A stretch of 49,309 nucleotides of DNA from an uncultured Micrococcales bacterium (lineage in GTDB: Bacteria; Actinomycetota; Actinomycetes; Actinomycetales; Microbacteriaceae): contig CAJXZO010000006.1 in the NCBI GenBank assembly GCA_913062975.1, forward strand, positions 1 to 49,309. The letters are read 5' to 3'. Of this stretch, positions 1 to 49,309 are shown piece after piece. The notes beneath the pieces were generated by a model. The model was not told the DNA's origin. It was given only the letters and a program-made list of their open reading frames with translations, and searched no databases. The translations under genes and the position numbers were made by a program. The first letter of the stretch is position 1; every line of letters starts with the position of its first letter.

Positions 1-1
1 T

Positions 2-460
2 AGAGGACAGTTCGTCTCAGAAGGCATTGTCAGTTCCATGCTTTCTATCGGTGCTGGAACCAATGCAAAGGCAACTGGTCGCCAAAACATTTTGTTTCAA
101 TCAAAACTACTTGGGAGATCCAAAGAGGTTGCCCTTGCAACAGTGGAAGATGCAATTGATTTTGGTGAGCTTGGTGAGTTTATAGATCAACCAGTTGAGA
201 CCTATAGCTCTGGTATGAAGATGAAACTAACCTTTTCTGTTGCAACTGCTGTTCACCCACAAATACTCATCATGGATGAGTGGTTATCTGTGGGGGATGA
301 AAACTTTAGAGATAAGGCAAAACAAAGAATCAACAGCCTGGTTGACCAGGCTGAGATTCTTGTTATTGCCTCTCACTCCAAGTCTTTATTGCAATCCACC
401 TGCAACCAGTTCATAAGACTTGATAAGGGTGAGATGACAAGACTGGAGAGTCTTGACTGA
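2..460 (+). CDS. ABC transporter ATPase, polysaccharide-export (Wzt/TagH) type, 3' part
   Basis: The gene enters from the left edge. The frame is open from base 2, and the ATG at 38 is internal to a conserved stretch, so it is not the start. What remains is the second half of a nucleotide-binding domain. It has a YSSGM variant of the ABC signature, a Walker B segment with D-loop (LIMDEWLSVGD) and a switch histidine in ASHSKS. The DEWLSVGD wording and the preceding ENI-like/LLG segment are typical of ATPases that export O-antigen, teichoic acid or other cell-wall polysaccharide. The Walker A motif and the partner permease lie outside the window. It ends 5 bp before a convergent gene. The family call is good; the exported polymer cannot be told. 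Confidence 0.8.
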   Translation, partial: RGQFVSEGIVSSMLSIGAGTNAKATGRQNILFQSKLLGRSKEVALATVEDAIDFGELGEFIDQPVETYSSGMKMKLTFSVATAVHPQILIMDEWLSVGDENFRDKAKQRINSLVDQAEILVIASHSKSLLQSTCNQFIRLDKGEMTRLESLD

Positions 461-465
461 ACCCT

Positions 466-1596
466 CTAGAAAAACATGGGTTGCAAGGTGACACTGAGTA
501 GGTAGACATCTCCGCTGTAAGAATCTCTTGGGTCTCTTGCAATAGTGATTTCAGCAAAACTATTTGCAGTTGCTGATTCACTGAACAAATCGTCGACAGC
601 AACAGATGATCCGAGCTTGCCATCAGATGTTGGTGAAACAGTCTGGGCATCCTCCACTGAGTATGATCCGATAGTGAAGTTGATATCAGATCCCGGTGAG
701 GTGAAATTCACCCCTAAGTTGAAGCCCTTTGTTGTCTCACCGTTTACATGGTTATCAACCATGAATGTAACGGTTGCCTTGATTTCGTCTGCCCCCACCC
801 AAGCATCCGGGGTTGTTATAAATGCATGAGCTTTTTGTCCAACTTCAAATTGCAAAGCAGGCCTCACATAATCACTACTTGGCGTTGAGACAAATTGGAC
901 TGACCTTTCATTGGAGGTTGAAAAAGACCTGACCTTGGTAACTAGATCACTTGGTTGCAGGACTAACTCAATAGATCCATCTCTACCGTCATCACCTTTG
1001 GGGCCTCTCGGTCCTGTGGAACCTGATGGACCCTGTGGGCCGGTCTCTCCCTGAATACCTTGAGGTCCTTGGGCTCCAGTTGCCCCTGTTGCTCCAGTGT
1101 CACCCTTTGGGCCTGCTGGACCCTGGGCACCTGTCGGCCCTGCGGGTCCCTCCTCACCTTGAGGACCAGCAGGTCCCGCCGGGCCTGCGGGACCCGCTGG
1201 TCCCTCAGGGCCCGGTTCGCCCTGCGGTCCAGAGCCGCCTGAACGACCCTTTAGGCTGAATGATTGCTCCCAGCCGTTTTCTGATTTGGGGCCAAACATT
1301 TCACCAGATCTTGTGTTGATGAAGAAATCCCCGATGTTTCCAATCGTTTCATTAGGGTCTTCTTTGCCACTTAAGATCTTGTTGCCGCTGTCTCCTCTTG
1401 GGCCTTCAGTTCCCAGCAAGACAGGAGTTGTTTGAGCGGGGCACTCGTCCCAGTATTTTGAATAACGGACGTCTTTTGTGTCCCACTCAACACAAACCGT
1501 TATTTGCTCTGGTTGAGAGTTGTCTTCCGCGACTGCTGGAATTACGAAAGCCCCAATCAGCGCGGAAACTGCTATTGCGCCTGTTGTTTTTCTCAT
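466..1596 (-). CDS. Secreted collagen-like repeat protein
   Basis: A 376-residue protein with a Sec signal peptide (basic MRKTT, hydrophobic core to about residue 21, AVA-ED cleavage). Residues ~65-116 carry a GNKILSG..IGNIGDFFINT..GEMFGPKS module often found just before bacterial collagen repeats. Residues 117-206 are 30 uninterrupted Gly-X-Y triplets, rich in GPA, GPQ and GDT. Residues 208-376 look beta-rich, with no recognised domain and no LPXTG anchor. The start has a good Shine-Dalgarno site (AGGAGA). A perfect 16-bp palindrome lies about 70 bp upstream (1666-1681), shared with the other secreted-protein genes here. It does not carry the TIG and C-terminal module of its neighbours. A surface fibre or adhesin role is inferred only. 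Confidence 0.85.
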   Translation of the reverse strand: MRKTTGAIAVSALIGAFVIPAVAEDNSQPEQITVCVEWDTKDVRYSKYWDECPAQTTPVLLGTEGPRGDSGNKILSGKEDPNETIGNIGDFFINTRSGEMFGPKSENGWEQSFSLKGRSGGSGPQGEPGPEGPAGPAGPAGPAGPQGEEGPAGPTGAQGPAGPKGDTGATGATGAQGPQGIQGETGPQGPSGSTGPRGPKGDDGRDGSIELVLQPSDLVTKVRSFSTSNERSVQFVSTPSSDYVRPALQFEVGQKAHAFITTPDAWVGADEIKATVTFMVDNHVNGETTKGFNLGVNFTSPGSDINFTIGSYSVEDAQTVSPTSDGKLGSSVAVDDLFSESATANSFAEITIARDPRDSYSGDVYLLSVTLQPMFF

Positions 1597-1665
1597 CTAC
1601 TGGTCTCCTGAAATCTTTTTAGGCATTTAGGTTATGAAAGCATCGAGCGTTAGACATAGTCGCCA

Positions 1666-1681
1666 ATAGGGATATCCCTAT
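1666..1681. promoter_or_regulatory. Palindromic operator, copy 1 (ATAGGGATATCCCTAT)
   Basis: A perfect 16-bp palindrome about 70 bp upstream of the collagen-like gene. Its 14-bp core TAGGGATATCCCTA matches the consensus TRGGGNTANCCCYA found upstream of every secreted-protein gene in the window. Binding by the nearby NarL-type regulator is inferred. Confidence 0.6.
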
Positions 1682-1728
1682 GTTTCTAGAAAGAATCGAA
1701 GAGACTAGGTCCATGTGCTCACAGAGAG

Positions 1729-3543
1729 CTATCCTGTATAAGCAGCTCTCCAGACCCGCTCCCCATCTTGATAGATCTCTAGGGCGTTCTTGCCTTGTTG
1801 AAGCTCAACTGTTCTGACAAGGTAGCTTGTTCCAGCCATTGGGCCATCATCGATGGTTCTTAGCTTTGGATCAGAGCTATCTTCAGCTCTGATCCAAGCT
1901 ATTTCACTGCCGTTTACAAAGAACTGAACCTTGCCTTGATTCTCGGGGCTTTGCGCGTAGAACTTTACTTGATTGTCCGAGACCTTTTTGGTCCAAACTT
2001 TCAGTGAATCGCTCTCGGAGGTTGGCGCTGACTCAACAGCCAAGTTCTTTGAGAGCGTGACTGTTGTGGTGGGCGTGAGCAGTTTCAGAGAGTAATCACC
2101 TGGTTTTTTCTCCTGCGGCACTACAAATTCAACTTCATTAGGATTATCGGGGTTTACCTCAACTTCTATATCTTGAATCAAAACACTGGTTACCGAATCT
2201 AGGCCCGAGCCCTTTACCGACACTTTGCCGCCCGGGGCCACAGAGTCTGTAATTGAGGTCACTACTGGGCCCTCAAAAGGGGTGGGGGCTGAGAATTGTG
2301 GTGTGGGGGCTGAGAATTGTGGTGGGTTGAACAACCTGCAGCTGTCCTCGTAATTTGCAGGCTTCCCAAGTTTTTCCACTCCACCGTCTACCTTGTTCAA
2401 AAACTCATCAGGAAAACAGTAGTTATAAGACGGTGTGTCTCTAAACATATTTTCCTTGTCTGCACTGCTGGAAATATTCCAGTCTCCTAAGTAGTGACTG
2501 AAAGCAGTTGCATCGTCAAACATCCCCTCAAAGGTCGTTGCAGAGGCTACATCCCAATCACTGAGGTCCTGATCGAAAGTGTCGGTGTCTGTAAATGTAT
2601 TTATGAACGAGCCCACCTGACTCACATCCCAGCTAGTGATATCCCCATTGAATTCCAACGCACCGTGAAACATTGATTGCATGGTGCTTACTGCCCCAAT
2701 TTGCCAATTGTTGAGATTTTTGTTGAAACTAGATGCGTCTCTGAGGAACGCTCTGAAATCGGTTACCGATGAAACATCCCAATCCCCAATATCCCCATCA
2801 AAAGCACTGGCACCCCTAAACATTGTTGTCATGGTTGTGACATTGCCAACATCCCAGCTGTTTAGATTCTGATTGAATGAAGTCGCATTTCTAAACATTT
2901 TACTGGTGTCGGTGACGGTCGAGAAATCCCAATTATCAATTGGAGAATTGAAGTTGCCCGCGTTGATGAACATAGAGACAGTTGAACTTAGGTTTGGAGG
3001 GGTGCTGTTTGGAACTGTTGTCAGCTGGTTCTCTCCCCGGAAGGCCAGTTCCCAGTCTTTGATGAAGCTTCCCCATTGGATCACCTCCACGATGCTGCCG
3101 TCATCGCAGCCATCTGGTTTGGCGAAGCCAACGGGCAGCCAACCGTAGTTGACATTCGGATCACCTGAGGCGGGCGTAATCTGAACTATGAATTCGTCAC
3201 CTGCAGAAGCGGAAGTGTTCAAAAGACTACTCCTAGAATTCGTCCAATCACTGGCTGCCAGTGTTGAACCGTCATAACTCACAGTTTTGAAATCTGCAGC
3301 AGAGGCATCGATAGGAACCATGCTTATTTCAAGGTCTGAGCCCCAGTCAGTTCCGTCGGTGAGTGGGAGGCAAATGCCGAGTCCATCCTCGTCTCTGACT
3401 TTCATAACCAGCTCATCTGCTCCGTAAGACCAGCTTGGCGCGGACATAGTTTCGATTTGTTGTTCTGCTGCCTGTGCATGCAGGGGCAAAAACCCCAGAG
3501 CTAAGACGGATACTGCACTCACTGACTTTGAAGTATTCTTCAC
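1729..3543 (-). CDS. Secreted BspA/DUF285-repeat surface protein with TIG and shared C-terminal module
   Basis: A 604-residue protein with a signal peptide (MKNTSKS, hydrophobic stretch, AQA-AE). Residues ~190-370 contain about seven repeats of the DUF285/BspA leucine-rich type (F-N-x-x-L/I-x-x-W-D-x-x-x-V-T-x-M-x-x-M-F). Residues 407-425 are a proline-rich linker with the duplicated phrase QFSAPTP. Residues ~426-505 resemble an IPT/TIG immunoglobulin-like fold. Residues 517-604 are the C-terminal module (WTKK.SDNQ to WRAAYTG), almost identical to that of the next two genes. No LPXTG, transmembrane or choline-binding anchor is visible. BspA-like repeats are usually binding surfaces, so adhesion is plausible. 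A palindrome lies 92 bp upstream. Confidence 0.85.
   Translation of the reverse strand: MKNTSKSVSAVSVLALGFLPLHAQAAEQQIETMSAPSWSYGADELVMKVRDEDGLGICLPLTDGTDWGSDLEISMVPIDASAADFKTVSYDGSTLAASDWTNSRSSLLNTSASAGDEFIVQITPASGDPNVNYGWLPVGFAKPDGCDDGSIVEVIQWGSFIKDWELAFRGENQLTTVPNSTPPNLSSTVSMFINAGNFNSPIDNWDFSTVTDTSKMFRNATSFNQNLNSWDVGNVTTMTTMFRGASAFDGDIGDWDVSSVTDFRAFLRDASSFNKNLNNWQIGAVSTMQSMFHGALEFNGDITSWDVSQVGSFINTFTDTDTFDQDLSDWDVASATTFEGMFDDATAFSHYLGDWNISSSADKENMFRDTPSYNYCFPDEFLNKVDGGVEKLGKPANYEDSCRLFNPPQFSAPTPQFSAPTPFEGPVVTSITDSVAPGGKVSVKGSGLDSVTSVLIQDIEVEVNPDNPNEVEFVVPQEKKPGDYSLKLLTPTTTVTLSKNLAVESAPTSESDSLKVWTKKVSDNQVKFYAQSPENQGKVQFFVNGSEIAWIRAEDSSDPKLRTIDDGPMAGTSYLVRTVELQQGKNALEIYQDGERVWRAAYTG
1734..1936 (-). 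repeat. Near-identical C-terminal module DNA, copy A
   Basis: About 200 bp coding the C-terminal module. It is very similar at the DNA level to copies B (3710-3930) and C (6519-6739). Copy A is the most diverged of the three: it has CTGTATAAGC and ATCATCGATGG where B and C share other bases. Confidence 0.85.
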
Positions 3544-3633
3544 CTCGAAACTCCCCTCATTTGTTCCTATGTCAACTTTTTTTCGAACAAAGAGAGCAAG
3601 TCAACAGTCTGAGTTATCTCAGGAAAATGTTGG

Positions 3634-3651
3634 ACTGGGGTTAACCCCAGT
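3634..3651. promoter_or_regulatory. Palindromic operator, copy 2 (ACTGGGGTTAACCCCAGT)
   Basis: A perfect 18-bp palindrome about 92 bp upstream of the DUF285-repeat gene. Its core TGGGGTTAACCCCA fits TRGGGNTANCCCYA. Confidence 0.6.
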
Positions 3652-3702
3652 TAATCACAAAACACCTCAAGCTGCGGTCAGTATGCGAAGCCAGTGGTCA
3701 AT

Positions 3703-6348
3703 TCACTGCCTTGTATAAGCAGCTCTCCAGATCCGCTCACCATCCTGATAAATCTCTAGGGCGTTCTTGCCTGGCTGAAGATCAACTGTTCTAACAAGGT
3801 AGCTTGTTCCAGCCATCGGGCCCTCGGTAATTGTTCTTAGCTTTGGATCAGAGCTATCTTCAGCTCTGATCCAAGCTATTTCCTCGCCGTCTACGAAGAA
3901 CTGAATCTTTCCTTGGCCCTGGGGGTTTTTGACATATATCTTGGCCTGGGTTTCAGAGATCCTCTTGGTCCAGCCTTGAATTCCGCTTTCCTCAGCAGAG
4001 ATTACCCGGGACAAAACCCGAAGACTGTTTTCTTTTAGCATCGAACCACTCTGGTGGTGGAAAGTGATGCTGTAATCTCCAGCAGATAGTTCCTCGGGAA
4101 TGGTGAAGCTAAGCCTGTCCTCTTCGGCAGTGACCGATACCTCAATGCCATCTACCTCAATGCTTTCAACCAGATGCAGATTTCTTCCCTCAACACTTAC
4201 TGTTTGATTTGCTGGGCCTTCAGCGACTGTTGTCACTACAGGACCAGCAAAGGGAACCGGTGCGCTAAAGGGAGAAGCCACTCGCTCACTCAGTCGGTAA
4301 AGCTCCCAACCACCTTCAACTTGTAAATTCATTGGGTTTGCGGTTCCCAAGAACAACCCTTCACCGGGAGCGGTGGTCATTGTCCTGATTCCGTAGTTTA
4401 GATAATTACCCAATCCGTCATTGGAAACCATTCTGATCTGACCTTCGGCGTTCAAAGCCATTACGTCCGCCCCGTAGCTAAGTGGCTCCAAGAAATCTAT
4501 GGCGCTTAGGACATCTGATTCAAAGAAAGTTATTAGCTCTGCTAGGTCGTTATTGATAGAAACTGCTAAAGCCAGTGCTTGATCATAGGTTTCATTGTCT
4601 ATACCATCATCGGCCAGAGTGTATAGCTCATCGATATCGTCAATCAACTGGTCAACTGTTGATGCAACTGATGTTCCATCCAAGTTTCCCGTTGACTGCA
4701 ATGCAAGCAGAAAACCTTGGACCACCTCATACAAGAAAAAACCAAAGTTTTCTAATGCTGTGTCCGAAACATTGCCCGAGAGTTCTTCCTCTGTTAGAAG
4801 GTTCGATGTAATAGTCTGCAAAATCTGCCCAAGAAACTCAACGGGGTTAAAAAACTCTGGCCCTAGTAATGGGTTTTCCTCTGAGGTTTCATTCACGAAC
4901 TCACCGAATACGGGGATGAGAAGGTAGGACCAGTCCATGGTGCCGATGTAGAGCTCATCGTCGTATTCACTCATCGCCCACATGTAGTTATTGAATGGGT
5001 TGTTGAAACCAGACAGCGCTAGATCTGGCAAAAATTCTCCGGTTGAGGTGTATTCAAAGATGACAAATTGTTCGCTGTAATCAAATGTGGGGAGTGCAGG
5101 GTCACCAAAAACCAGATTCGGGTTGTTTTGAAAACTGCTGTCATCCCATCCCATTGGACTATCGGGGTCATATTCAAACAAGGCCGTTGAGCGCAAGGAG
5201 CCAAGGAATGCAGCTAAGTAGTCTTCATCCTCAAGGCTCAGCTCCAGCTCTTCATACTTATCCAGCACCGCGTTCAAAGAAGTTAGAGGAACATGCATGG
5301 TTCCGAAATAAAGCTTTCCGTTGAAAAACTTCATGGCTCCAACACCGTAGGTGTGAACAATTGCCTCATCTGGCTCGTAATCACTGGCCTGCCAAATAAT
5401 CTCTCCAGAGCCCTCACTGCCAAAGTCATCCATGTCAGTAATCAGATCCGTGCTTGCAACCGTGGCAACGGTTGCAGTTGATGTTGGCCAGGTTCCGAAA
5501 TACATCCGGTCTTCATAAAACTCAAACTCAGCAATTTCACCAGCAGTTGTCACAAAGGATTCATTGAAGCTCAGTGGGTTCTGGCTATCTGAAAACACCA
5601 GTGCTGCACCAGATCCCCCGACCTTGGCAACTCCAGCAACCATTGAGCCTTGATATGGCTTGAGTGTTCTGATGTTGCGATAGCCGTCAATTGTTGCTGA
5701 TTCAACGAATGCTCCGGTTGAAGAGTTGAAAACGAATAGGTTGATACCGCCAGTTAGCGATGGACCACCCAGATACACCAAATTGCCAACAGCTCCTGCA
5801 GCTCTGATGCCAACAGTAGTTGCCGCGCGCTGTTGAGATGCAACATCCATCTGTGAATTGAGTTTTGTTAATTTACCGCTGGAGATGTCCTGCGAATATA
5901 TGCTCGGTGGTCGCCAATCTTTGAACACATCTGGAAGAGGAGAGTCCGCTCCGTCACCCAGCTCACAAACATAGTCATCGACTCCACCCAGATCTCTAAG
6001 GGTTGAAGAAGTCGAGCCAAGATAGGTCCCTGTCACCAAACAGTGGATGTTGGCACCGGTTCCAAAATAAAGCTTGCCGTTTGACTGAGTCAGACCCCAG
6101 ACATATGCCTCGTTGGTTTTTGGGGTTCCTTCTTCGCACTCGCCGTTTACTAATGGTTCGTTGTCGCCAAAGTCAATGAAACACTCGTCTGGCTGCGAAT
6201 CGGCAATCTCTGTGATGATGTGATCTTCATCGGCTATCGCTGGGGATAGGCCGATATGCCCGATGATCAATGCAGCACCGATTGTTGTTGCAATCACTCT
6301 TTTGATAGTTACAACGTTCTCAGAATTGTTGTTGTTCTGGAGTGACAT
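3703..6348 (-). CDS. Secreted beta-propeller-like protein with TIG and shared C-terminal module
   Basis: I place the start at the ATG at 6348 (881 residues), because AGGGGA lies at good spacing before it; an ATG at 6381 would add 11 residues but lacks a clear site. A signal peptide follows a polar, Asn-rich N-terminus (TIKRVIATTIGAALIIGH...AIA-DE). At least six segments of the form GKLYFGTG, NLVYLGGP, RMYFGTWP, KLYFGTMH, ELYIGTMD and GLFLGTAN suggest a beta-propeller. A helical insertion lies near residues 510-620. The last ~170 residues are a TIG-like domain after FSAPVPFAGPVV and the shared C-terminal module, ending WRAAYTRQ. Ligand unknown. It could belong to the same display system as its neighbours. 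Confidence 0.85.
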   Translation of the reverse strand: MSLQNNNNSENVVTIKRVIATTIGAALIIGHIGLSPAIADEDHIITEIADSQPDECFIDFGDNEPLVNGECEEGTPKTNEAYVWGLTQSNGKLYFGTGANIHCLVTGTYLGSTSSTLRDLGGVDDYVCELGDGADSPLPDVFKDWRPPSIYSQDISSGKLTKLNSQMDVASQQRAATTVGIRAAGAVGNLVYLGGPSLTGGINLFVFNSSTGAFVESATIDGYRNIRTLKPYQGSMVAGVAKVGGSGAALVFSDSQNPLSFNESFVTTAGEIAEFEFYEDRMYFGTWPTSTATVATVASTDLITDMDDFGSEGSGEIIWQASDYEPDEAIVHTYGVGAMKFFNGKLYFGTMHVPLTSLNAVLDKYEELELSLEDEDYLAAFLGSLRSTALFEYDPDSPMGWDDSSFQNNPNLVFGDPALPTFDYSEQFVIFEYTSTGEFLPDLALSGFNNPFNNYMWAMSEYDDELYIGTMDWSYLLIPVFGEFVNETSEENPLLGPEFFNPVEFLGQILQTITSNLLTEEELSGNVSDTALENFGFFLYEVVQGFLLALQSTGNLDGTSVASTVDQLIDDIDELYTLADDGIDNETYDQALALAVSINNDLAELITFFESDVLSAIDFLEPLSYGADVMALNAEGQIRMVSNDGLGNYLNYGIRTMTTAPGEGLFLGTANPMNLQVEGGWELYRLSERVASPFSAPVPFAGPVVTTVAEGPANQTVSVEGRNLHLVESIEVDGIEVSVTAEEDRLSFTIPEELSAGDYSITFHHQSGSMLKENSLRVLSRVISAEESGIQGWTKRISETQAKIYVKNPQGQGKIQFFVDGEEIAWIRAEDSSDPKLRTITEGPMAGTSYLVRTVDLQPGKNALEIYQDGERIWRAAYTRQ
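3710..3930 (-). repeat. Near-identical C-terminal module DNA, copy B
   Basis: About 220 bp, almost base-for-base identical to copy C (6519-6739), with only scattered substitutions. The flanking domains differ completely. Such a pattern suggests recent duplication or gene conversion of the tail alone. Confidence 0.85.
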
Positions 6349-6451
6349 TTGATCCCCTAGTGGTTTGCCAAGATGATGCATTGATTTAGCTAAACCATAC
6401 TCTGCTTGGTCTGCAATGACCCCTTTTCAAAACTTGGAGACAGCCAAAACG

Positions 6452-6465
6452 TAGGGTTATCCCTA
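6452..6465. promoter_or_regulatory. Palindromic operator, copy 3 (TAGGGTTATCCCTA)
   Basis: A 14-bp palindrome apart from the central TTAT. It lies about 104 bp upstream of the chosen start of the propeller-like gene and matches TRGGGNTANCCCYA. Confidence 0.6.
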
Positions 6466-6511
6466 TAGAAATCAAACCAAACTGATACAACCTTGCTAAA
6501 AGCTCATTGCA

Positions 6512-9475
6512 TTATTGTCTTGTATAAGCAGCTCTCCAGATCCGCTCACCATCCTGATAAATCTCTAGGGCGTTCTTGCCTGGCTGAAGATCAACTGTTC
6601 TGACAAGGTAGCTTGTTCCAGCCATGGGGCCTTCAGTAATTGTTCTTAGCTTTGGATCAGAGCTATCTTCAGCTCTGATCCAGGCTATTTCTTGGCCGTT
6701 TACGAAGAATTGAACTTTGCCTTGGCCCTGAGGGTTTTTGAAATACATCTTGACTTGATTGTCCGAGATCTTTGTTGTCCAAGGATTTGACTCAATCTCT
6801 GAAGAGAGAACTCCTGATATGACGAGAGGTTCTGAGTAGCTAATTAGACCCGCTGGACTTTCAAAACTAAGTTCATACTCCCCCGGATCTAAGTCGGCAG
6901 GAATACTGAATTCGATTTTGCCAAAGCTGATGCTTATTGTTTCCGAAGGTTCGTTATCCATTAGTACCTTTGTCACCTGATCCAGGTTGGAGCCATTGAT
7001 ATTAACCGTCTGGCCAGGCATCAGCTCATTGGCGCTGTCTATTGATGTAACAACAGGGCCTTGGAACGGAGTCGGCGCTGAGAAGGTGGGAACGTAAGCT
7101 GCAACTTGCACTTCGACTGGGCCCAGGTCCACTGCACGACCAACTACCCTCTTTGCTCCACGCTTATCGAATTCGAGATCTTGCCCCTCCGAGGGTTGTT
7201 TGAAGCTGGGGTCTCCGGCGTCAACAACAGGTGATGAAGGTTTCGGCAGCATAGTCGGCACAGGACCACCGTTATCCGATAGGGGAGCCAACAAAGGGTC
7301 CCCGAAAACTAAGTTGGAAGAATAAGAACTTTCATTGTTCGACAATTGATAGGAGGTCGCCGATGAAAGCAGGACATGACTTATTGAGTCAGGATAAGTT
7401 TCATCTGAACTGCCGATCAGTGATGCCCCGAGATCAGCCTCATTCTCGTATGAGTCGATGTTCCCGAAAAATATCGAGTCACTAACGCTCTTTCCAAATC
7501 CACCAACAGCAGCAGATTCCGAAAAATCAGCACCTGACTTTGTGGTGCGATTCTGAACAAACGTTGAAAACCTAATTGTCTTGTTGCTTCCAAAAATGGC
7601 ACTGAATTTATACGACGAGTTATCAAAGAAAGTCGAAGACATAAAACTCGAGGTCGTCGACCCTCCTCCTGGTGCGTGAATAGCTCCGCCCGATGAATTC
7701 GCCGAATTGGTGGCGAATGTTGAGTTGGTCACCGTTCGGGGGGAGTAGCCACCTCCAGACATATGGATAGCTCCACCTGAGTAAGTTTGCGCAATATTGG
7801 TGGCGAACGTGGAGTTGGTCACCGTTCGGGGGGAGTAGCCACCTCCAGGCATAAATATGGCTCCGCCTGAGTAGTGCGCCGAGTTGGAAGTAAATGAAGA
7901 GTGAGTCACCGTTCGAGGGGAGTGGGTACCTCCAGGCATAAATATGGCTCCGCCTGAGTAAGTTTGCGCAATATTGGAGGTGAATGTGGAGTTGGTCACC
8001 TTTGAAGGGGAGTAGCCACCTCCAGACATATGGATAGCTCCGCCTGAGTAGTGTGCCGAGTTGGAAGTAAATGAAGAGTCAGTCACCGTTCGAGGGGAGT
8101 AGCTTCCTCCAGGCATGTGAATAGCTCCACCACTCCCACTCACGGATGAGTTGGAGGTGAATGTTGAGTTGGTCACCGCTCGAGGGGAGTAGCCACCTCC
8201 AGACATATGGATAGCTCCGCCTGAGTATTGGGCCGAATTGGAGGTGAATGTTGAATTTGCCACGGTGCGGGACACATAGTAACCTCCCGGCATGTGAATG
8301 GCTCCGCCGCCATAATCAGTTGTCGAGTTTAATGTGAAAGTCGAATTCAGAATCGATTTCTGGGAGTACTCGCCACTTGGAATATAGATTGCACCACCAC
8401 TGCCGACTGCTACGTTCTGGACAAACAAAGAGTCAGTCACTGTTATGTATTCGGTTGACCCGACCCCACGCGAAAGCTCGTTGTCGAAGTAGGTGTTTCC
8501 ACGCATGTGGATTGCACCTCCGCTACCTGCGGCCGAATTTTGCGCAAAAGATGAGGAGGCGACTTCAAGCGTCTTTACGGAGTAATCGTAGCCGGGCGCA
8601 AAAATTGCCCCTCCATCGTAATTTGAACTATTTGAAGAGAACTCAGAATTGGATATCCGAATCTCGCTGACATGGTAGGTGCTGCCGATTGTGAAGGCTA
8701 ACGCTCCGCCATAACCCGCCGTGTTTCCTGTCGAGACGTATACCCCTGGGGAGGATTCGTATCTTGCTCCGAAAACAGCATTTTCCACGCTCACTTTCGC
8801 ATGTCTGTGGGCCTTGACCGCTATGGCACCACCATTGCCGTCTGTGTCGGTTGAATTGCTGTGAAACTCCGAATTCTCAATCTGTATATTCGCATAATTT
8901 TCGCCTGAAGCGTTGTTTGGTTCAAAAACACCTATCGCTCCCCCGTTTCCGTATACGTAGTTATTTATGAAGTCAGAACCACTGATTGTGAGCGTGTTTA
9001 GCCCTGTTGAATAAACCGCACCTCCCAGCTCTGGACTTCCAGCGGTAGTAATGGAGTTTTGGATAACTAGATCCTTGAGGTGCAGATCTGCAGAGGTTTC
9101 AAAAACTCTTCCGTTTCGGGCTGTTGCTAAGTCGCGACCACCATCAATGACTACCCTTTCACCGTTTCCTAAGTCGCCATCAATTGTTAGATTCGATGTA
9201 ATTTGGGTGAGATGGTCGCCATCAGTCAACTGGATTAACTTGTTTGCACTGTCTAAGTCAAAAGTAATGGTTTCAATAGATTTCGAAGCATCGTTAGCCT
9301 CGCCTATACAAGCATCCAAGGCGGCAAAGGTGTTCGTGGTCACCATGCAGGTGGTCGTTGATGCATATGCAGATGCCGGCCTCAGGTAACCTGAATAACC
9401 AATCAATGCACTGGAGGTTATCGCACCAAGAACCACTGCCTTCTTGCGTTTTTGCCTCATGAAGCTGCTTCCCAA
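6512..9475 (-). CDS. Secreted right-handed beta-helix repeat protein with TIG and shared C-terminal module
   Basis: Up to 987 residues. The TTG at 9475 has AAAGGGG seven bases upstream; the ATG at 9460 (982 residues) is the alternative. A signal peptide (RQKRKK, hydrophobic core, ASA-YA) is followed by a C-x(n)-C-IGEAND segment like the start of CSLREA-type beta-helix proteins. Residues ~130-640 are parallel beta-helix turns marked by SGGAI, with at least 11 GGAI turns. Eight successive units of 27-30 residues are close to identical (GGAIHMSGGGYSPRTV, NSTFTSNSA). Residues ~720-800 resemble the choice-of-anchor Q end of such proteins (DNGGPVPT...VVDAGD...DLGPVE). The linker PTFSAPTPFQGPVV, a TIG domain and the shared C-terminal module follow. 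An adhesin or glycan-binding role is inferred. Confidence 0.85.
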   Translation of the reverse strand: MGSSFMRQKRKKAVVLGAITSSALIGYSGYLRPASAYASTTTCMVTTNTFAALDACIGEANDASKSIETITFDLDSANKLIQLTDGDHLTQITSNLTIDGDLGNGERVVIDGGRDLATARNGRVFETSADLHLKDLVIQNSITTAGSPELGGAVYSTGLNTLTISGSDFINNYVYGNGGAIGVFEPNNASGENYANIQIENSEFHSNSTDTDGNGGAIAVKAHRHAKVSVENAVFGARYESSPGVYVSTGNTAGYGGALAFTIGSTYHVSEIRISNSEFSSNSSNYDGGAIFAPGYDYSVKTLEVASSSFAQNSAAGSGGAIHMRGNTYFDNELSRGVGSTEYITVTDSLFVQNVAVGSGGAIYIPSGEYSQKSILNSTFTLNSTTDYGGGAIHMPGGYYVSRTVANSTFTSNSAQYSGGAIHMSGGGYSPRAVTNSTFTSNSSVSGSGGAIHMPGGSYSPRTVTDSSFTSNSAHYSGGAIHMSGGGYSPSKVTNSTFTSNIAQTYSGGAIFMPGGTHSPRTVTHSSFTSNSAHYSGGAIFMPGGGYSPRTVTNSTFATNIAQTYSGGAIHMSGGGYSPRTVTNSTFATNSANSSGGAIHAPGGGSTTSSFMSSTFFDNSSYKFSAIFGSNKTIRFSTFVQNRTTKSGADFSESAAVGGFGKSVSDSIFFGNIDSYENEADLGASLIGSSDETYPDSISHVLLSSATSYQLSNNESSYSSNLVFGDPLLAPLSDNGGPVPTMLPKPSSPVVDAGDPSFKQPSEGQDLEFDKRGAKRVVGRAVDLGPVEVQVAAYVPTFSAPTPFQGPVVTSIDSANELMPGQTVNINGSNLDQVTKVLMDNEPSETISISFGKIEFSIPADLDPGEYELSFESPAGLISYSEPLVISGVLSSEIESNPWTTKISDNQVKMYFKNPQGQGKVQFFVNGQEIAWIRAEDSSDPKLRTITEGPMAGTSYLVRTVDLQPGKNALEIYQDGERIWRAAYTRQ
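6519..6739 (-). repeat. Near-identical C-terminal module DNA, copy C
   Basis: Third copy of the ~220-bp repeat coding the C-terminal module. It is nearly identical to copy B and close to copy A. Confidence 0.85.
7668..8320 (-). repeat. Tandem coding repeats, about 81-90 bp units
   Basis: About eight tandem units inside the beta-helix gene. Each contains a version of GGGGAGTAGCCACCTCC, then ATA-GCTCC(G/A)CC, on the plus strand. Units are in frame and keep the 27-30 residue coil period. Some pairs are nearly identical over tens of bases, so copy number could change by slippage or recombination. Confidence 0.8.
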
Positions 9476-9634
9476 ACCAACACCCCTTTCATAAGATAAA
9501 TTGCGTCAGCCGAGATGAAATGCGCCCCATTTAGCAAATACGACTGATGCGGGTTCGAACCTTAAAACCTGTTTCAAATTTTATATATGGTTTTTTCCTG
9601 TTGGATCTGCGAAATTGTGAAAAACCATTAAGCG

Positions 9635-9648
9635 TAGGGTTATCCCCA
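9635..9648. promoter_or_regulatory. Palindromic operator, copy 4 (TAGGGTTATCCCCA), divergent
   Basis: Lies between the beta-helix gene (about 160 bp upstream of its start) and the response regulator gene (about 70-95 bp upstream of its possible starts). It could control either or both. One mismatch from a perfect TAGGG/CCCTA palindrome. Confidence 0.6.
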
Positions 9649-9715
9649 CACAATTCTCCAAAGCAGCATTCTTTTGGTCAAAGATTAAGTCTTCGCCCGC
9701 AAGCTTGTGGGCATA

Positions 9716-10357
9716 ATGACAGCCATGAAGATGCGGATTGGGATATGTGAGGATGACCCGTTTACCTTGGCAACCCTGGATGCCTCTTTGGTTGCCAAAG
9801 AGGTGGAAGTGGTTTTCGCTGAGACCAGTGCGCCGAATGCTTTGGAAAAATTTAGTGAGCTCACACCTCACGCTGTTTTGATTGATCTTCATTTAGGCAG
9901 TGGTCCGACAGGACTTGACCTAGCTAAGTCTCTTAGAGGAATTTCACCCTCTGTCGGCTTGGTGTTTCTAACTTCTTTTGAATCACCAAGGTTATTAGAC
10001 AGAAACTTTGAAGAGCTTCCAGCGGGTTCGCAGTATTTGAATAAGCAAGAACTTGCAAGCGTTGATCAGATTCTGCATGCCTTGCAAAACTCAGTTTCTA
10101 AAAACCGTAAGAGCACCTTTGTTGAAAGCTCCGATGTTGCAGGACTTACCAACAGGCAGTTGGAGGTTTTAGAAATGATAGCCAATGGCAAATCCAATCA
10201 GCAGATTGCCAAGCAGTTGGCGCTTTCAGCCAAAGCGGTTGAGGGAATCAGTCTTAGAATTGCCAAAAGACTGGGCACCAAAAATGACCAGTCGGGGAAC
10301 CAGAGAATTCAAATGGCGAAGGCTTATCTGAGGAGCATCGGGAGATTTGACAATTGA
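9716..10357 (+). CDS. NarL/FixJ-type response regulator
   Basis: About 213 residues. A receiver domain has the acidic pair ED-D near residues 12-14, the phosphoacceptor Asp57 (VLIDLHLG) and the conserved Lys110 (YLNK). A LuxR-type helix-turn-helix occupies residues ~142-200 (LTNRQLEVLEMIANGKSNQQIAKQL). No strong ribosome site is visible. GTG 9707, ATG 9716, ATG 9725 and ATG 9731 are all possible starts, and the last gives the most standard N-terminus (MRIGICEDD). The gene overlaps the histidine kinase gene by 11 bp, so the two form a two-component pair. A TAGGGTTATCCCCA palindrome upstream suggests self-regulation together with the divergent surface-protein gene. Confidence 0.92.
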   Translation: MTAMKMRIGICEDDPFTLATLDASLVAKEVEVVFAETSAPNALEKFSELTPHAVLIDLHLGSGPTGLDLAKSLRGISPSVGLVFLTSFESPRLLDRNFEELPAGSQYLNKQELASVDQILHALQNSVSKNRKSTFVESSDVAGLTNRQLEVLEMIANGKSNQQIAKQLALSAKAVEGISLRIAKRLGTKNDQSGNQRIQMAKAYLRSIGRFDN

Positions 10358-11981
10358 CTCGAAGGCAGGGTTATCAAGTTTTCAAGACTTGATATCAAAG
10401 CTTGGCTCGCAGTCTTTTCTTAGTCCAAAATTTCTCGCCGTGCTGGTGGTTCCATCGGCATTTATCTTCTCAGTCACCCTTGGTGAGGTTGATACTGCTA
10501 ATGACTATTGGTTCTGGGTGGTTGCCAATCTTTTTTCAATCTCTGTAATTGCGCTGATTGTTTTTGTAATCAAGGTGCTCTGGATTAGATTTGCCGAGAA
10601 TTTCATCTTTCCCCTTTTGTCGGTCGTCGCCATTTCCGCCTCCCTTGGAGCATTCAAAGGTTGGCTAACGGCAATTGCCGTGATCGAACTATCCTCAGGC
10701 AGGTTGTTGCTTTCGGGAACATCGGAAAACCTTATTGGTGGATCTATTGCTGGTCTGGTTGGCTTCATTTCAGCCTCAGCGGCTACCTATCTGTTTTCTA
10801 GATTCAAAAAAGAGCGCAACCTATTGGTGACAGCAAGAGTATTTGACCAGCTGAATCAAAAAAACTCTCTCGAGCAAAAGCAGTTGGTTGCCCTGAAACA
10901 ACGAATCGTTGAGTTCATTGAAAAGCTTCGGGATGATGAAAAATTAGCACCGGGTATGGAGTTGAGTTTTATCAGGCAATTGGTTGATGAAACCATCAGA
11001 CCACTGGCAGGGTCAATGTTCAGCCAAATTGAGAGCCGTTATTCGTCATTTGCCTTGCGGGAGTTGTTTGTGAAGGCAATCAAATCACCTCCCTCAGCAG
11101 TTCTTTTGGCATCGGTTTATTTGCTAGCTCTTCCAAGTCAGATTGCCTTTGCAGGATTCTGGCTGGGGATTTTCAACTGTCTCAGTGTCTCTGTAGTGGT
11201 GTTTGTAATTGCGAAGGTTGTCGGTTGGGTTTTCGGAGATGAAAGCTTCATTGGCTTTGGGTTAGTTATCGGACTCAGTACTCTCGCTGGGGTGGTTTTG
11301 AATGCATGGCAGGGTGTTGTCAATGTTGAGGGTGGGTTTATCTGGGCGGCAATAATCAGTGTGCTGTTTTTATTTGCCAACAGTTCAATTGTTTTCTCCA
11401 TGGCAAAAATTGCCTATAACGAAGCTCGAGCCAACAGAGCAGAAATCACTGAATTACGAGAAGAGCTGCAGATCAACTCCCTCGCGCTTTTAGCAAAGCA
11501 GCGAAGAGAGATAGCCAACCAGCTACATGGAGAAGTTCAGTCAAGGCTTATGAGTTTGGTTATCAAAGAAGAGGCTGGGGCCAAGATTGACAAGCAGTTG
11601 GCAATCAATGAACTCTCACAAATTGCCAACCTTTTGGATTCAGCTCCCAAATCCTCAAAGTCTCTGGCTGAATCAATTGATGACACCATTGCCAAATGGA
11701 GAGGTTTTGCCGAGGTTGAAGTAGTTGGTCTAGATCAGGCACCTGAGAGCCCAGTAGTTGCCGAAATCATTGACGAGGCTGTCTATAACGCATTCCGCCA
11801 CGGCAGAGCCAATCGGGTAATCATCAGTTTTCAGAGCAATCAGTTGGTTATAGCCGATAACGGCATTGGACCAACCAATGGATCCCCAGGCATAGGAACC
11901 CAGGTTTTGAACTCGGAGACCAAAGACTGGAAATTACTCCCCGGCGAAGACGGAGGTAGCGAGCTACGAATAGCTCTCTGA
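10347..11981 (+). CDS. Membrane sensor histidine kinase, DesK/LiaS-like (HisKA_3-type)
   Basis: 544 residues, TTG start overlapping the response regulator by 11 bp with GGGAG just before it. Hydrophobic segments lie around residues 30-45, 54-80, 87-112 and 128-150, then a soluble stretch of ~90 residues, then a second group at ~250-350. The phosphorylation helix has His394 (RREIANQLHGEVQSRL). The HATPase_c domain at ~470-544 has an N box (EAVYNAFRHG) and a G1 box (ADNGIG, 503-508). The dimerisation and ATPase parts are short, as in kinases that pair with NarL-type regulators. No periplasmic sensor domain is evident, so the signal is probably membrane-borne. It ends 3 bp from the convergent ABC-F gene. 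Confidence 0.88.
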   Translation: MTIDSKAGLSSFQDLISKLGSQSFLSPKFLAVLVVPSAFIFSVTLGEVDTANDYWFWVVANLFSISVIALIVFVIKVLWIRFAENFIFPLLSVVAISASLGAFKGWLTAIAVIELSSGRLLLSGTSENLIGGSIAGLVGFISASAATYLFSRFKKERNLLVTARVFDQLNQKNSLEQKQLVALKQRIVEFIEKLRDDEKLAPGMELSFIRQLVDETIRPLAGSMFSQIESRYSSFALRELFVKAIKSPPSAVLLASVYLLALPSQIAFAGFWLGIFNCLSVSVVVFVIAKVVGWVFGDESFIGFGLVIGLSTLAGVVLNAWQGVVNVEGGFIWAAIISVLFLFANSSIVFSMAKIAYNEARANRAEITELREELQINSLALLAKQRREIANQLHGEVQSRLMSLVIKEEAGAKIDKQLAINELSQIANLLDSAPKSSKSLAESIDDTIAKWRGFAEVEVVGLDQAPESPVVAEIIDEAVYNAFRHGRANRVIISFQSNQLVIADNGIGPTNGSPGIGTQVLNSETKDWKLLPGEDGGSELRIAL

Positions 11982-11984
11982 ACC

Positions 11985-13583
11985 CTAGCTGAGCGATATG
12001 AGTTCCTCATAGCCAGCGTTCCAATGATCCTCATCACCATCAGGGAGAATTAGCACCCTCTCTGGATTTAGCGCTGTTACAGCTCCAACATCGTGGCTGA
12101 CTAGAACAACAGCTCCCGTGAAAGTGGTGAGCGCATTGAGAATTTCTAACCTGCTTGCTGGGTCTAAGTTGTTAGTTGGTTCATCGAGAAGCAATACATT
12201 CGCGCCACTGACCACAAGACTTGCCAAGGCAAGTCTCGTTTTCTCGCCACCTGATAAAACACCCGCTGGTTTATCGACATCGTCCCCTGTGAACAGGAAT
12301 GAACCCAGGACTTTTCGGGCATCTGTCTCGTTCAGTTGCGGTGCCGAATACTGCATGTTCTGCAGCACTGTTTTATTCACATCCAGTGTCTCGTGCTCTT
12401 GGGCGAAGTAGCCGATTTTTAGCCCATGCCCTGGTTCCAACAATCCAGTGTCTGGGGTTTCTTCGCCTGCCAGGATTCGAAGCAGGGTTGTTTTTCCTGC
12501 ACCGTTGAGACCAATCACAACCACCTTGCTTCCCTTGTCGATTGCAAGGTCAACTGCAGTGAAGATCTCCAAGGAGCCGAATGACTTGGAAAGATCACTT
12601 GCCATCAGGGGAGTTTTCCCACAAGGAGCAGGGTCGGGGAATTTGATCTTGGCAACTCTGTCTTGCTCTCTGACTTCCTCAAGACCTTCTAACATCTTGT
12701 CTGCTCGCTTGCGCATCTGCTGAGCACTGGAGGCTTTGGAGGCTTTTGCGCCAAATCGATCTGCTTGTTTCTGCAAAACACTGGCTTTTTGTTCAGCGAT
12801 TTGGCGCTCACGCTTGCGACGCTGTTCGTCTTGTTCACGTTGTTTGAGGTATTGCTTCCAACCCATGTTGTAGACATCGATTACCTGCCTATTGGCATCC
12901 AGGTAGAAAACTTTATTGACAGTATCTTCAACCAGATCAACATCGTGAGAGATGACAATCAACCCACCCGGGTAGTTTTTCAAAAATTGTCTCAGCCAAA
13001 CAACTCGGTCAACATCCAGGTGGTTGGTTGGCTCATCCAGAAGCAGGGTTTCAGCACCAGAGAACAATATTGTTGCAAGCTCAACGCGGCGACGTTGACC
13101 ACCAGAGAGAGTTTTCAACTGCTGGCTGAGGGTTCTTTGTTCAATGCCCAGGTTTGAAGCAATCGAGGCAGCCTCTGCCTCTGCTGAATAACCCCCGGCT
13201 GCCTCGAATTGCTCCTGAAGCCTTGAGTATTTCTTCATGGCCGCTTCGTGGATTGCGGGGTTTTCGCTTGCCATGTCCTCGCTTGCCTGATTAAGTCTTT
13301 CAACAATGTCGCCCAGGCCCCTGGCATTCAAGATCCTGGTTATGGCTAATTGTTCTGGGTTTTCAGCCCTTGGGTCCTGCGGGAGATAACCAATGTCTCC
13401 AGAGTTGAAAACCTTGCCAGCTGTTGGTTGAGCCTCACCCGCTAGAACTTTGGTCATGGTTGTCTTGCCAGCACCGTTGCGACCAACAAGACCAATCTTG
13501 TCGCCTTTTTGAACCCTGAAGTTAACACCTGACATGAGTGTTCGGGCACCAATACGAATCTCCATGTCCTGCACTGATATCAA
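11985..13583 (-). CDS. ABC-F family ATPase (ribosome-associated type)
   Basis: 532 residues, two nucleotide-binding domains and no membrane segments. NBD1 has Walker A GRNGAGKTT (34-42), LSGGQ (159-163) and Walker B LLLDEPTNHLD (180-190). A charged linker at ~240-310 (many K, R, E, Q) is the P-site tRNA interaction region of ABC-F proteins. NBD2 has GLNGAGKTT (358-366), LSGGE (443-447) and LLLDEPTNNLD. ABC-F proteins act in translation by relieving stalled ribosomes or protecting from antibiotics; they do not transport. The TTG start has GGAG six bases upstream; the ATG at 13565 is an alternative. A 10-bp perfect inverted repeat lies 35 bp upstream, which may matter for control. Confidence 0.92.
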   Translation of the reverse strand: MISVQDMEIRIGARTLMSGVNFRVQKGDKIGLVGRNGAGKTTMTKVLAGEAQPTAGKVFNSGDIGYLPQDPRAENPEQLAITRILNARGLGDIVERLNQASEDMASENPAIHEAAMKKYSRLQEQFEAAGGYSAEAEAASIASNLGIEQRTLSQQLKTLSGGQRRRVELATILFSGAETLLLDEPTNHLDVDRVVWLRQFLKNYPGGLIVISHDVDLVEDTVNKVFYLDANRQVIDVYNMGWKQYLKQREQDEQRRKRERQIAEQKASVLQKQADRFGAKASKASSAQQMRKRADKMLEGLEEVREQDRVAKIKFPDPAPCGKTPLMASDLSKSFGSLEIFTAVDLAIDKGSKVVVIGLNGAGKTTLLRILAGEETPDTGLLEPGHGLKIGYFAQEHETLDVNKTVLQNMQYSAPQLNETDARKVLGSFLFTGDDVDKPAGVLSGGEKTRLALASLVVSGANVLLLDEPTNNLDPASRLEILNALTTFTGAVVLVSHDVGAVTALNPERVLILPDGDEDHWNAGYEELISLS

Positions 13584-13617
13584 AAAGGCTCCAAAGAATT
13601 CGTAATCAAAGACTCAA

Positions 13618-13641
13618 GACTAATTGCTAACGCAATTAGTC
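13618..13641. promoter_or_regulatory. Inverted repeat GACTAATTGC-TAAC-GCAATTAGTC
   Basis: A perfect 10-bp inverted repeat with a 4-bp loop, 35 bp upstream of the ABC-F start and 112 bp upstream of the DUF1778 gene. There is no T-run on either side, so it is not a standard terminator. It could be an operator or a leader hairpin of the ABC-F mRNA. Confidence 0.5.
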
Positions 13642-13714
13642 ATCAATCTTTGTTATGCAGATCCTTGGATACAGGAAATCTTGATAGCGGTCTTCGACCC
13701 AAGATTTTAAATTC

Positions 13715-13735
13715 TGTACATACATTGTCTGCACA
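13715..13735. promoter_or_regulatory. Imperfect palindrome upstream of the DUF1778 antitoxin gene
   Basis: A 21-bp imperfect inverted repeat, TGTACATACA on the left and TGTCTGCACA on the right around a central T. It ends 17 bp before the ATG of the ribbon-helix-helix gene. Antitoxins of this fold usually repress their own promoters at such sites. Confidence 0.4.
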
Positions 13736-13752
13736 AGCGATAGGACTTAATC

Positions 13753-13920
13753 ATGACAAACTCAAGAATAAACATGAGGTTCTCTAAAGAAACCCACGAG
13801 GAACTTAAGGCCTCAGCAGGGTTGGCTCGGCGAGATTTGACAACTTTCATAATTACGGCAGCTCTCGAAAAAGCTGAGAGGGTGGTTGCAGAAAGCAGGC
13901 TGTCAAGAGGTAAAACTTGA
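13753..13920 (+). CDS. Small DUF1778/TacA-like ribbon-helix-helix antitoxin, orphan
   Basis: 55 residues starting MTNSRINMRFSKETHEELK. The pattern (RINMRFS beta strand, then KASAGLARRDLTTFIITAALEKAERVV) is that of the DUF1778 (TacA) antitoxins, which bind DNA as dimers and neutralise GNAT-acetyltransferase toxins. The family's C-terminal toxin-binding tail is usually longer (total ~80-95 residues), so this one is short. No acetyltransferase gene follows; the next 180 bp are non-coding and then psiE begins. It is therefore an orphan antitoxin or the remains of a TA pair. Confidence 0.65.
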   Translation: MTNSRINMRFSKETHEELKASAGLARRDLTTFIITAALEKAERVVAESRLSRGKT

Positions 13921-13950
13921 CCGAAAACCCTGTCTCTCCCACAACGACAA

Positions 13951-14015
13951 GTTCTATTTAGTTTTTCGCAGTTCCTAATTGACATTTACGACAGGTTCTA
14001 ATTTACAAATACGAC
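13951..14015. repeat. Three imperfect direct repeats upstream of the PsiE-like gene
   Basis: GTTC-led units begin at 13951, 13971 and 13995 (GTTCTATTTAG, GTTCCTAATTG, GTTCTAATTTAC). The second and third share a following TTTACGAC / AATACGAC. GTTC-led direct repeats recall actinobacterial PHO boxes, which would fit a phosphate-starvation gene. The spacing (20 and 24) is not the classical 11, so this is tentative. Confidence 0.35.
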
Positions 14016-14100
14016 GCTCTTGGCCATTCTTACTCATTTAGAAAGGTCTCCAAGATCAATCTCTGGGAAGAAAATCCATGGTTTATGACTTCTAACTCCA

Positions 14101-14580
14101 ATGGGGAAAGAAAAAGAAGTTAGTGCCAGAACCTTGGTGCCCTCGAAGGCCGCTGAGCTAATGGAAGAGATCTTCCACATAGTGCTGGGAGTGTTTTTAT
14201 TCGGCATTGCCGTCGTTGCACTGGTGTTCTCGGTAATAAGAGTTTTTACCACATCACCGTTTTTTCCAACCGGGATGATTCAGGCAATCAATGACATCTT
14301 GTTCATCATTATTATTTTGGAAATTCTAAGAACAGTAATGTCTCGCTACACCGATGGTGTTTTCCAGCTTCAGAACTTTTTGATTATCGGAATCATTGCT
14401 GCCGTAAGACACATCTTGACCGTTGGTGCCTACATGACTCTTTCTGAGAAAACCCAGGAGGACTTTGACAGAGCGGTTGTTGAGCTTGGGATAAGTTCAG
14501 CGATTGTGGTGTCCTTGGTGTTGGCCATATTTTTAGCAAAGCTTGCAGAATCACTACCTAAGCGCTCTGTGAAAACCTAG
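14101..14580 (+). CDS. psiE: PsiE-family (phosphate-starvation-inducible) membrane protein
   Basis: 159 residues with four hydrophobic helices (~24-48, ~59-76, ~90-110, ~130-150). It matches the PsiE family: EEIFHIVLGVFLFGIAVVAL at the first helix, a conserved ILFIIIILEILRT stretch, and an IIAAVRHIL segment. PsiE is a small inner-membrane protein induced by phosphate limitation in E. coli; its biochemical role is not known. An in-frame TGA 15 bp upstream fixes the ATG as the first possible start, but no good ribosome site is seen. It is followed after 26 bp by an ABC exporter, so the two could be co-transcribed. Confidence 0.8.
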   Translation: MGKEKEVSARTLVPSKAAELMEEIFHIVLGVFLFGIAVVALVFSVIRVFTTSPFFPTGMIQAINDILFIIIILEILRTVMSRYTDGVFQLQNFLIIGIIAAVRHILTVGAYMTLSEKTQEDFDRAVVELGISSAIVVSLVLAIFLAKLAESLPKRSVKT

Positions 14581-14606
14581 AGGTTTATCAGAAGTAGTCT
14601 TGGGGC

Positions 14607-16451
14607 ATGAGAACTCAAGGTGGTCACCAAGGTTATTTGGCAGACCCTGAAAAAACCAAGGCTGCAAACGCAGAGGCTCCCAAGGTAGAAAACCTTTTAG
14701 GGCGCGTTGCTGAACTGTTTGAAAACCACAAACTCACCCTTGTTTTCACAGTGATATTGGTTTTGACAGGTGCTGGGCTTTCGGTGATTCCGCCACTGCT
14801 AATTGAGCAGACATTCAATCAGGGGCTTTTTCCTGAAACTGGTTTCCCAAACATGCCAGTTTTGATTCAGCTAGTCAGCCTGATGATCTTTATCTTTTTT
14901 GTTGCCGCAGCCATTGGGGTTTGGCAAACCTATCTGACTGCAAAGGTTGGAAACCAAGTCATGGGTGAGCTTAGAGAAAAGCTTTTTTCTCACCTGCAGT
15001 CCATGGAGCTTGCCTTTTTCACCAAAACCAAAACCGGCACCATCCAATCCAGAATTCAAAATGATGTTGGCGGTGTTGCCAATGTTTTATCAAACACCGT
15101 CTCCAATGTGCTTGGCAACACCGTGACCGTGGTTGCGGCCTTGATTGCAATGTTGCTTCTTAGCTGGGAGCTAACACTGGTTGCAACAGTGATGATGCCA
15201 TTGATGGTTATTGCGCAGAGAAGAGTTGGTCAGGTCAGGGCAAAGATTGCAGGTGAAACTCAGGAGTCACTGAGTGAAATGACAGCAATCACTCAAGAGT
15301 CTCTTGGGGTTAGTGGCATCTTGCTAGCTAAAAGTTTTGGCCGACAATCAATCGAGGTCGATAGATACAAAAAAGAAAACCTGAACCAAATCAAACTGCA
15401 GGTAAGACAGACCATGAGTGGTCAGTGGTTTTTTGCAATGGTGCAGGTGTTTTTCTCAGCAATACCTGCAATCATCTATCTAGTCTCTGGTTGGTTGATT
15501 ACTGGTGGCACGGATGTTTCAGTTGGAACAATTGTTGCCTTCACCACAGTCCAGGCAAGGCTTCTGTTTCCACTTATGGGGCTTATGAGAGTGGTGTTGG
15601 ATATCCAAACCTCGCAGGCTTTATTCGCTCGCATTTTTGATTACATCGACCTGGTTCCAGAAATCAATGACCCTGAGAAACCAAAAAAGCCTGCCAAAAA
15701 AGACTTGGGCTCGATTGAGCTTCGCGATGTTAACTTCAATTACCCCGGCAGCGATGCTGCAACTTTGAAAAATATCAACATCAAGGTTGAAAAGGGTCAG
15801 TATGCGGCATTGGTGGGACCATCTGGTTCAGGCAAGACAACCATTAGCTATTTGATTCCAAGGTTGTATGAAGTGACTCAAGGAGAGGTTTTGTTTGCAG
15901 GGGTGAATGTCAGAGACCAAAAACAATCGGAGCTGATTGAACACATTGGAATCGTGAATCAAGAAACCTATCTGTTTCACGCAACGGTTAGAGAAAACCT
16001 GGCATACGCCAAACCAGGGGCCAGTGATGAAGAGATCATCGAAGCTGCCAAGCAAGCCAACATCCACGACACCATTGCCAGTTTCCCAGAAGGTTATGAG
16101 ACAACCGTTGGTGAGCGAGGATATCGACTATCGGGTGGTGAGAAGCAAAGAATTGCCATCGCCAGGGTTTTGTTGAAAAACCCAGAGGTTTTGATTTTGG
16201 ATGAGGCAACCAGTTCGATGGACACTCAGGGCGAGCGAATAGTTCAAAAAACCCTGGATGATGTCAGTCGAGGAAGAACCACGGTGGCAATCGCCCACAG
16301 GCTCTCAACTGTTATAAACGCGGATGTAATCTTTGTAATCAACAACGGAGAGGTTGTTGAACAGGGAACTCACCAGGAGCTACTAAAATCCAATGGCCTT
16401 TATTCAGAGTTGGTGAATCAACAGTTCAGCACAGCTGATTCAGGGTTGTAA
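14607..16451 (+). CDS. ABC exporter, fused membrane and ATPase domains
   Basis: 614 residues. The N-terminal membrane domain has six helices (~45-330) in the type IV exporter arrangement, with MELAFFTKTKTGTIQSRIQNDV in the first coupling-helix region. The ATPase domain at ~365-605 has Walker A GPSGSGKTT, the Q-loop VNQETYLFHATVRENL, signature LSGGEKQR, Walker B VLILDEATSSMD and H-loop AIAHRLSTV. It is a half-transporter, so it should act as a homodimer. Exporters of this form carry drugs, lipids or peptides; nothing nearby indicates the substrate. The 3' end overlaps the convergent pdxH by 12 bp. Confidence 0.9.
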   Translation: MRTQGGHQGYLADPEKTKAANAEAPKVENLLGRVAELFENHKLTLVFTVILVLTGAGLSVIPPLLIEQTFNQGLFPETGFPNMPVLIQLVSLMIFIFFVAAAIGVWQTYLTAKVGNQVMGELREKLFSHLQSMELAFFTKTKTGTIQSRIQNDVGGVANVLSNTVSNVLGNTVTVVAALIAMLLLSWELTLVATVMMPLMVIAQRRVGQVRAKIAGETQESLSEMTAITQESLGVSGILLAKSFGRQSIEVDRYKKENLNQIKLQVRQTMSGQWFFAMVQVFFSAIPAIIYLVSGWLITGGTDVSVGTIVAFTTVQARLLFPLMGLMRVVLDIQTSQALFARIFDYIDLVPEINDPEKPKKPAKKDLGSIELRDVNFNYPGSDAATLKNINIKVEKGQYAALVGPSGSGKTTISYLIPRLYEVTQGEVLFAGVNVRDQKQSELIEHIGIVNQETYLFHATVRENLAYAKPGASDEEIIEAAKQANIHDTIASFPEGYETTVGERGYRLSGGEKQRIAIARVLLKNPEVLILDEATSSMDTQGERIVQKTLDDVSRGRTTVAIAHRLSTVINADVIFVINNGEVVEQGTHQELLKSNGLYSELVNQQFSTADSGL

Positions 16452-17081
16452 CCTCTGTATTTGCCAATCGGAGTCAATGGATTCTCTCTCGAAGGCAATT
16501 CGGTCGTGCATTCGATTTGATCTTCCTTTCCAGAACTCAATTCTGGTTGGAACGATTCTGTAACCACCCCAGTAATCAGGTCTTGGAACCTCAGAATCAC
16601 TGAATCTCTCTAAAGCTTCATCGAACTGTTTATCTAAATCCGCACGAGTGTTTATTGGTTGAGATTGTTTTGATGACCAGGCTGCAACTTGTGACTCATG
16701 GGGTCTTGAGTGGAAGTACTCAGTTGATTCCTCATCAGAGACATCGGTGATTAACCCTTCAATCAACACCTGCCTATACATCGAATACCAACCAAACACG
16801 GCACTCACATTTGGGTTGTTCTTTATTGCCTGTCCTTTGCGGGAACCAAAGTTGGTGAAGAAACTAAAACCTTGATCGCTGACGCCTTTGAGTAAGACTG
16901 TTCTGGAACTCGGGGTGTTGTCAGAGGTCACAGTGCTCAGAACAAATGCATTTGGTTCATAAATGCCCTCGGCTTCTGCTTCAACCAACCAAGCCTGGAA
17001 CTGCTCTATTGGGTCATTGGAAAGCTGAGCCTCATCCAAAGACTCTTGACCATAGTCTTCGTGGCGGTTTAGGGAGTCCAT
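16440..17081 (-). CDS. pdxH: Pyridoxamine 5'-phosphate oxidase
   Basis: 213 residues, the usual size. It oxidises pyridoxamine- or pyridoxine-5'-phosphate to pyridoxal phosphate with FMN and oxygen, in the cytoplasm. Family marks are SSRTVLLKG (FMN and phosphate contacts), FFTNFGSRKGQ, a WYSMYRQVLIEG strand, HSRPHESQVAAWSS.QS, a YWGGYRIVPTRIEFWKGR.NRMHDR block and the C-terminal WQIQRLQP, which corresponds to WxxxRLxP. The start at 17081 gives a standard N-terminus. It is monocistronic and convergent with the ABC exporter gene. Confidence 0.95.
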   Translation of the reverse strand: MDSLNRHEDYGQESLDEAQLSNDPIEQFQAWLVEAEAEGIYEPNAFVLSTVTSDNTPSSRTVLLKGVSDQGFSFFTNFGSRKGQAIKNNPNVSAVFGWYSMYRQVLIEGLITDVSDEESTEYFHSRPHESQVAAWSSKQSQPINTRADLDKQFDEALERFSDSEVPRPDYWGGYRIVPTRIEFWKGRSNRMHDRIAFERESIDSDWQIQRLQP

Positions 17082-17154
17082 GTAGTAACCATAATTTATG
17101 CTTTTGAATTTTCCCAGACGTTTAGAAATTCAAGTGTGAGCAATTGAAGGTCCC

Positions 17155-17183
17155 TTGTCCCTGTCTAAAGCGCTGGATACTGT
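17155..17183 (+). promoter_or_regulatory. Candidate promoter of the relB-like gene
   Basis: TTGTCC (17155-17160), a 17-bp spacer, then TACTGT (17178-17183), 24 bp before the ATG, which has a clear AAGGAG site. Only a partial match to the -10 consensus. Confidence 0.35.
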
Positions 17184-17207
17184 ACACGCATAGCAAAAGG
17201 AGTTTCT

Positions 17208-17441
17208 ATGCCAAAAAGTCAGATGAATCTGAGGCTCGATGACGATCTGGTGCGCCGCCTGGATAAGCTCGCCGAGAGGACCGGCAGAACCAAAACTTTC
17301 AATGCGAGAGAAGCAATCGTTAGATACCTGAAGGATATTGAGGACCACTTTTTGGCGAAAGACTCTCTTGGGGCATTTAGGAATTCCGGTGAGGAGTCGC
17401 TCTCCATTGAAAAGCTTCAGTGGGACGCCACCGATAGATGA
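17208..17441 (+). CDS. RelB-like ribbon-helix-helix antitoxin
   Basis: 77 residues, start preceded by AAGGAG at good spacing. The N-terminus (QMNLRLDDDLVRRLDKLAERTGRTKTFNAREAIVRYL) is a ribbon-helix-helix DNA-binding domain; the C-terminal 30 residues would clamp a RelE/ParE-family toxin. The stop overlaps the ATG of a RelE-like frame (ATGA at 17438-17441), the standard coupling of such operons. The toxin frame is broken (next entry), so the antitoxin is probably a leftover that may still bind its own promoter or neutralise a related toxin elsewhere. Confidence 0.8.
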   Translation: MPKSQMNLRLDDDLVRRLDKLAERTGRTKTFNAREAIVRYLKDIEDHFLAKDSLGAFRNSGEESLSIEKLQWDATDR

Positions 17442-17803
17442 GCTACCGGCTCAGGTTTACTCCACAAGTCAACAAGCAAATCAGGAAACTGGATCAAGGC
17501 TTTTCTATCAAGAATAGATCTCGAAAACCCTCGCTCTCAGGGTGCAGCACTGGTTGGAGATAGAACTCTTGCCCTTTCCATGGTTGGAAAAAAGACAAAC
17601 ATCTCAGGGGCCAGCTAGTTTCTTTTGAAGCTTCCATCGGCTTACCAGCAAAAGTTGCCGAGCGGGTAATCGATAGATTGCTGGAGGCAACGCAGGAAAT
17701 GGAGACAGAACTGAAAGCTGGAGAGTTGCCTTTTGACCAACATCGCATCCATGAGACTTTGACTGGAATCCGCTCCCGAAGAAAACTACTGAGTCGGGAT
17801 TAG
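17438..17803 (+). pseudogene. Broken RelE-type toxin joined to a HipA C-terminal remnant
   Basis: From the ATG at 17438 the frame reads MSYRLRFTPQVNKQIRKLD, a typical RelE start, then is lost near 17495. A second frame (from 17496) continues with RIDLENPRSQGAAL, as in RelE toxins, and runs into DRTLALSMVGKKTNIS, which resembles the C-terminal region of HipA kinases (TLALS..GK). After one more shift near 17605 the third frame reads QLVSFEASIGLPAKVAERV and on to RSRRKLLSRD-stop at 17803, also like HipA C-termini. The stretch therefore seems to be two truncated toxin genes fused at GAALVGDRT, plus two frameshifts. No intact catalytic domain remains. Assignment is by pattern only. Confidence 0.6.
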
Positions 17804-17905
17804 AAAAACTAGCCAAATGGCTGTTTATGATTTGACATCAAAAAGTGTTTATAAATATATAAACAAAAACTTCCATATTTTTACGAACTGTGTAACACTA
17901 GCATT

Positions 17906-18517
17906 ATGAAGAATTTAGAGATCGTTTGGCGCACACTGGCTGATTCCGCACTTAGCGGGAAACGAAACTGGAAAAGCCTGAGGGAGATATCTGAGGCTTC
18001 AGGCGTTGCTCCATCCACAACCCACCAGGCTTTGGGCCGCTTGATTGAAATTGGGGCGGTGGAACAAAACCCGATTAGTGGTCTTACGGTGGTCTCACCT
18101 CAAAAACTTCTGGAGTCTCTGGCAGCTGAACGAAGTCTGCAAGCTAAGGCTCTGGCATACACAACTTTGGATGCAGCCAAAAATTTACTTGCCAATCCAG
18201 AGTTTAGCTATGCACTGGGTGGCACCCTGGCCGCTGTCCATCATCTGGGTGGAGAAAATAAGGTGGCGACTCATGGCCAAAGAATCATTTATACACCGCA
18301 GCTCATTTCACAAAGCGAACTTCCTGAGTCTGACGAGGTAATTATTCTGAAATTAGATCCGCTGGCAGCTAGGACTTGGACCGATGGCTTCACAAGCCTT
18401 GCCCAGACCTATGCAGATTTGTGGGCAAGTCCCGGATGGCAGTCTGCAGAGTTTTTGGAGGCGCTGAAAGATGATTTCTCTCCTACAAGAGATTGGGAAC
18501 AGAAGTCAATTGCCTAG
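17906..18517 (+). CDS. Winged-helix antitoxin/regulator of an AbiE-like TA pair
   Basis: 203 residues. Residues ~20-60 form a winged helix-turn-helix (KSLREISEASGVAPSTTHQALGRLIEIGAVEQ). The rest (YALGGTLAAVHHLGG, IIYTP, DEVIILKLDP) is an alpha/beta domain of the kind found in AbiEi-like antitoxins; I do not recognise the exact subfamily. The stop lies 47 bp inside the following nucleotidyltransferase gene, so the two are translationally coupled. In AbiE-type (type IV) systems this protein represses the operon and counters the toxin. The region upstream is AT-rich with short ATAAATATATAAAC runs where a promoter could lie. Confidence 0.7.
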   Translation: MKNLEIVWRTLADSALSGKRNWKSLREISEASGVAPSTTHQALGRLIEIGAVEQNPISGLTVVSPQKLLESLAAERSLQAKALAYTTLDAAKNLLANPEFSYALGGTLAAVHHLGGENKVATHGQRIIYTPQLISQSELPESDEVIILKLDPLAARTWTDGFTSLAQTYADLWASPGWQSAEFLEALKDDFSPTRDWEQKSIA

Positions 18518-19196
18518 TTTGTTTGAAGATAGTGATGGAGAAATCAAGGTTGTATTAGATCGACTTGGTAACGACCTTGAGCCCTCAATTTTGATAGGTG
18601 GCTGGGCTACTTTTATTCGCATTGGAGGGGAAATTAGTTTTGATATAGACCTGATTACCTCAAAAGAGAGTAGACACAAGCTCGAGCAGGTGGTTTCGGA
18701 CTTATCAGCAAGTAACAACCATCAAGGCAGAAAACTTAGGGCAACTGTCGATAATGTCCACCTAGATATCTACCTTCCGTTCGAGTCCAAACTCGGTGAC
18801 AAGCTTCGACTTCGAGTGGAAGTGCTTGCTGAGTATGCAGATGAAGACACATTTGAGAAGTGGAAGCTACTGAACCTCGAAGCTCACATTGCTACCAAGC
18901 TGGCAGCTTTACTCGATCGTCATTTTTCGCTCAAGGGAACGAAAGATGCCCGAGAAGTTCTTGCACTGTTGAAACTTGATGATGTAAGTCCCGCAATTGC
19001 AGCTGAAGTGCTAACGCGGGCTTCAAGCTTAGAAGCGTCAGTCCTTCCTAGCTTAATTTCTGAGGCATTTGACCTAATTCCTGCAACAGTCCCGCTTTCC
19101 AAGCTCGATAAAAAATTAGTGCTTGAAACTAAAAAGGCTTGGATAAACGAGATAGTAAAACTGCAGCCTGCACAGCAAGATCGACCCAGCTTATAA
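18471..19196 (+). CDS. AbiEii/MenT-like nucleotidyltransferase toxin
   Basis: 241 residues. It has the nucleotidyltransferase core: ILIGGWATFIRIGG, then SFDIDLITS with the DxD metal pair, then a later acidic strand VHLDIYLPF. A helical C-terminal half has HIATKLAALLDRHFSLKGTKDAREVLALL, where the K-T-K-D-x-x-D/E-x-x-x-L pattern is usual in this group. Enzymes of this family modify tRNA 3' ends or other targets and stop growth; in phage defence they cause abortive infection. The ATG at 18471 lies inside the antitoxin gene; a TTG at 18510 is the alternative start. This is the only toxin of the region that looks complete. Confidence 0.72.
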   Translation: MISLLQEIGNRSQLPSLFEDSDGEIKVVLDRLGNDLEPSILIGGWATFIRIGGEISFDIDLITSKESRHKLEQVVSDLSASNNHQGRKLRATVDNVHLDIYLPFESKLGDKLRLRVEVLAEYADEDTFEKWKLLNLEAHIATKLAALLDRHFSLKGTKDAREVLALLKLDDVSPAIAAEVLTRASSLEASVLPSLISEAFDLIPATVPLSKLDKKLVLETKKAWINEIVKLQPAQQDRPSL

Positions 19197-19241
19197 ATCT
19201 GCTTACATTTCCAGAAAAACTGTCTAGGCAAGGGGCTAGGT

Positions 19242-19823
19242 GTGAAAACTAAATTCAGTATCATAGCAATCGCCGCCTTTTTATTGCTCTCTGCAGTTTC
19301 ACCAACAGTTTTAGTTACTCCAAGGGATATTTCAGATCCAACCAAGGTGTTTGTCATTGACCATGGCACCCACACATCCCTGGCAATCCAAGCAGATTCA
19401 GAAACACTTATTCGTTATGCCTATGGTGATAAAAGATATTACGCCCAGCGTGACACTTCCCTTTCCTCCGGGGCTAAAGCCTTACTGATCCCAACTCCTG
19501 CAGTTTTAGCCAGGGCAGAACTAGAAATGATTCAGTCAACTGAAGAGTTATTGGATCAACTGCCAGTGGTGGTTAACACTGTTTATGAGTTAGACGTTGA
19601 AGCGTCAAAAGCCAGTGATCTCATAAAAAGATTAGATAGTTTTCATTCACAATCAGCACAAGAGCTAATCTCTGTGCCTGCTTATGGTTTGGAGTTTGCT
19701 CCCCACCCAAGTGATTACCAAGTGTTCAGTAATTCCTCCACCATGATCACCTCGTGGTTGAGAGAGTTGGGGGTTACAACCATTGGCTGGGGCTTAATTG
19801 CATCTTGGGCAATAGTCAATTAG
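19242..19823 (+). CDS. Secreted or membrane-anchored DUF2459-like protein
   Basis: 193 residues, GTG start behind AAGGGG. An N-terminal hydrophobic segment (FSIIAIAAFLLLSAVSPTVLV) is a signal peptide or anchor. The following VFVIDHGTHTSLAIQ..........IRYAYGDKRYY resembles the H-G-x-H-T-x-(L/I) and G-D-x-x-Y patterns of DUF2459 (TIGR02117) proteins, whose function is unknown. Later parts (PVVVNTVYELDV, NSSTMITSWLRELG) also fit that family loosely. It is shorter than usual at the N-terminus. Its stop overlaps the convergent flavoprotein gene by 4 bp. No functional link with neighbours is evident. Confidence 0.5.
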   Translation: MKTKFSIIAIAAFLLLSAVSPTVLVTPRDISDPTKVFVIDHGTHTSLAIQADSETLIRYAYGDKRYYAQRDTSLSSGAKALLIPTPAVLARAELEMIQSTEELLDQLPVVVNTVYELDVEASKASDLIKRLDSFHSQSAQELISVPAYGLEFAPHPSDYQVFSNSSTMITSWLRELGVTTIGWGLIASWAIVN

Positions 19824-21073
19824 CTTCTAACGCCCAGGCTTTGCAGGTATTCACTGTTGAATACTCCCTCTGGGTCGAGTGAGTCAAATAGTTCCCTTGC
19901 CTGGTTTAGCCTTGGGTGAGCCTTGGTCAGCTGCTCTTTTTCAAAGTGGTGGACCTTTCCCCAGTGAGGTATTGGGTCAAATTCAGCAGTTACTTTTTCA
20001 ATTAGCTCAACCGCCCTGTCCACTTTTTCAGAATCATTAATCCAAGTGAAGTGAAGGGCAATAGAGTCACCGCGAAGCATGGGAGATAGCCACGCGTTGT
20101 CCTGGGCCATGGTGCGGATTTCCGAGACTAGCAAAATGGGGTTTATCTCAGAAGCTATCTCTTGGACTGCCTTGATTGCTCCAACAATTTGGTCTCTTCG
20201 GAAGAAGTATTCGGTTTGAATCTCATCACCAGCACTTGGGTTTGCATCCAACCTGAAATGAGGCAGTCTATTTAGCCATGCGCCCTCAACGCCACCCTGT
20301 TCGGTTAGGTTATCTGCAACACCTGGCAGAAGTTCCTTCATAGATTCAACGTCTGCGGAAATTCCTGCAATTTCTGATGGGGGGAGACCGTCTTTGACCC
20401 TGGTTTTTACCCAAGCCTGATCAATTGTTGAATTGCCCCACTTGGTGAAAAGACTGACGCTGTAGCCGGCGGCAGTAAGAGTCTCTGGGTTTTCATAAAA
20501 CACCTGCCAGGGGATATTTCTATAAACATCCTGTCTCATCTGATAGCTGGGGACAATCGCCAGTGTCACACTCACCCACAAACCATAGGCACCCAAACCT
20601 AAACGACAAGCTTCAAAGTTTTTATGCGATCTTCTTAGCTCAACTAAATCGCCTGAGGCGTTTAGGTAGCTGAAGGCAACAAGTGAAGAAGACAGTATTT
20701 GATTTCCATCCCCAGATCCATGAGTTCCAGTTGCCGCAGCGCCAGCAATCGAAATGTGTGGGAGAGAACCCATGTTTTTTAGTGCGTAGCCATTCTCTTC
20801 CAAAAACACAGCGAGGTCACCAAAGCGGGTTGCCGCAGCCACTGTCACCGTTGAGTTGTGCTCATCAATTACTGGCTCGAAAGCTAATCCTGCGGCACCA
20901 ACTAGCTTTCCTTCTCCGATAACCACTTTTGAAAAAGAGTGCTTGGTGCCAATTGGGCGAACCTTCCCTGAGCGAATTATCTCGGCAGCTTCTGCAATGC
21001 TTCCCGGTTGCAAAATCTCATCGGTCCCGAAGTCAAGGTTGCCACCCCAGTTGCTTATCAAATTGACCTCCAT
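19820..21073 (-). CDS. FAD-linked alditol oxidase-like protein (AldO/xylitol oxidase family)
   Basis: 417 residues. It belongs to the vanillyl-alcohol-oxidase flavoprotein superfamily: FAD-binding N-terminal domain with IGTKHSFSKV, where the His (about residue 45) is the site of covalent FAD attachment in AldO; then NMGSLPHISIAGAAATGTHGSG for FAD pyrophosphate binding; then a C-terminal ALO domain with ALHFTWIND, PIPHWGKVHHF and a final PEGVFNSEYLQ. Streptomyces AldO oxidises xylitol and sorbitol at C1 to the aldose with release of hydrogen peroxide. The gene lies just beside the xylose regulator, isomerase and kinase, so oxidation of xylitol to xylose is a fitting role. It is transcribed with the ROK gene direction. 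Confidence 0.82.
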   Translation of the reverse strand: MEVNLISNWGGNLDFGTDEILQPGSIAEAAEIIRSGKVRPIGTKHSFSKVVIGEGKLVGAAGLAFEPVIDEHNSTVTVAAATRFGDLAVFLEENGYALKNMGSLPHISIAGAAATGTHGSGDGNQILSSSLVAFSYLNASGDLVELRRSHKNFEACRLGLGAYGLWVSVTLAIVPSYQMRQDVYRNIPWQVFYENPETLTAAGYSVSLFTKWGNSTIDQAWVKTRVKDGLPPSEIAGISADVESMKELLPGVADNLTEQGGVEGAWLNRLPHFRLDANPSAGDEIQTEYFFRRDQIVGAIKAVQEIASEINPILLVSEIRTMAQDNAWLSPMLRGDSIALHFTWINDSEKVDRAVELIEKVTAEFDPIPHWGKVHHFEKEQLTKAHPRLNQARELFDSLDPEGVFNSEYLQSLGVRS

Positions 21074-21160
21074 AAAAAGCTAGTCGCTAGCTGATGTTTG
21101 CTTAGTGTATGGCAAATGGGTTTTTTAGCAATGTGTCCAATGCAATGAATTGTTACCGCT

Positions 21161-22357
21161 TCACGTGACACTCTTCAATGACTCAATCGGATTAGCCATG
21201 ACGTCATCCCAGGCAAGCTCTGCGGCTCCAACCAGAAGCCTCTGTGATTCCAAAGCTGCAACCGTTATCTCTACTCCCTCAGCACTGACAGACAAAGCCT
21301 GATCAAGTGCTTTAGTTCTTTGTGCTTCGCTTGCACCTTTCCAGATTGAAGCGAGATAACCACCTAGGACGACCCTCTCCGGGTTTAGCAGGTTTACAAC
21401 ACTTCTGAGTGCGATTGAGAGCCAAGTAAGTTGCTGATCGACCCAGCTTCGTAGCTCTTTGCCATCTGCTTGCCCAACAGCATTCAAAACAGCGGCATCC
21501 AATTGGTCATCATCGGGGTGTGAGAGGCCCAGCCTTGCTACCAGGTCTGCTCTCCTAACTATTGATTCCAAACATCCTGTTGCACCACATGCACACACCT
21601 CCCCCTCGGGGTTTACTGAGATATGACCGACTTCCCCTGCATAACCTGCAAATCCCCCAACTGGATTTCCTGCAATCACGATGCCTCCACCAATACCACT
21701 GGGGCCACCGTTTAGATAGATAATCGAGTCAGCTCCTTGGCCAGCCCCAAAACTCAATTCAGCTCTGCTTCCCAAATGAGCATCATTCGCCGCCAGAGCG
21801 GGAACACCCAGTGCTTCTGAAACAAGCTCTGCAAGCGGTTGGTCTTTCCAGCCAAGCCCCGGGGCTAATCGAACCACCCCATCACTTGTGCGAACCAAAC
21901 CTGGAACAGCAATCCCTGCGGCAATCACCTTGGAACCTGTTTGGCTTTCTTCCATTGCTGAAACCTCGTTGGCGACGATGCTTGCAACCTCTGATGCGGT
22001 TGGTTGGTCAACCTCCACCCTTTTTCTGTCAACTATTTCTCCACCAAGTGAGGCGAGGGCGATTTCAACCGCGTCCACCTCTGGGTTGATAGCTGCAACC
22101 AACCACTGGTTGGCAGCTGTGACCAGAGGGCTTGGTCTTCCGACACCGGTCCGGGTTTCATCCCACAGCTCAACCACCCAGCCACTCTCAGAAAGCTGTG
22201 AGACAAGATCACCAATGGTTGAACGGTTCAGTTCCAATTCACGAGTTATCTGAGCGCGAGTAACGCCTCTGGACTTATGAACGATTTCTAAAACTGCCGC
22301 CAAATTGTGTTGCCGCATTCTGGATGTATCAAGGGATGAGGTCGTTTCTTTCGGCAC
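21161..22357 (-). CDS. ROK-family transcriptional regulator, XylR-like
   Basis: 398 residues. Residues ~15-65 are a winged helix (RGVTRAQITRELELNRSTIGDLVSQLSESGWV). The rest is the ROK sugar-kinase-like domain with a GxGRP entry and the zinc motif CACGATGCLE. The GTG start has no Shine-Dalgarno; a TAGTAT box ends only a few bases before it, so the mRNA may be leaderless. Divergent from xylA across 84 bp containing an inverted repeat. In actinobacteria ROK repressors of this layout control xylose use and are released by xylose. Confidence 0.88.
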   Translation of the reverse strand: MPKETTSSLDTSRMRQHNLAAVLEIVHKSRGVTRAQITRELELNRSTIGDLVSQLSESGWVVELWDETRTGVGRPSPLVTAANQWLVAAINPEVDAVEIALASLGGEIVDRKRVEVDQPTASEVASIVANEVSAMEESQTGSKVIAAGIAVPGLVRTSDGVVRLAPGLGWKDQPLAELVSEALGVPALAANDAHLGSRAELSFGAGQGADSIIYLNGGPSGIGGGIVIAGNPVGGFAGYAGEVGHISVNPEGEVCACGATGCLESIVRRADLVARLGLSHPDDDQLDAAVLNAVGQADGKELRSWVDQQLTWLSIALRSVVNLLNPERVVLGGYLASIWKGASEAQRTKALDQALSVSAEGVEITVAALESQRLLVGAAELAWDDVMANPIESLKSVT

Positions 22358-22393
22358 AAATTGATACTAGCAAGGTCCTAAGAGAGTGATAGG

Positions 22394-22409
22394 TTGTTAA
22401 GGACAACAA
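22394..22409. promoter_or_regulatory. Inverted repeat TTGTT-N6-AACAA between regulator and xylA
   Basis: TTGTTAAGGACAACAA, with arms of five bases, 33 bp before the xylA start. Candidate operator for the divergent ROK protein. Confidence 0.45.
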
Positions 22410-22441
22410 ATACATTTTTATTGAAATCAGAGGAGACCACC

Positions 22442-23632
22442 ATGGCACTGAAGCCAGCCCCTTCCGACCACTTCACCTTTGGTCTTTGGACTGTCGGATA
22501 TAACGGCGCTGACCCATTCGGGGGTCCCACCAGGGCGCCAATGGATGTTGTTCACGTGGTTGAAAAACTCACGGAACTGGGTGCTTATGGATTAACTCTT
22601 CATGATGATGACCTGTTTGCCTTTGTGTCAGCCGATGCAGAGCGCAGGAAGCAAATTGACCGGCTAATCGAAGCCAAAGATTCAACTGGCCTAAAGGTTC
22701 CTATGATTACCACGAATCTTTTCAGCCCACCTGTTTTCAAAGATGGTGGTTTTACCTCTAATGATCGCTCGGTCAGACGCTTTGCACTTAGGAAGGTGCT
22801 TAGAAATCTTGACTTAGCCGCAGAGCTGGGAGCTCATACCTTAGTTATGTGGGGAGGACGTGAAGGAGCTGAGTACGATTCGGCCAAAGATGTTCGATTA
22901 GCAATCGCTCGCTACCGCGAGGCAGTGAATATCCTCACCAGCTACGTAACCGACAAAGGTTATGGAATTAGGTTCGCTATTGAGCCCAAGCCAAACGAGC
23001 CAAGGGGAGATATCTTGCTTCCAACAATTGGCCACGCAATGGCATTTATTGAGACTTTGGACCAGCCAGAATTGGTTGGAGTCAACCCTGAGGTTGGGCA
23101 CGAGCAAATGGCTGGGTTGAATTTCACAACTGGAATTGCTCAGGCCTTGGAGGCTGGAAAGCTATTCCACATTGACCTAAACGGTCAGCGCGGAATCAAG
23201 TATGACCAGGACCTAGTCTTTGGCCACGGCGATCTTCACAACGCATTCTCACTGGTTGACCTGCTAGAGAATGGTGGGCCTGATGGTGGCAGGAGCTATG
23301 AAGGACCAAGACACTTTGACTTCAAGCCTTCTCGCACCGAGGACGAAGAGGGTGTTTGGGCATCTGTGTCAGCAAACATGCAAACCTATCTGATCCTGAA
23401 AGAGCGCACTCAGGCATTCAGGGCTGACCCCGAGGTCCAAAAAGCTCTAGCTGCGGCCCAGGTTGAGCAAATTGCCCAGCCAACACTGGCTCAAGGAGAG
23501 ACAGTTGATGACCTATTGGCAGACAGAAGTGCATTCGAGGAGTTTGACACCGACGCTTACTTCAACTCCAAAGGCTTTGGTTTTGTTGCTCTGCAGCAAT
23601 TGGCCACTGAGCACCTGATGGGTGCCAGGTGA
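22442..23632 (+). CDS. xylA: Xylose isomerase
   Basis: 396 residues. I chose the ATG at 22442 because AGGAGA lies five bases before it and the protein then starts as other actinobacterial xylose isomerases do; an upstream start at 22394 would cross the inverted repeat. It converts D-xylose to D-xylulose in the cytoplasm. Active-site segments are recognisable: [17 protein letters not shown] (catalytic His), [21 protein letters not shown] (metal Glu), [20 protein letters not shown] with metal and substrate ligands, and HFDFKPSR. Size fits the short (class I) type. The stop overlaps the xylB start by 4 bp (GTGA), so they are coupled. Confidence 0.97.
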
Positions 23633-25014
23633 AATTAGTAGCTGGTATCGACAGCTCAACCCAATCCTGCAAGGTATTGGTTTGTGATGCCGAAACTGGC
23701 GACATCATCCGCTCTGGTTCAGCGGTCCACCCCGACGGCACTGAGGTGGACCCTGAACACTGGTGGGTTGCTCTAAAGCAAGCAATTGAAGCCGCCGGTG
23801 GGATTGATGATGTTGAAGCAATCTCAGTTGGTGGGCAGCAGCACGGAATGGTGCTGCTGGATGCAGATGGTGAGGTCGTAAGGCCTGCGCTTTTATGGAA
23901 TGACACTAGGAGTGCTCAGGCTGCAAAGGATTTAACCGAAGAGCTGGAATACAAAAACTTGCGAGGCGAACAAGCTTGGCTGGACGCAGTTGGATCTGTT
24001 CCGGTTGCCTCCTATACCGTGACAAAGCTTCGCTGGATGGCAGATCATGAGCCGCAGAACCTTGCTCGTGCAGTTGCATGTTGTTTGCCACATGACTGGC
24101 TGAGTCAAAAACTCCGCGGAGAAACTGATGTTTCTAAAATAACCACCGACAGATCTGATGCCAGCGGCACGGGTTATTACTCATCCACACTGGGTGTTTA
24201 TTTGCCGGAGATTTTAGAGCTTGCGACTCGAGGACACAGTCTGTTGCTACCAGAGGTAATGGAACCTCTCGAACTGCGTGACAAAGTTGCAGCTGGCATG
24301 GGTGATAACGCCGCTGCGGCAGTTGGGCTTGGGGCAGAAGTTGGAGATGTGATTGTCTCTGTTGGCACCTCTGGAGTGGTTTCAGCGGTTTCAACAGAGG
24401 GCGTGAATGTGAATCCAGTGATCTCTGGATTTGCCGATGGTTCTGGGGAGTATCTGCCGCTTGCCTGCACTCTAAACGGTGCGATGATTTTTGATCGTTA
24501 TGCCAAATTATTTGGCATTAGCCTCTCTGAGTTAGGAAGTCTCGCCCTCTCGGCAGCTCCCGCCTCAGACGGCTTGGTCACAATTCCGTTTTTCGCTGGT
24601 GAGCGAACACCCAATCTCCCCGAGGCAACCGCTCGGATTGTTGGCATGACCAATGAAAACTTCACTCGCGAGAATCTCGCCCGATCTGCGTTTGAAGGTT
24701 TGTTGTGTGGTCTGGCGGATGCAATAGACGCTGTAGTGGATGAAGCCCCCAACAAGGTTTTGCTAATTGGTGGCGCTTCAAAAAATGAGGCCCTTAGGCA
24801 AATTGCAGCTCAAGTATTCGGTTGTGATGTTGAGGTTCCCGAGGTTGGTGAGTATGTTGCACTGGGAGCAGCAAGACAGGCTGCCGGAGCACTGCTCGGA
24901 GAACTTCCCAACTGGAATAGATCCATTGAGCAGATAATTGTGGCCGATTCAAAACCTGAAGTTAGAGCCAATTACTCAAAAGCTAGAGATGCTTACCTAA
25001 AAGAACTCATTTAG
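23629..25014 (+). CDS. xylB: Xylulokinase
   Basis: 461 residues, FGGY-type sugar kinase that phosphorylates D-xylulose to D-xylulose 5-phosphate for the pentose phosphate pathway. The N-terminal ATPase fold begins [14 protein letters not shown] (phosphate-binding loop). [11 protein letters not shown] and LLWNDTRS hold the substrate and catalytic base region. [11 protein letters not shown] and [20 protein letters not shown] are the C-terminal adenosine and hinge motifs. GTG start overlapping xylA by 4 bp. No transport gene follows; 58 bp later the convergent enolase-family gene ends. Confidence 0.95.
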
Positions 25015-25072
25015 CTGAAATTTTGTGAGATTCCCAATGAAGTAACGTGCCGGTAAAGTTTCCTAAAAGGTT

Positions 25073-26203
25073 CTAAAAAATTGCGACTGTGTGATCCTCG
25101 ATAAAGTCCCAGTCATATTCAATTCCTAGGCCAGGACCATTTGGGGCTTGAACTATTCCGTCAACAACATTCAATTTGGTTTTGGTGCCGAACTCAAAAT
25201 CTTCCCAAGGGTACAAAGTTTCAAAAAACTCACAATTCGACATCGCTAATGCTGCATGCAATTGAACCTGTTCTAAACCGTGGTAGATGGTTGTGTGAAG
25301 CTCACACTGAACCCCGAATGACTCAGCTAGGTGACCGGTTTTCATAACTGCGGTTAGGCCGCCACGCCAACTGACGTCGGTACGAACAATGTCCACAATG
25401 CCCTCTTTTATGCACCACGCGGTGGAGTAGTGCGCGCCTGCTAAAACCTCTGTTCCGCAGATTGGAATGTCGAGTTTCTCCCTGAGCTTTTTGAGGCCAT
25501 TGAAATTTACATCCAGCAGCGGCTCCTCCAACCAGCGATAACCGAGTCTTTCAAGTTCACGGCCTGCACGAAGTGCCTCTTCGTAGCTAGACATGATCAC
25601 TGGATCGGCCATCAGAGTGAAATCAGGGCCTACGGCCTCACGAACCGCACGGTAACACTCGATGTCACCCTCCACTCCCTTATTTGGTGGGTGTAACTTA
25701 TAGCCTTTGTAGCCCTTGGCCTTCACCTCTAGTGCCTGTGCGGCGTAATGTTCCGGACCAGGCAGGAACATAGAGCTTACATAAAGAGGTATTTCATGTT
25801 TGGCGGCACCCAGCAATTTATAGACCGGTTGTCCTGTGATCTTTCCAACGGCATCCCAGCAGGCATTATCAAAGGGAGCATAGGCGTAGATTGGAACATG
25901 GTTCCAACGCCTATCAAACATCTCAAAGTCCTTGAGGTTTTTATTGGCGTCGAAGACATCACGCCCAATAAAAAATGGTTTTACCTGACTCTGGGCAGCT
26001 GCCGCTGCCTTAGCGTCTAATGCTCCAAAGCCAAAAGACGTTCCAGTGGTGCCGTCCTCGGTGGTTATTGTGACAACCGTGAAGTCAGGTCTAGCGCCTC
26101 CCGGAAGATCCACCGAGACAACCTCTCCGCTGTCGTCTCCTGAAACATCTGGTCCCTTGCAGGCACGAATCTCTATTTCTTTGATTACACTGGCAGAATG
26201 CAT
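25073..26203 (-). CDS. Enolase-superfamily sugar-acid dehydratase (mandelate racemase subgroup)
   Basis: 376 residues. The start at 26203 (MHSASVIKEIEIR) has GGAG seven bases upstream; a longer frame to 26401 would run into the divergent gene and is not needed. The barrel carries a K-x-H motif (GYKGYKLHPP), metal ligands Asp (LMADPVI), Glu (WLEEPLL) and Glu (ICGTEVLAG), then RTDVSWRGG and the catalytic His in CELHTTIYHG. This fits an acid-sugar dehydratase or racemase of the mandelate-racemase group. It is distinct from the L-fuconate dehydratase at 32.4 kb, so the substrate is another acid sugar or an isomer. An ATCCTATAGGAT palindrome 14 bp upstream puts it in the fucose regulon. Confidence 0.82.
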   Translation of the reverse strand: MHSASVIKEIEIRACKGPDVSGDDSGEVVSVDLPGGARPDFTVVTITTEDGTTGTSFGFGALDAKAAAAAQSQVKPFFIGRDVFDANKNLKDFEMFDRRWNHVPIYAYAPFDNACWDAVGKITGQPVYKLLGAAKHEIPLYVSSMFLPGPEHYAAQALEVKAKGYKGYKLHPPNKGVEGDIECYRAVREAVGPDFTLMADPVIMSSYEEALRAGRELERLGYRWLEEPLLDVNFNGLKKLREKLDIPICGTEVLAGAHYSTAWCIKEGIVDIVRTDVSWRGGLTAVMKTGHLAESFGVQCELHTTIYHGLEQVQLHAALAMSNCEFFETLYPWEDFEFGTKTKLNVVDGIVQAPNGPGLGIEYDWDFIEDHTVAIF

Positions 26204-26216
26204 GAATGGCTCCAAA

Positions 26217-26228
26217 ATCCTATAGGAT
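26217..26228. promoter_or_regulatory. Fucose-locus operator, site A (ATCCTATAGGAT)
   Basis: Perfect 12-bp palindrome in the 88-bp divergent gap between the enolase-family gene and the FMN dehydrogenase gene. It is the reference for the other sites at 30.0, 31.8, 32.0 and 37.9 kb. Confidence 0.6.
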
Positions 26229-26291
26229 AGGACTAAGCTAGCACATTGTGGTGAATATCGCCACGTATGTCCGAAAAAGAAAGGCCAGAGA

Positions 26292-27557
26292 GTGGCAAAA
26301 GTAAAACGCAAGTTTCCAAACCCAAAAGATCTAGCGCCACTTATGCGCTTCAAGCCCTTCGAGCTGAATTCGAAGAAGCGAAGACTGAACAATGCATTCA
26401 CTATTGATGATTTGCGAAAAATTGCTAAGCGCCGAACCCCACAGGCACCATTTGATTACACCGACGGAGGTGCAGATGCTGAATTGACTATTAACCGTGC
26501 ACGCGAAGTCTTCGATGGCATTCAATGGCGCCCAAGGATTTTGCGAGATGTTTCTGAAGTAGATCTGAGCACTGAAATTCTAGGAACCAAAATGGACCTG
26601 CCCTTCGGAATCGCCCCGACCGGCTTCACCCGAATGATGCATACCGAGGGTGAGATTGCTGGCGCAACCGCCGCGGAGGCTGCGGGGATTCCATTCTGTC
26701 TTTCCACAATGGGAACTAGATCCATCGAAGAGGTCGCCGAGGCAGCACCAATGGGTCACAACTGGTTTCAGCTTTATATGTGGAAAGATCGTGACCGGTC
26801 TATGGCACTGGTGGATCGTGCCAAGGCGGCTGGTTTTGAAACACTGGTGCTGACTGTTGATGTTCCAGTACCGGGTGACAGACTCCGCGATAGGCGAAAC
26901 GGCATGACGATTCCGCCAACCTTAACCCCAAAAACCGTGATCAACGCAATCCCTCGGCCAGAGTGGTGGATCAACTTTCTAACCACCGAGCCACTGAAAT
27001 TTGCCTCACTCGACAGTTGGAACGGAACGGTGGCCGAACTACTGGAAAAGATGTTTGACCCAACCGTGAACTTCGAGGAGATGGCCTGGATCGTAAAGCA
27101 ATGGGGGGGTCCAGTTGTGGTGAAGGGAGTGCAAACGGTGGAGGACGCAGTTCTTTGCGTCAAAGCGGGTGCTACCGCAGTGCAGCTTTCAAATCATGGT
27201 GGCCGTCAGCTAGATCGTGCTCCGGTGCCATTCGAATTACTTCCAGATGTCGTTCGTGAGGTAGGTCAAGACGCTGAGATTCATCTGGATACGGGGATCA
27301 TGCACGGATCTGACATAGTGGCCTCGATAGCCGCAGGGGCAAAGTTCACATTCATTGGTCGTGCTTACCTCTATGGCTTAATGGCAGGTGGCCGCGAGGG
27401 TGTAGACAAAACCATCAGCATTTTGGAAGGTCAAATTGCCCGCACCATGAAATTGCTTGGAGTCAATTCTCTGTCAGAGCTTGGCCCAGAACACCTTTCA
27501 CACCTTCATCAGCAAACCGCCAAAAAGACCACCAAAAAACCACTAAAAGTTAGGTAG
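26292..27557 (+). CDS. FMN-dependent alpha-hydroxy-acid dehydrogenase, probable L-lactate dehydrogenase (LldD type)
   Basis: 421 residues, GTG start. The TIM barrel of the FMN alpha-hydroxyacid family is clear: [11 protein letters not shown] near the N-terminus with the substrate Tyr, [17 protein letters not shown], then [40 protein letters not shown] with the catalytic-region Lys, and [21 protein letters not shown] containing the catalytic His. Such enzymes oxidise L-lactate, glycolate or related 2-hydroxyacids to the 2-oxoacid. Here L-lactate is the expected end product of the fucose pathway, so pyruvate formation is a sensible role. A basic tail ([11 protein letters not shown]) is unusual. 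An RraA-like gene follows after 4 bp. Confidence 0.85.
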
Positions 27558-27561
27558 CAGT

Positions 27562-28221
27562 ATGAGCAATCTCTTCGGAACAGACCCCGCTGATTCAAAA
27601 ATTACGGTGGCCATGATTTCAGATTCCCTAGATGCGGTTGGTCTTCGAGACCAAGTCCTGGAGCGGAGGCTTACCGGGGTGCAGCCCGGCCGAAGAGCAA
27701 TTGGAATCGCCCGCACAGCTCGCTTCTCCCCTAGTGAGATTGTGGATCCAGAGAAACCTTACGATGACGCAATCGACTTCATAGACTCTGCGCAACCGGG
27801 TGATCTAATTGTGGTGGCAACTAATGAGTCAAACATCTCCGCTTTTTGGGGAGAATTATTTAGTGCAGCGGCTCTCGGACAAGGAGCAGTAGGCATGATT
27901 ACCGACGGAAACGTGCGGGATGTAGACAAAATTGTTGCCCTTGACTTTCCTGCATTTGCCCGTTCACACCGTCCAATTGACTTTAAAGGACGCATGAGGT
28001 TAGAGGTCAGTCAACAGCCGGTCTCCTTAGGGGGCGTCAACATCGACCCGGGTGACCTGGTAGCTGTGGACGATGACGGTTGCGTAGTTGTCCCAGCTCA
28101 ATCGGTGCCAGAAGTATTGGAGATTGCTCGCAATCGAGCCAAAGCGGAATCCACCGTGCTCACCGAATTACTGGAGGGCTCTACCCTGCGTGAGGTCTGG
28201 ACCCGACACGGAATTCTCTAG
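27562..28221 (+). CDS. RraA-like / HMG-aldolase family protein
   Basis: 219 residues. It has the swivel-domain pattern of the RraA family: GDLIVVATNESNISAFWGELFSAAALGQGAVGMITDGNVRDVDKI, where the G-x(2)-W-G and DG-x-x-RD residues bind metal and substrate in related 4-hydroxy-4-methyl-2-oxoglutarate/oxaloacetate aldolases. A role in cleaving or decarboxylating a 2-oxo acid fits its place directly behind a 2-hydroxyacid dehydrogenase. It is less likely to be a ribonuclease regulator. Its stop shares CTAG with the stop of the convergent GntR gene. Confidence 0.8.
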   Translation: MSNLFGTDPADSKITVAMISDSLDAVGLRDQVLERRLTGVQPGRRAIGIARTARFSPSEIVDPEKPYDDAIDFIDSAQPGDLIVVATNESNISAFWGELFSAAALGQGAVGMITDGNVRDVDKIVALDFPAFARSHRPIDFKGRMRLEVSQQPVSLGGVNIDPGDLVAVDDDGCVVVPAQSVPEVLEIARNRAKAESTVLTELLEGSTLREVWTRHGIL

Positions 28222-29021
28222 CTGGCTTCAGGTTGCGCTTCGCCGACACCATCTCGCTGTTGGATTGCCTGCATGGTTGGGCCAAATCGCAACCTGGATG
28301 ATTCGATGTGTTGGCGCATCAAAACGGTTGCCCTCTCAGAATCACCCTCGATGATTGCCCGAGCAATCGCCTCGTGCTCATAAAAGGCCAAAAAGCCGCC
28401 TGAGGGTTGGTAATAGAGTCTAAATATCTCACCAACCAGCTCGGCTTCTTCACGGTTGTTGCGAATGTAGCTCTGCAGCACTTGGTAAAGCCTGAACAGA
28501 TGAAGGTGACAATGGGTGCGATTGAAGGCATCACGAACCAAGTCACTGCCAGACATTCCGGAAATTAGTTGATGAAAACGAGCATCATGCTCACTCATGG
28601 CAGCGTATGCATCCTCAGGCCCAAGTTCGCCAGCTGCTCTTCCAGCGTCTAATTCCTTGTTTAGCGCCTCAACATCGCCCTCTGTTCGGTTTTGAGCAGC
28701 GGCACCCGCAGCCCAAGGTTCAATCACGGCCCGAAATTGAAACAGATCATCCAGTTGCCTAACATCCAAAAGCTGAGTTGCCGCATACCCTTTTAGCGGC
28801 TCCTTAATCACAAGATCTTCAGACTCCAGTCGAGCAAGCGCCTCTCGCACCGGGGTCTGTGAGACCTCTAGCTCGCGAGCGAGTGCGTCGATGTTGATTC
28901 GCTCCCCGGGAGCAATCTCATGGGTGAGAACCATCAACCGAATGGTGTCATATGTTTCGTCGCTAAGAACCATACGTTGTGGCCGCACCGTTCTTTTGCC
29001 CGATGACTTATTTGCAGCCAT
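28218..29021 (-). CDS. GntR-family regulator, FCD (FadR) subgroup
   Basis: 267 residues, AGGAGA before the ATG. The N-terminal winged helix (LARELEVSQTPVREALARLESEDLVIKEPLKGYAA) is followed by an all-helical FCD domain with a metal-binding pattern (D..FH..I, H...H near HCHLHLF, and a later HIESSRLRF). Proteins of this group usually repress sugar-acid genes and are released by the substrate or an intermediate. It is the only regulator inside the fucose locus and is the best candidate for binding the ATCCTATAGGAT palindromes. A weak version (CTCCTAGAGGCT, 29026-29037) overlaps its own ribosome site. Confidence 0.88.
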   Translation of the reverse strand: MAANKSSGKRTVRPQRMVLSDETYDTIRLMVLTHEIAPGERINIDALARELEVSQTPVREALARLESEDLVIKEPLKGYAATQLLDVRQLDDLFQFRAVIEPWAAGAAAQNRTEGDVEALNKELDAGRAAGELGPEDAYAAMSEHDARFHQLISGMSGSDLVRDAFNRTHCHLHLFRLYQVLQSYIRNNREEAELVGEIFRLYYQPSGGFLAFYEHEAIARAIIEGDSERATVLMRQHIESSRLRFGPTMQAIQQRDGVGEAQPEAS

Positions 29022-29168
29022 TTTTCTCCTAGAGGCTAAACTTATTCTCCCTATTCTGGTGGAAAATCAGCTAATCCAAGCGACTCACTTCAAAAAAATT
29101 AAATTAGTTATGAACATTAAGATGGCAAGAAGACCAATCATCGATTCGAAAACGCGCTCGCCAGGACG

Positions 29169-29918
29169 TTAGCGTCGAAGCCGAAGGTTATCCATGCCAC
29201 CGTCTACTGCCAATACGGTTGCTGTTGTTGAAGCTTGCAGGGGCGAGGCAAGGAAACAAACTGAACTGGCAACCTCGTTGTCAGTTATCAAGCGACGAAT
29301 TGGCTGGCGTTGATTTAGGGCCTCCAACTCGGCATCTGGATCTTCAGCCTGAGACAAAAGCCTCCTAATCCATGGAGTGTCCGTTGTGCCGGGATTGACG
29401 CAATTGACCCTAATTTTTTCATCAACATAGTCAGCCGCCATTGCGAGAGTTAGTGACATCACAGCACCCTTGCTTGCGCTGTATACAGCGCGCGCAGGCA
29501 AACCAACAGTTGCTGCAATTGAGCAGAGATTGACAATTGACGCGGAGTCGCTTTTGCGCAACCAAGGCATCGCAGCAGCTGAAACCAATGCGGTGCCAAC
29601 AACATTTACTCGAAAAACGTGATCCCACTCTTCCTCGGAAGCTGATTCAATTGTGCCGATTGAACCAACTCCAGCATTATTCACAACCACATCAATGCGA
29701 TCAGTCAATTTCTCTATCTCAAAAAATGCTTTCTCAACTGATGCTTTATCTGAAACGTCACACTGCAACCACTGCCCAGCTTCACCAAGCTCCCCTGGCT
29801 CCAGGTCTAGCCCAATCACACGTGCCCCACGCTGTTTCAGTAATCTCGAGGTGGCCAAGCCGATACCTGAACCACTTCCGGTGACTACCGCCACCAATCC
29901 CTCAAACTCTGCACCCAT
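29169..29918 (-). CDS. Short-chain dehydrogenase, probable 2-keto-3-deoxy-L-fuconate dehydrogenase
   Basis: 249 residues from the ATG at 29918, which has GGAGAG six bases before it; a TTG at 29969 would add 17 residues with no ribosome site. Classical SDR: VVTGSGSGIGLATSR (nucleotide loop), VVNNAGVG, catalytic Ser/Tyr/Lys in SIAATVGLPARAVYSASKGA, and CVNPGTTDTPWIRR. The acidic D after strand 2 (GLDLEP) favours NAD. In the non-phosphorylative fucose route this type of enzyme oxidises 2-keto-3-deoxy-L-fuconate to the 2,4-diketo acid. The neighbouring FAH hydrolase needs exactly that substrate. An L-fucose dehydrogenase role is the alternative. Confidence 0.8.
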   Translation of the reverse strand: MGAEFEGLVAVVTGSGSGIGLATSRLLKQRGARVIGLDLEPGELGEAGQWLQCDVSDKASVEKAFFEIEKLTDRIDVVVNNAGVGSIGTIESASEEEWDHVFRVNVVGTALVSAAAMPWLRKSDSASIVNLCSIAATVGLPARAVYSASKGAVMSLTLAMAADYVDEKIRVNCVNPGTTDTPWIRRLLSQAEDPDAELEALNQRQPIRRLITDNEVASSVCFLASPLQASTTATVLAVDGGMDNLRLRR

Positions 29919-29999
29919 CTCAATCTCTCCGGTTCTGCTAACAAAGTCGGTGATTTTTACAGCCCCCAATAATGAGTAGTAAAGAAGACCAAATACCGT

Positions 30000-30011
30000 T
30001 TACTGTAGGAT
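30000..30011. promoter_or_regulatory. Fucose-locus operator, site B (TTACTGTAGGAT), weak
   Basis: Nine of twelve bases match ATCCTATAGGAT, with the right half intact. It lies in the 187-bp divergent region between the SDR and lactonase genes. A second inverted repeat, CCCTA-N5-TAGGG, lies at 30040-30054. Confidence 0.4.
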
Positions 30012-30039
30012 ACACGATTTTGTGTTAGCCTGTCCGAAA

Positions 30040-30054
30040 CCCTACCAAATAGGG
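30040..30054. promoter_or_regulatory. Inverted repeat CCCTA-N5-TAGGG
   Basis: Five-base arms 52 bp before the lactonase start. It may be a relaxed version of the fucose-locus operator or a separate site. Confidence 0.3.
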
Positions 30055-30105
30055 CCGTATAGAGTGTCACAAGAACATAACAGCTAGCTTTATAGCCTTA
30101 GCCGC

Positions 30106-30978
30106 ATGAAGTCAGGGGAGAAATTGAACCAGCACAAACCGGCACGCATAATTGATTCGCATCAGCACCTCTGGGCGATTTCGGAGAGACCTTATGAATG
30201 GCTAGGCCCTGAATTAGGAGTCCTGTACCGGGATTACCGAATGCCCGATGTTCAACCAAGCCTTGATGCTGCCGGAATAAATTCAACAGTTTTAGTCCAA
30301 GCCAGCGATTCCTACGCTGACACCTTTGCAATGATTGCTGAAGCGAATAAAACCGCTCAAATAGTTGCAGTTGTTGGATGGGTCCCCCTCGATCGACCGG
30401 CTGAAGCTCAAGTTGCAATCGAGGCCTACCGGCCAAGCGGTGTTGTCCGAGGGATTAGGGCACTCACCCATGGCTATGACCAGCTTGACTGGATTGCTCG
30501 AGATGATGTTTCTAGCACTCTGAAACTCCTCTCTGAGGAAGGCTTTTCCCTTGACTACGTGGGCACTGGACCAGAGCACCGCGAATCAATACTGCAGGTG
30601 GCTCGCAGCCATCCACAACTAAACATTGTGCTTGATCACTTCACAAAACCAGACATCGCCGGAGGGGAATGGGAGCCTTGGGCAAGCAGCATGAGCGAGT
30701 TGGCAAAGCTTCCTAATGTCTATGCAAAAGTTTCTGGCCTGAACACCCTGTCAAAGCCCAATTGGCATGCCGATGATTGGAAGCCTTATTTGAAATTCAT
30801 GATTGAACAGTTCGGCAGTGAGCGACTAATGATTGGAAGCGATTGGCCTTTTGCTGAACTGAATGGACATTTTGAACAGGTTTGGAGTGCTTTGGTTGAG
30901 ATTCTTAACGACTACTCGCCCAAGCAGCAAGATGATATCTATTTCAAAACCGCCGAAAGCTTTTATCGACTGGCTTAG
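30106..30978 (+). CDS. Amidohydrolase, probable L-fucono-1,5-lactonase
   Basis: 290 residues of the COG3618 amidohydrolase group. It starts with the metal motif IIDSHQHLW, continues with GWVPLDRP, RGIRALTH and the barrel strand VLDHFTKPDI, and ends with IGSDWPFAEL, where the Asp is the metal-bound base. Members of this group hydrolyse sugar lactones such as L-fucono-, L-rhamnono- and galactaro-lactones. Between a fucose mutarotase, fuconate dehydratase and other fucose genes, L-fuconolactone is the obvious substrate. Its stop overlaps the FAH gene by 4 bp in convergent orientation. Confidence 0.85.
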   Translation: MKSGEKLNQHKPARIIDSHQHLWAISERPYEWLGPELGVLYRDYRMPDVQPSLDAAGINSTVLVQASDSYADTFAMIAEANKTAQIVAVVGWVPLDRPAEAQVAIEAYRPSGVVRGIRALTHGYDQLDWIARDDVSSTLKLLSEEGFSLDYVGTGPEHRESILQVARSHPQLNIVLDHFTKPDIAGGEWEPWASSMSELAKLPNVYAKVSGLNTLSKPNWHADDWKPYLKFMIEQFGSERLMIGSDWPFAELNGHFEQVWSALVEILNDYSPKQQDDIYFKTAESFYRLA

Positions 30979-31835
30979 TCTGCATCAACAACTGTTTGCG
31001 AGGAACTTCCCAAACGTTGAATTGAAAGTGTCATGACATCACCTGGCTTCAGGTAAAGCTCCGGCTTGTGTCCCAGACCCACGCCTGGCGGGGTTCCGGT
31101 GTTAATCAAATCACCCGGCTCTAAAACTAGAAACTGACTTAGGTAGTGGACCAAAAAGGCGGGATCATAAACAATTTGGTTGGTCGAGCTGTCTTGCTTC
31201 ACCTCGCCGTTTAGTTCCAAACGCATCTGAAGGTTACCAACATCCCCAACCTCGTCCGGGGTGACCAGCCACGGACCTGCTGGGTTAAATGTTTCACTAC
31301 TTTTACCCTTTGACCACTGTCCCTGACGTTCGAGCTGGAATTCTCTTTCGCTTACATCGTTGACCACCACGTATCCGGCAATGTGGTTTGCCGCCTGCTC
31401 AACGCTTTCAACATAGCGAGCACGTCTGCCGACAACCACTCCCAGTTCTATTTCCCAGTCGGTCCTTTTTGATTTACGAGGAATCTTGACCGAATCGTTT
31501 GGTCCAATCAGGGTATTTGGGCTCTTAGTGAAAATGATTGGCTCCGGTGGCACCTCTGCTCCGGTTTCCTCGGCGTGATCTCTAAAATTCAATCCAATGC
31601 AGATTATTTGGTGCGGCCGGGTGAAGGGGGCGCCAATGCGCTCACCAGCAAGCTTCTTGACCTCGCCGGCGGCTATCCGTGCATCAACCTGGGGTCGAAT
31701 GCGCTCTATGCCGTCAGAGCCAAAGAATTCTTCGTTGAAATCTGAAACCAGGTCAGAAACATCAACGTAGCTGTCTTCATCAATTGCCACAACTGGGCGT
31801 TCAGACCCAAATTCACCTATTCGCATTAGTCGCAT
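30975..31835 (-). CDS. FAH-family hydrolase, probable 2,4-diketo-3-deoxy-L-fuconate hydrolase
   Basis: 286 residues. The fumarylacetoacetase-like domain is clear: CIGLNFRDHAEETG, PIIFTKSPNTLIGPND, the metal ligands in DWEIELGVVVG, VVNDVSEREFQ, KSSETFNPAGPWLVTPDE and NTGTPPGVGLG. Such enzymes cleave a carbon-carbon bond of beta-diketo acids. In the L-fucose pathway of Xanthomonas and Burkholderia the homologue yields pyruvate and L-lactate. Two ATGs (31835 and 31826) are close; the first is taken. A near-operator (ATCCTATATGAA) lies 7 bp upstream of the start. Confidence 0.83.
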   Translation of the reverse strand: MRLMRIGEFGSERPVVAIDEDSYVDVSDLVSDFNEEFFGSDGIERIRPQVDARIAAGEVKKLAGERIGAPFTRPHQIICIGLNFRDHAEETGAEVPPEPIIFTKSPNTLIGPNDSVKIPRKSKRTDWEIELGVVVGRRARYVESVEQAANHIAGYVVVNDVSEREFQLERQGQWSKGKSSETFNPAGPWLVTPDEVGDVGNLQMRLELNGEVKQDSSTNQIVYDPAFLVHYLSQFLVLEPGDLINTGTPPGVGLGHKPELYLKPGDVMTLSIQRLGSSSQTVVDAD

Positions 31836-31841
31836 CCCATA

Positions 31842-31853
31842 ATCCTATATGAA
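31842..31853. promoter_or_regulatory. Fucose-locus operator, site C1 (ATCCTATATGAA)
   Basis: Nine of twelve bases match the reference palindrome, with the first eight identical. It sits immediately upstream of the FAH-family gene. Confidence 0.42.
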
Positions 31854-31990
31854 TTTTTGAGCTTAGATGCTCCCTCTTTTTGAGAAAAGTTCCCCGTATA
31901 TAGTGAGAATTTGAGTTGGGGCATGAATCTAAGAGGCAATTTCGGTAGTGCTACCCTCAGAATTAATTAAGTCAAAACAAAACGTCCAAT

Positions 31991-32002
31991 ATTCTATAGG
32001 AT
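31991..32002. promoter_or_regulatory. Fucose-locus operator, site C2 (ATTCTATAGGAT)
   Basis: Eleven of twelve bases match ATCCTATAGGAT. It lies 33 bp upstream of the preferred mutarotase start and about 150 bp from site C1, so both sides of this divergent region are covered. Confidence 0.55.
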
Positions 32003-32034
32003 TAGCAAAGATGGAATCCCAGAGAGGTGGCGCC

Positions 32035-32358
32035 TTGAAAAGAGTTGCAAGCGTAATTGGCCTGAAAAGTGAAGATCTTGAGGAGTATGAACGCATTCAC
32101 GCGGAAGTTTGGCCCTCCGTGCTGGAACGAATCAAAAAAAGCAACATTCGAAACTATTCGATCTATCGCTATGGAAATGTCTTGTTTTCCTACTTTGAGT
32201 ATGTAGGTGAGGATTTTGAGGCAGACATGGCAGAAATGGCTAAAGATTCCGAGACCCAGCGCTGGTGGAAAATAACTGATCCAATGCAATACAAGCTTCC
32301 GGAGGCTGGTGCCGACGAGTGGTGGCATGAGCTACCCGAAGTTTTTCACACTGACTAG
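32035..32358 (+). CDS. L-fucose/L-rhamnose mutarotase family protein
   Basis: 107 residues from the TTG at 32035, which has GAGAGG seven bases upstream and gives the usual family N-terminus ([10 protein letters not shown]); the ATG at 32011 is the alternative. It has the small alpha+beta barrel pattern of the L-rhamnose mutarotase family (DUF718): [44 protein letters not shown] and [12 protein letters not shown]. These proteins interconvert anomers of 6-deoxy sugars, which supplies the anomer taken by the dehydrogenase. It leads a run with fuconate dehydratase and the aldo-keto reductase. Confidence 0.88.
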
Positions 32359-32398
32359 GCCGCAAAGAAGTCAAATCCCTAATCACAGAGAGCAAATA

Positions 32399-33700
32399 AT
32401 GAGCACGATAACCGGTTTCAAAACCTCGGACATGAGGTTTCCGACATCGAAAAGTTTGGATGGGTCGGATGCGATGAATGCAGATCCCGATTACTCTGCT
32501 GCTTATCTGGAAGTCGTTACTGACTCTGCTGATGGACATAGTGGACATGGTTTCGTTTTCACTATTGGACGTGGAAACGACATCCAAGTCTCGGCGATAA
32601 AAGCCCTGGAGCCTATGTTTATTGGCAAAAACACCGAAGAGCTGCTTGAAGACATGGGTGCAACCTGGAAGTTGATGGTGCACGATTCTCAGTTTCGGTG
32701 GCTAGGGCCTGAAAAAGGTGTCATGCACATGGCTATTGGTGCGGTAACCAATGCCCTATGGGATCTAAAGGCCAAACGAGCAGGACTCCCCCTTTGGCTG
32801 CTTTTGGCTCGGATGAGTCCAGAGCAACTGGCTGATTTGGTGGATTACCGATACATATCAGATGTAATAACCAGAGATGAAGCCATTGAATTTTTTAGCG
32901 CCCAGCTACCTGGCAGAGAGGCACGGATTAATCATCTGATTGCCGAGGGATATCCCGCCTACACGACCAGCCCAGGTTGGTTGGGCTATGACGATGCCAA
33001 ACTAACCAGGTTATGCAAAGAGGCGCTAGCGGAAGGTTTTGGACAGATCAAGCTAAAGGTGGGTGCCGACCTGGAAGACGATAAGCGTCGCTTCCGAATC
33101 GCTCGCCAGGTCATGGGGGATGACTACCCGATTGCCATAGACGCTAATCAACGCTGGGGTGTGCAGGAGGCAATCGATTGGGTTAGTGAACTGCGTGAGT
33201 TTGACCCGGCCTGGATAGAAGAGCCGACCAGCCCAGATGATCTTTTAGGACATGCGACTATTGCCCGCGGTGTGCACCCGATACGAGTTGCCACCGGCGA
33301 GCACGGTGCAAACCGAGTCATGTTCAAACAGCTAATGCAGGCAGAGGCGATTCATGTGGTGCAAATTGACGCTGCACGTGTTGCGGGTGTGAATGAAAAT
33401 ATCGCAATCATGTTGATGGCGCGCAAGATGAATCTGCCTGTTTGCCCGCACGCGGGAGGTGTCGGTCTATGCGAGGCGGTGCAGCATTTATCGATGTTTG
33501 ACTACGTTGCCCTTTCTGGAACCATGGAGGGTCGCATGATTGAGTATGTCGATCACCTGCACGAGCATTTCCTAGACCCAGTTGTCATTAGGAAGGGTCG
33601 CTATCAAGCCCCTGAACTGCCAGGAGCAAGCAATGAGATTTACCCGAAATCAAGAACCGGATTTGAATTTCCAGCCGGTTCAGAATGGAGAGATGGATAA
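32399..33700 (+). CDS. L-fuconate dehydratase
   Basis: 433 residues from the ATG at 32399, the start usual for the family ([14 protein letters not shown]). It belongs to the fuconate dehydratase branch of the enolase superfamily, also represented by human ENOSF1. Visible are the capping domain with [12 protein letters not shown] and [12 protein letters not shown], the base IKLKVG, metal ligands [19 protein letters not shown] and ATGEHGANR, and the catalytic His in [12 protein letters not shown]. It dehydrates L-fuconate to 2-keto-3-deoxy-L-fuconate with Mg2+. The TAA overlaps the next ATG (TAATG), indicating coupled translation. Confidence 0.92.
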
Positions 33701-34698
33701 TGCAAATTAAAAAAATTGGCAGGTTTGGTCTGGAGGCTCCAATACTGTCTTTTGGGTCAGCCCCGATAGGAAATTTATTTCGCGAAGTTAGTGACGCTGA
33801 GGCCCATGGGGCGATTGAGGCAGCCTGGGAAGGTGGCGTTAGATACTTTGACACAGCTCCGCACTACGGTCTTGGACTTGCCGAGCGTCGTTTAGGCGAA
33901 GCTCTCTCGCAATATCCAAGAGATGAGTACCTGATTTCAACAAAGGTGGGTCGACTGTTACAGCCCACAGATGACTACCCAGGGGAAAATGACCTTGCTG
34001 ATGGCTTTATGGTGCCGAAGGATTTTGTTAGGGACTATGACTACTCTGGAGACGCCATAAAGCGTTCAATCGAGGAATCCTTGCACCGATTGAACACCGA
34101 CCAGATAGATATTGTGTTCGTTCATGATCCAGATGATCACTACCAAGAGGCTCTGGATGGGGCATTTCCAGCATTATCTCAACTTCGCGATGAGGGCGTG
34201 ATTCAGTCCTTCGGATCAGGCATGAATCAAGCTGAGATGCTGACCGACTTTGTCCGCTACACGGATCTTGATGTGATCATGTTAGCCGGACGCTACACAT
34301 TGATTGAACAGCACTCATTGGATAACCTGTTGCCTCTGGCTCACGAGCGCGAGGTCAGCATTGTTGCCGCGGGGGTGTTCAACTCTGGACTCTTATCAAA
34401 AGACCGTCCCGCCGCTGATGCCTCATATAACTACGCTCAGGCACCGGCTGAGCTGATAGACAAAGTCAATGAGATTGCGGATATCTGCGAGGCACACGGG
34501 GTGAGCCTACCGGCTGTCGCTGCTCAATTCCCCCTGGGTCACGAGACGGTTTCTAACATCTGCCTAGGCGCACGTAACTCTGAACAAGTCGCTCGAAATG
34601 TGCAGCTTTTCGATGTTGATATTCCAGTCGATCTCTGGAAAGACCTCCGAGATGCCTCAATAGTTAGGCCGGAGTCAGTCGCAGCTTTTGTTGACTAG
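33700..34698 (+). CDS. Aldo-keto reductase, probable L-fucose (D-threo-aldose) 1-dehydrogenase
   Basis: 332 residues from the ATG at 33700, coupled to fuconate dehydratase through TAATG with GGAGAG upstream. The AKR barrel shows the tetrad: Asp and Tyr in FDTAPHYGLGLAERRLGEAL, Lys in ISTKVGR and His in VFVHDPDDH. The length and the PAILSFG-like start agree with Pseudomonas-type L-fucose dehydrogenases, which make L-fucono-1,5-lactone with NAD(P). It supplies the first oxidative step, fitting the mutarotase and lactonase nearby. It ends tail-to-tail with a fucosidase gene, sharing CTAG. Confidence 0.87.
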   Translation: MQIKKIGRFGLEAPILSFGSAPIGNLFREVSDAEAHGAIEAAWEGGVRYFDTAPHYGLGLAERRLGEALSQYPRDEYLISTKVGRLLQPTDDYPGENDLADGFMVPKDFVRDYDYSGDAIKRSIEESLHRLNTDQIDIVFVHDPDDHYQEALDGAFPALSQLRDEGVIQSFGSGMNQAEMLTDFVRYTDLDVIMLAGRYTLIEQHSLDNLLPLAHEREVSIVAAGVFNSGLLSKDRPAADASYNYAQAPAELIDKVNEIADICEAHGVSLPAVAAQFPLGHETVSNICLGARNSEQVARNVQLFDVDIPVDLWKDLRDASIVRPESVAAFVD

Positions 34699-36032
34699 CT
34701 TCTCATAAACGAAATTACCTGAGGAAGCTTGCTCTCGGAGCCAACGGAATCCAATCGGACTTTATTGCCTATCCGCTCAATTGCAACTTCAGCGCCACCT
34801 AGCAATCTAGCTGAGTCATCCCGAACCAAGCTCGAGGGAAGATCAAATTCGATTGGTTGTTTTGACTTTAGGAAAACATAGAGTCGGTCCTCGAAACCAG
34901 TGAAGCGAACCCAGGGAGTTTCACCTTCTGATTTATCGCCTACTGAATTCAGCTCAGGAACTGGCTGACTACCGTGAATTGATTCAGCGTTGACATCCAT
35001 CCATGCCGCGATTCCGCTAAGTATTTCAACTTGAATTGGCGGAAGCTCACCGTTGGCCATTGGGCCCACGTTTAGCAAGAAATTGCCGCCGCGTGAGACC
35101 ACATCCACAAGGTGGCTAACCGACTGCTCAACGCTCATGTAGTGCTCTGAGGTTTCGACACGGTTATAACCAAAGCTATAGCCGATTCCGCGGTTATTCT
35201 CAAACAGGCCGCGATCCTCATGCTCGACATTCATCTGATACTCGCTAGTGATGTAATCGTGATGCTCAACGCCCCAGCGATCGTTCACTAGACCCTCTGG
35301 CACCTTCGAATAATAAAGATCAAAAAGTGCAGCCAGCGAATAAGGAATCTCTGGTCCACCCTGTTTAGAAAAATCAGGCCAATTGATGTCATCCCAAAGA
35401 ATATCTGGCTGGTAACGACGAATCAGGTCTGCGCAGTGCTCAAATGCATACATGGAGTAGGCGGCATCGTTTGGACGCTCTCCACCGGTGGCCTCAAATT
35501 CACTGTGAGGGGGAAGGTTGGTTACACTCCAGTCAAGCCCACCCGAGTAATAAGTTCCAAACCTTAGGCCCTCTGCCCGAACAGCCTCGGCAATCTCACC
35601 AATCAAGTCTCGCCTGGGGCCCCGATGCACGGTGTTGCGAGTGCCTGTGCCGGGAGCATCCCACAAAGCAATTCCGTCATGGTGCTTGGTGACCGGAATC
35701 ACATACTTGGCTCCAACCGACCTAAACAGTTTGGCCCAACTCGAAGCATCGAATCTCTCTGCCTTCCAGTTATCCAAAAAATCATCGTATGGAGCACCTC
35801 CATAAACATCCTGATGATGCTTCCAAGCGGGGCTTCCCTCAATGCGAATCGTGTTGAAATACCACTCCGCATAAGGGTTGTGGGCAAACCAAGTTTCGCC
35901 CTCGATGGTTCCCAGTTCACCAATTGGCTCGGCCCAGGCAGGCACCGAATAAGCTCCCCAGTGAATGAAAATTCCAAACTTTGCATCCAAATACCACTGT
36001 GGTGTTGCTCTTTTAAATTGACTCCAGTCCAT
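34695..36032 (-). CDS. Alpha-L-fucosidase, GH29 (paralogue 1)
   Basis: 445 residues, AGGAGCAACG before the ATG. GH29 barrel: FGIFIHWGAYSVPAW near the N-terminus, VIPVTKHHDGIALW (fucose-binding His pair, 117-118), and the nucleophile Asp215 in ILWDDINWPDFS. GIGYSFGYNRVE follows in the acid/base loop region, then a C-terminal beta-domain. There is no signal peptide, so it acts in the cytoplasm on imported oligosaccharides. Last gene of a three-gene minus-strand unit (37807 to 34695). Confidence 0.93.
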   Translation of the reverse strand: MDWSQFKRATPQWYLDAKFGIFIHWGAYSVPAWAEPIGELGTIEGETWFAHNPYAEWYFNTIRIEGSPAWKHHQDVYGGAPYDDFLDNWKAERFDASSWAKLFRSVGAKYVIPVTKHHDGIALWDAPGTGTRNTVHRGPRRDLIGEIAEAVRAEGLRFGTYYSGGLDWSVTNLPPHSEFEATGGERPNDAAYSMYAFEHCADLIRRYQPDILWDDINWPDFSKQGGPEIPYSLAALFDLYYSKVPEGLVNDRWGVEHHDYITSEYQMNVEHEDRGLFENNRGIGYSFGYNRVETSEHYMSVEQSVSHLVDVVSRGGNFLLNVGPMANGELPPIQVEILSGIAAWMDVNAESIHGSQPVPELNSVGDKSEGETPWVRFTGFEDRLYVFLKSKQPIEFDLPSSLVRDDSARLLGGAEVAIERIGNKVRLDSVGSESKLPQVISFMRS

Positions 36033-36055
36033 CGTTGCTCCTTTGCTTTTTGAAC

Positions 36056-36478
36056 CTAGTCGCTATTGCTAAGGCCAATCTGCTTTCGAAGCACGCTGGA
36101 ATCCCAGGCATCAAAACCCGACACAACCATGCCGTCTTTTACCCTATCTATGGAAACTCCATCAACTTCAATTTGGTTACCACTCGGTGGCGCCCCCCAG
36201 AACTCACCGGTATGAGTGCCGGTGAGTACCCAGCGAGTGACTACAGTGTCTGTCTCGCTGTCGGCGATCAATTCCTTAATTTCGAAATTGACATCCGGAA
36301 ACGCTGACCTCCAACCCCGCCACTGTTCGCGAAAGCTCTCACGACCAATTCCGAACTGCGGATCATTGCCAGCGGCATTCTCGGCGATGAATCGATCAAT
36401 TGCAGATTCATCGCCTTGGTTCCATATTTGTTCAAAAAAATCAGAGGCTATTTTTTTTAGCTCTGCGTTGGTAGCCAA
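36056..36478 (-). CDS. SnoaL/NTF2-like small protein
   Basis: 140 residues, TTG start. The fold pattern is that of SnoaL-like cyclases/isomerases in the NTF2 superfamily: a first helix (FFEQIWNQGDESAIDRFIAENA), FREQWRGWRSAFPDVNFEIKELIAD, TRWVLTGTHTGEFWGAPPSGNQIEVDGVSIDRVKDG. Many actinobacterial members have no known reaction. Its place between two fucosidase genes, with gaps of 9 and 23 bp, implies the same transcript. A role on a sugar or a glycan modification is only a guess. Confidence 0.75.
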   Translation of the reverse strand: MATNAELKKIASDFFEQIWNQGDESAIDRFIAENAAGNDPQFGIGRESFREQWRGWRSAFPDVNFEIKELIADSETDTVVTRWVLTGTHTGEFWGAPPSGNQIEVDGVSIDRVKDGMVVSGFDAWDSSVLRKQIGLSNSD

Positions 36479-36487
36479 ATTGCATCT

Positions 36488-37807
36488 TCACTTTCTGCTG
36501 AATCGAACAACGGTTGGAAGCTCGGGGTTGGATGATGAAAGCGAGAGGTGTATTGCATCACCACTGCGGCTCACCGCGACCGCTCCACCACCCATTTGCT
36601 GCGCACTTTCATCCTGAATTAGAGAGGCAGGCAAGTTGAGGCTCGTCTCTCCCGTTCCCTTGATGAATGCGAATATGGACTCGCCCTTAGCAGTGAATCG
36701 AACCCATGGCTCATCGCTTGGCTGAAGCTCAGAAATCGCCCGGGTGCCATGAATCGCATCGCTATTGATGGCCATCCACTCAGCAGTCCCCTCCAGAATC
36801 TGACGCTGAATCGCTGGAATCTCGCCACTTGCGGTCGGGCCGACGTTTAACAAGAAATTACCACCGCGACTGACGATGTCGACCAAGTGACTGAGTAGCT
36901 GAGAAACAGACATGTAGTGCTCTTCGGTTTCCACCTGGTTGTAGCCAAAGCTATAACCTATCCCTCTGCAGTTTTCAAACAGGCCTTGACCCTCGAGATC
37001 CGTCTTCAGCTGGTATTCACTGGTGATGAAGTCTTGGTGGGTGTCACCCCAGCGGTCATCAACCACACCTGTCGGCACTGCGTCATAGTAATTTTTAAAA
37101 AGTGACGCAAGAGAGTATGGAACCTCCGGTCCCCCCTGTTTTGAGAAATCAGGCCACTCAATATCGTTCCAAAGAACCTCGGGTTCATGCTTGCGAATAA
37201 GGTCCATGCAATGTTCGTAGGCATACATTGAATAAGCAGCGTCCTGAGGGCGCACATTGGACACCTCGTGATGATTGGTCAACGGAGGAAGATTTGTGAT
37301 GCTCCAGTCGAGGCCTCCAGAGTAATAAACACCGAAGTGTAAGCCGCGATTTTTGGTTGCCCGTGCGATATCTCCAATTAGGTCCCTTTTCGGCCCGCGG
37401 TGCACGGTGTTTCGGGTTCCAGTGCCGGGCGCATCCCAGAGTGTAATTCCGTCATGGTGTTTTGAGGTCGGCACCACATACCTCGCACCAGCCCGCTCAA
37501 ATAAATCCACCCAACTGTCTGGATCAAAGTTCTCGGCTTTCCAACTGTCGAGGAAATCATCGTAGGGCGCACCACCATAAACCTCCTGATGATGTTTCCA
37601 AGTTGGACTCCCCTCAATCCGAACTGTGTTGAAATACCATTCTGCGTAGGGATTGTTGGCGAACCAGGTTTCTTCCTCAACCGCTCCCAGCTCACCAATT
37701 GGCAATGCCCAGGCTGGCACCGAATAGGCGCCCCAGTGAATAAAGATTCCGAACTTGGCGTCTGCGTACCACTGCGGAACCTCACGTTGAAATTGCGACC
37801 AATCCAT
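36488..37807 (-). CDS. Alpha-L-fucosidase, GH29 (paralogue 2)
   Basis: 439 residues with GAGGAC before the ATG. It is close to the 34.7-kb and 42.7-kb fucosidases along its whole length: FGIFIHWGAYSVPAWALPIG, VVPTSKHHDGITLW, nucleophile region VLWNDIEWPDFS, GIGYSFGYNQVE and FLLNVGPTASGE. No signal peptide. The C-terminal beta-domain (after ~340) is the most divergent part. It is the first gene of the minus-strand unit. The operator ATCCTATAGGGT lies 50 bp upstream. Confidence 0.93.
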   Translation of the reverse strand: MDWSQFQREVPQWYADAKFGIFIHWGAYSVPAWALPIGELGAVEEETWFANNPYAEWYFNTVRIEGSPTWKHHQEVYGGAPYDDFLDSWKAENFDPDSWVDLFERAGARYVVPTSKHHDGITLWDAPGTGTRNTVHRGPKRDLIGDIARATKNRGLHFGVYYSGGLDWSITNLPPLTNHHEVSNVRPQDAAYSMYAYEHCMDLIRKHEPEVLWNDIEWPDFSKQGGPEVPYSLASLFKNYYDAVPTGVVDDRWGDTHQDFITSEYQLKTDLEGQGLFENCRGIGYSFGYNQVETEEHYMSVSQLLSHLVDIVSRGGNFLLNVGPTASGEIPAIQRQILEGTAEWMAINSDAIHGTRAISELQPSDEPWVRFTAKGESIFAFIKGTGETSLNLPASLIQDESAQQMGGGAVAVSRSGDAIHLSLSSSNPELPTVVRFSRK

Positions 37808-37856
37808 CTTGTCCTCGTTTTTCTTTTGTTACTACGGGATTCTATTGCTTGCCGAT

Positions 37857-37868
37857 ATCCTATAGGGT
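37857..37868. promoter_or_regulatory. Fucose-locus operator, site D (ATCCTATAGGGT)
   Basis: Eleven of twelve bases match the reference palindrome. It lies in the divergent region between the fucosidase unit and the transporter unit. Confidence 0.55.
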
Positions 37869-37900
37869 TACACTAACGTATCGCTGTGGTGAGGGTTATA

Positions 37901-37925
37901 ACAAATTTGTATAACTTCATGAAGT
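37901..37925. promoter_or_regulatory. Two further palindromes upstream of the transporter operon
   Basis: ACAAATTTGT (37901-37910) and ACTTCATGAAGT (37914-37925) are both perfect. They lie between site D and the solute-binding protein gene, about 120-145 bp before its start. Possible sites for a second regulator. Confidence 0.35.
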
Positions 37926-38046
37926 GTTTGGCAAAAAGGAATTTTTGGCACTAAGGTAAAAATCACATCGGATATAGGTTTCGATGTTGAGTTCACTCTC
38001 TGATGAGAAATTAGGGAGAAACTCTTTAGCCCGTAAGGAGAAGTGC

Positions 38047-39453
38047 ATGACAAACAAGTCCAAATCAAGGTGGTGGACGGTTGGCGCATCGATTCCAATC
38101 ACAGCAATGGTGCTGACTGGTTGCGCTGCAGAAACTGACACCACATCAGAAGGCTCCTCATCAGATGGTGGAGGCACAACTGAATTAACCGAAGATCCAG
38201 TAACCGTGAGTGTTCAGTATGAGGTTCCAGAAGACGGACCTGACGCCCGCGCTTGGCGTGCGGTTGCAGACGCTTTTGAAGCAGAGTACCCCAACGTGAC
38301 TGTCGAATTGCAGGGAATCACAAATGAGGCCAAGGGAGGACCGAACCTTCAGGTTCTAACTTCATCTGAGGCCCCAGACATTGCTCTGATTCCTCTCAAT
38401 TCAAATGTGTACACACAAATGGTTCGAGCTAACGAGCTGGTAGCCCTAAACGATATTTTCGAAGAGGATAATTTTCCTGAGCGTCTAGGACCAGCGTCAG
38501 CAGCGTTGCTGCAGGCCGATGGAAATTATTACGCAGGTCCCAACACCGTTGCTTATTACAACATTCTTTGGACCAACCCTGATGCACTTGCAGATGCAGG
38601 AGTGACCGTTCCCGAGGATCGTGTTTTCGAAAGCCCTGAGGCTCTCATTGAAGCAAGCCAGAAGTGTAACGACGCAGGTTATGCAGGCTTGGCTATTGGT
38701 GGATCGACAAACTACATGGCAGGTTGGATGTTGGATGCTCATCTACCTACGGCGGTTCCGGCTGCAGATTTCAACAACCTTTTGGCTAGTTGGAAGTCAA
38801 ACGTGGATGTCACAGCAAACTACACCGACCCAGGCGTAGTTGAGGCAATTGACACTATTGGACGCTATGCCGCTGCAGGTATTCACCAAGACGGGTACCT
38901 AGGCCAGGATGGTCCAGCGGCTGAAGCACTGTTCACAACTGGAGGCGCTTGCTTGATGATCGGTGGCTCTTGGATGCCAGGAGGCACCTTTGCTGATGCA
39001 ACCGAAAGCGGAGAGATGACTTTCGAGGCAGACTTCGCTTTGCTACCTCCTGTCGGTGATAGCGGAGCACCCTCTCGTTTGACCCCTTACTATGGAAACG
39101 CCTACGGTGTGCCCAAGCAAGCTGAGAACCCTGATTGGGGAAAGAAGCTATTGCAGTATTACCTCAGCGATGAAGGTCAGAGACTAGGTGCTGTCGAAGT
39201 CGGTGGCTTCCTACCGGCTGTGACAACAGTGTCCGTTGACGACGTTGAGACTTTCCCCACACTGGTGAAAGACATCGTTGAGTATGTGGCCGAAAATGGC
39301 TCAAACTCTGGTTGGACCTCTGAGGTGCCTGGTGCGTTTGGGCAAACCTTCATAGCTCCATACTTACAGCAGCTACAAGAAGGTCTAATAACGGCCGAGG
39401 AAATCGCTGAAATACAACAGCAAGAGCTGGAAAACTATAGAGCACAGGGTTAA
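38047..39453 (+). CDS. Sugar ABC transporter solute-binding lipoprotein
   Basis: 468 residues from the ATG at 38047, with AAGGAG upstream; an earlier ATG at 37984 would put a charged stretch before the signal and is unlikely. The signal ends in the lipobox LTGC (AMVLTGC-AAE), followed by a Ser/Gly/Thr-rich tether. The rest is a family-1 (carbohydrate) binding protein: VQYEVPEDGPDARAWRAVADAFEAEYPNVTVE, DIALIPLNSNVY, YNILWTNPDALADAGV and GVPKQAENPDWGKKLLQYYL. With four cytoplasmic fucosidases encoded downstream and upstream, fucosylated oligosaccharides or fucosides are the probable ligand. Confidence 0.92.
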   Translation: MTNKSKSRWWTVGASIPITAMVLTGCAAETDTTSEGSSSDGGGTTELTEDPVTVSVQYEVPEDGPDARAWRAVADAFEAEYPNVTVELQGITNEAKGGPNLQVLTSSEAPDIALIPLNSNVYTQMVRANELVALNDIFEEDNFPERLGPASAALLQADGNYYAGPNTVAYYNILWTNPDALADAGVTVPEDRVFESPEALIEASQKCNDAGYAGLAIGGSTNYMAGWMLDAHLPTAVPAADFNNLLASWKSNVDVTANYTDPGVVEAIDTIGRYAAAGIHQDGYLGQDGPAAEALFTTGGACLMIGGSWMPGGTFADATESGEMTFEADFALLPPVGDSGAPSRLTPYYGNAYGVPKQAENPDWGKKLLQYYLSDEGQRLGAVEVGGFLPAVTTVSVDDVETFPTLVKDIVEYVAENGSNSGWTSEVPGAFGQTFIAPYLQQLQEGLITAEEIAEIQQQELENYRAQG

Positions 39454-39504
39454 GCGCCCCGCTCTGATCAAGTGAACAAAGACTAAGTTTCGAGGGAGAT
39501 GTGA

Positions 39505-40446
39505 ATGGCAAACCTAATTAGCAGGCCAAGAGTGCGCCCTGCATCTCCCTCGAAACTTGGCTCTTCAAAAATCGGGTTGGCAGCCGCAAATAAGAAATGG
39601 GCGATTCTGAGCCTGCTGCCCGTGTTTGGAATGCTATTTCTGTTCTTGGCCTTACCTGCCCTAAATTCCATTTGGCTAAGCTTTAATAAGTGGCCAGGGA
39701 TTGGACCACTCGAGTATGTAGGTACTGCAAACTATGTGAGCCTTTTTCAAGGTGGACAACTTGCAGACAGCATCAGAATAACCTTGCTTTACTCCATAGT
39801 TGCCTCTTTTTTCATTGTGGCTATTGCGCTTTTACTTTCGGTAGCGGTGAGTTCTAACCTCAAAGGAAGCAAATTTTTTAGGGTTGTCTGGTTTTTTCCA
39901 GGTGTGGCTCCGCCGAGTGCAGTGGCTATCTTTTGGAGCCTTGGTTTCCAGCCTGAATTTGGTGTAGTAAACGCAATACTTGGTCGACTGGGACTTCCAA
40001 GCGACAACCAATGGCTCGCGCAATCGAGCACTGTTATGTTTCCGGTAATTTTTGTTGGTATCTGGGTCGGCGTCGGCTTTTCGTTTCTGATTCTGCTTGG
40101 AGCCGTCGAAGGCGTGGATGTAAGCGTCAAGGAAGCCGCCACAATTGACGGGGCTTCACAGAGACAACAACTTTTCCAGATCATCATCCCACTGATTGCA
40201 CCTGTGATGTTTACAGTTCTAACCCTGCAGCTAATTTTCAATTTCAACGGATTCAACTTGGTTTACGCCATGACCGAGGGAGGACCCGGGCGCTCTTCAG
40301 AAATCCTCCCCATATTTACCTATGTAGAGGCCTTTAGGTATGGTCGGTTCGGTCCGGCATCCGCCGCAGCAGTGATTGCCGGCATCTTCTTAGCGGCCAT
40401 TGGGTGGGTCGGAATCCGACTGAGTAGATCGAGGCAGCTAGATTGA
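39505..40446 (+). CDS. Sugar ABC transporter permease, MalF-like
   Basis: 313 residues, six helices. It starts with a soluble ~30-residue N-terminus, then WAILSLLPVFGMLFLFLALPAL. The coupling EAA motif is EAATIDGASQRQQLFQIIIPLIAP. It is encoded 51 bp after the binding-protein gene and overlaps the next permease gene by 4 bp (ATGA). Together with that permease it forms the membrane channel. Substrate follows from the cluster, as for the binding protein. Confidence 0.92.
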   Translation: MANLISRPRVRPASPSKLGSSKIGLAAANKKWAILSLLPVFGMLFLFLALPALNSIWLSFNKWPGIGPLEYVGTANYVSLFQGGQLADSIRITLLYSIVASFFIVAIALLLSVAVSSNLKGSKFFRVVWFFPGVAPPSAVAIFWSLGFQPEFGVVNAILGRLGLPSDNQWLAQSSTVMFPVIFVGIWVGVGFSFLILLGAVEGVDVSVKEAATIDGASQRQQLFQIIIPLIAPVMFTVLTLQLIFNFNGFNLVYAMTEGGPGRSSEILPIFTYVEAFRYGRFGPASAAAVIAGIFLAAIGWVGIRLSRSRQLD

Positions 40447-41288
40447 TGAAAATATCATTCGGAAGAATCATCGTTTACATTGCGGTCACTTTATGGACCC
40501 TTCTTGTCTTACTGCCGTTTATTTCCGTCTCCGTGTTTGGGCTAAAAAGCAACACCGCTATTTTCTCCAACCCGCTGGGGCTTTTTGACTTCGTTCCAAT
40601 TTGGGAAAATTATGTAATCGCATGGAATGCAGGACCGAGCTCCGATGCCACAATTGGAGTATTCTTCGTCAACTCAGGAATCATAGCCATAACAGCACTC
40701 GTTGTCAGTCTAGGTTTATCAATCCCTGGAGGATATTTCACTTCGTTTCTGACCAGGAAATGGAACCAAAGGATCCTGTTATTTGTGATTGTCGGCACTG
40801 TGGTGCCCATCATTATGCTGGTAATCCCATATTTCCGCGCTTTCAACTCTCTGGGGTTGCTGAATAACCCCTGGGCCACAGGGGTTGTTTACGGTGCGCT
40901 GAACATCCCTACGGCATTTTTGCTGATGAATCGTTTCTTCATCGACTTTCCGCGTGAAATGTTGGAGGCTGGGCTGATAGACGGTTTGGGGCCCATTCGA
41001 ACCCTCACGAAGTTGGTTCTCCCTCTCTCTAAAGGTCAAATAGTCGCAGTTGGGATTCTTAATTTGGTATTCGCCTGGACTGACTATCAAATTTCAATTG
41101 TGTTGTTGACTTCCAGAGAGTCCCAGCCAATTTCTGTTGGACTTTTGTCCTTCATTGGCGACTTCTCAGCAGACTACGGACCAATGTTCGCGGGCCTGAC
41201 GCTAGCAAGCGTGCCAATCCTGATAATTTACATAATCTTCAGCCGATATGTAACTAAAGGCATTGCACTCGGAGGAATCAGTAAGTAA
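40443..41288 (+). CDS. Sugar ABC transporter permease, MalG-like
   Basis: 281 residues with six helices and the EAA loop EAGLIDGLGPIRTLTKLVLPLSKG. The ATG overlaps the first permease stop by 4 bp. No ATPase gene follows; the next gene is a fucosidase. In actinobacteria such importers often share one housekeeping ATPase (MsiK/UgpC type) coded elsewhere, and that is assumed here. Confidence 0.92.
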   Translation: MMKISFGRIIVYIAVTLWTLLVLLPFISVSVFGLKSNTAIFSNPLGLFDFVPIWENYVIAWNAGPSSDATIGVFFVNSGIIAITALVVSLGLSIPGGYFTSFLTRKWNQRILLFVIVGTVVPIIMLVIPYFRAFNSLGLLNNPWATGVVYGALNIPTAFLLMNRFFIDFPREMLEAGLIDGLGPIRTLTKLVLPLSKGQIVAVGILNLVFAWTDYQISIVLLTSRESQPISVGLLSFIGDFSADYGPMFAGLTLASVPILIIYIIFSRYVTKGIALGGISK

Positions 41289-41322
41289 CAGCAGCCCCAA
41301 CACCACAACACAGAGGACAAAG

Positions 41323-42693
41323 ATGTCAGAAAACCCTTCAATACCCGACAAAGATTTATTTGATTCGCGGATGCAAGATGCCTATCCACTAAGACCCGGT
41401 TACCAGAAAAGGGTCTCGGATTGGTTTGATGGTGCTGGGTTAGGAATGTTTATACACTGGGATCACGCTAGTCAGCAAGGCTTGGAGCTTAGCTGGCCGC
41501 TGGTTGGTGGGGTGTTTGCATTGCCCGGCAAGGGAGTCCCAGCCGAGCAATATCACTCCAGCCACACCACCTTTAATCCAGTGAATTGGAATCCCGGTGA
41601 GTTGGCTCGTCTTGCTAAAGAAGCGAGCGTGACCTATGCCGTTTTTACAGCCAAGCATCATAGTGGCTGGGCCAGTTGGCCATCAAAATATGGGAACCAC
41701 AACGTCACCAGCTCTCCCTTCGGAAAAGCAGGCGGGGACATCCTAAGAAGCTACGTGGAAGCTTTCCGCTCCGAGGGAATAAAGATTGGTGTCTACTATT
41801 CGCTATCAGACTGGAGTGAAGAAAATTACCTACCTTGGAAAGATGAGTATCGTCCTTACAAATTCGGTTTTGACTCGCCAATAGGCACCCCAGAACAATG
41901 GGCAAGTTATAGGAAATACCTCAAGGGGCAACTCGAGGAGATCTTGACCAACTATGGAACGATTGACCTGCTCTGGTTTGATGGCGGATGGGAGCGTAGC
42001 GAGGATCAGTGGGACACTGCTGACATTGAGCAGCACATCCACAAGCTCAGCCCCAATACCCTCATAAACGACCGTCTTTTTAGCCAAGGTGACTATCGCA
42101 CCCCCGAGCAATGGATACCCGCTCAACCTTTGGAGGAACCGTGGGAATGTTGCATGACTATGAATTATTCATGGGGATACGTGCCAGATGACCACAGCTT
42201 TAAGAGCACGTATGAGATTCTTCGCACACTGATTGAGGTTGTCTCTCGAGGTGGCAACCTGCTTCTAAACATTGGCCCAAAGGGTGATGGCGATCTAGTG
42301 GATGAAGAGCGGACTATTCTTGAGGAGCTTGCTGGGTGGATGCAGGCAAATGGAGAAAGTGTAATTTCGGCTCAGCCAGGACTTGAGCCCTGGCAGTTTT
42401 ATGGGCCAACCACTAGGAGAGGTGATCATGTCTATTTGCATAACTTCGCCACACCCGGAGAGTCTGTAGTTGTTCGTGGAATTAATATCCGTCGAGTGCG
42501 CTCGGTGAAAAGCTTAGCCACCGGCGAGGAGTTCGAATTCATTCGAAGGGCGGCTATTAACGACACCGGTGCAACGGATCCCGAAGGTGAAATCATCATC
42601 GACACCTCCAATGGCAGCGTCTCAGGGTTGATTCCAGTTTTAGTTGTTGACATCAGCGGTGACCCCAAAGATGTCGTACTAACGAATTTTTAA
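41323..42693 (+). CDS. Alpha-L-fucosidase-like GH29, divergent member
   Basis: 456 residues from the ATG at 41323 (AGAGGACA upstream). It is a GH29 protein of a different branch from the other three: LGMFIHWDHASQQGLELSW, FTAKHHSGWASWPSKYGNHN, the nucleophile segment IDLLWFDGGWERSEDQW, and EPWECCMTMNYSWGYVPDD, which should lie at the acid/base loop. KHHSG replaces the usual KHHDG. No signal peptide. A different linkage or aglycone preference from its paralogues is likely. It is part of the transporter operon. Confidence 0.88.
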   Translation: MSENPSIPDKDLFDSRMQDAYPLRPGYQKRVSDWFDGAGLGMFIHWDHASQQGLELSWPLVGGVFALPGKGVPAEQYHSSHTTFNPVNWNPGELARLAKEASVTYAVFTAKHHSGWASWPSKYGNHNVTSSPFGKAGGDILRSYVEAFRSEGIKIGVYYSLSDWSEENYLPWKDEYRPYKFGFDSPIGTPEQWASYRKYLKGQLEEILTNYGTIDLLWFDGGWERSEDQWDTADIEQHIHKLSPNTLINDRLFSQGDYRTPEQWIPAQPLEEPWECCMTMNYSWGYVPDDHSFKSTYEILRTLIEVVSRGGNLLLNIGPKGDGDLVDEERTILEELAGWMQANGESVISAQPGLEPWQFYGPTTRRGDHVYLHNFATPGESVVVRGINIRRVRSVKSLATGEEFEFIRRAAINDTGATDPEGEIIIDTSNGSVSGLIPVLVVDISGDPKDVVLTNF

Positions 42694-42734
42694 TAAGGAC
42701 AAAGCAAAAAACAACAAGCAGGAAGGGATACAAG

Positions 42735-44102
42735 ATGTCACTGAAAAAAATTGGTCTTCCCAGAAAAGATTTCTGGGATAACTTCGCTCGAGAGGTTCCC
42801 AGCTGGTACACCGACGCTAAGCTAGGAATCTTTGTATCGTGGGGACCGTTTTCGGTTCCGGCGTACGGAGAGCCAGTTGGCGAGCTCGGAACCGTTGATG
42901 AAAAAATCTGGTTCAAAACCAACCCATACGCCGAGTGGTATTACAACACCATGAGGATTGAGGGCTCTGGTGCGCAACTTCACCACAAAGAGCATTACGG
43001 TGACGCGCCCTACGATGATTTCTTAGACAACTGGCAAATCCCAGATTTCGACCCAGATGCATGGTGCAAACTGTTTCGCCGTGCTGGTGCTCGTTATGTA
43101 TTGCCACTATCCAAGCATCACGATGGTGTTACTCTTTGGGATGCACCCGGAACTGGAACACGCAATACTGTGCATCGAGGGCCGAAACTAGACATCATGC
43201 AGGCAATTGCCGATGCCGCTCGGGCCAACGACATTCGGTTCGCGGTCTACTATTCCGGCGGACTGGATTGGGGGCTGGACAATTTTCGACAAATAGAAAC
43301 TTTTGACGATGTTTATGACCTCAGGCCTAATGATGCTGCCTACTCGGTTTATGCATACGAGCACGTCAAGGATTTGATTGACCGCTATCAGCCGGATATC
43401 TTGTGGAACGATATCGAATGGCCTGATTTTTCAAAGCTGAACGATGAAAGTGTTGACTACACCCTTGCAAAGCTATTCAGGTACTACTACGACAAAGTTC
43501 CACACGGTCTGGTCAATGACCGCTGGGGGGAAACCCATCATGACTTTGCAACAAGTGAATACCAGGCGTTGCAAGAATCAGAGGATGCCGAGGTTTGGGA
43601 AAACTGCAGAGGCATTGGGATGAGCTTTGGTTATAACCAGTACGAAACTGAAGAGCACTCTCTCACAGTGGAGTCGGCTCTGGAGCACTTCGTCGACATC
43701 GTTTCTCGTGGCGGCAACTTGCTACTAAATGTTGGTCCGACCGCCAGTGGCCAGATACCAGACATTCAGCGCAAGGTTCTGGAGGGAATGGGTGACTGGA
43801 TGGAAGTTAATTCCAGCGCGATTTACGAGACCAGCAAAGTTAGCGAACTTAGTGCATCTAACCTAGACAGCGACTCGGCATGGGTTCGCTTCACGGGGAC
43901 TTCCGATCGGGTCTTCGCTCACATCAATGGCAAGGGAGATGTCTCATTCAACCTAACTGCAGGAGTGGTGGACGAGGGCAGTGCTAAGTTGCTCGCATCA
44001 GGAAATTCGGTTGCAGTTAGTCGAAGTGGAGACAATGTGAGTATTAACTTGCCAGAGGCGGATGTGAGGGGTCCTCAGGTAATAGAGTTCAGGCGTGCAT
44101 GA
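42735..44102 (+). CDS. Alpha-L-fucosidase, GH29 (paralogue 3)
   Basis: 455 residues, start with AGGAAGGGA upstream. It is very similar to the two minus-strand fucosidases (LGIFVSWGPFSVPAY, VLPLSKHHDGVTLWDAPGTGTRNTVHRG, ILWNDIEWPDFSK, GIGMSFGYNQYE, LLLNVGPTASGQ). Note SWG instead of the HWG found in the paralogues near the N-terminus: a His that usually contacts fucose is changed to Ser, so specificity or activity may differ. No signal peptide. Its stop overlaps the following asparaginase-family start by 8 bp. Confidence 0.9.
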   Translation: MSLKKIGLPRKDFWDNFAREVPSWYTDAKLGIFVSWGPFSVPAYGEPVGELGTVDEKIWFKTNPYAEWYYNTMRIEGSGAQLHHKEHYGDAPYDDFLDNWQIPDFDPDAWCKLFRRAGARYVLPLSKHHDGVTLWDAPGTGTRNTVHRGPKLDIMQAIADAARANDIRFAVYYSGGLDWGLDNFRQIETFDDVYDLRPNDAAYSVYAYEHVKDLIDRYQPDILWNDIEWPDFSKLNDESVDYTLAKLFRYYYDKVPHGLVNDRWGETHHDFATSEYQALQESEDAEVWENCRGIGMSFGYNQYETEEHSLTVESALEHFVDIVSRGGNLLLNVGPTASGQIPDIQRKVLEGMGDWMEVNSSAIYETSKVSELSASNLDSDSAWVRFTGTSDRVFAHINGKGDVSFNLTAGVVDEGSAKLLASGNSVAVSRSGDNVSINLPEADVRGPQVIEFRRA

Positions 44103-45066
44103 AGCTGAAACCTATGCAGAGCTCGCTCGAGTCATCCGTTCTGGCTTCACGGAGAGCAAACACTTTGGCTCGTTACTAGCTCTGAACGCTGATGGAACAG
44201 TTGCTCTGAGTCTCGGAGTGCCAGACGAAGAAATCTTACCCAGGTCGACATATAAGCCGTTGCAAGCAGTTGGTTTATTGGAGGCAGGTCTACGTCTAAA
44301 AACTGAGCAGCTTGCGGTTGCCATTGGCAGTCATGTTGGAGCTTCACCGCACCAAGAGATGGTCCGCTCGATTTTGGATGATTTTGGTCTGAATGAGCGA
44401 CTCTTGGGCTGTCCACCGGATTACCCGGAGGACGCAAAAACTCGCAATTTGATGATACGTGACGGGGTATCTAAAAAACCTATTTGCATGAACTGTTCAG
44501 GCAAGCATGCCGCGATGTTAGCGGCATGCAGAGCAAACAGCTGGCCCACAGAGACCTATTTAGAACCAACTCATCCGCTACAGCAGATTATTCGCGACAC
44601 CGTTGAAAAAGTAAGTGGAGTTTCTGTCAAAAGCGTCGCAGTTGATGGCTGCGGGGTCCCACTTTTTGGAACTTCGGTGCGCGGAGTGGCGCAGGCATTC
44701 CAGCAAGTAGCTCAGGCTGAGGCAGACTCTAAGTTGGGTAAGGTCGCAAATGCCATGAGGAGCCATCCGGTTTTAGTTCAGGGCGAGGGTCAATACAACA
44801 CCTTGGTAATGCAACATTTTCAAGGATCAATTGCAAAAGGTGGTGCGGAAGGAGTGCTTGGCATGGCCACTCTAAATGGCGAGAGTGTTGGGGTAAAGGT
44901 AATTGACGGAAGCCTTAGGGCAACAACTGTGATTGCCCTTCAGGCACTTGAAAAAATTGGGGCGCTGCCCATGGGCTCACTAACTAAATACCCAGATCTT
45001 GGGTATGCAATTTTTGGTGGCAGTCATCAAGTGGGGCAAATTGAAGCTGCGCCGCAGCTCAAATAA
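44095..45066 (+). CDS. L-asparaginase II family (PF06089) protein
   Basis: 323 residues, GTG start inside the end of the fucosidase gene. It has the Rhizobium-type asparaginase signature: GxPDEEILPRSTYKPLQAVGLLEAG (SxxK pair), IGSHVGASPHQEM, MNCSGKHAAMLAACR, then VAVDGCGVPLFGTSVRGVAQAF and VLVQGEGQYNTLVM. This fold is unrelated to the E. coli enzymes. It hydrolyses L-asparagine to aspartate and ammonia. It is last in the transporter/fucosidase operon, so a substrate released from Asn-linked glycans is a tempting idea but is not shown. A run of 435 bp without genes follows. Confidence 0.85.
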   Translation: MHEAETYAELARVIRSGFTESKHFGSLLALNADGTVALSLGVPDEEILPRSTYKPLQAVGLLEAGLRLKTEQLAVAIGSHVGASPHQEMVRSILDDFGLNERLLGCPPDYPEDAKTRNLMIRDGVSKKPICMNCSGKHAAMLAACRANSWPTETYLEPTHPLQQIIRDTVEKVSGVSVKSVAVDGCGVPLFGTSVRGVAQAFQQVAQAEADSKLGKVANAMRSHPVLVQGEGQYNTLVMQHFQGSIAKGGAEGVLGMATLNGESVGVKVIDGSLRATTVIALQALEKIGALPMGSLTKYPDLGYAIFGGSHQVGQIEAAPQLK

Positions 45067-45502
45067 ACAAGATTTGCCTTTCTTACCACTGGACAATGAG
45101 CTTACGGCTGTTGACTGATTTGATTATCAGGCAACCACCGAGGGTGTCGCCCCAAAAAAGCATTTTTATTCGCACGCTTCAGTCTCTACTGATTAAGAAT
45201 CTGTCATCCAATCTCTGGAAATGAATTTTTTGGAAAAACCATGCTGTGAAAACTTAGAAAACAATGTCTCTGAAGAGCCAGAGAATTGACTCTCTGATAT
45301 TTCGGAAGCTGGTCAGTGCAGAGACTGGTTGGAAATAAGATCTTGTGGAGGGAGAGTGGAACTGGCATGACTCAACAAAAAGGTTTTATTCTGGCGAGGA
45401 ATTGAGTGATAGGGGTGTCTTCAGTGTCAGTGCCAACCACTAATGTCGTAATTTAGCGACGCTAAATCGAATAATGTATGTCTTATATAACGTTAGTAAG
45501 AC
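45067..45502. other. Gene-poor spacer, mostly unassigned
   Basis: 436 bp. No convincing coding frame, terminator with T-run or repeat is seen in the first 380 bp; it may be decayed sequence. The last 55 bp hold two inverted repeats that look like the hipB operator region (listed separately). Confidence 0.5.
45451..45467. promoter_or_regulatory. Candidate HipB operator 1 (ATTTAGC-GAC-GCTAAAT)
   Basis: A perfect 7-bp inverted repeat with a 3-bp centre, 36 bp before the hipB start. Its form suits a dimeric HTH antitoxin that represses its own operon. Confidence 0.55.
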
Positions 45503-45503
45503 A
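45479..45503. promoter_or_regulatory. Candidate HipB operator 2 (TGTCTTA-N11-TAAGACA)
   Basis: A perfect 7-bp inverted repeat whose last base is the A of the hipB ATG. Binding here would block both transcription and translation start. A leaderless or nearly leaderless mRNA is possible, as there is no ribosome site. Confidence 0.5.
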
Positions 45504-45802
45504 TGAGAAGACCAACTACCCCAATGCTGAAGATAACTGCAAGTCAGTGGGGCCAGCACTTTGCAACTTGGCGCAAGCTTTTGGATCTAACCTCTCAAGA
45601 TGTGGCGGAACGAGCAGGCATTCACCGCCAGACCGTTTCCAAGATTGAAAACGGGGACACGAGTGTCCGCTATGAAGATTTCCTTAGAGTGGCCAGAGCC
45701 ATCGGATTACTGGAGAAAATCACGGAGGCAATTGACCCGATGGAAACAGAGTTTGGGAAAGTCAGGGCTGAGACGGCTTTGAAAAAGAGAGTTCGCAAAT
45801 GA
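45503..45802 (+). CDS. hipB: HipB-like XRE-family antitoxin
   Basis: 99 residues with a lambda-repressor-type helix-turn-helix at ~20-75 (FATWRKLLDLTSQDVAERAGIHRQTVSKIENGDTSVRYEDFLRVARAIGLLE). Its stop overlaps the ATG of the hipA frame by ATGA, the usual hipBA coupling. HipB neutralises the HipA kinase and represses the operon. Two good inverted repeats upstream suggest it still controls its promoter although hipA is broken. Confidence 0.85.
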   Translation: MRRPTTPMLKITASQWGQHFATWRKLLDLTSQDVAERAGIHRQTVSKIENGDTSVRYEDFLRVARAIGLLEKITEAIDPMETEFGKVRAETALKKRVRK

Positions 45803-46869
45803 GGTATGTGCAAGCCGAGATTCAACTCCCTGGTTCATGGTCTTCTCTTGGCACGGGTAGATCAGAAACCAAGCGTGGAGCGGAGTATGGTTCATTTGGT
45901 TAGTCGAGTGAATATCTAAATGATTCAGACAGCTACCCTGTTGATCCGTCTTTGCCCCTGAGCCCTGGCGTCTATAGTGCTGCCGAATCACTTCACGGGG
46001 CATTTCGGGACGCCTCCCCAGATCGCTGGGGTCAAAACCTCATTGAGCGGTCCTTGAGAACAACAAAACCGCTTGGGACAATCAGTGAATTGGACTACTT
46101 GCTCGGGGTGAGTGAGGCCTCCAGAATCGGTAATTTTCGTTTCGCCGAAGATGGTGAGTTTGAGCAGAGTGGTCAGGAAATTCCAACAATGGTCACTCTT
46201 CCCAGGGTTATGAGACTTAGTGAGGAACTTGAGGAAAGCGATGACGATCAAATCACCAAGGAGCTGTGAGAGGTTGGCTCCGCCTCCTTGGGAGGGGCGA
46301 GGCCAAAAAGCTCGGTAATTGATGACGGTGTATTGATATTGAATCGCTTTGACCGGGTTGGCAAAGAAAGGCTCGGTTATATCTCTGCAATGACAATGCT
46401 TGGGAAAAATGATGGCGACCAAGCCGACTACTTGGAACTGGCAGAAGCAATCACTCTTCAGGGTCCAAATGTTCGAAGTCAACTTAGGGTGCTATGGAAG
46501 CGCGTGCTGTTGTCAGTTGCATTCAGAAACACCGACGATCACTTGCGAAACCATGGGTTTTTGAAAGTCAAGGGCGGTTGGAATCTGAGCCCGGTTTTTG
46601 ACATCAATCCAAACCCTTTGAGTAAAACTGGCCAAAGCAGCACCAGCCTTGCCGGTGCTGTTGGAACCGAGGACGAAATTGATTCCCTTTTGGAATTTTC
46701 AACTTATCTGGAAGTCGAAAAATCTGAGGCAGTGAGTGAGGTGAAAACCCTTGCTAAGTTGCTAGCTAATTCCTCGAAAGACTCATACCTTCCAAAAGTC
46801 AAGCAATCGGAAAAGGATCAAATGCTGAATGTTTTCAGTTCTTCTTTGTCGGTGATGAAACAAGTTTGA
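45799..46869 (+). pseudogene. hipA toxin kinase pseudogene
   Basis: One continuous frame from the ATG at 45799 to the stop at 46867-46869, interrupted by TAG at 45901 and TGA at 46267. Around them the frame reads as HipA: GAEYGSFG-TAG-SSEYL (a Tyr is usual), GAFRDASPDRWGQNLIER, KEL-TGA-EVGSASLGGARPKSSVIDDG, then LILNRFDRVGKERLGYISAM. Later NTDDHLRNHGFL and LSPVFDINPNP, the kinase catalytic loop and metal segment, are intact. Between VIDDG and VLILNRFDR about 60 residues of the N-lobe (AKF, ATP contacts) usual for the family seem to be deleted. The 356 codons compare with ~400-440 normally. Not a functional kinase. Confidence 0.82.
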
Positions 46870-46979
46870 TCAGATGGTTCTGCTCGTCCTGTCTGCTTCT
46901 CAATCAGGTCGAGTGCATCAAGTTTTTCAATGGGCTGAGAGTTCCGGATAAGCATGAGCTTCTGGTGCATACAAATCAA

Positions 46980-47013
46980 AACCTCACGAAGTCGTGAAAT
47001 TCTTCGTGAGGTT
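46980..47013 (-). terminator. Rho-independent terminator of tRNA-Arg
   Basis: On the minus strand a 12-bp perfect stem (AACCTCACGAAG / CTTCGTGAGGTT) with a 10-base loop begins two bases after the tRNA 3' end and is followed by TTGATTTG. Confidence 0.8.
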
Positions 47014-47015
47014 CG

Positions 47016-47088
47016 CACGCTTGGAGGGACTCGAACCCCCAACCTTCTGATCCGTAGTCAGATGCTCTATCCATTGAGCTACAAGCGC
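47016..47088 (-). tRNA. tRNA-Arg (anticodon ACG)
   Basis: 73 nt on the minus strand. Acceptor GCGCTTG/CAAGCGT (last pair G-U) with discriminator G, D arm GCTC..GAGC, anticodon arm TCTGA-CTACGGA-TCAGA with ACG, and T arm GGGGG-TTCGAGT-CCCTC with one mismatched or wobble pair. CCA is not encoded. ACG is read as ICG after deamination and decodes CGU, CGC and CGA. Confidence 0.93.
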
Positions 47089-47137
47089 TTGGGCAAGCCT
47101 CTACTCTACACAATGAAACTTTTTTGCGAAAGAGCGA

Positions 47138-49015
47138 CTAGTTGTTATACCTAACCTGCACCGGCGTCTCATCTCCAACAGTAACCCGAATCCTGTTTAT
47201 TTCCTCAAGATCAATGGTCCTGACAATGTAGGTTCCAACACCCTCAACGATTCGTAAGCCATCCATAGTTTCACTGGAGGTTGTCTTCTCATAGACAGTG
47301 TTGTATTCACCACTGCCACCTGTTTGGTGAGAAATACGAACCTTCTCACCAACGGTTGGGAACTTGACGTAGACCTTTGCCTGGGTATCGCTTATGCGCT
47401 TAGTCCAAGCTTTCATCTCACCGTATTCAGCGGTCTCATCAGAAGTTGACTCAGTAATTGTTATTCCGTCTAGGTATGTGAGGTTCCCAATGGAGCTTTG
47501 TATTTGGATGTCATATGTTCCAGCAGCAAGACCATCAGGGATGATGATTTGGAAACTTTCAGAGATTACTGAAACAAGCTCTGCTTCTTTCCCATCAATG
47601 ATGACCTTTTTTACTGACCCAAGTCTTTGGCCATTGATGGTAACTTTTTCACCAGCTGCGCTAAAGGTGTTTCCGGATCCTACCGAGGTGATAAGTGGGC
47701 CTGAATAGGGGGCGGCTGGCGCCGGTTGTTCGATCGCGGGCGTTATTCGCAAAAGGCCGATAGTGGAATCAGCCTCCGCTCTAAGCCAAACTTCGTTAGT
47801 TCCACGTGAGGGGATGTATGAGGAATCGTAATCGTCGTTGGCATCATCCTTAACGCTCAATGTCCCCGCACCGGTGTCCAAAGTCATATTTTCAAGCTGG
47901 CCGTCCTTGAAGCGCCAGAGCTCCTCATTCTCATCTGTTGTGAAAAAGGTGAAATACAAATCCCCATCAAGAGTGAAAAGCGAATTCGCATGAGCTCTGA
48001 GCTGATTGTCGGTTGTTGAGTTTGAGATCGCTGTCAAATCTACAATTTCTTCGGTTCCGGCCTCGGTGCCATTGGATGTGAATATCCCAGTGTTTCCACT
48101 TTTGCCAGCAGAATAAACAAGTTTCCCATCCAGTGAGGTCATCGAGGAAACAACGTTGTTGCTTGGGAAGCTGATGTCTGTTTTTTCAATCGTTGGGTTG
48201 GTTCCAGGAGTGTATTTGTATATGTTTTCGCGGTTGCTGGCCTCTGCAACAAAATAGAGCTCATTGCCTAGCAGCACAGGATGCTTGGGGATAGACAATT
48301 GCTGTCCAGAAACCGATGTGAATACATCGCATCTCTGCTCAACGGTGTCATAAACCCAAACATTATCTCCATTATCAACTTCTCGCATAATGAAAAATCT
48401 TGCGCCATCGGTATACGGCTCCATACGTACCGAAAATGCCCCATCCCAGGTGACATCACCGGCTTCGTTAGTAGAACAGACCGGCGTCCAAGAAGAACCG
48501 TCATAGGAGGCAAGGTCGTAATCACCTGACCCATCGGAAAGGCCACCGTAGATGGTCCCGCCAACGGAATGTATTGCCGAAAAAATATTGTCGGACCCCT
48601 GCGAGATCGTGTTATCCGTCGTGTTGAGACTGAATAGCCTGTAATCGGCATCTGCTAATTCGTCCGAGTTGGTTGATGCGACAAAGAGAATCTCGTCTCC
48701 GAGCTTTGCCATGCCTGGGTTCACATGCTTAATGTCGCCAAGGGAAATCGATGTGAGGTTCGAGCCATCCCACTTTTTCAATTTCGGTTTGAAGCTGTCG
48801 TTTGTATCAGTTGCAAAGAACCAGATATTGTCGCCGTCCACAACATGCTCTCTGTAGTCGTACCGACTATCCTCATAAAAATTGAAATACTTCACTTGAT
48901 CGCTGTTTGTGTCAACAACAGTCTCTGAGACATTAAAGGCGAGGGCTGTCGGGACAACACCGGAGCCAAGAAAAAGTGGGAGTATTCCGATTGCCAGCGT
49001 CAGTTTTCGCATCAT
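47138..49015 (-). CDS. Secreted propeller-like protein with TIG and divergent C-terminal module
   Basis: 625 residues with AAGGAG before ATGATG and a signal peptide (MMRKLTLAIGILPLFLGSG...ALA-FN). Residues ~50-420 have repeated blades of the ELWxxDGT type (DNIWFFATDTND, ELYFVAEASN, GNTGIFTSNGTEAGT, DLYFTFFTTDENEELWRFKDG). A proline-rich linker (QPAPAAPYSGPLITSV), a TIG-like domain at ~443-525 and a module at 537-625 (WTKRISDTQAKVYVKFP...GTYIVRTIDL) follow. It has the same order as the three proteins at 1.7-9.5 kb, but the module is clearly more diverged and lacks the AWIRAEDSSDPKLRT block. The operator-like palindrome lies 68 bp upstream. Confidence 0.85.
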   Translation of the reverse strand: MMRKLTLAIGILPLFLGSGVVPTALAFNVSETVVDTNSDQVKYFNFYEDSRYDYREHVVDGDNIWFFATDTNDSFKPKLKKWDGSNLTSISLGDIKHVNPGMAKLGDEILFVASTNSDELADADYRLFSLNTTDNTISQGSDNIFSAIHSVGGTIYGGLSDGSGDYDLASYDGSSWTPVCSTNEAGDVTWDGAFSVRMEPYTDGARFFIMREVDNGDNVWVYDTVEQRCDVFTSVSGQQLSIPKHPVLLGNELYFVAEASNRENIYKYTPGTNPTIEKTDISFPSNNVVSSMTSLDGKLVYSAGKSGNTGIFTSNGTEAGTEEIVDLTAISNSTTDNQLRAHANSLFTLDGDLYFTFFTTDENEELWRFKDGQLENMTLDTGAGTLSVKDDANDDYDSSYIPSRGTNEVWLRAEADSTIGLLRITPAIEQPAPAAPYSGPLITSVGSGNTFSAAGEKVTINGQRLGSVKKVIIDGKEAELVSVISESFQIIIPDGLAAGTYDIQIQSSIGNLTYLDGITITESTSDETAEYGEMKAWTKRISDTQAKVYVKFPTVGEKVRISHQTGGSGEYNTVYEKTTSSETMDGLRIVEGVGTYIVRTIDLEEINRIRVTVGDETPVQVRYNN

Positions 49016-49082
49016 TTCACTCCTTCACGCCTCACCTTGTCAGAAGGTTAGGCCGTAGGAGTTGGTCGGTAAAATTGGGACC

Positions 49083-49096
49083 TAGGGCTAGCCCCA
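49083..49096. promoter_or_regulatory. Palindromic operator, copy 5 (TAGGGCTAGCCCCA)
   Basis: Lies 68 bp upstream of the fifth secreted-protein gene, some 40 kb from copies 1-4. It fits TRGGGNTANCCCYA; the inner GGGCTAGCCC is perfectly symmetric. Confidence 0.58.
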
Positions 49097-49239
49097 GTAA
49101 ATCTGCCTTTTTGCTAAATCTGGTTTCAAAGCGTGCTCTAGATAACAATTGCCTAAACAGGTGTTCTCCCACTGTTGCGGGTGTATGCTCAGGGTTTACA
49201 CTTAGAAAAGTCAGACTTCAACGCGGAAGGATAGTGGTC

Positions 49240-49309
49240 ATGGATAAGACAAGACTTGAAGGAAAAAAGGCGCTCATTACAGGTGGTGCCCAGGGAATGG
49301 GTGCTGCAA
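49240..49309 (+). CDS. Short-chain dehydrogenase/reductase, 5' part
   Basis: The first 23 residues (MDKTRLEGKKALITGGAQGMGAA) hold the SDR nucleotide loop TGGAQGMG. The gene runs off the right edge. A GTG at 49234 in the same frame is the alternative start, closer to the GGAAGG site. Substrate unknown. Confidence 0.8.
   Translation, partial: MDKTRLEGKKALITGGAQGMGAA

Follow-up and report, generated by a model that had tools for sequence, protein, structure and literature searches.

Five palindromes in an actinobacterial L-fucose locus are predicted operators of its own FCD-type GntR regulator

The L-fucose locus of an aquatic actinobacterium, represented by a metagenome-assembled genome (MAG) of 1,136,117 bases that is 79% complete, raises the question of which protein recognizes a palindrome, ATCCTATAGGAT in its perfect form, that recurs between the genes of the locus. 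An earlier note on the window (the whole 49,309-nucleotide stretch that was analysed) proposed that this palindrome is the operator of the GntR/FCD protein encoded within the locus. Judging from sequence comparisons, the five palindromes (Table 1) are very probably binding sites of this cluster-encoded regulator. Taking the evidence as a whole, we regard it as highly probable that they constitute the five predicted operators of an FCD-type GntR repressor of an L-fucose regulon.

Table 1. Genes and predicted operators of the L-fucose locus, in order of position in the window
Feature	Position	Strand	Details
Second enolase-superfamily acid-sugar dehydratase	25073..26203	-	Operator 1
Operator 1	26217..26228		Perfect ATCCTATAGGAT; matrix 21.8, rank 1 in window; 13 nt before second enolase-family gene (-), 63 nt before lldD (+)
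FMN-dependent alpha-hydroxyacid dehydrogenase, LldD-like, probable L-lactate dehydrogenase	26292..27557	+	
RraA-like aldolase-family protein	27562..28221	+	
GntR/FCD regulator	28218..29021	-	267 aa; Asp28, Gln38 (HTH numbering); proposed operator owner
SDR, probable 2-keto-3-deoxy-L-fuconate dehydrogenase	29169..29969	-	Upstream of gntR, same strand; substrate inferred from pathway
Operator 5	30000..30011		Weak, 3 mismatches, one full half-site; matrix 12.3; SDR-gntR 30 nt away, lactonase gene 94 nt away on other side
Amidohydrolase, probable L-fuconolactonase	30106..30978	+	
FAH-family hydrolase, probable 2,4-diketo-3-deoxy-L-fuconate/rhamnonate hydrolase	30975..31835	-	8gsr, E 2e-70
Operator 4	31842..31853		ATCCTATATGAA, 2 mismatches; matrix 17.1; 6 nt before FAH-family hydrolase gene (-)
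Operator 2	31991..32002		ATTCTATAGGAT, 1 mismatch; matrix 18.5; precedes mutarotase-fucD-AKR unit; 8 nt before ATG 32011 or 32 nt before TTG 32035
RhaM/FucU-type mutarotase	32011..32358	+	Start codon 32011 or 32035
L-fuconate dehydratase FucD	32399..33700	+	2hne, E 4e-179, 1-431 aligned to 1-431
Aldo-keto reductase (AKR), probable L-fucose dehydrogenase	33700..34698	+	Best solved relatives are L-galactose dehydrogenases
alpha-L-fucosidase	36488..37807	-	Pfam PF01120
Operator 3	37857..37868		ATCCTATAGGGT, 1 mismatch; matrix 18.3; 49 nt before alpha-L-fucosidase gene (-), 178 nt before ABC substrate-binding protein gene (+)
ABC transporter substrate-binding protein	38047..39453	+	First gene of sugar-uptake operon

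The genes surrounding these sites fit an oxidative (non-phosphorylating) L-fucose pathway. An L-fuconate dehydratase is present in FucD and a 2,4-diketo-3-deoxy acid hydrolase is present at the family level, and homology strongly supports the substrates assigned to both. The candidates for L-fucose dehydrogenase, lactonase and keto-deoxy-fuconate dehydrogenase belong to fitting families, with the best NCBIfam model for the lactonase (L-fucono-1,5-lactonase) scoring 141 bits, below its curated cut-off of 400 bits; substrates for the enzymes other than FucD and the FAH-family hydrolase are named as probable. The same enzyme steps, including a FucD of the same family, are described in the accessible text of PMC5507952 for the oxidative L-fucose pathway known from Xanthomonas campestris and for the FucR regulons predicted there, but in other organisms and with other transporters. 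The sole regulator seen inside the locus, as the earlier note had stated, carries an N-terminal GntR winged HTH (PF00392, 51 bits; cut-off 27) and a C-terminal FCD domain (PF07729, 75.2 bits; cut-off 24.3).

Within the window, a matrix trained on 13 sites from three other genomes ranks the five reported sites as its top five, and the next best place scores 9.9. The best score per window in 20 shuffled windows ranges from 11.0 to 18.3, and therefore the case for Operator 5 relies on conservation rather than on its score. Likewise, matches with up to three mismatches are not enriched across the whole window (19 matches versus 13.7 expected, with 9 of 100 shuffles reaching 19), such that the weak sites are indefensible from the window alone, where the palindrome ties with three others of 4096 (3 matches at one mismatch or fewer). 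Across the entire 1.14 Mb genome, the only places with at most one mismatch are Operators 1, 2 and 3, and 11 places are found at up to two mismatches versus 8 for a reversed control pattern. All five sites reside in divergent gaps, provided that 32011 or 32035 is the mutarotase start codon rather than the first GTG of the open reading frame (31948). A further match at 29026-29037, before gntR, was left uncounted because it is probably a ribosome-binding site (AGGAG adjoining ATG). The locus also carries a second, unrelated palindrome, TATAACAAATTTGTATA, at 37897-37913.

Conservation provides the evidence that the window lacks for the weaker sites. In three aquatic relatives, which represent about two lineages because G105 and G212 share a genus, sites recur upstream of orthologous units despite a different gene order. 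In a held-out test of 22 upstream regions, the palindrome ranks first of 4096, with 7 matches at up to one mismatch (next palindrome 2) and 13 at up to two (next 5). Moreover, the fucose gene cluster contains every match with at most one mismatch in G105 (3/3), G212 (3/3) and G349 (2/2). Operator 4 has the form ATCCTATA[T/C]GAA, which also precedes the FAH-family hydrolase gene in three relatives. Operator 5 is kept as tgtATCCTA...TAAa in 4/4 genomes, with its equivalents upstream of the SDR-gntR unit in all three of the others.

The sites singled out in the earlier note, including the two weaker ones, are therefore upheld by their conservation before orthologous genes and by their place in the held-out ranking. 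Its proposal that the second enolase-family protein and the lactate dehydrogenase serve fucose use is also supported, as their genes share the perfect site and each has its own site in at least one relative (the enolase-family gene in three). Within the window, the RraA-like gene lacks a separate site and begins 4 bases after the lactate dehydrogenase gene; its tie to fucose is supported by a site of its own in three relatives. With operons regrouped, RraA, LldD, FucD-AKR and the ABC operon all have sites of their own in relatives. The expectation that the motif would be conserved upstream of orthologues holds in the three aquatic relatives and often fails in distant GC-rich fucose loci. Three of eight distant fucose-type loci from GC-rich genomes (L051-L058) lack a site at up to two mismatches, and some matches in the others fall within enolase-family coding sequence. 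Few of the high-GC close homologues (L012-L019) have a site nearby, and in large GC-rich genomes a clear site is missing for several orthologues of the fucose locus.

If the palindrome belongs to the regulator, the two should also be associated elsewhere. We pooled 154 FCD regulators, dropping repeated loci (L029 is L089), assigned HTH positions 28 and 38 by profile alignment, and defined a class carrying Asp or Glu at position 28 without Arg at position 38. A site, defined as a match with at most two mismatches no more than 1.5 kb away, accompanies 30/49 regulators of this class versus 0/87 with Arg38 and 0/18 others, a result that supports the palindrome as the predicted GntR operator; for the other 19 class members, no site lies that close. 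When only the upstream region is considered, the counts are 22/49 versus 0/87 with Arg38 (Fisher p 4e-12, relatedness ignored). The loci examined included 26 chosen by likeness to the window's regulator (L012-L037), the first 80 FCD matches listed with one place omitted (L065-L144), and 29 from profile A1 (L192-L220), which included two motif-found genes (L189, L190), with L195 being the same gene as L189. Another 16 plasmid loci were picked by organism from 166 records before any look for the motif, and among these a site is found for 10/13 class members versus 0/3 non-class regulators. The pattern extends to plasmids of Alphaproteobacteria.

Searches beginning from the site lead to the same class of regulator. 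Among 19 Microbacteriaceae genomes, a class regulator is encoded no more than 7 kb from 13 of the 16 sites found genome-wide, and the reversed control pattern gives 2 matches; in G008 and G003, class regulators were predicted from sites and afterwards found. A survey of 245 other genomes of the (taxonomic) class yielded only two exact sites, both beside a gene for an Asp/Glu28 non-Arg38 regulator. In other genomes, six matches with no more than one mismatch lie in examined stretches that contain no class regulator. Taken by itself, the small family set places the palindrome no higher than rank 41 at two mismatches (n = 5). In the Arg38 set, the canonical FCD palindrome ATTGTATACAAT leads only at one mismatch (5/88, next 4), and GC-rich palindromes are on top at two.

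How does this site compare with those known for FCD proteins? The published operator consensus of the FadR/FCD subfamily is TKGT/ACMA (Suvorova et al. 2015, PMC4494728). The accessible text of that study describes features shared by the present system, namely the GntR HTH and FCD domains, a 10-12 bp palindrome with an A/T center, sites in divergons, and an expected one half-site per monomer. The difference is GT/AC there and CT/AG here, where the regulator lacks Arg38. The TKGT/ACMA boxes, typical but not strictly defining, are absent from the proposed operator, which has TCCT/AGGA, and published exceptions within the subfamily mean that their absence leaves FCD membership intact. In that same text, Asp28 is predicted to contact C at positions 6/14, consistent with the C of TCCT; the text leaves out motifs that do not fit the consensus, and the present operator is not among the motifs it gives.

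Atu1419 of Agrobacterium fabrum, a VanR-type FCD repressor whose 10-bp palindrome ATGTATACAT has the same spacing (PMC7797058, as far as its text is accessible), is the nearest in architecture for which a DNA complex has been solved. There, Arg45 (position 38) touches G3, a base whose replacement abolished binding; in the present operator (TCCTATAGGA) this G3 is C, and the alignment to Atu1419 and the profile both place Gln where the FCD subfamily has the Arg38 that reads the G in GT. HypR of Streptomyces coelicolor, an actinobacterial FCD protein that represses a catabolic locus, retains the GT/AC pair and serves another pathway (PMC6608401, accessible portion). Our search of the running text of openly available papers for the palindrome and its halves returned no paper presenting it as an operator. 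Among the matches in PMC13274462, PMC6449761, PMC4576408 and PMC9769921, CTATAG belongs, in the portions available, to a GlxR site and to a BoxR motif, and the others are a LexA site and primers. The best reading is that, in this regulator's branch of the FCD family, the operator departs from the published consensus.

Could a different protein bind these sites while the GntR protein uses a canonical FCD site? Regulators may be missing from a MAG that is 79% complete, and the unrelated palindrome noted above means that at least one more factor may act in the locus. Nevertheless, we consider another owner, whether local or a global regulator encoded elsewhere in the genome, to be quite improbable: the palindrome tracks the Asp/Glu28 non-Arg38 class across different pathways and two phyla, the sole further FCD protein found in the genome has Arg38, and the window is devoid of ATTGTATACAAT-type sites with fewer than three mismatches. 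There is still less reason to believe that the palindrome is no operator and merely represents overlapping divergent -10 boxes, with ATCCTA and TAGGAT giving TAGGAT on both strands. TAGGAT fits a TANNNT-type -10 box, all sites lie in divergent gaps near start codons, and a leaderless transcript would be plausible for the FAH-family gene, which begins 6 nt after TAGGAT. But a general promoter element should occur genome-wide, whereas matches with at most one mismatch are confined to the locus; relatives also have full palindromes before genes with no divergent partner, and the link to the regulator class would be left unexplained. The two ideas may be partly true together if the operator covers a -10 box.

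It is unlikely, but less so than either of these alternatives, that the regulator is an activator or that only the three strong sites work. Operators 4 and 5 deviate at two and three positions, with scores within reach of shuffled windows, and a promoter scan of 25900-38200, uninformative here with 5 promoter-like matches in all versus a shuffle mean of 11, placed no sigma-70 match on any of the sites. Weighing against this are the conservation of Operators 4 and 5 in three relatives, ahead of the genes that they precede here, distances to start codons that suit steric repression, and the characterized relatives Atu1419, HypR and PxpR, which are repressors in the accessible descriptions.

For the GntR protein acting as a repressor, we propose that a dimer would bind ATCCTATAGGAT-type sites 6 to 49 nt ahead of the nearest start codon and block transcription from four divergent promoter regions: enolase 2/lactate dehydrogenase-RraA, SDR-gntR/lactonase, FAH hydrolase/mutarotase-fucD-AKR, and fucosidases/ABC uptake operon. 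Release would be caused by an acid intermediate of L-fucose breakdown, either fuconate or its keto-deoxy or diketo-deoxy product. The end products of the pathway would be pyruvate and L-lactate, and co-regulation of the lactate dehydrogenase is expected because L-lactate is formed. Operator 5 is the probable autoregulatory site of the gntR unit, and since the weakest site serves the regulator's own unit, SDR-gntR would be less repressed than its targets. The promoter of hypR is likewise described as more weakly repressed in the available part of PMC6608401.

With regard to the origin of the altered site, one group of 54 regulators in our tree comprises 48 of the 50 class rows, six other non-Arg38 rows and no Arg38 row, with an SH-aLRT of 83, which does not make it a firm branch. 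The starred branches allow only two independent pairs and thus lend no support to repeated origin of the trait. Because the trait tracks a single clade of weak support, the contribution of residues 28 and 38 to the change of site is something that we infer. On balance, we favor a scenario in which an FCD branch spanning Actinomycetota and Alphaproteobacteria, and serving different acid-sugar pathways, changed its DNA code once, such that loss of Arg38 together with Asp/Glu28 and a Gly-Tyr wing turned ATTGTATACAAT into ATC(C/G/A)TATA(G/C/T)GAT.

For aquatic actinobacteria with small genomes, a motif spotted by hand thus becomes a defined, predicted regulon dedicated to L-fucose, a sugar abundant in algae, and this regulon takes in a lactate dehydrogenase, a second acid-sugar dehydratase and an RraA-like protein. 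More broadly, our findings suggest that the recognition site differs from the published consensus across an entire branch of this very large regulator family. If true, regulon predictions built on TKGT/ACMA would miss this FCD branch, and the operators of its uncharacterized regulators would be predictable from two residues. The difference at positions 28 and 38 would then bear directly on how FCD proteins read DNA.

On re-check of the window, the five matches to the palindrome ATCCTATAGGAT were confirmed where the earlier note had placed them. Counting within the window is insufficient to judge them, because there is no excess of matches at three mismatches and because, at one mismatch, ATCCTATAGGAT is tied with three other palindromes. 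In a genome-wide scan of the organism's own assembly (1,136,117 bases, 79% complete, the window being contig C6), only three places match with at most one mismatch, and every one lies in the fucose locus; at up to two mismatches the excess is small (11 versus 8 for a control pattern).

Predicted operators and associated features of the fucose locus
Feature	Coordinates	Strand	Remark
Operator 1	26217-26228		
Operator 2	31991-32002		
Operator 3	37857-37868		
Operator 4	31842-31853		
Operator 5	30000-30011		
Regulator	28218-29021	minus	GntR and FCD domains
Enolase 2 (second enolase-family dehydratase)	25073-26203		
RraA-like protein	27562-28221		
SnoaL-like protein	36056-36478		Gene between two fucosidase genes, same strand; role in fucose use not obvious
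Inverted repeat TATAACAAATTTGTATA	37897-37913		17 bases, near-perfect; gap of operator 3, ABC uptake operon side; no second copy in the window at ≤3 mismatches

In three aquatic relatives, genome-wide scans place every site with at most one mismatch inside the fucose cluster: in G105 and G212, which are of one genus (3/3 each), and in G349 (2/2). The motif is present upstream of orthologues in these genomes, with sites before the RraA-mutarotase unit, the FAH hydrolase, enolase 2 and a further SDR gene; G349 has additional sites before lldD, fucD-AKR and the ABC operon. Gene order differs between the loci, and new transcription units still come with a site of their own. Ranked against all 4096 palindromic 12-mers, ATCCTATAGGAT is first in 22 upstream regions of the relatives (13 at up to two mismatches, runner-up 5); across their whole loci it ranks first at one mismatch (7, runner-up 3) and seventh at two. 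When the window was scored with a weight matrix built from 13 sites of the relatives' genomes, the window left out, the top five were exactly the five operators. Most telling is the conservation of the weak operator 5, which has one full half (ATCCTA) and recurs as tgtATCCTA...TAAa ahead of the SDR-gntR unit in all four genomes. A real counterweight to the operator reading comes from eight fucose-type loci (L051-L058) in relatives with larger, GC-rich genomes: three lack any site at up to two mismatches, and in the remaining loci part of the matches fall inside coding sequence.

FCD regulators were also compared for their residues at positions 28 and 38 and for a nearby palindrome. Numbered as in Suvorova et al. 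(PMC4494728), the regulator carries Asp28 and Gln38, and we define its class as FCD regulators with Asp or Glu at 28 and no Arg at 38. Within a Microbacteriaceae set of 84 regulators (the first 80 FCD places among the matches listed, 19 genomes), a genome-wide site with at most one mismatch lies within 6 kb of seven of eight class members, two of 68 Arg38 regulators and one of eight others. This last case adjoins a class gene, and the two Arg38 cases led to two further FCD genes between site pairs, both Asp28/Pro38. Counted from the sites, 13 of the 16 in these 19 genomes are at most 7 kb from a class member (control matches, 2), and for three no class member was found within the stretch fetched. 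A second set of 16 genomes placed nine of 12 sites in a class member's locus and three outside (control matches, 3), and when 246 genomes of the bacterial class were scanned for exact matches, our own site and two others came up, the latter both adjoining Asp28/Pro38 genes. In a phylum-wide profile set, sites accompany 5/6 class members, 1/19 Arg38 regulators (two mismatches, 1.7 kb off) and 0/4 others. On plasmids, a site with at most two mismatches stands within 400 nt upstream of 8/9 alphaproteobacterial class members, 2/4 actinobacterial ones and 0/3 non-class regulators; the one site without mismatch is in Sinorhizobium sp. B11.

Pooled with repeats removed, in comparisons whose P values take no account of relatedness among regulators, the palindrome lies within 1.5 kb of 30 of 49 class members (one of which, L195, was first met by motif search), 0/87 Arg38 regulators and 0/18 others, or 22/49, 0/87 and 0/18 in the upstream region only. 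The canonical ATTGTATACAAT follows the opposite trend (0/49, 10/87 and 1/18); it is also the top palindrome near Arg38 regulators at one mismatch, in 5/88 only, a modest positive control. Class members with Phe for Tyr at the wing residue lack the palindrome (0/4 versus 30/45).

This link may reflect a single inheritance, with residues 28 and 38 not necessarily causal, since the class is nearly one group in a tree of the FCD part alone, where 48 of its 50 rows fall together with six others (54 in all, SH-aLRT 83). In profile and structure alignments, Gln38 of the regulator is aligned to Arg45 of Atu1419, which touches G3 of ATGTATACAT, a base whose change abolishes binding (PMC7797058); the matching base in TCCTATAGGA is a C. 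At the neighbouring position, an Asp28-C contact was predicted by Suvorova et al. (PMC4494728). Given homologous contacts at 28 and 38, we infer that both operator changes would face protein changes.

Among the fetched loci, L184 (genome G019) encodes an FCD-like protein whose HTH is degenerate (Glu28, Ser38, FSLPSAALRVAL), located 261 nt from a perfect ATCCTATAGGAT (positions 5386 and 5647). Loci L175, L176, L177, L178, L180 and L181 have sites with at most one mismatch and no FCD regulator in the stretch fetched; these sites may be those of distant class members, or chance matches.

The relatives' sites and the link between residues and site support the interpretation in the earlier note, that the palindromes are the predicted operators of the GntR protein of the locus. 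The distance from each site to the nearest start codon after it is 6 to 49 nt, which suits a repressor blocking RNA polymerase, and a regulator bound there would repress in this way. Five sites in four divergent gaps would give it control over the entire locus. In the hydrolase/mutarotase gap, two sites are 138 bp apart (149 bp start to start), each possibly for its own gene. The weaker site at the regulator's own unit could let the regulator persist while its targets are shut, as described for HypR (PMC6608401). Small acids are the usual ligands of FCD proteins (PMC4494728).

Judged by gene content, the locus encodes a complete-looking oxidative L-fucose pathway, including four alpha-L-fucosidases, an ABC uptake system, a mutarotase, a lactonase and an SDR. 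The best solved relatives of its aldo-keto reductase are L-galactose dehydrogenases, L-fucose being 6-deoxy-L-galactose, and its L-fuconate dehydratase matches the Xanthomonas-type enzyme (E 4e-179). The hydrolase is of the L-2,4-diketo-3-deoxyrhamnonate type, whose products are pyruvate and L-lactate, and this L-lactate can be oxidised by the LldD-like dehydrogenase of the locus. Enolase 2 and the RraA-like protein are kept with the regulon in the three relatives, and may jointly serve a second acid sugar. The regulator's nearest named loci are in MAGs of Aquiluna and Pontimonas, both genera of the family Microbacteriaceae.

Elsewhere, L183 (G004), L173 (G008) and L174 (G003) each have an Asp28/Pro38 class regulator between two ATCCTATAGGAT-type sites. 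The L183 cluster, from a sister branch, holds ORFs that read as a DUF1537-type kinase, a dihydroxyacetone-kinase-like protein and a triosephosphate isomerase, and the cluster of these three loci presumably serves four-carbon acid-sugar breakdown. In the open-access text searched, no paper shows the operator ATC(C/G/A)TATA(G/C/T)GAT. The finding is broader than that of the earlier note, as a branch of FCD regulators that spans several pathways and two or more phyla appears, from these sequence comparisons, to use this operator.
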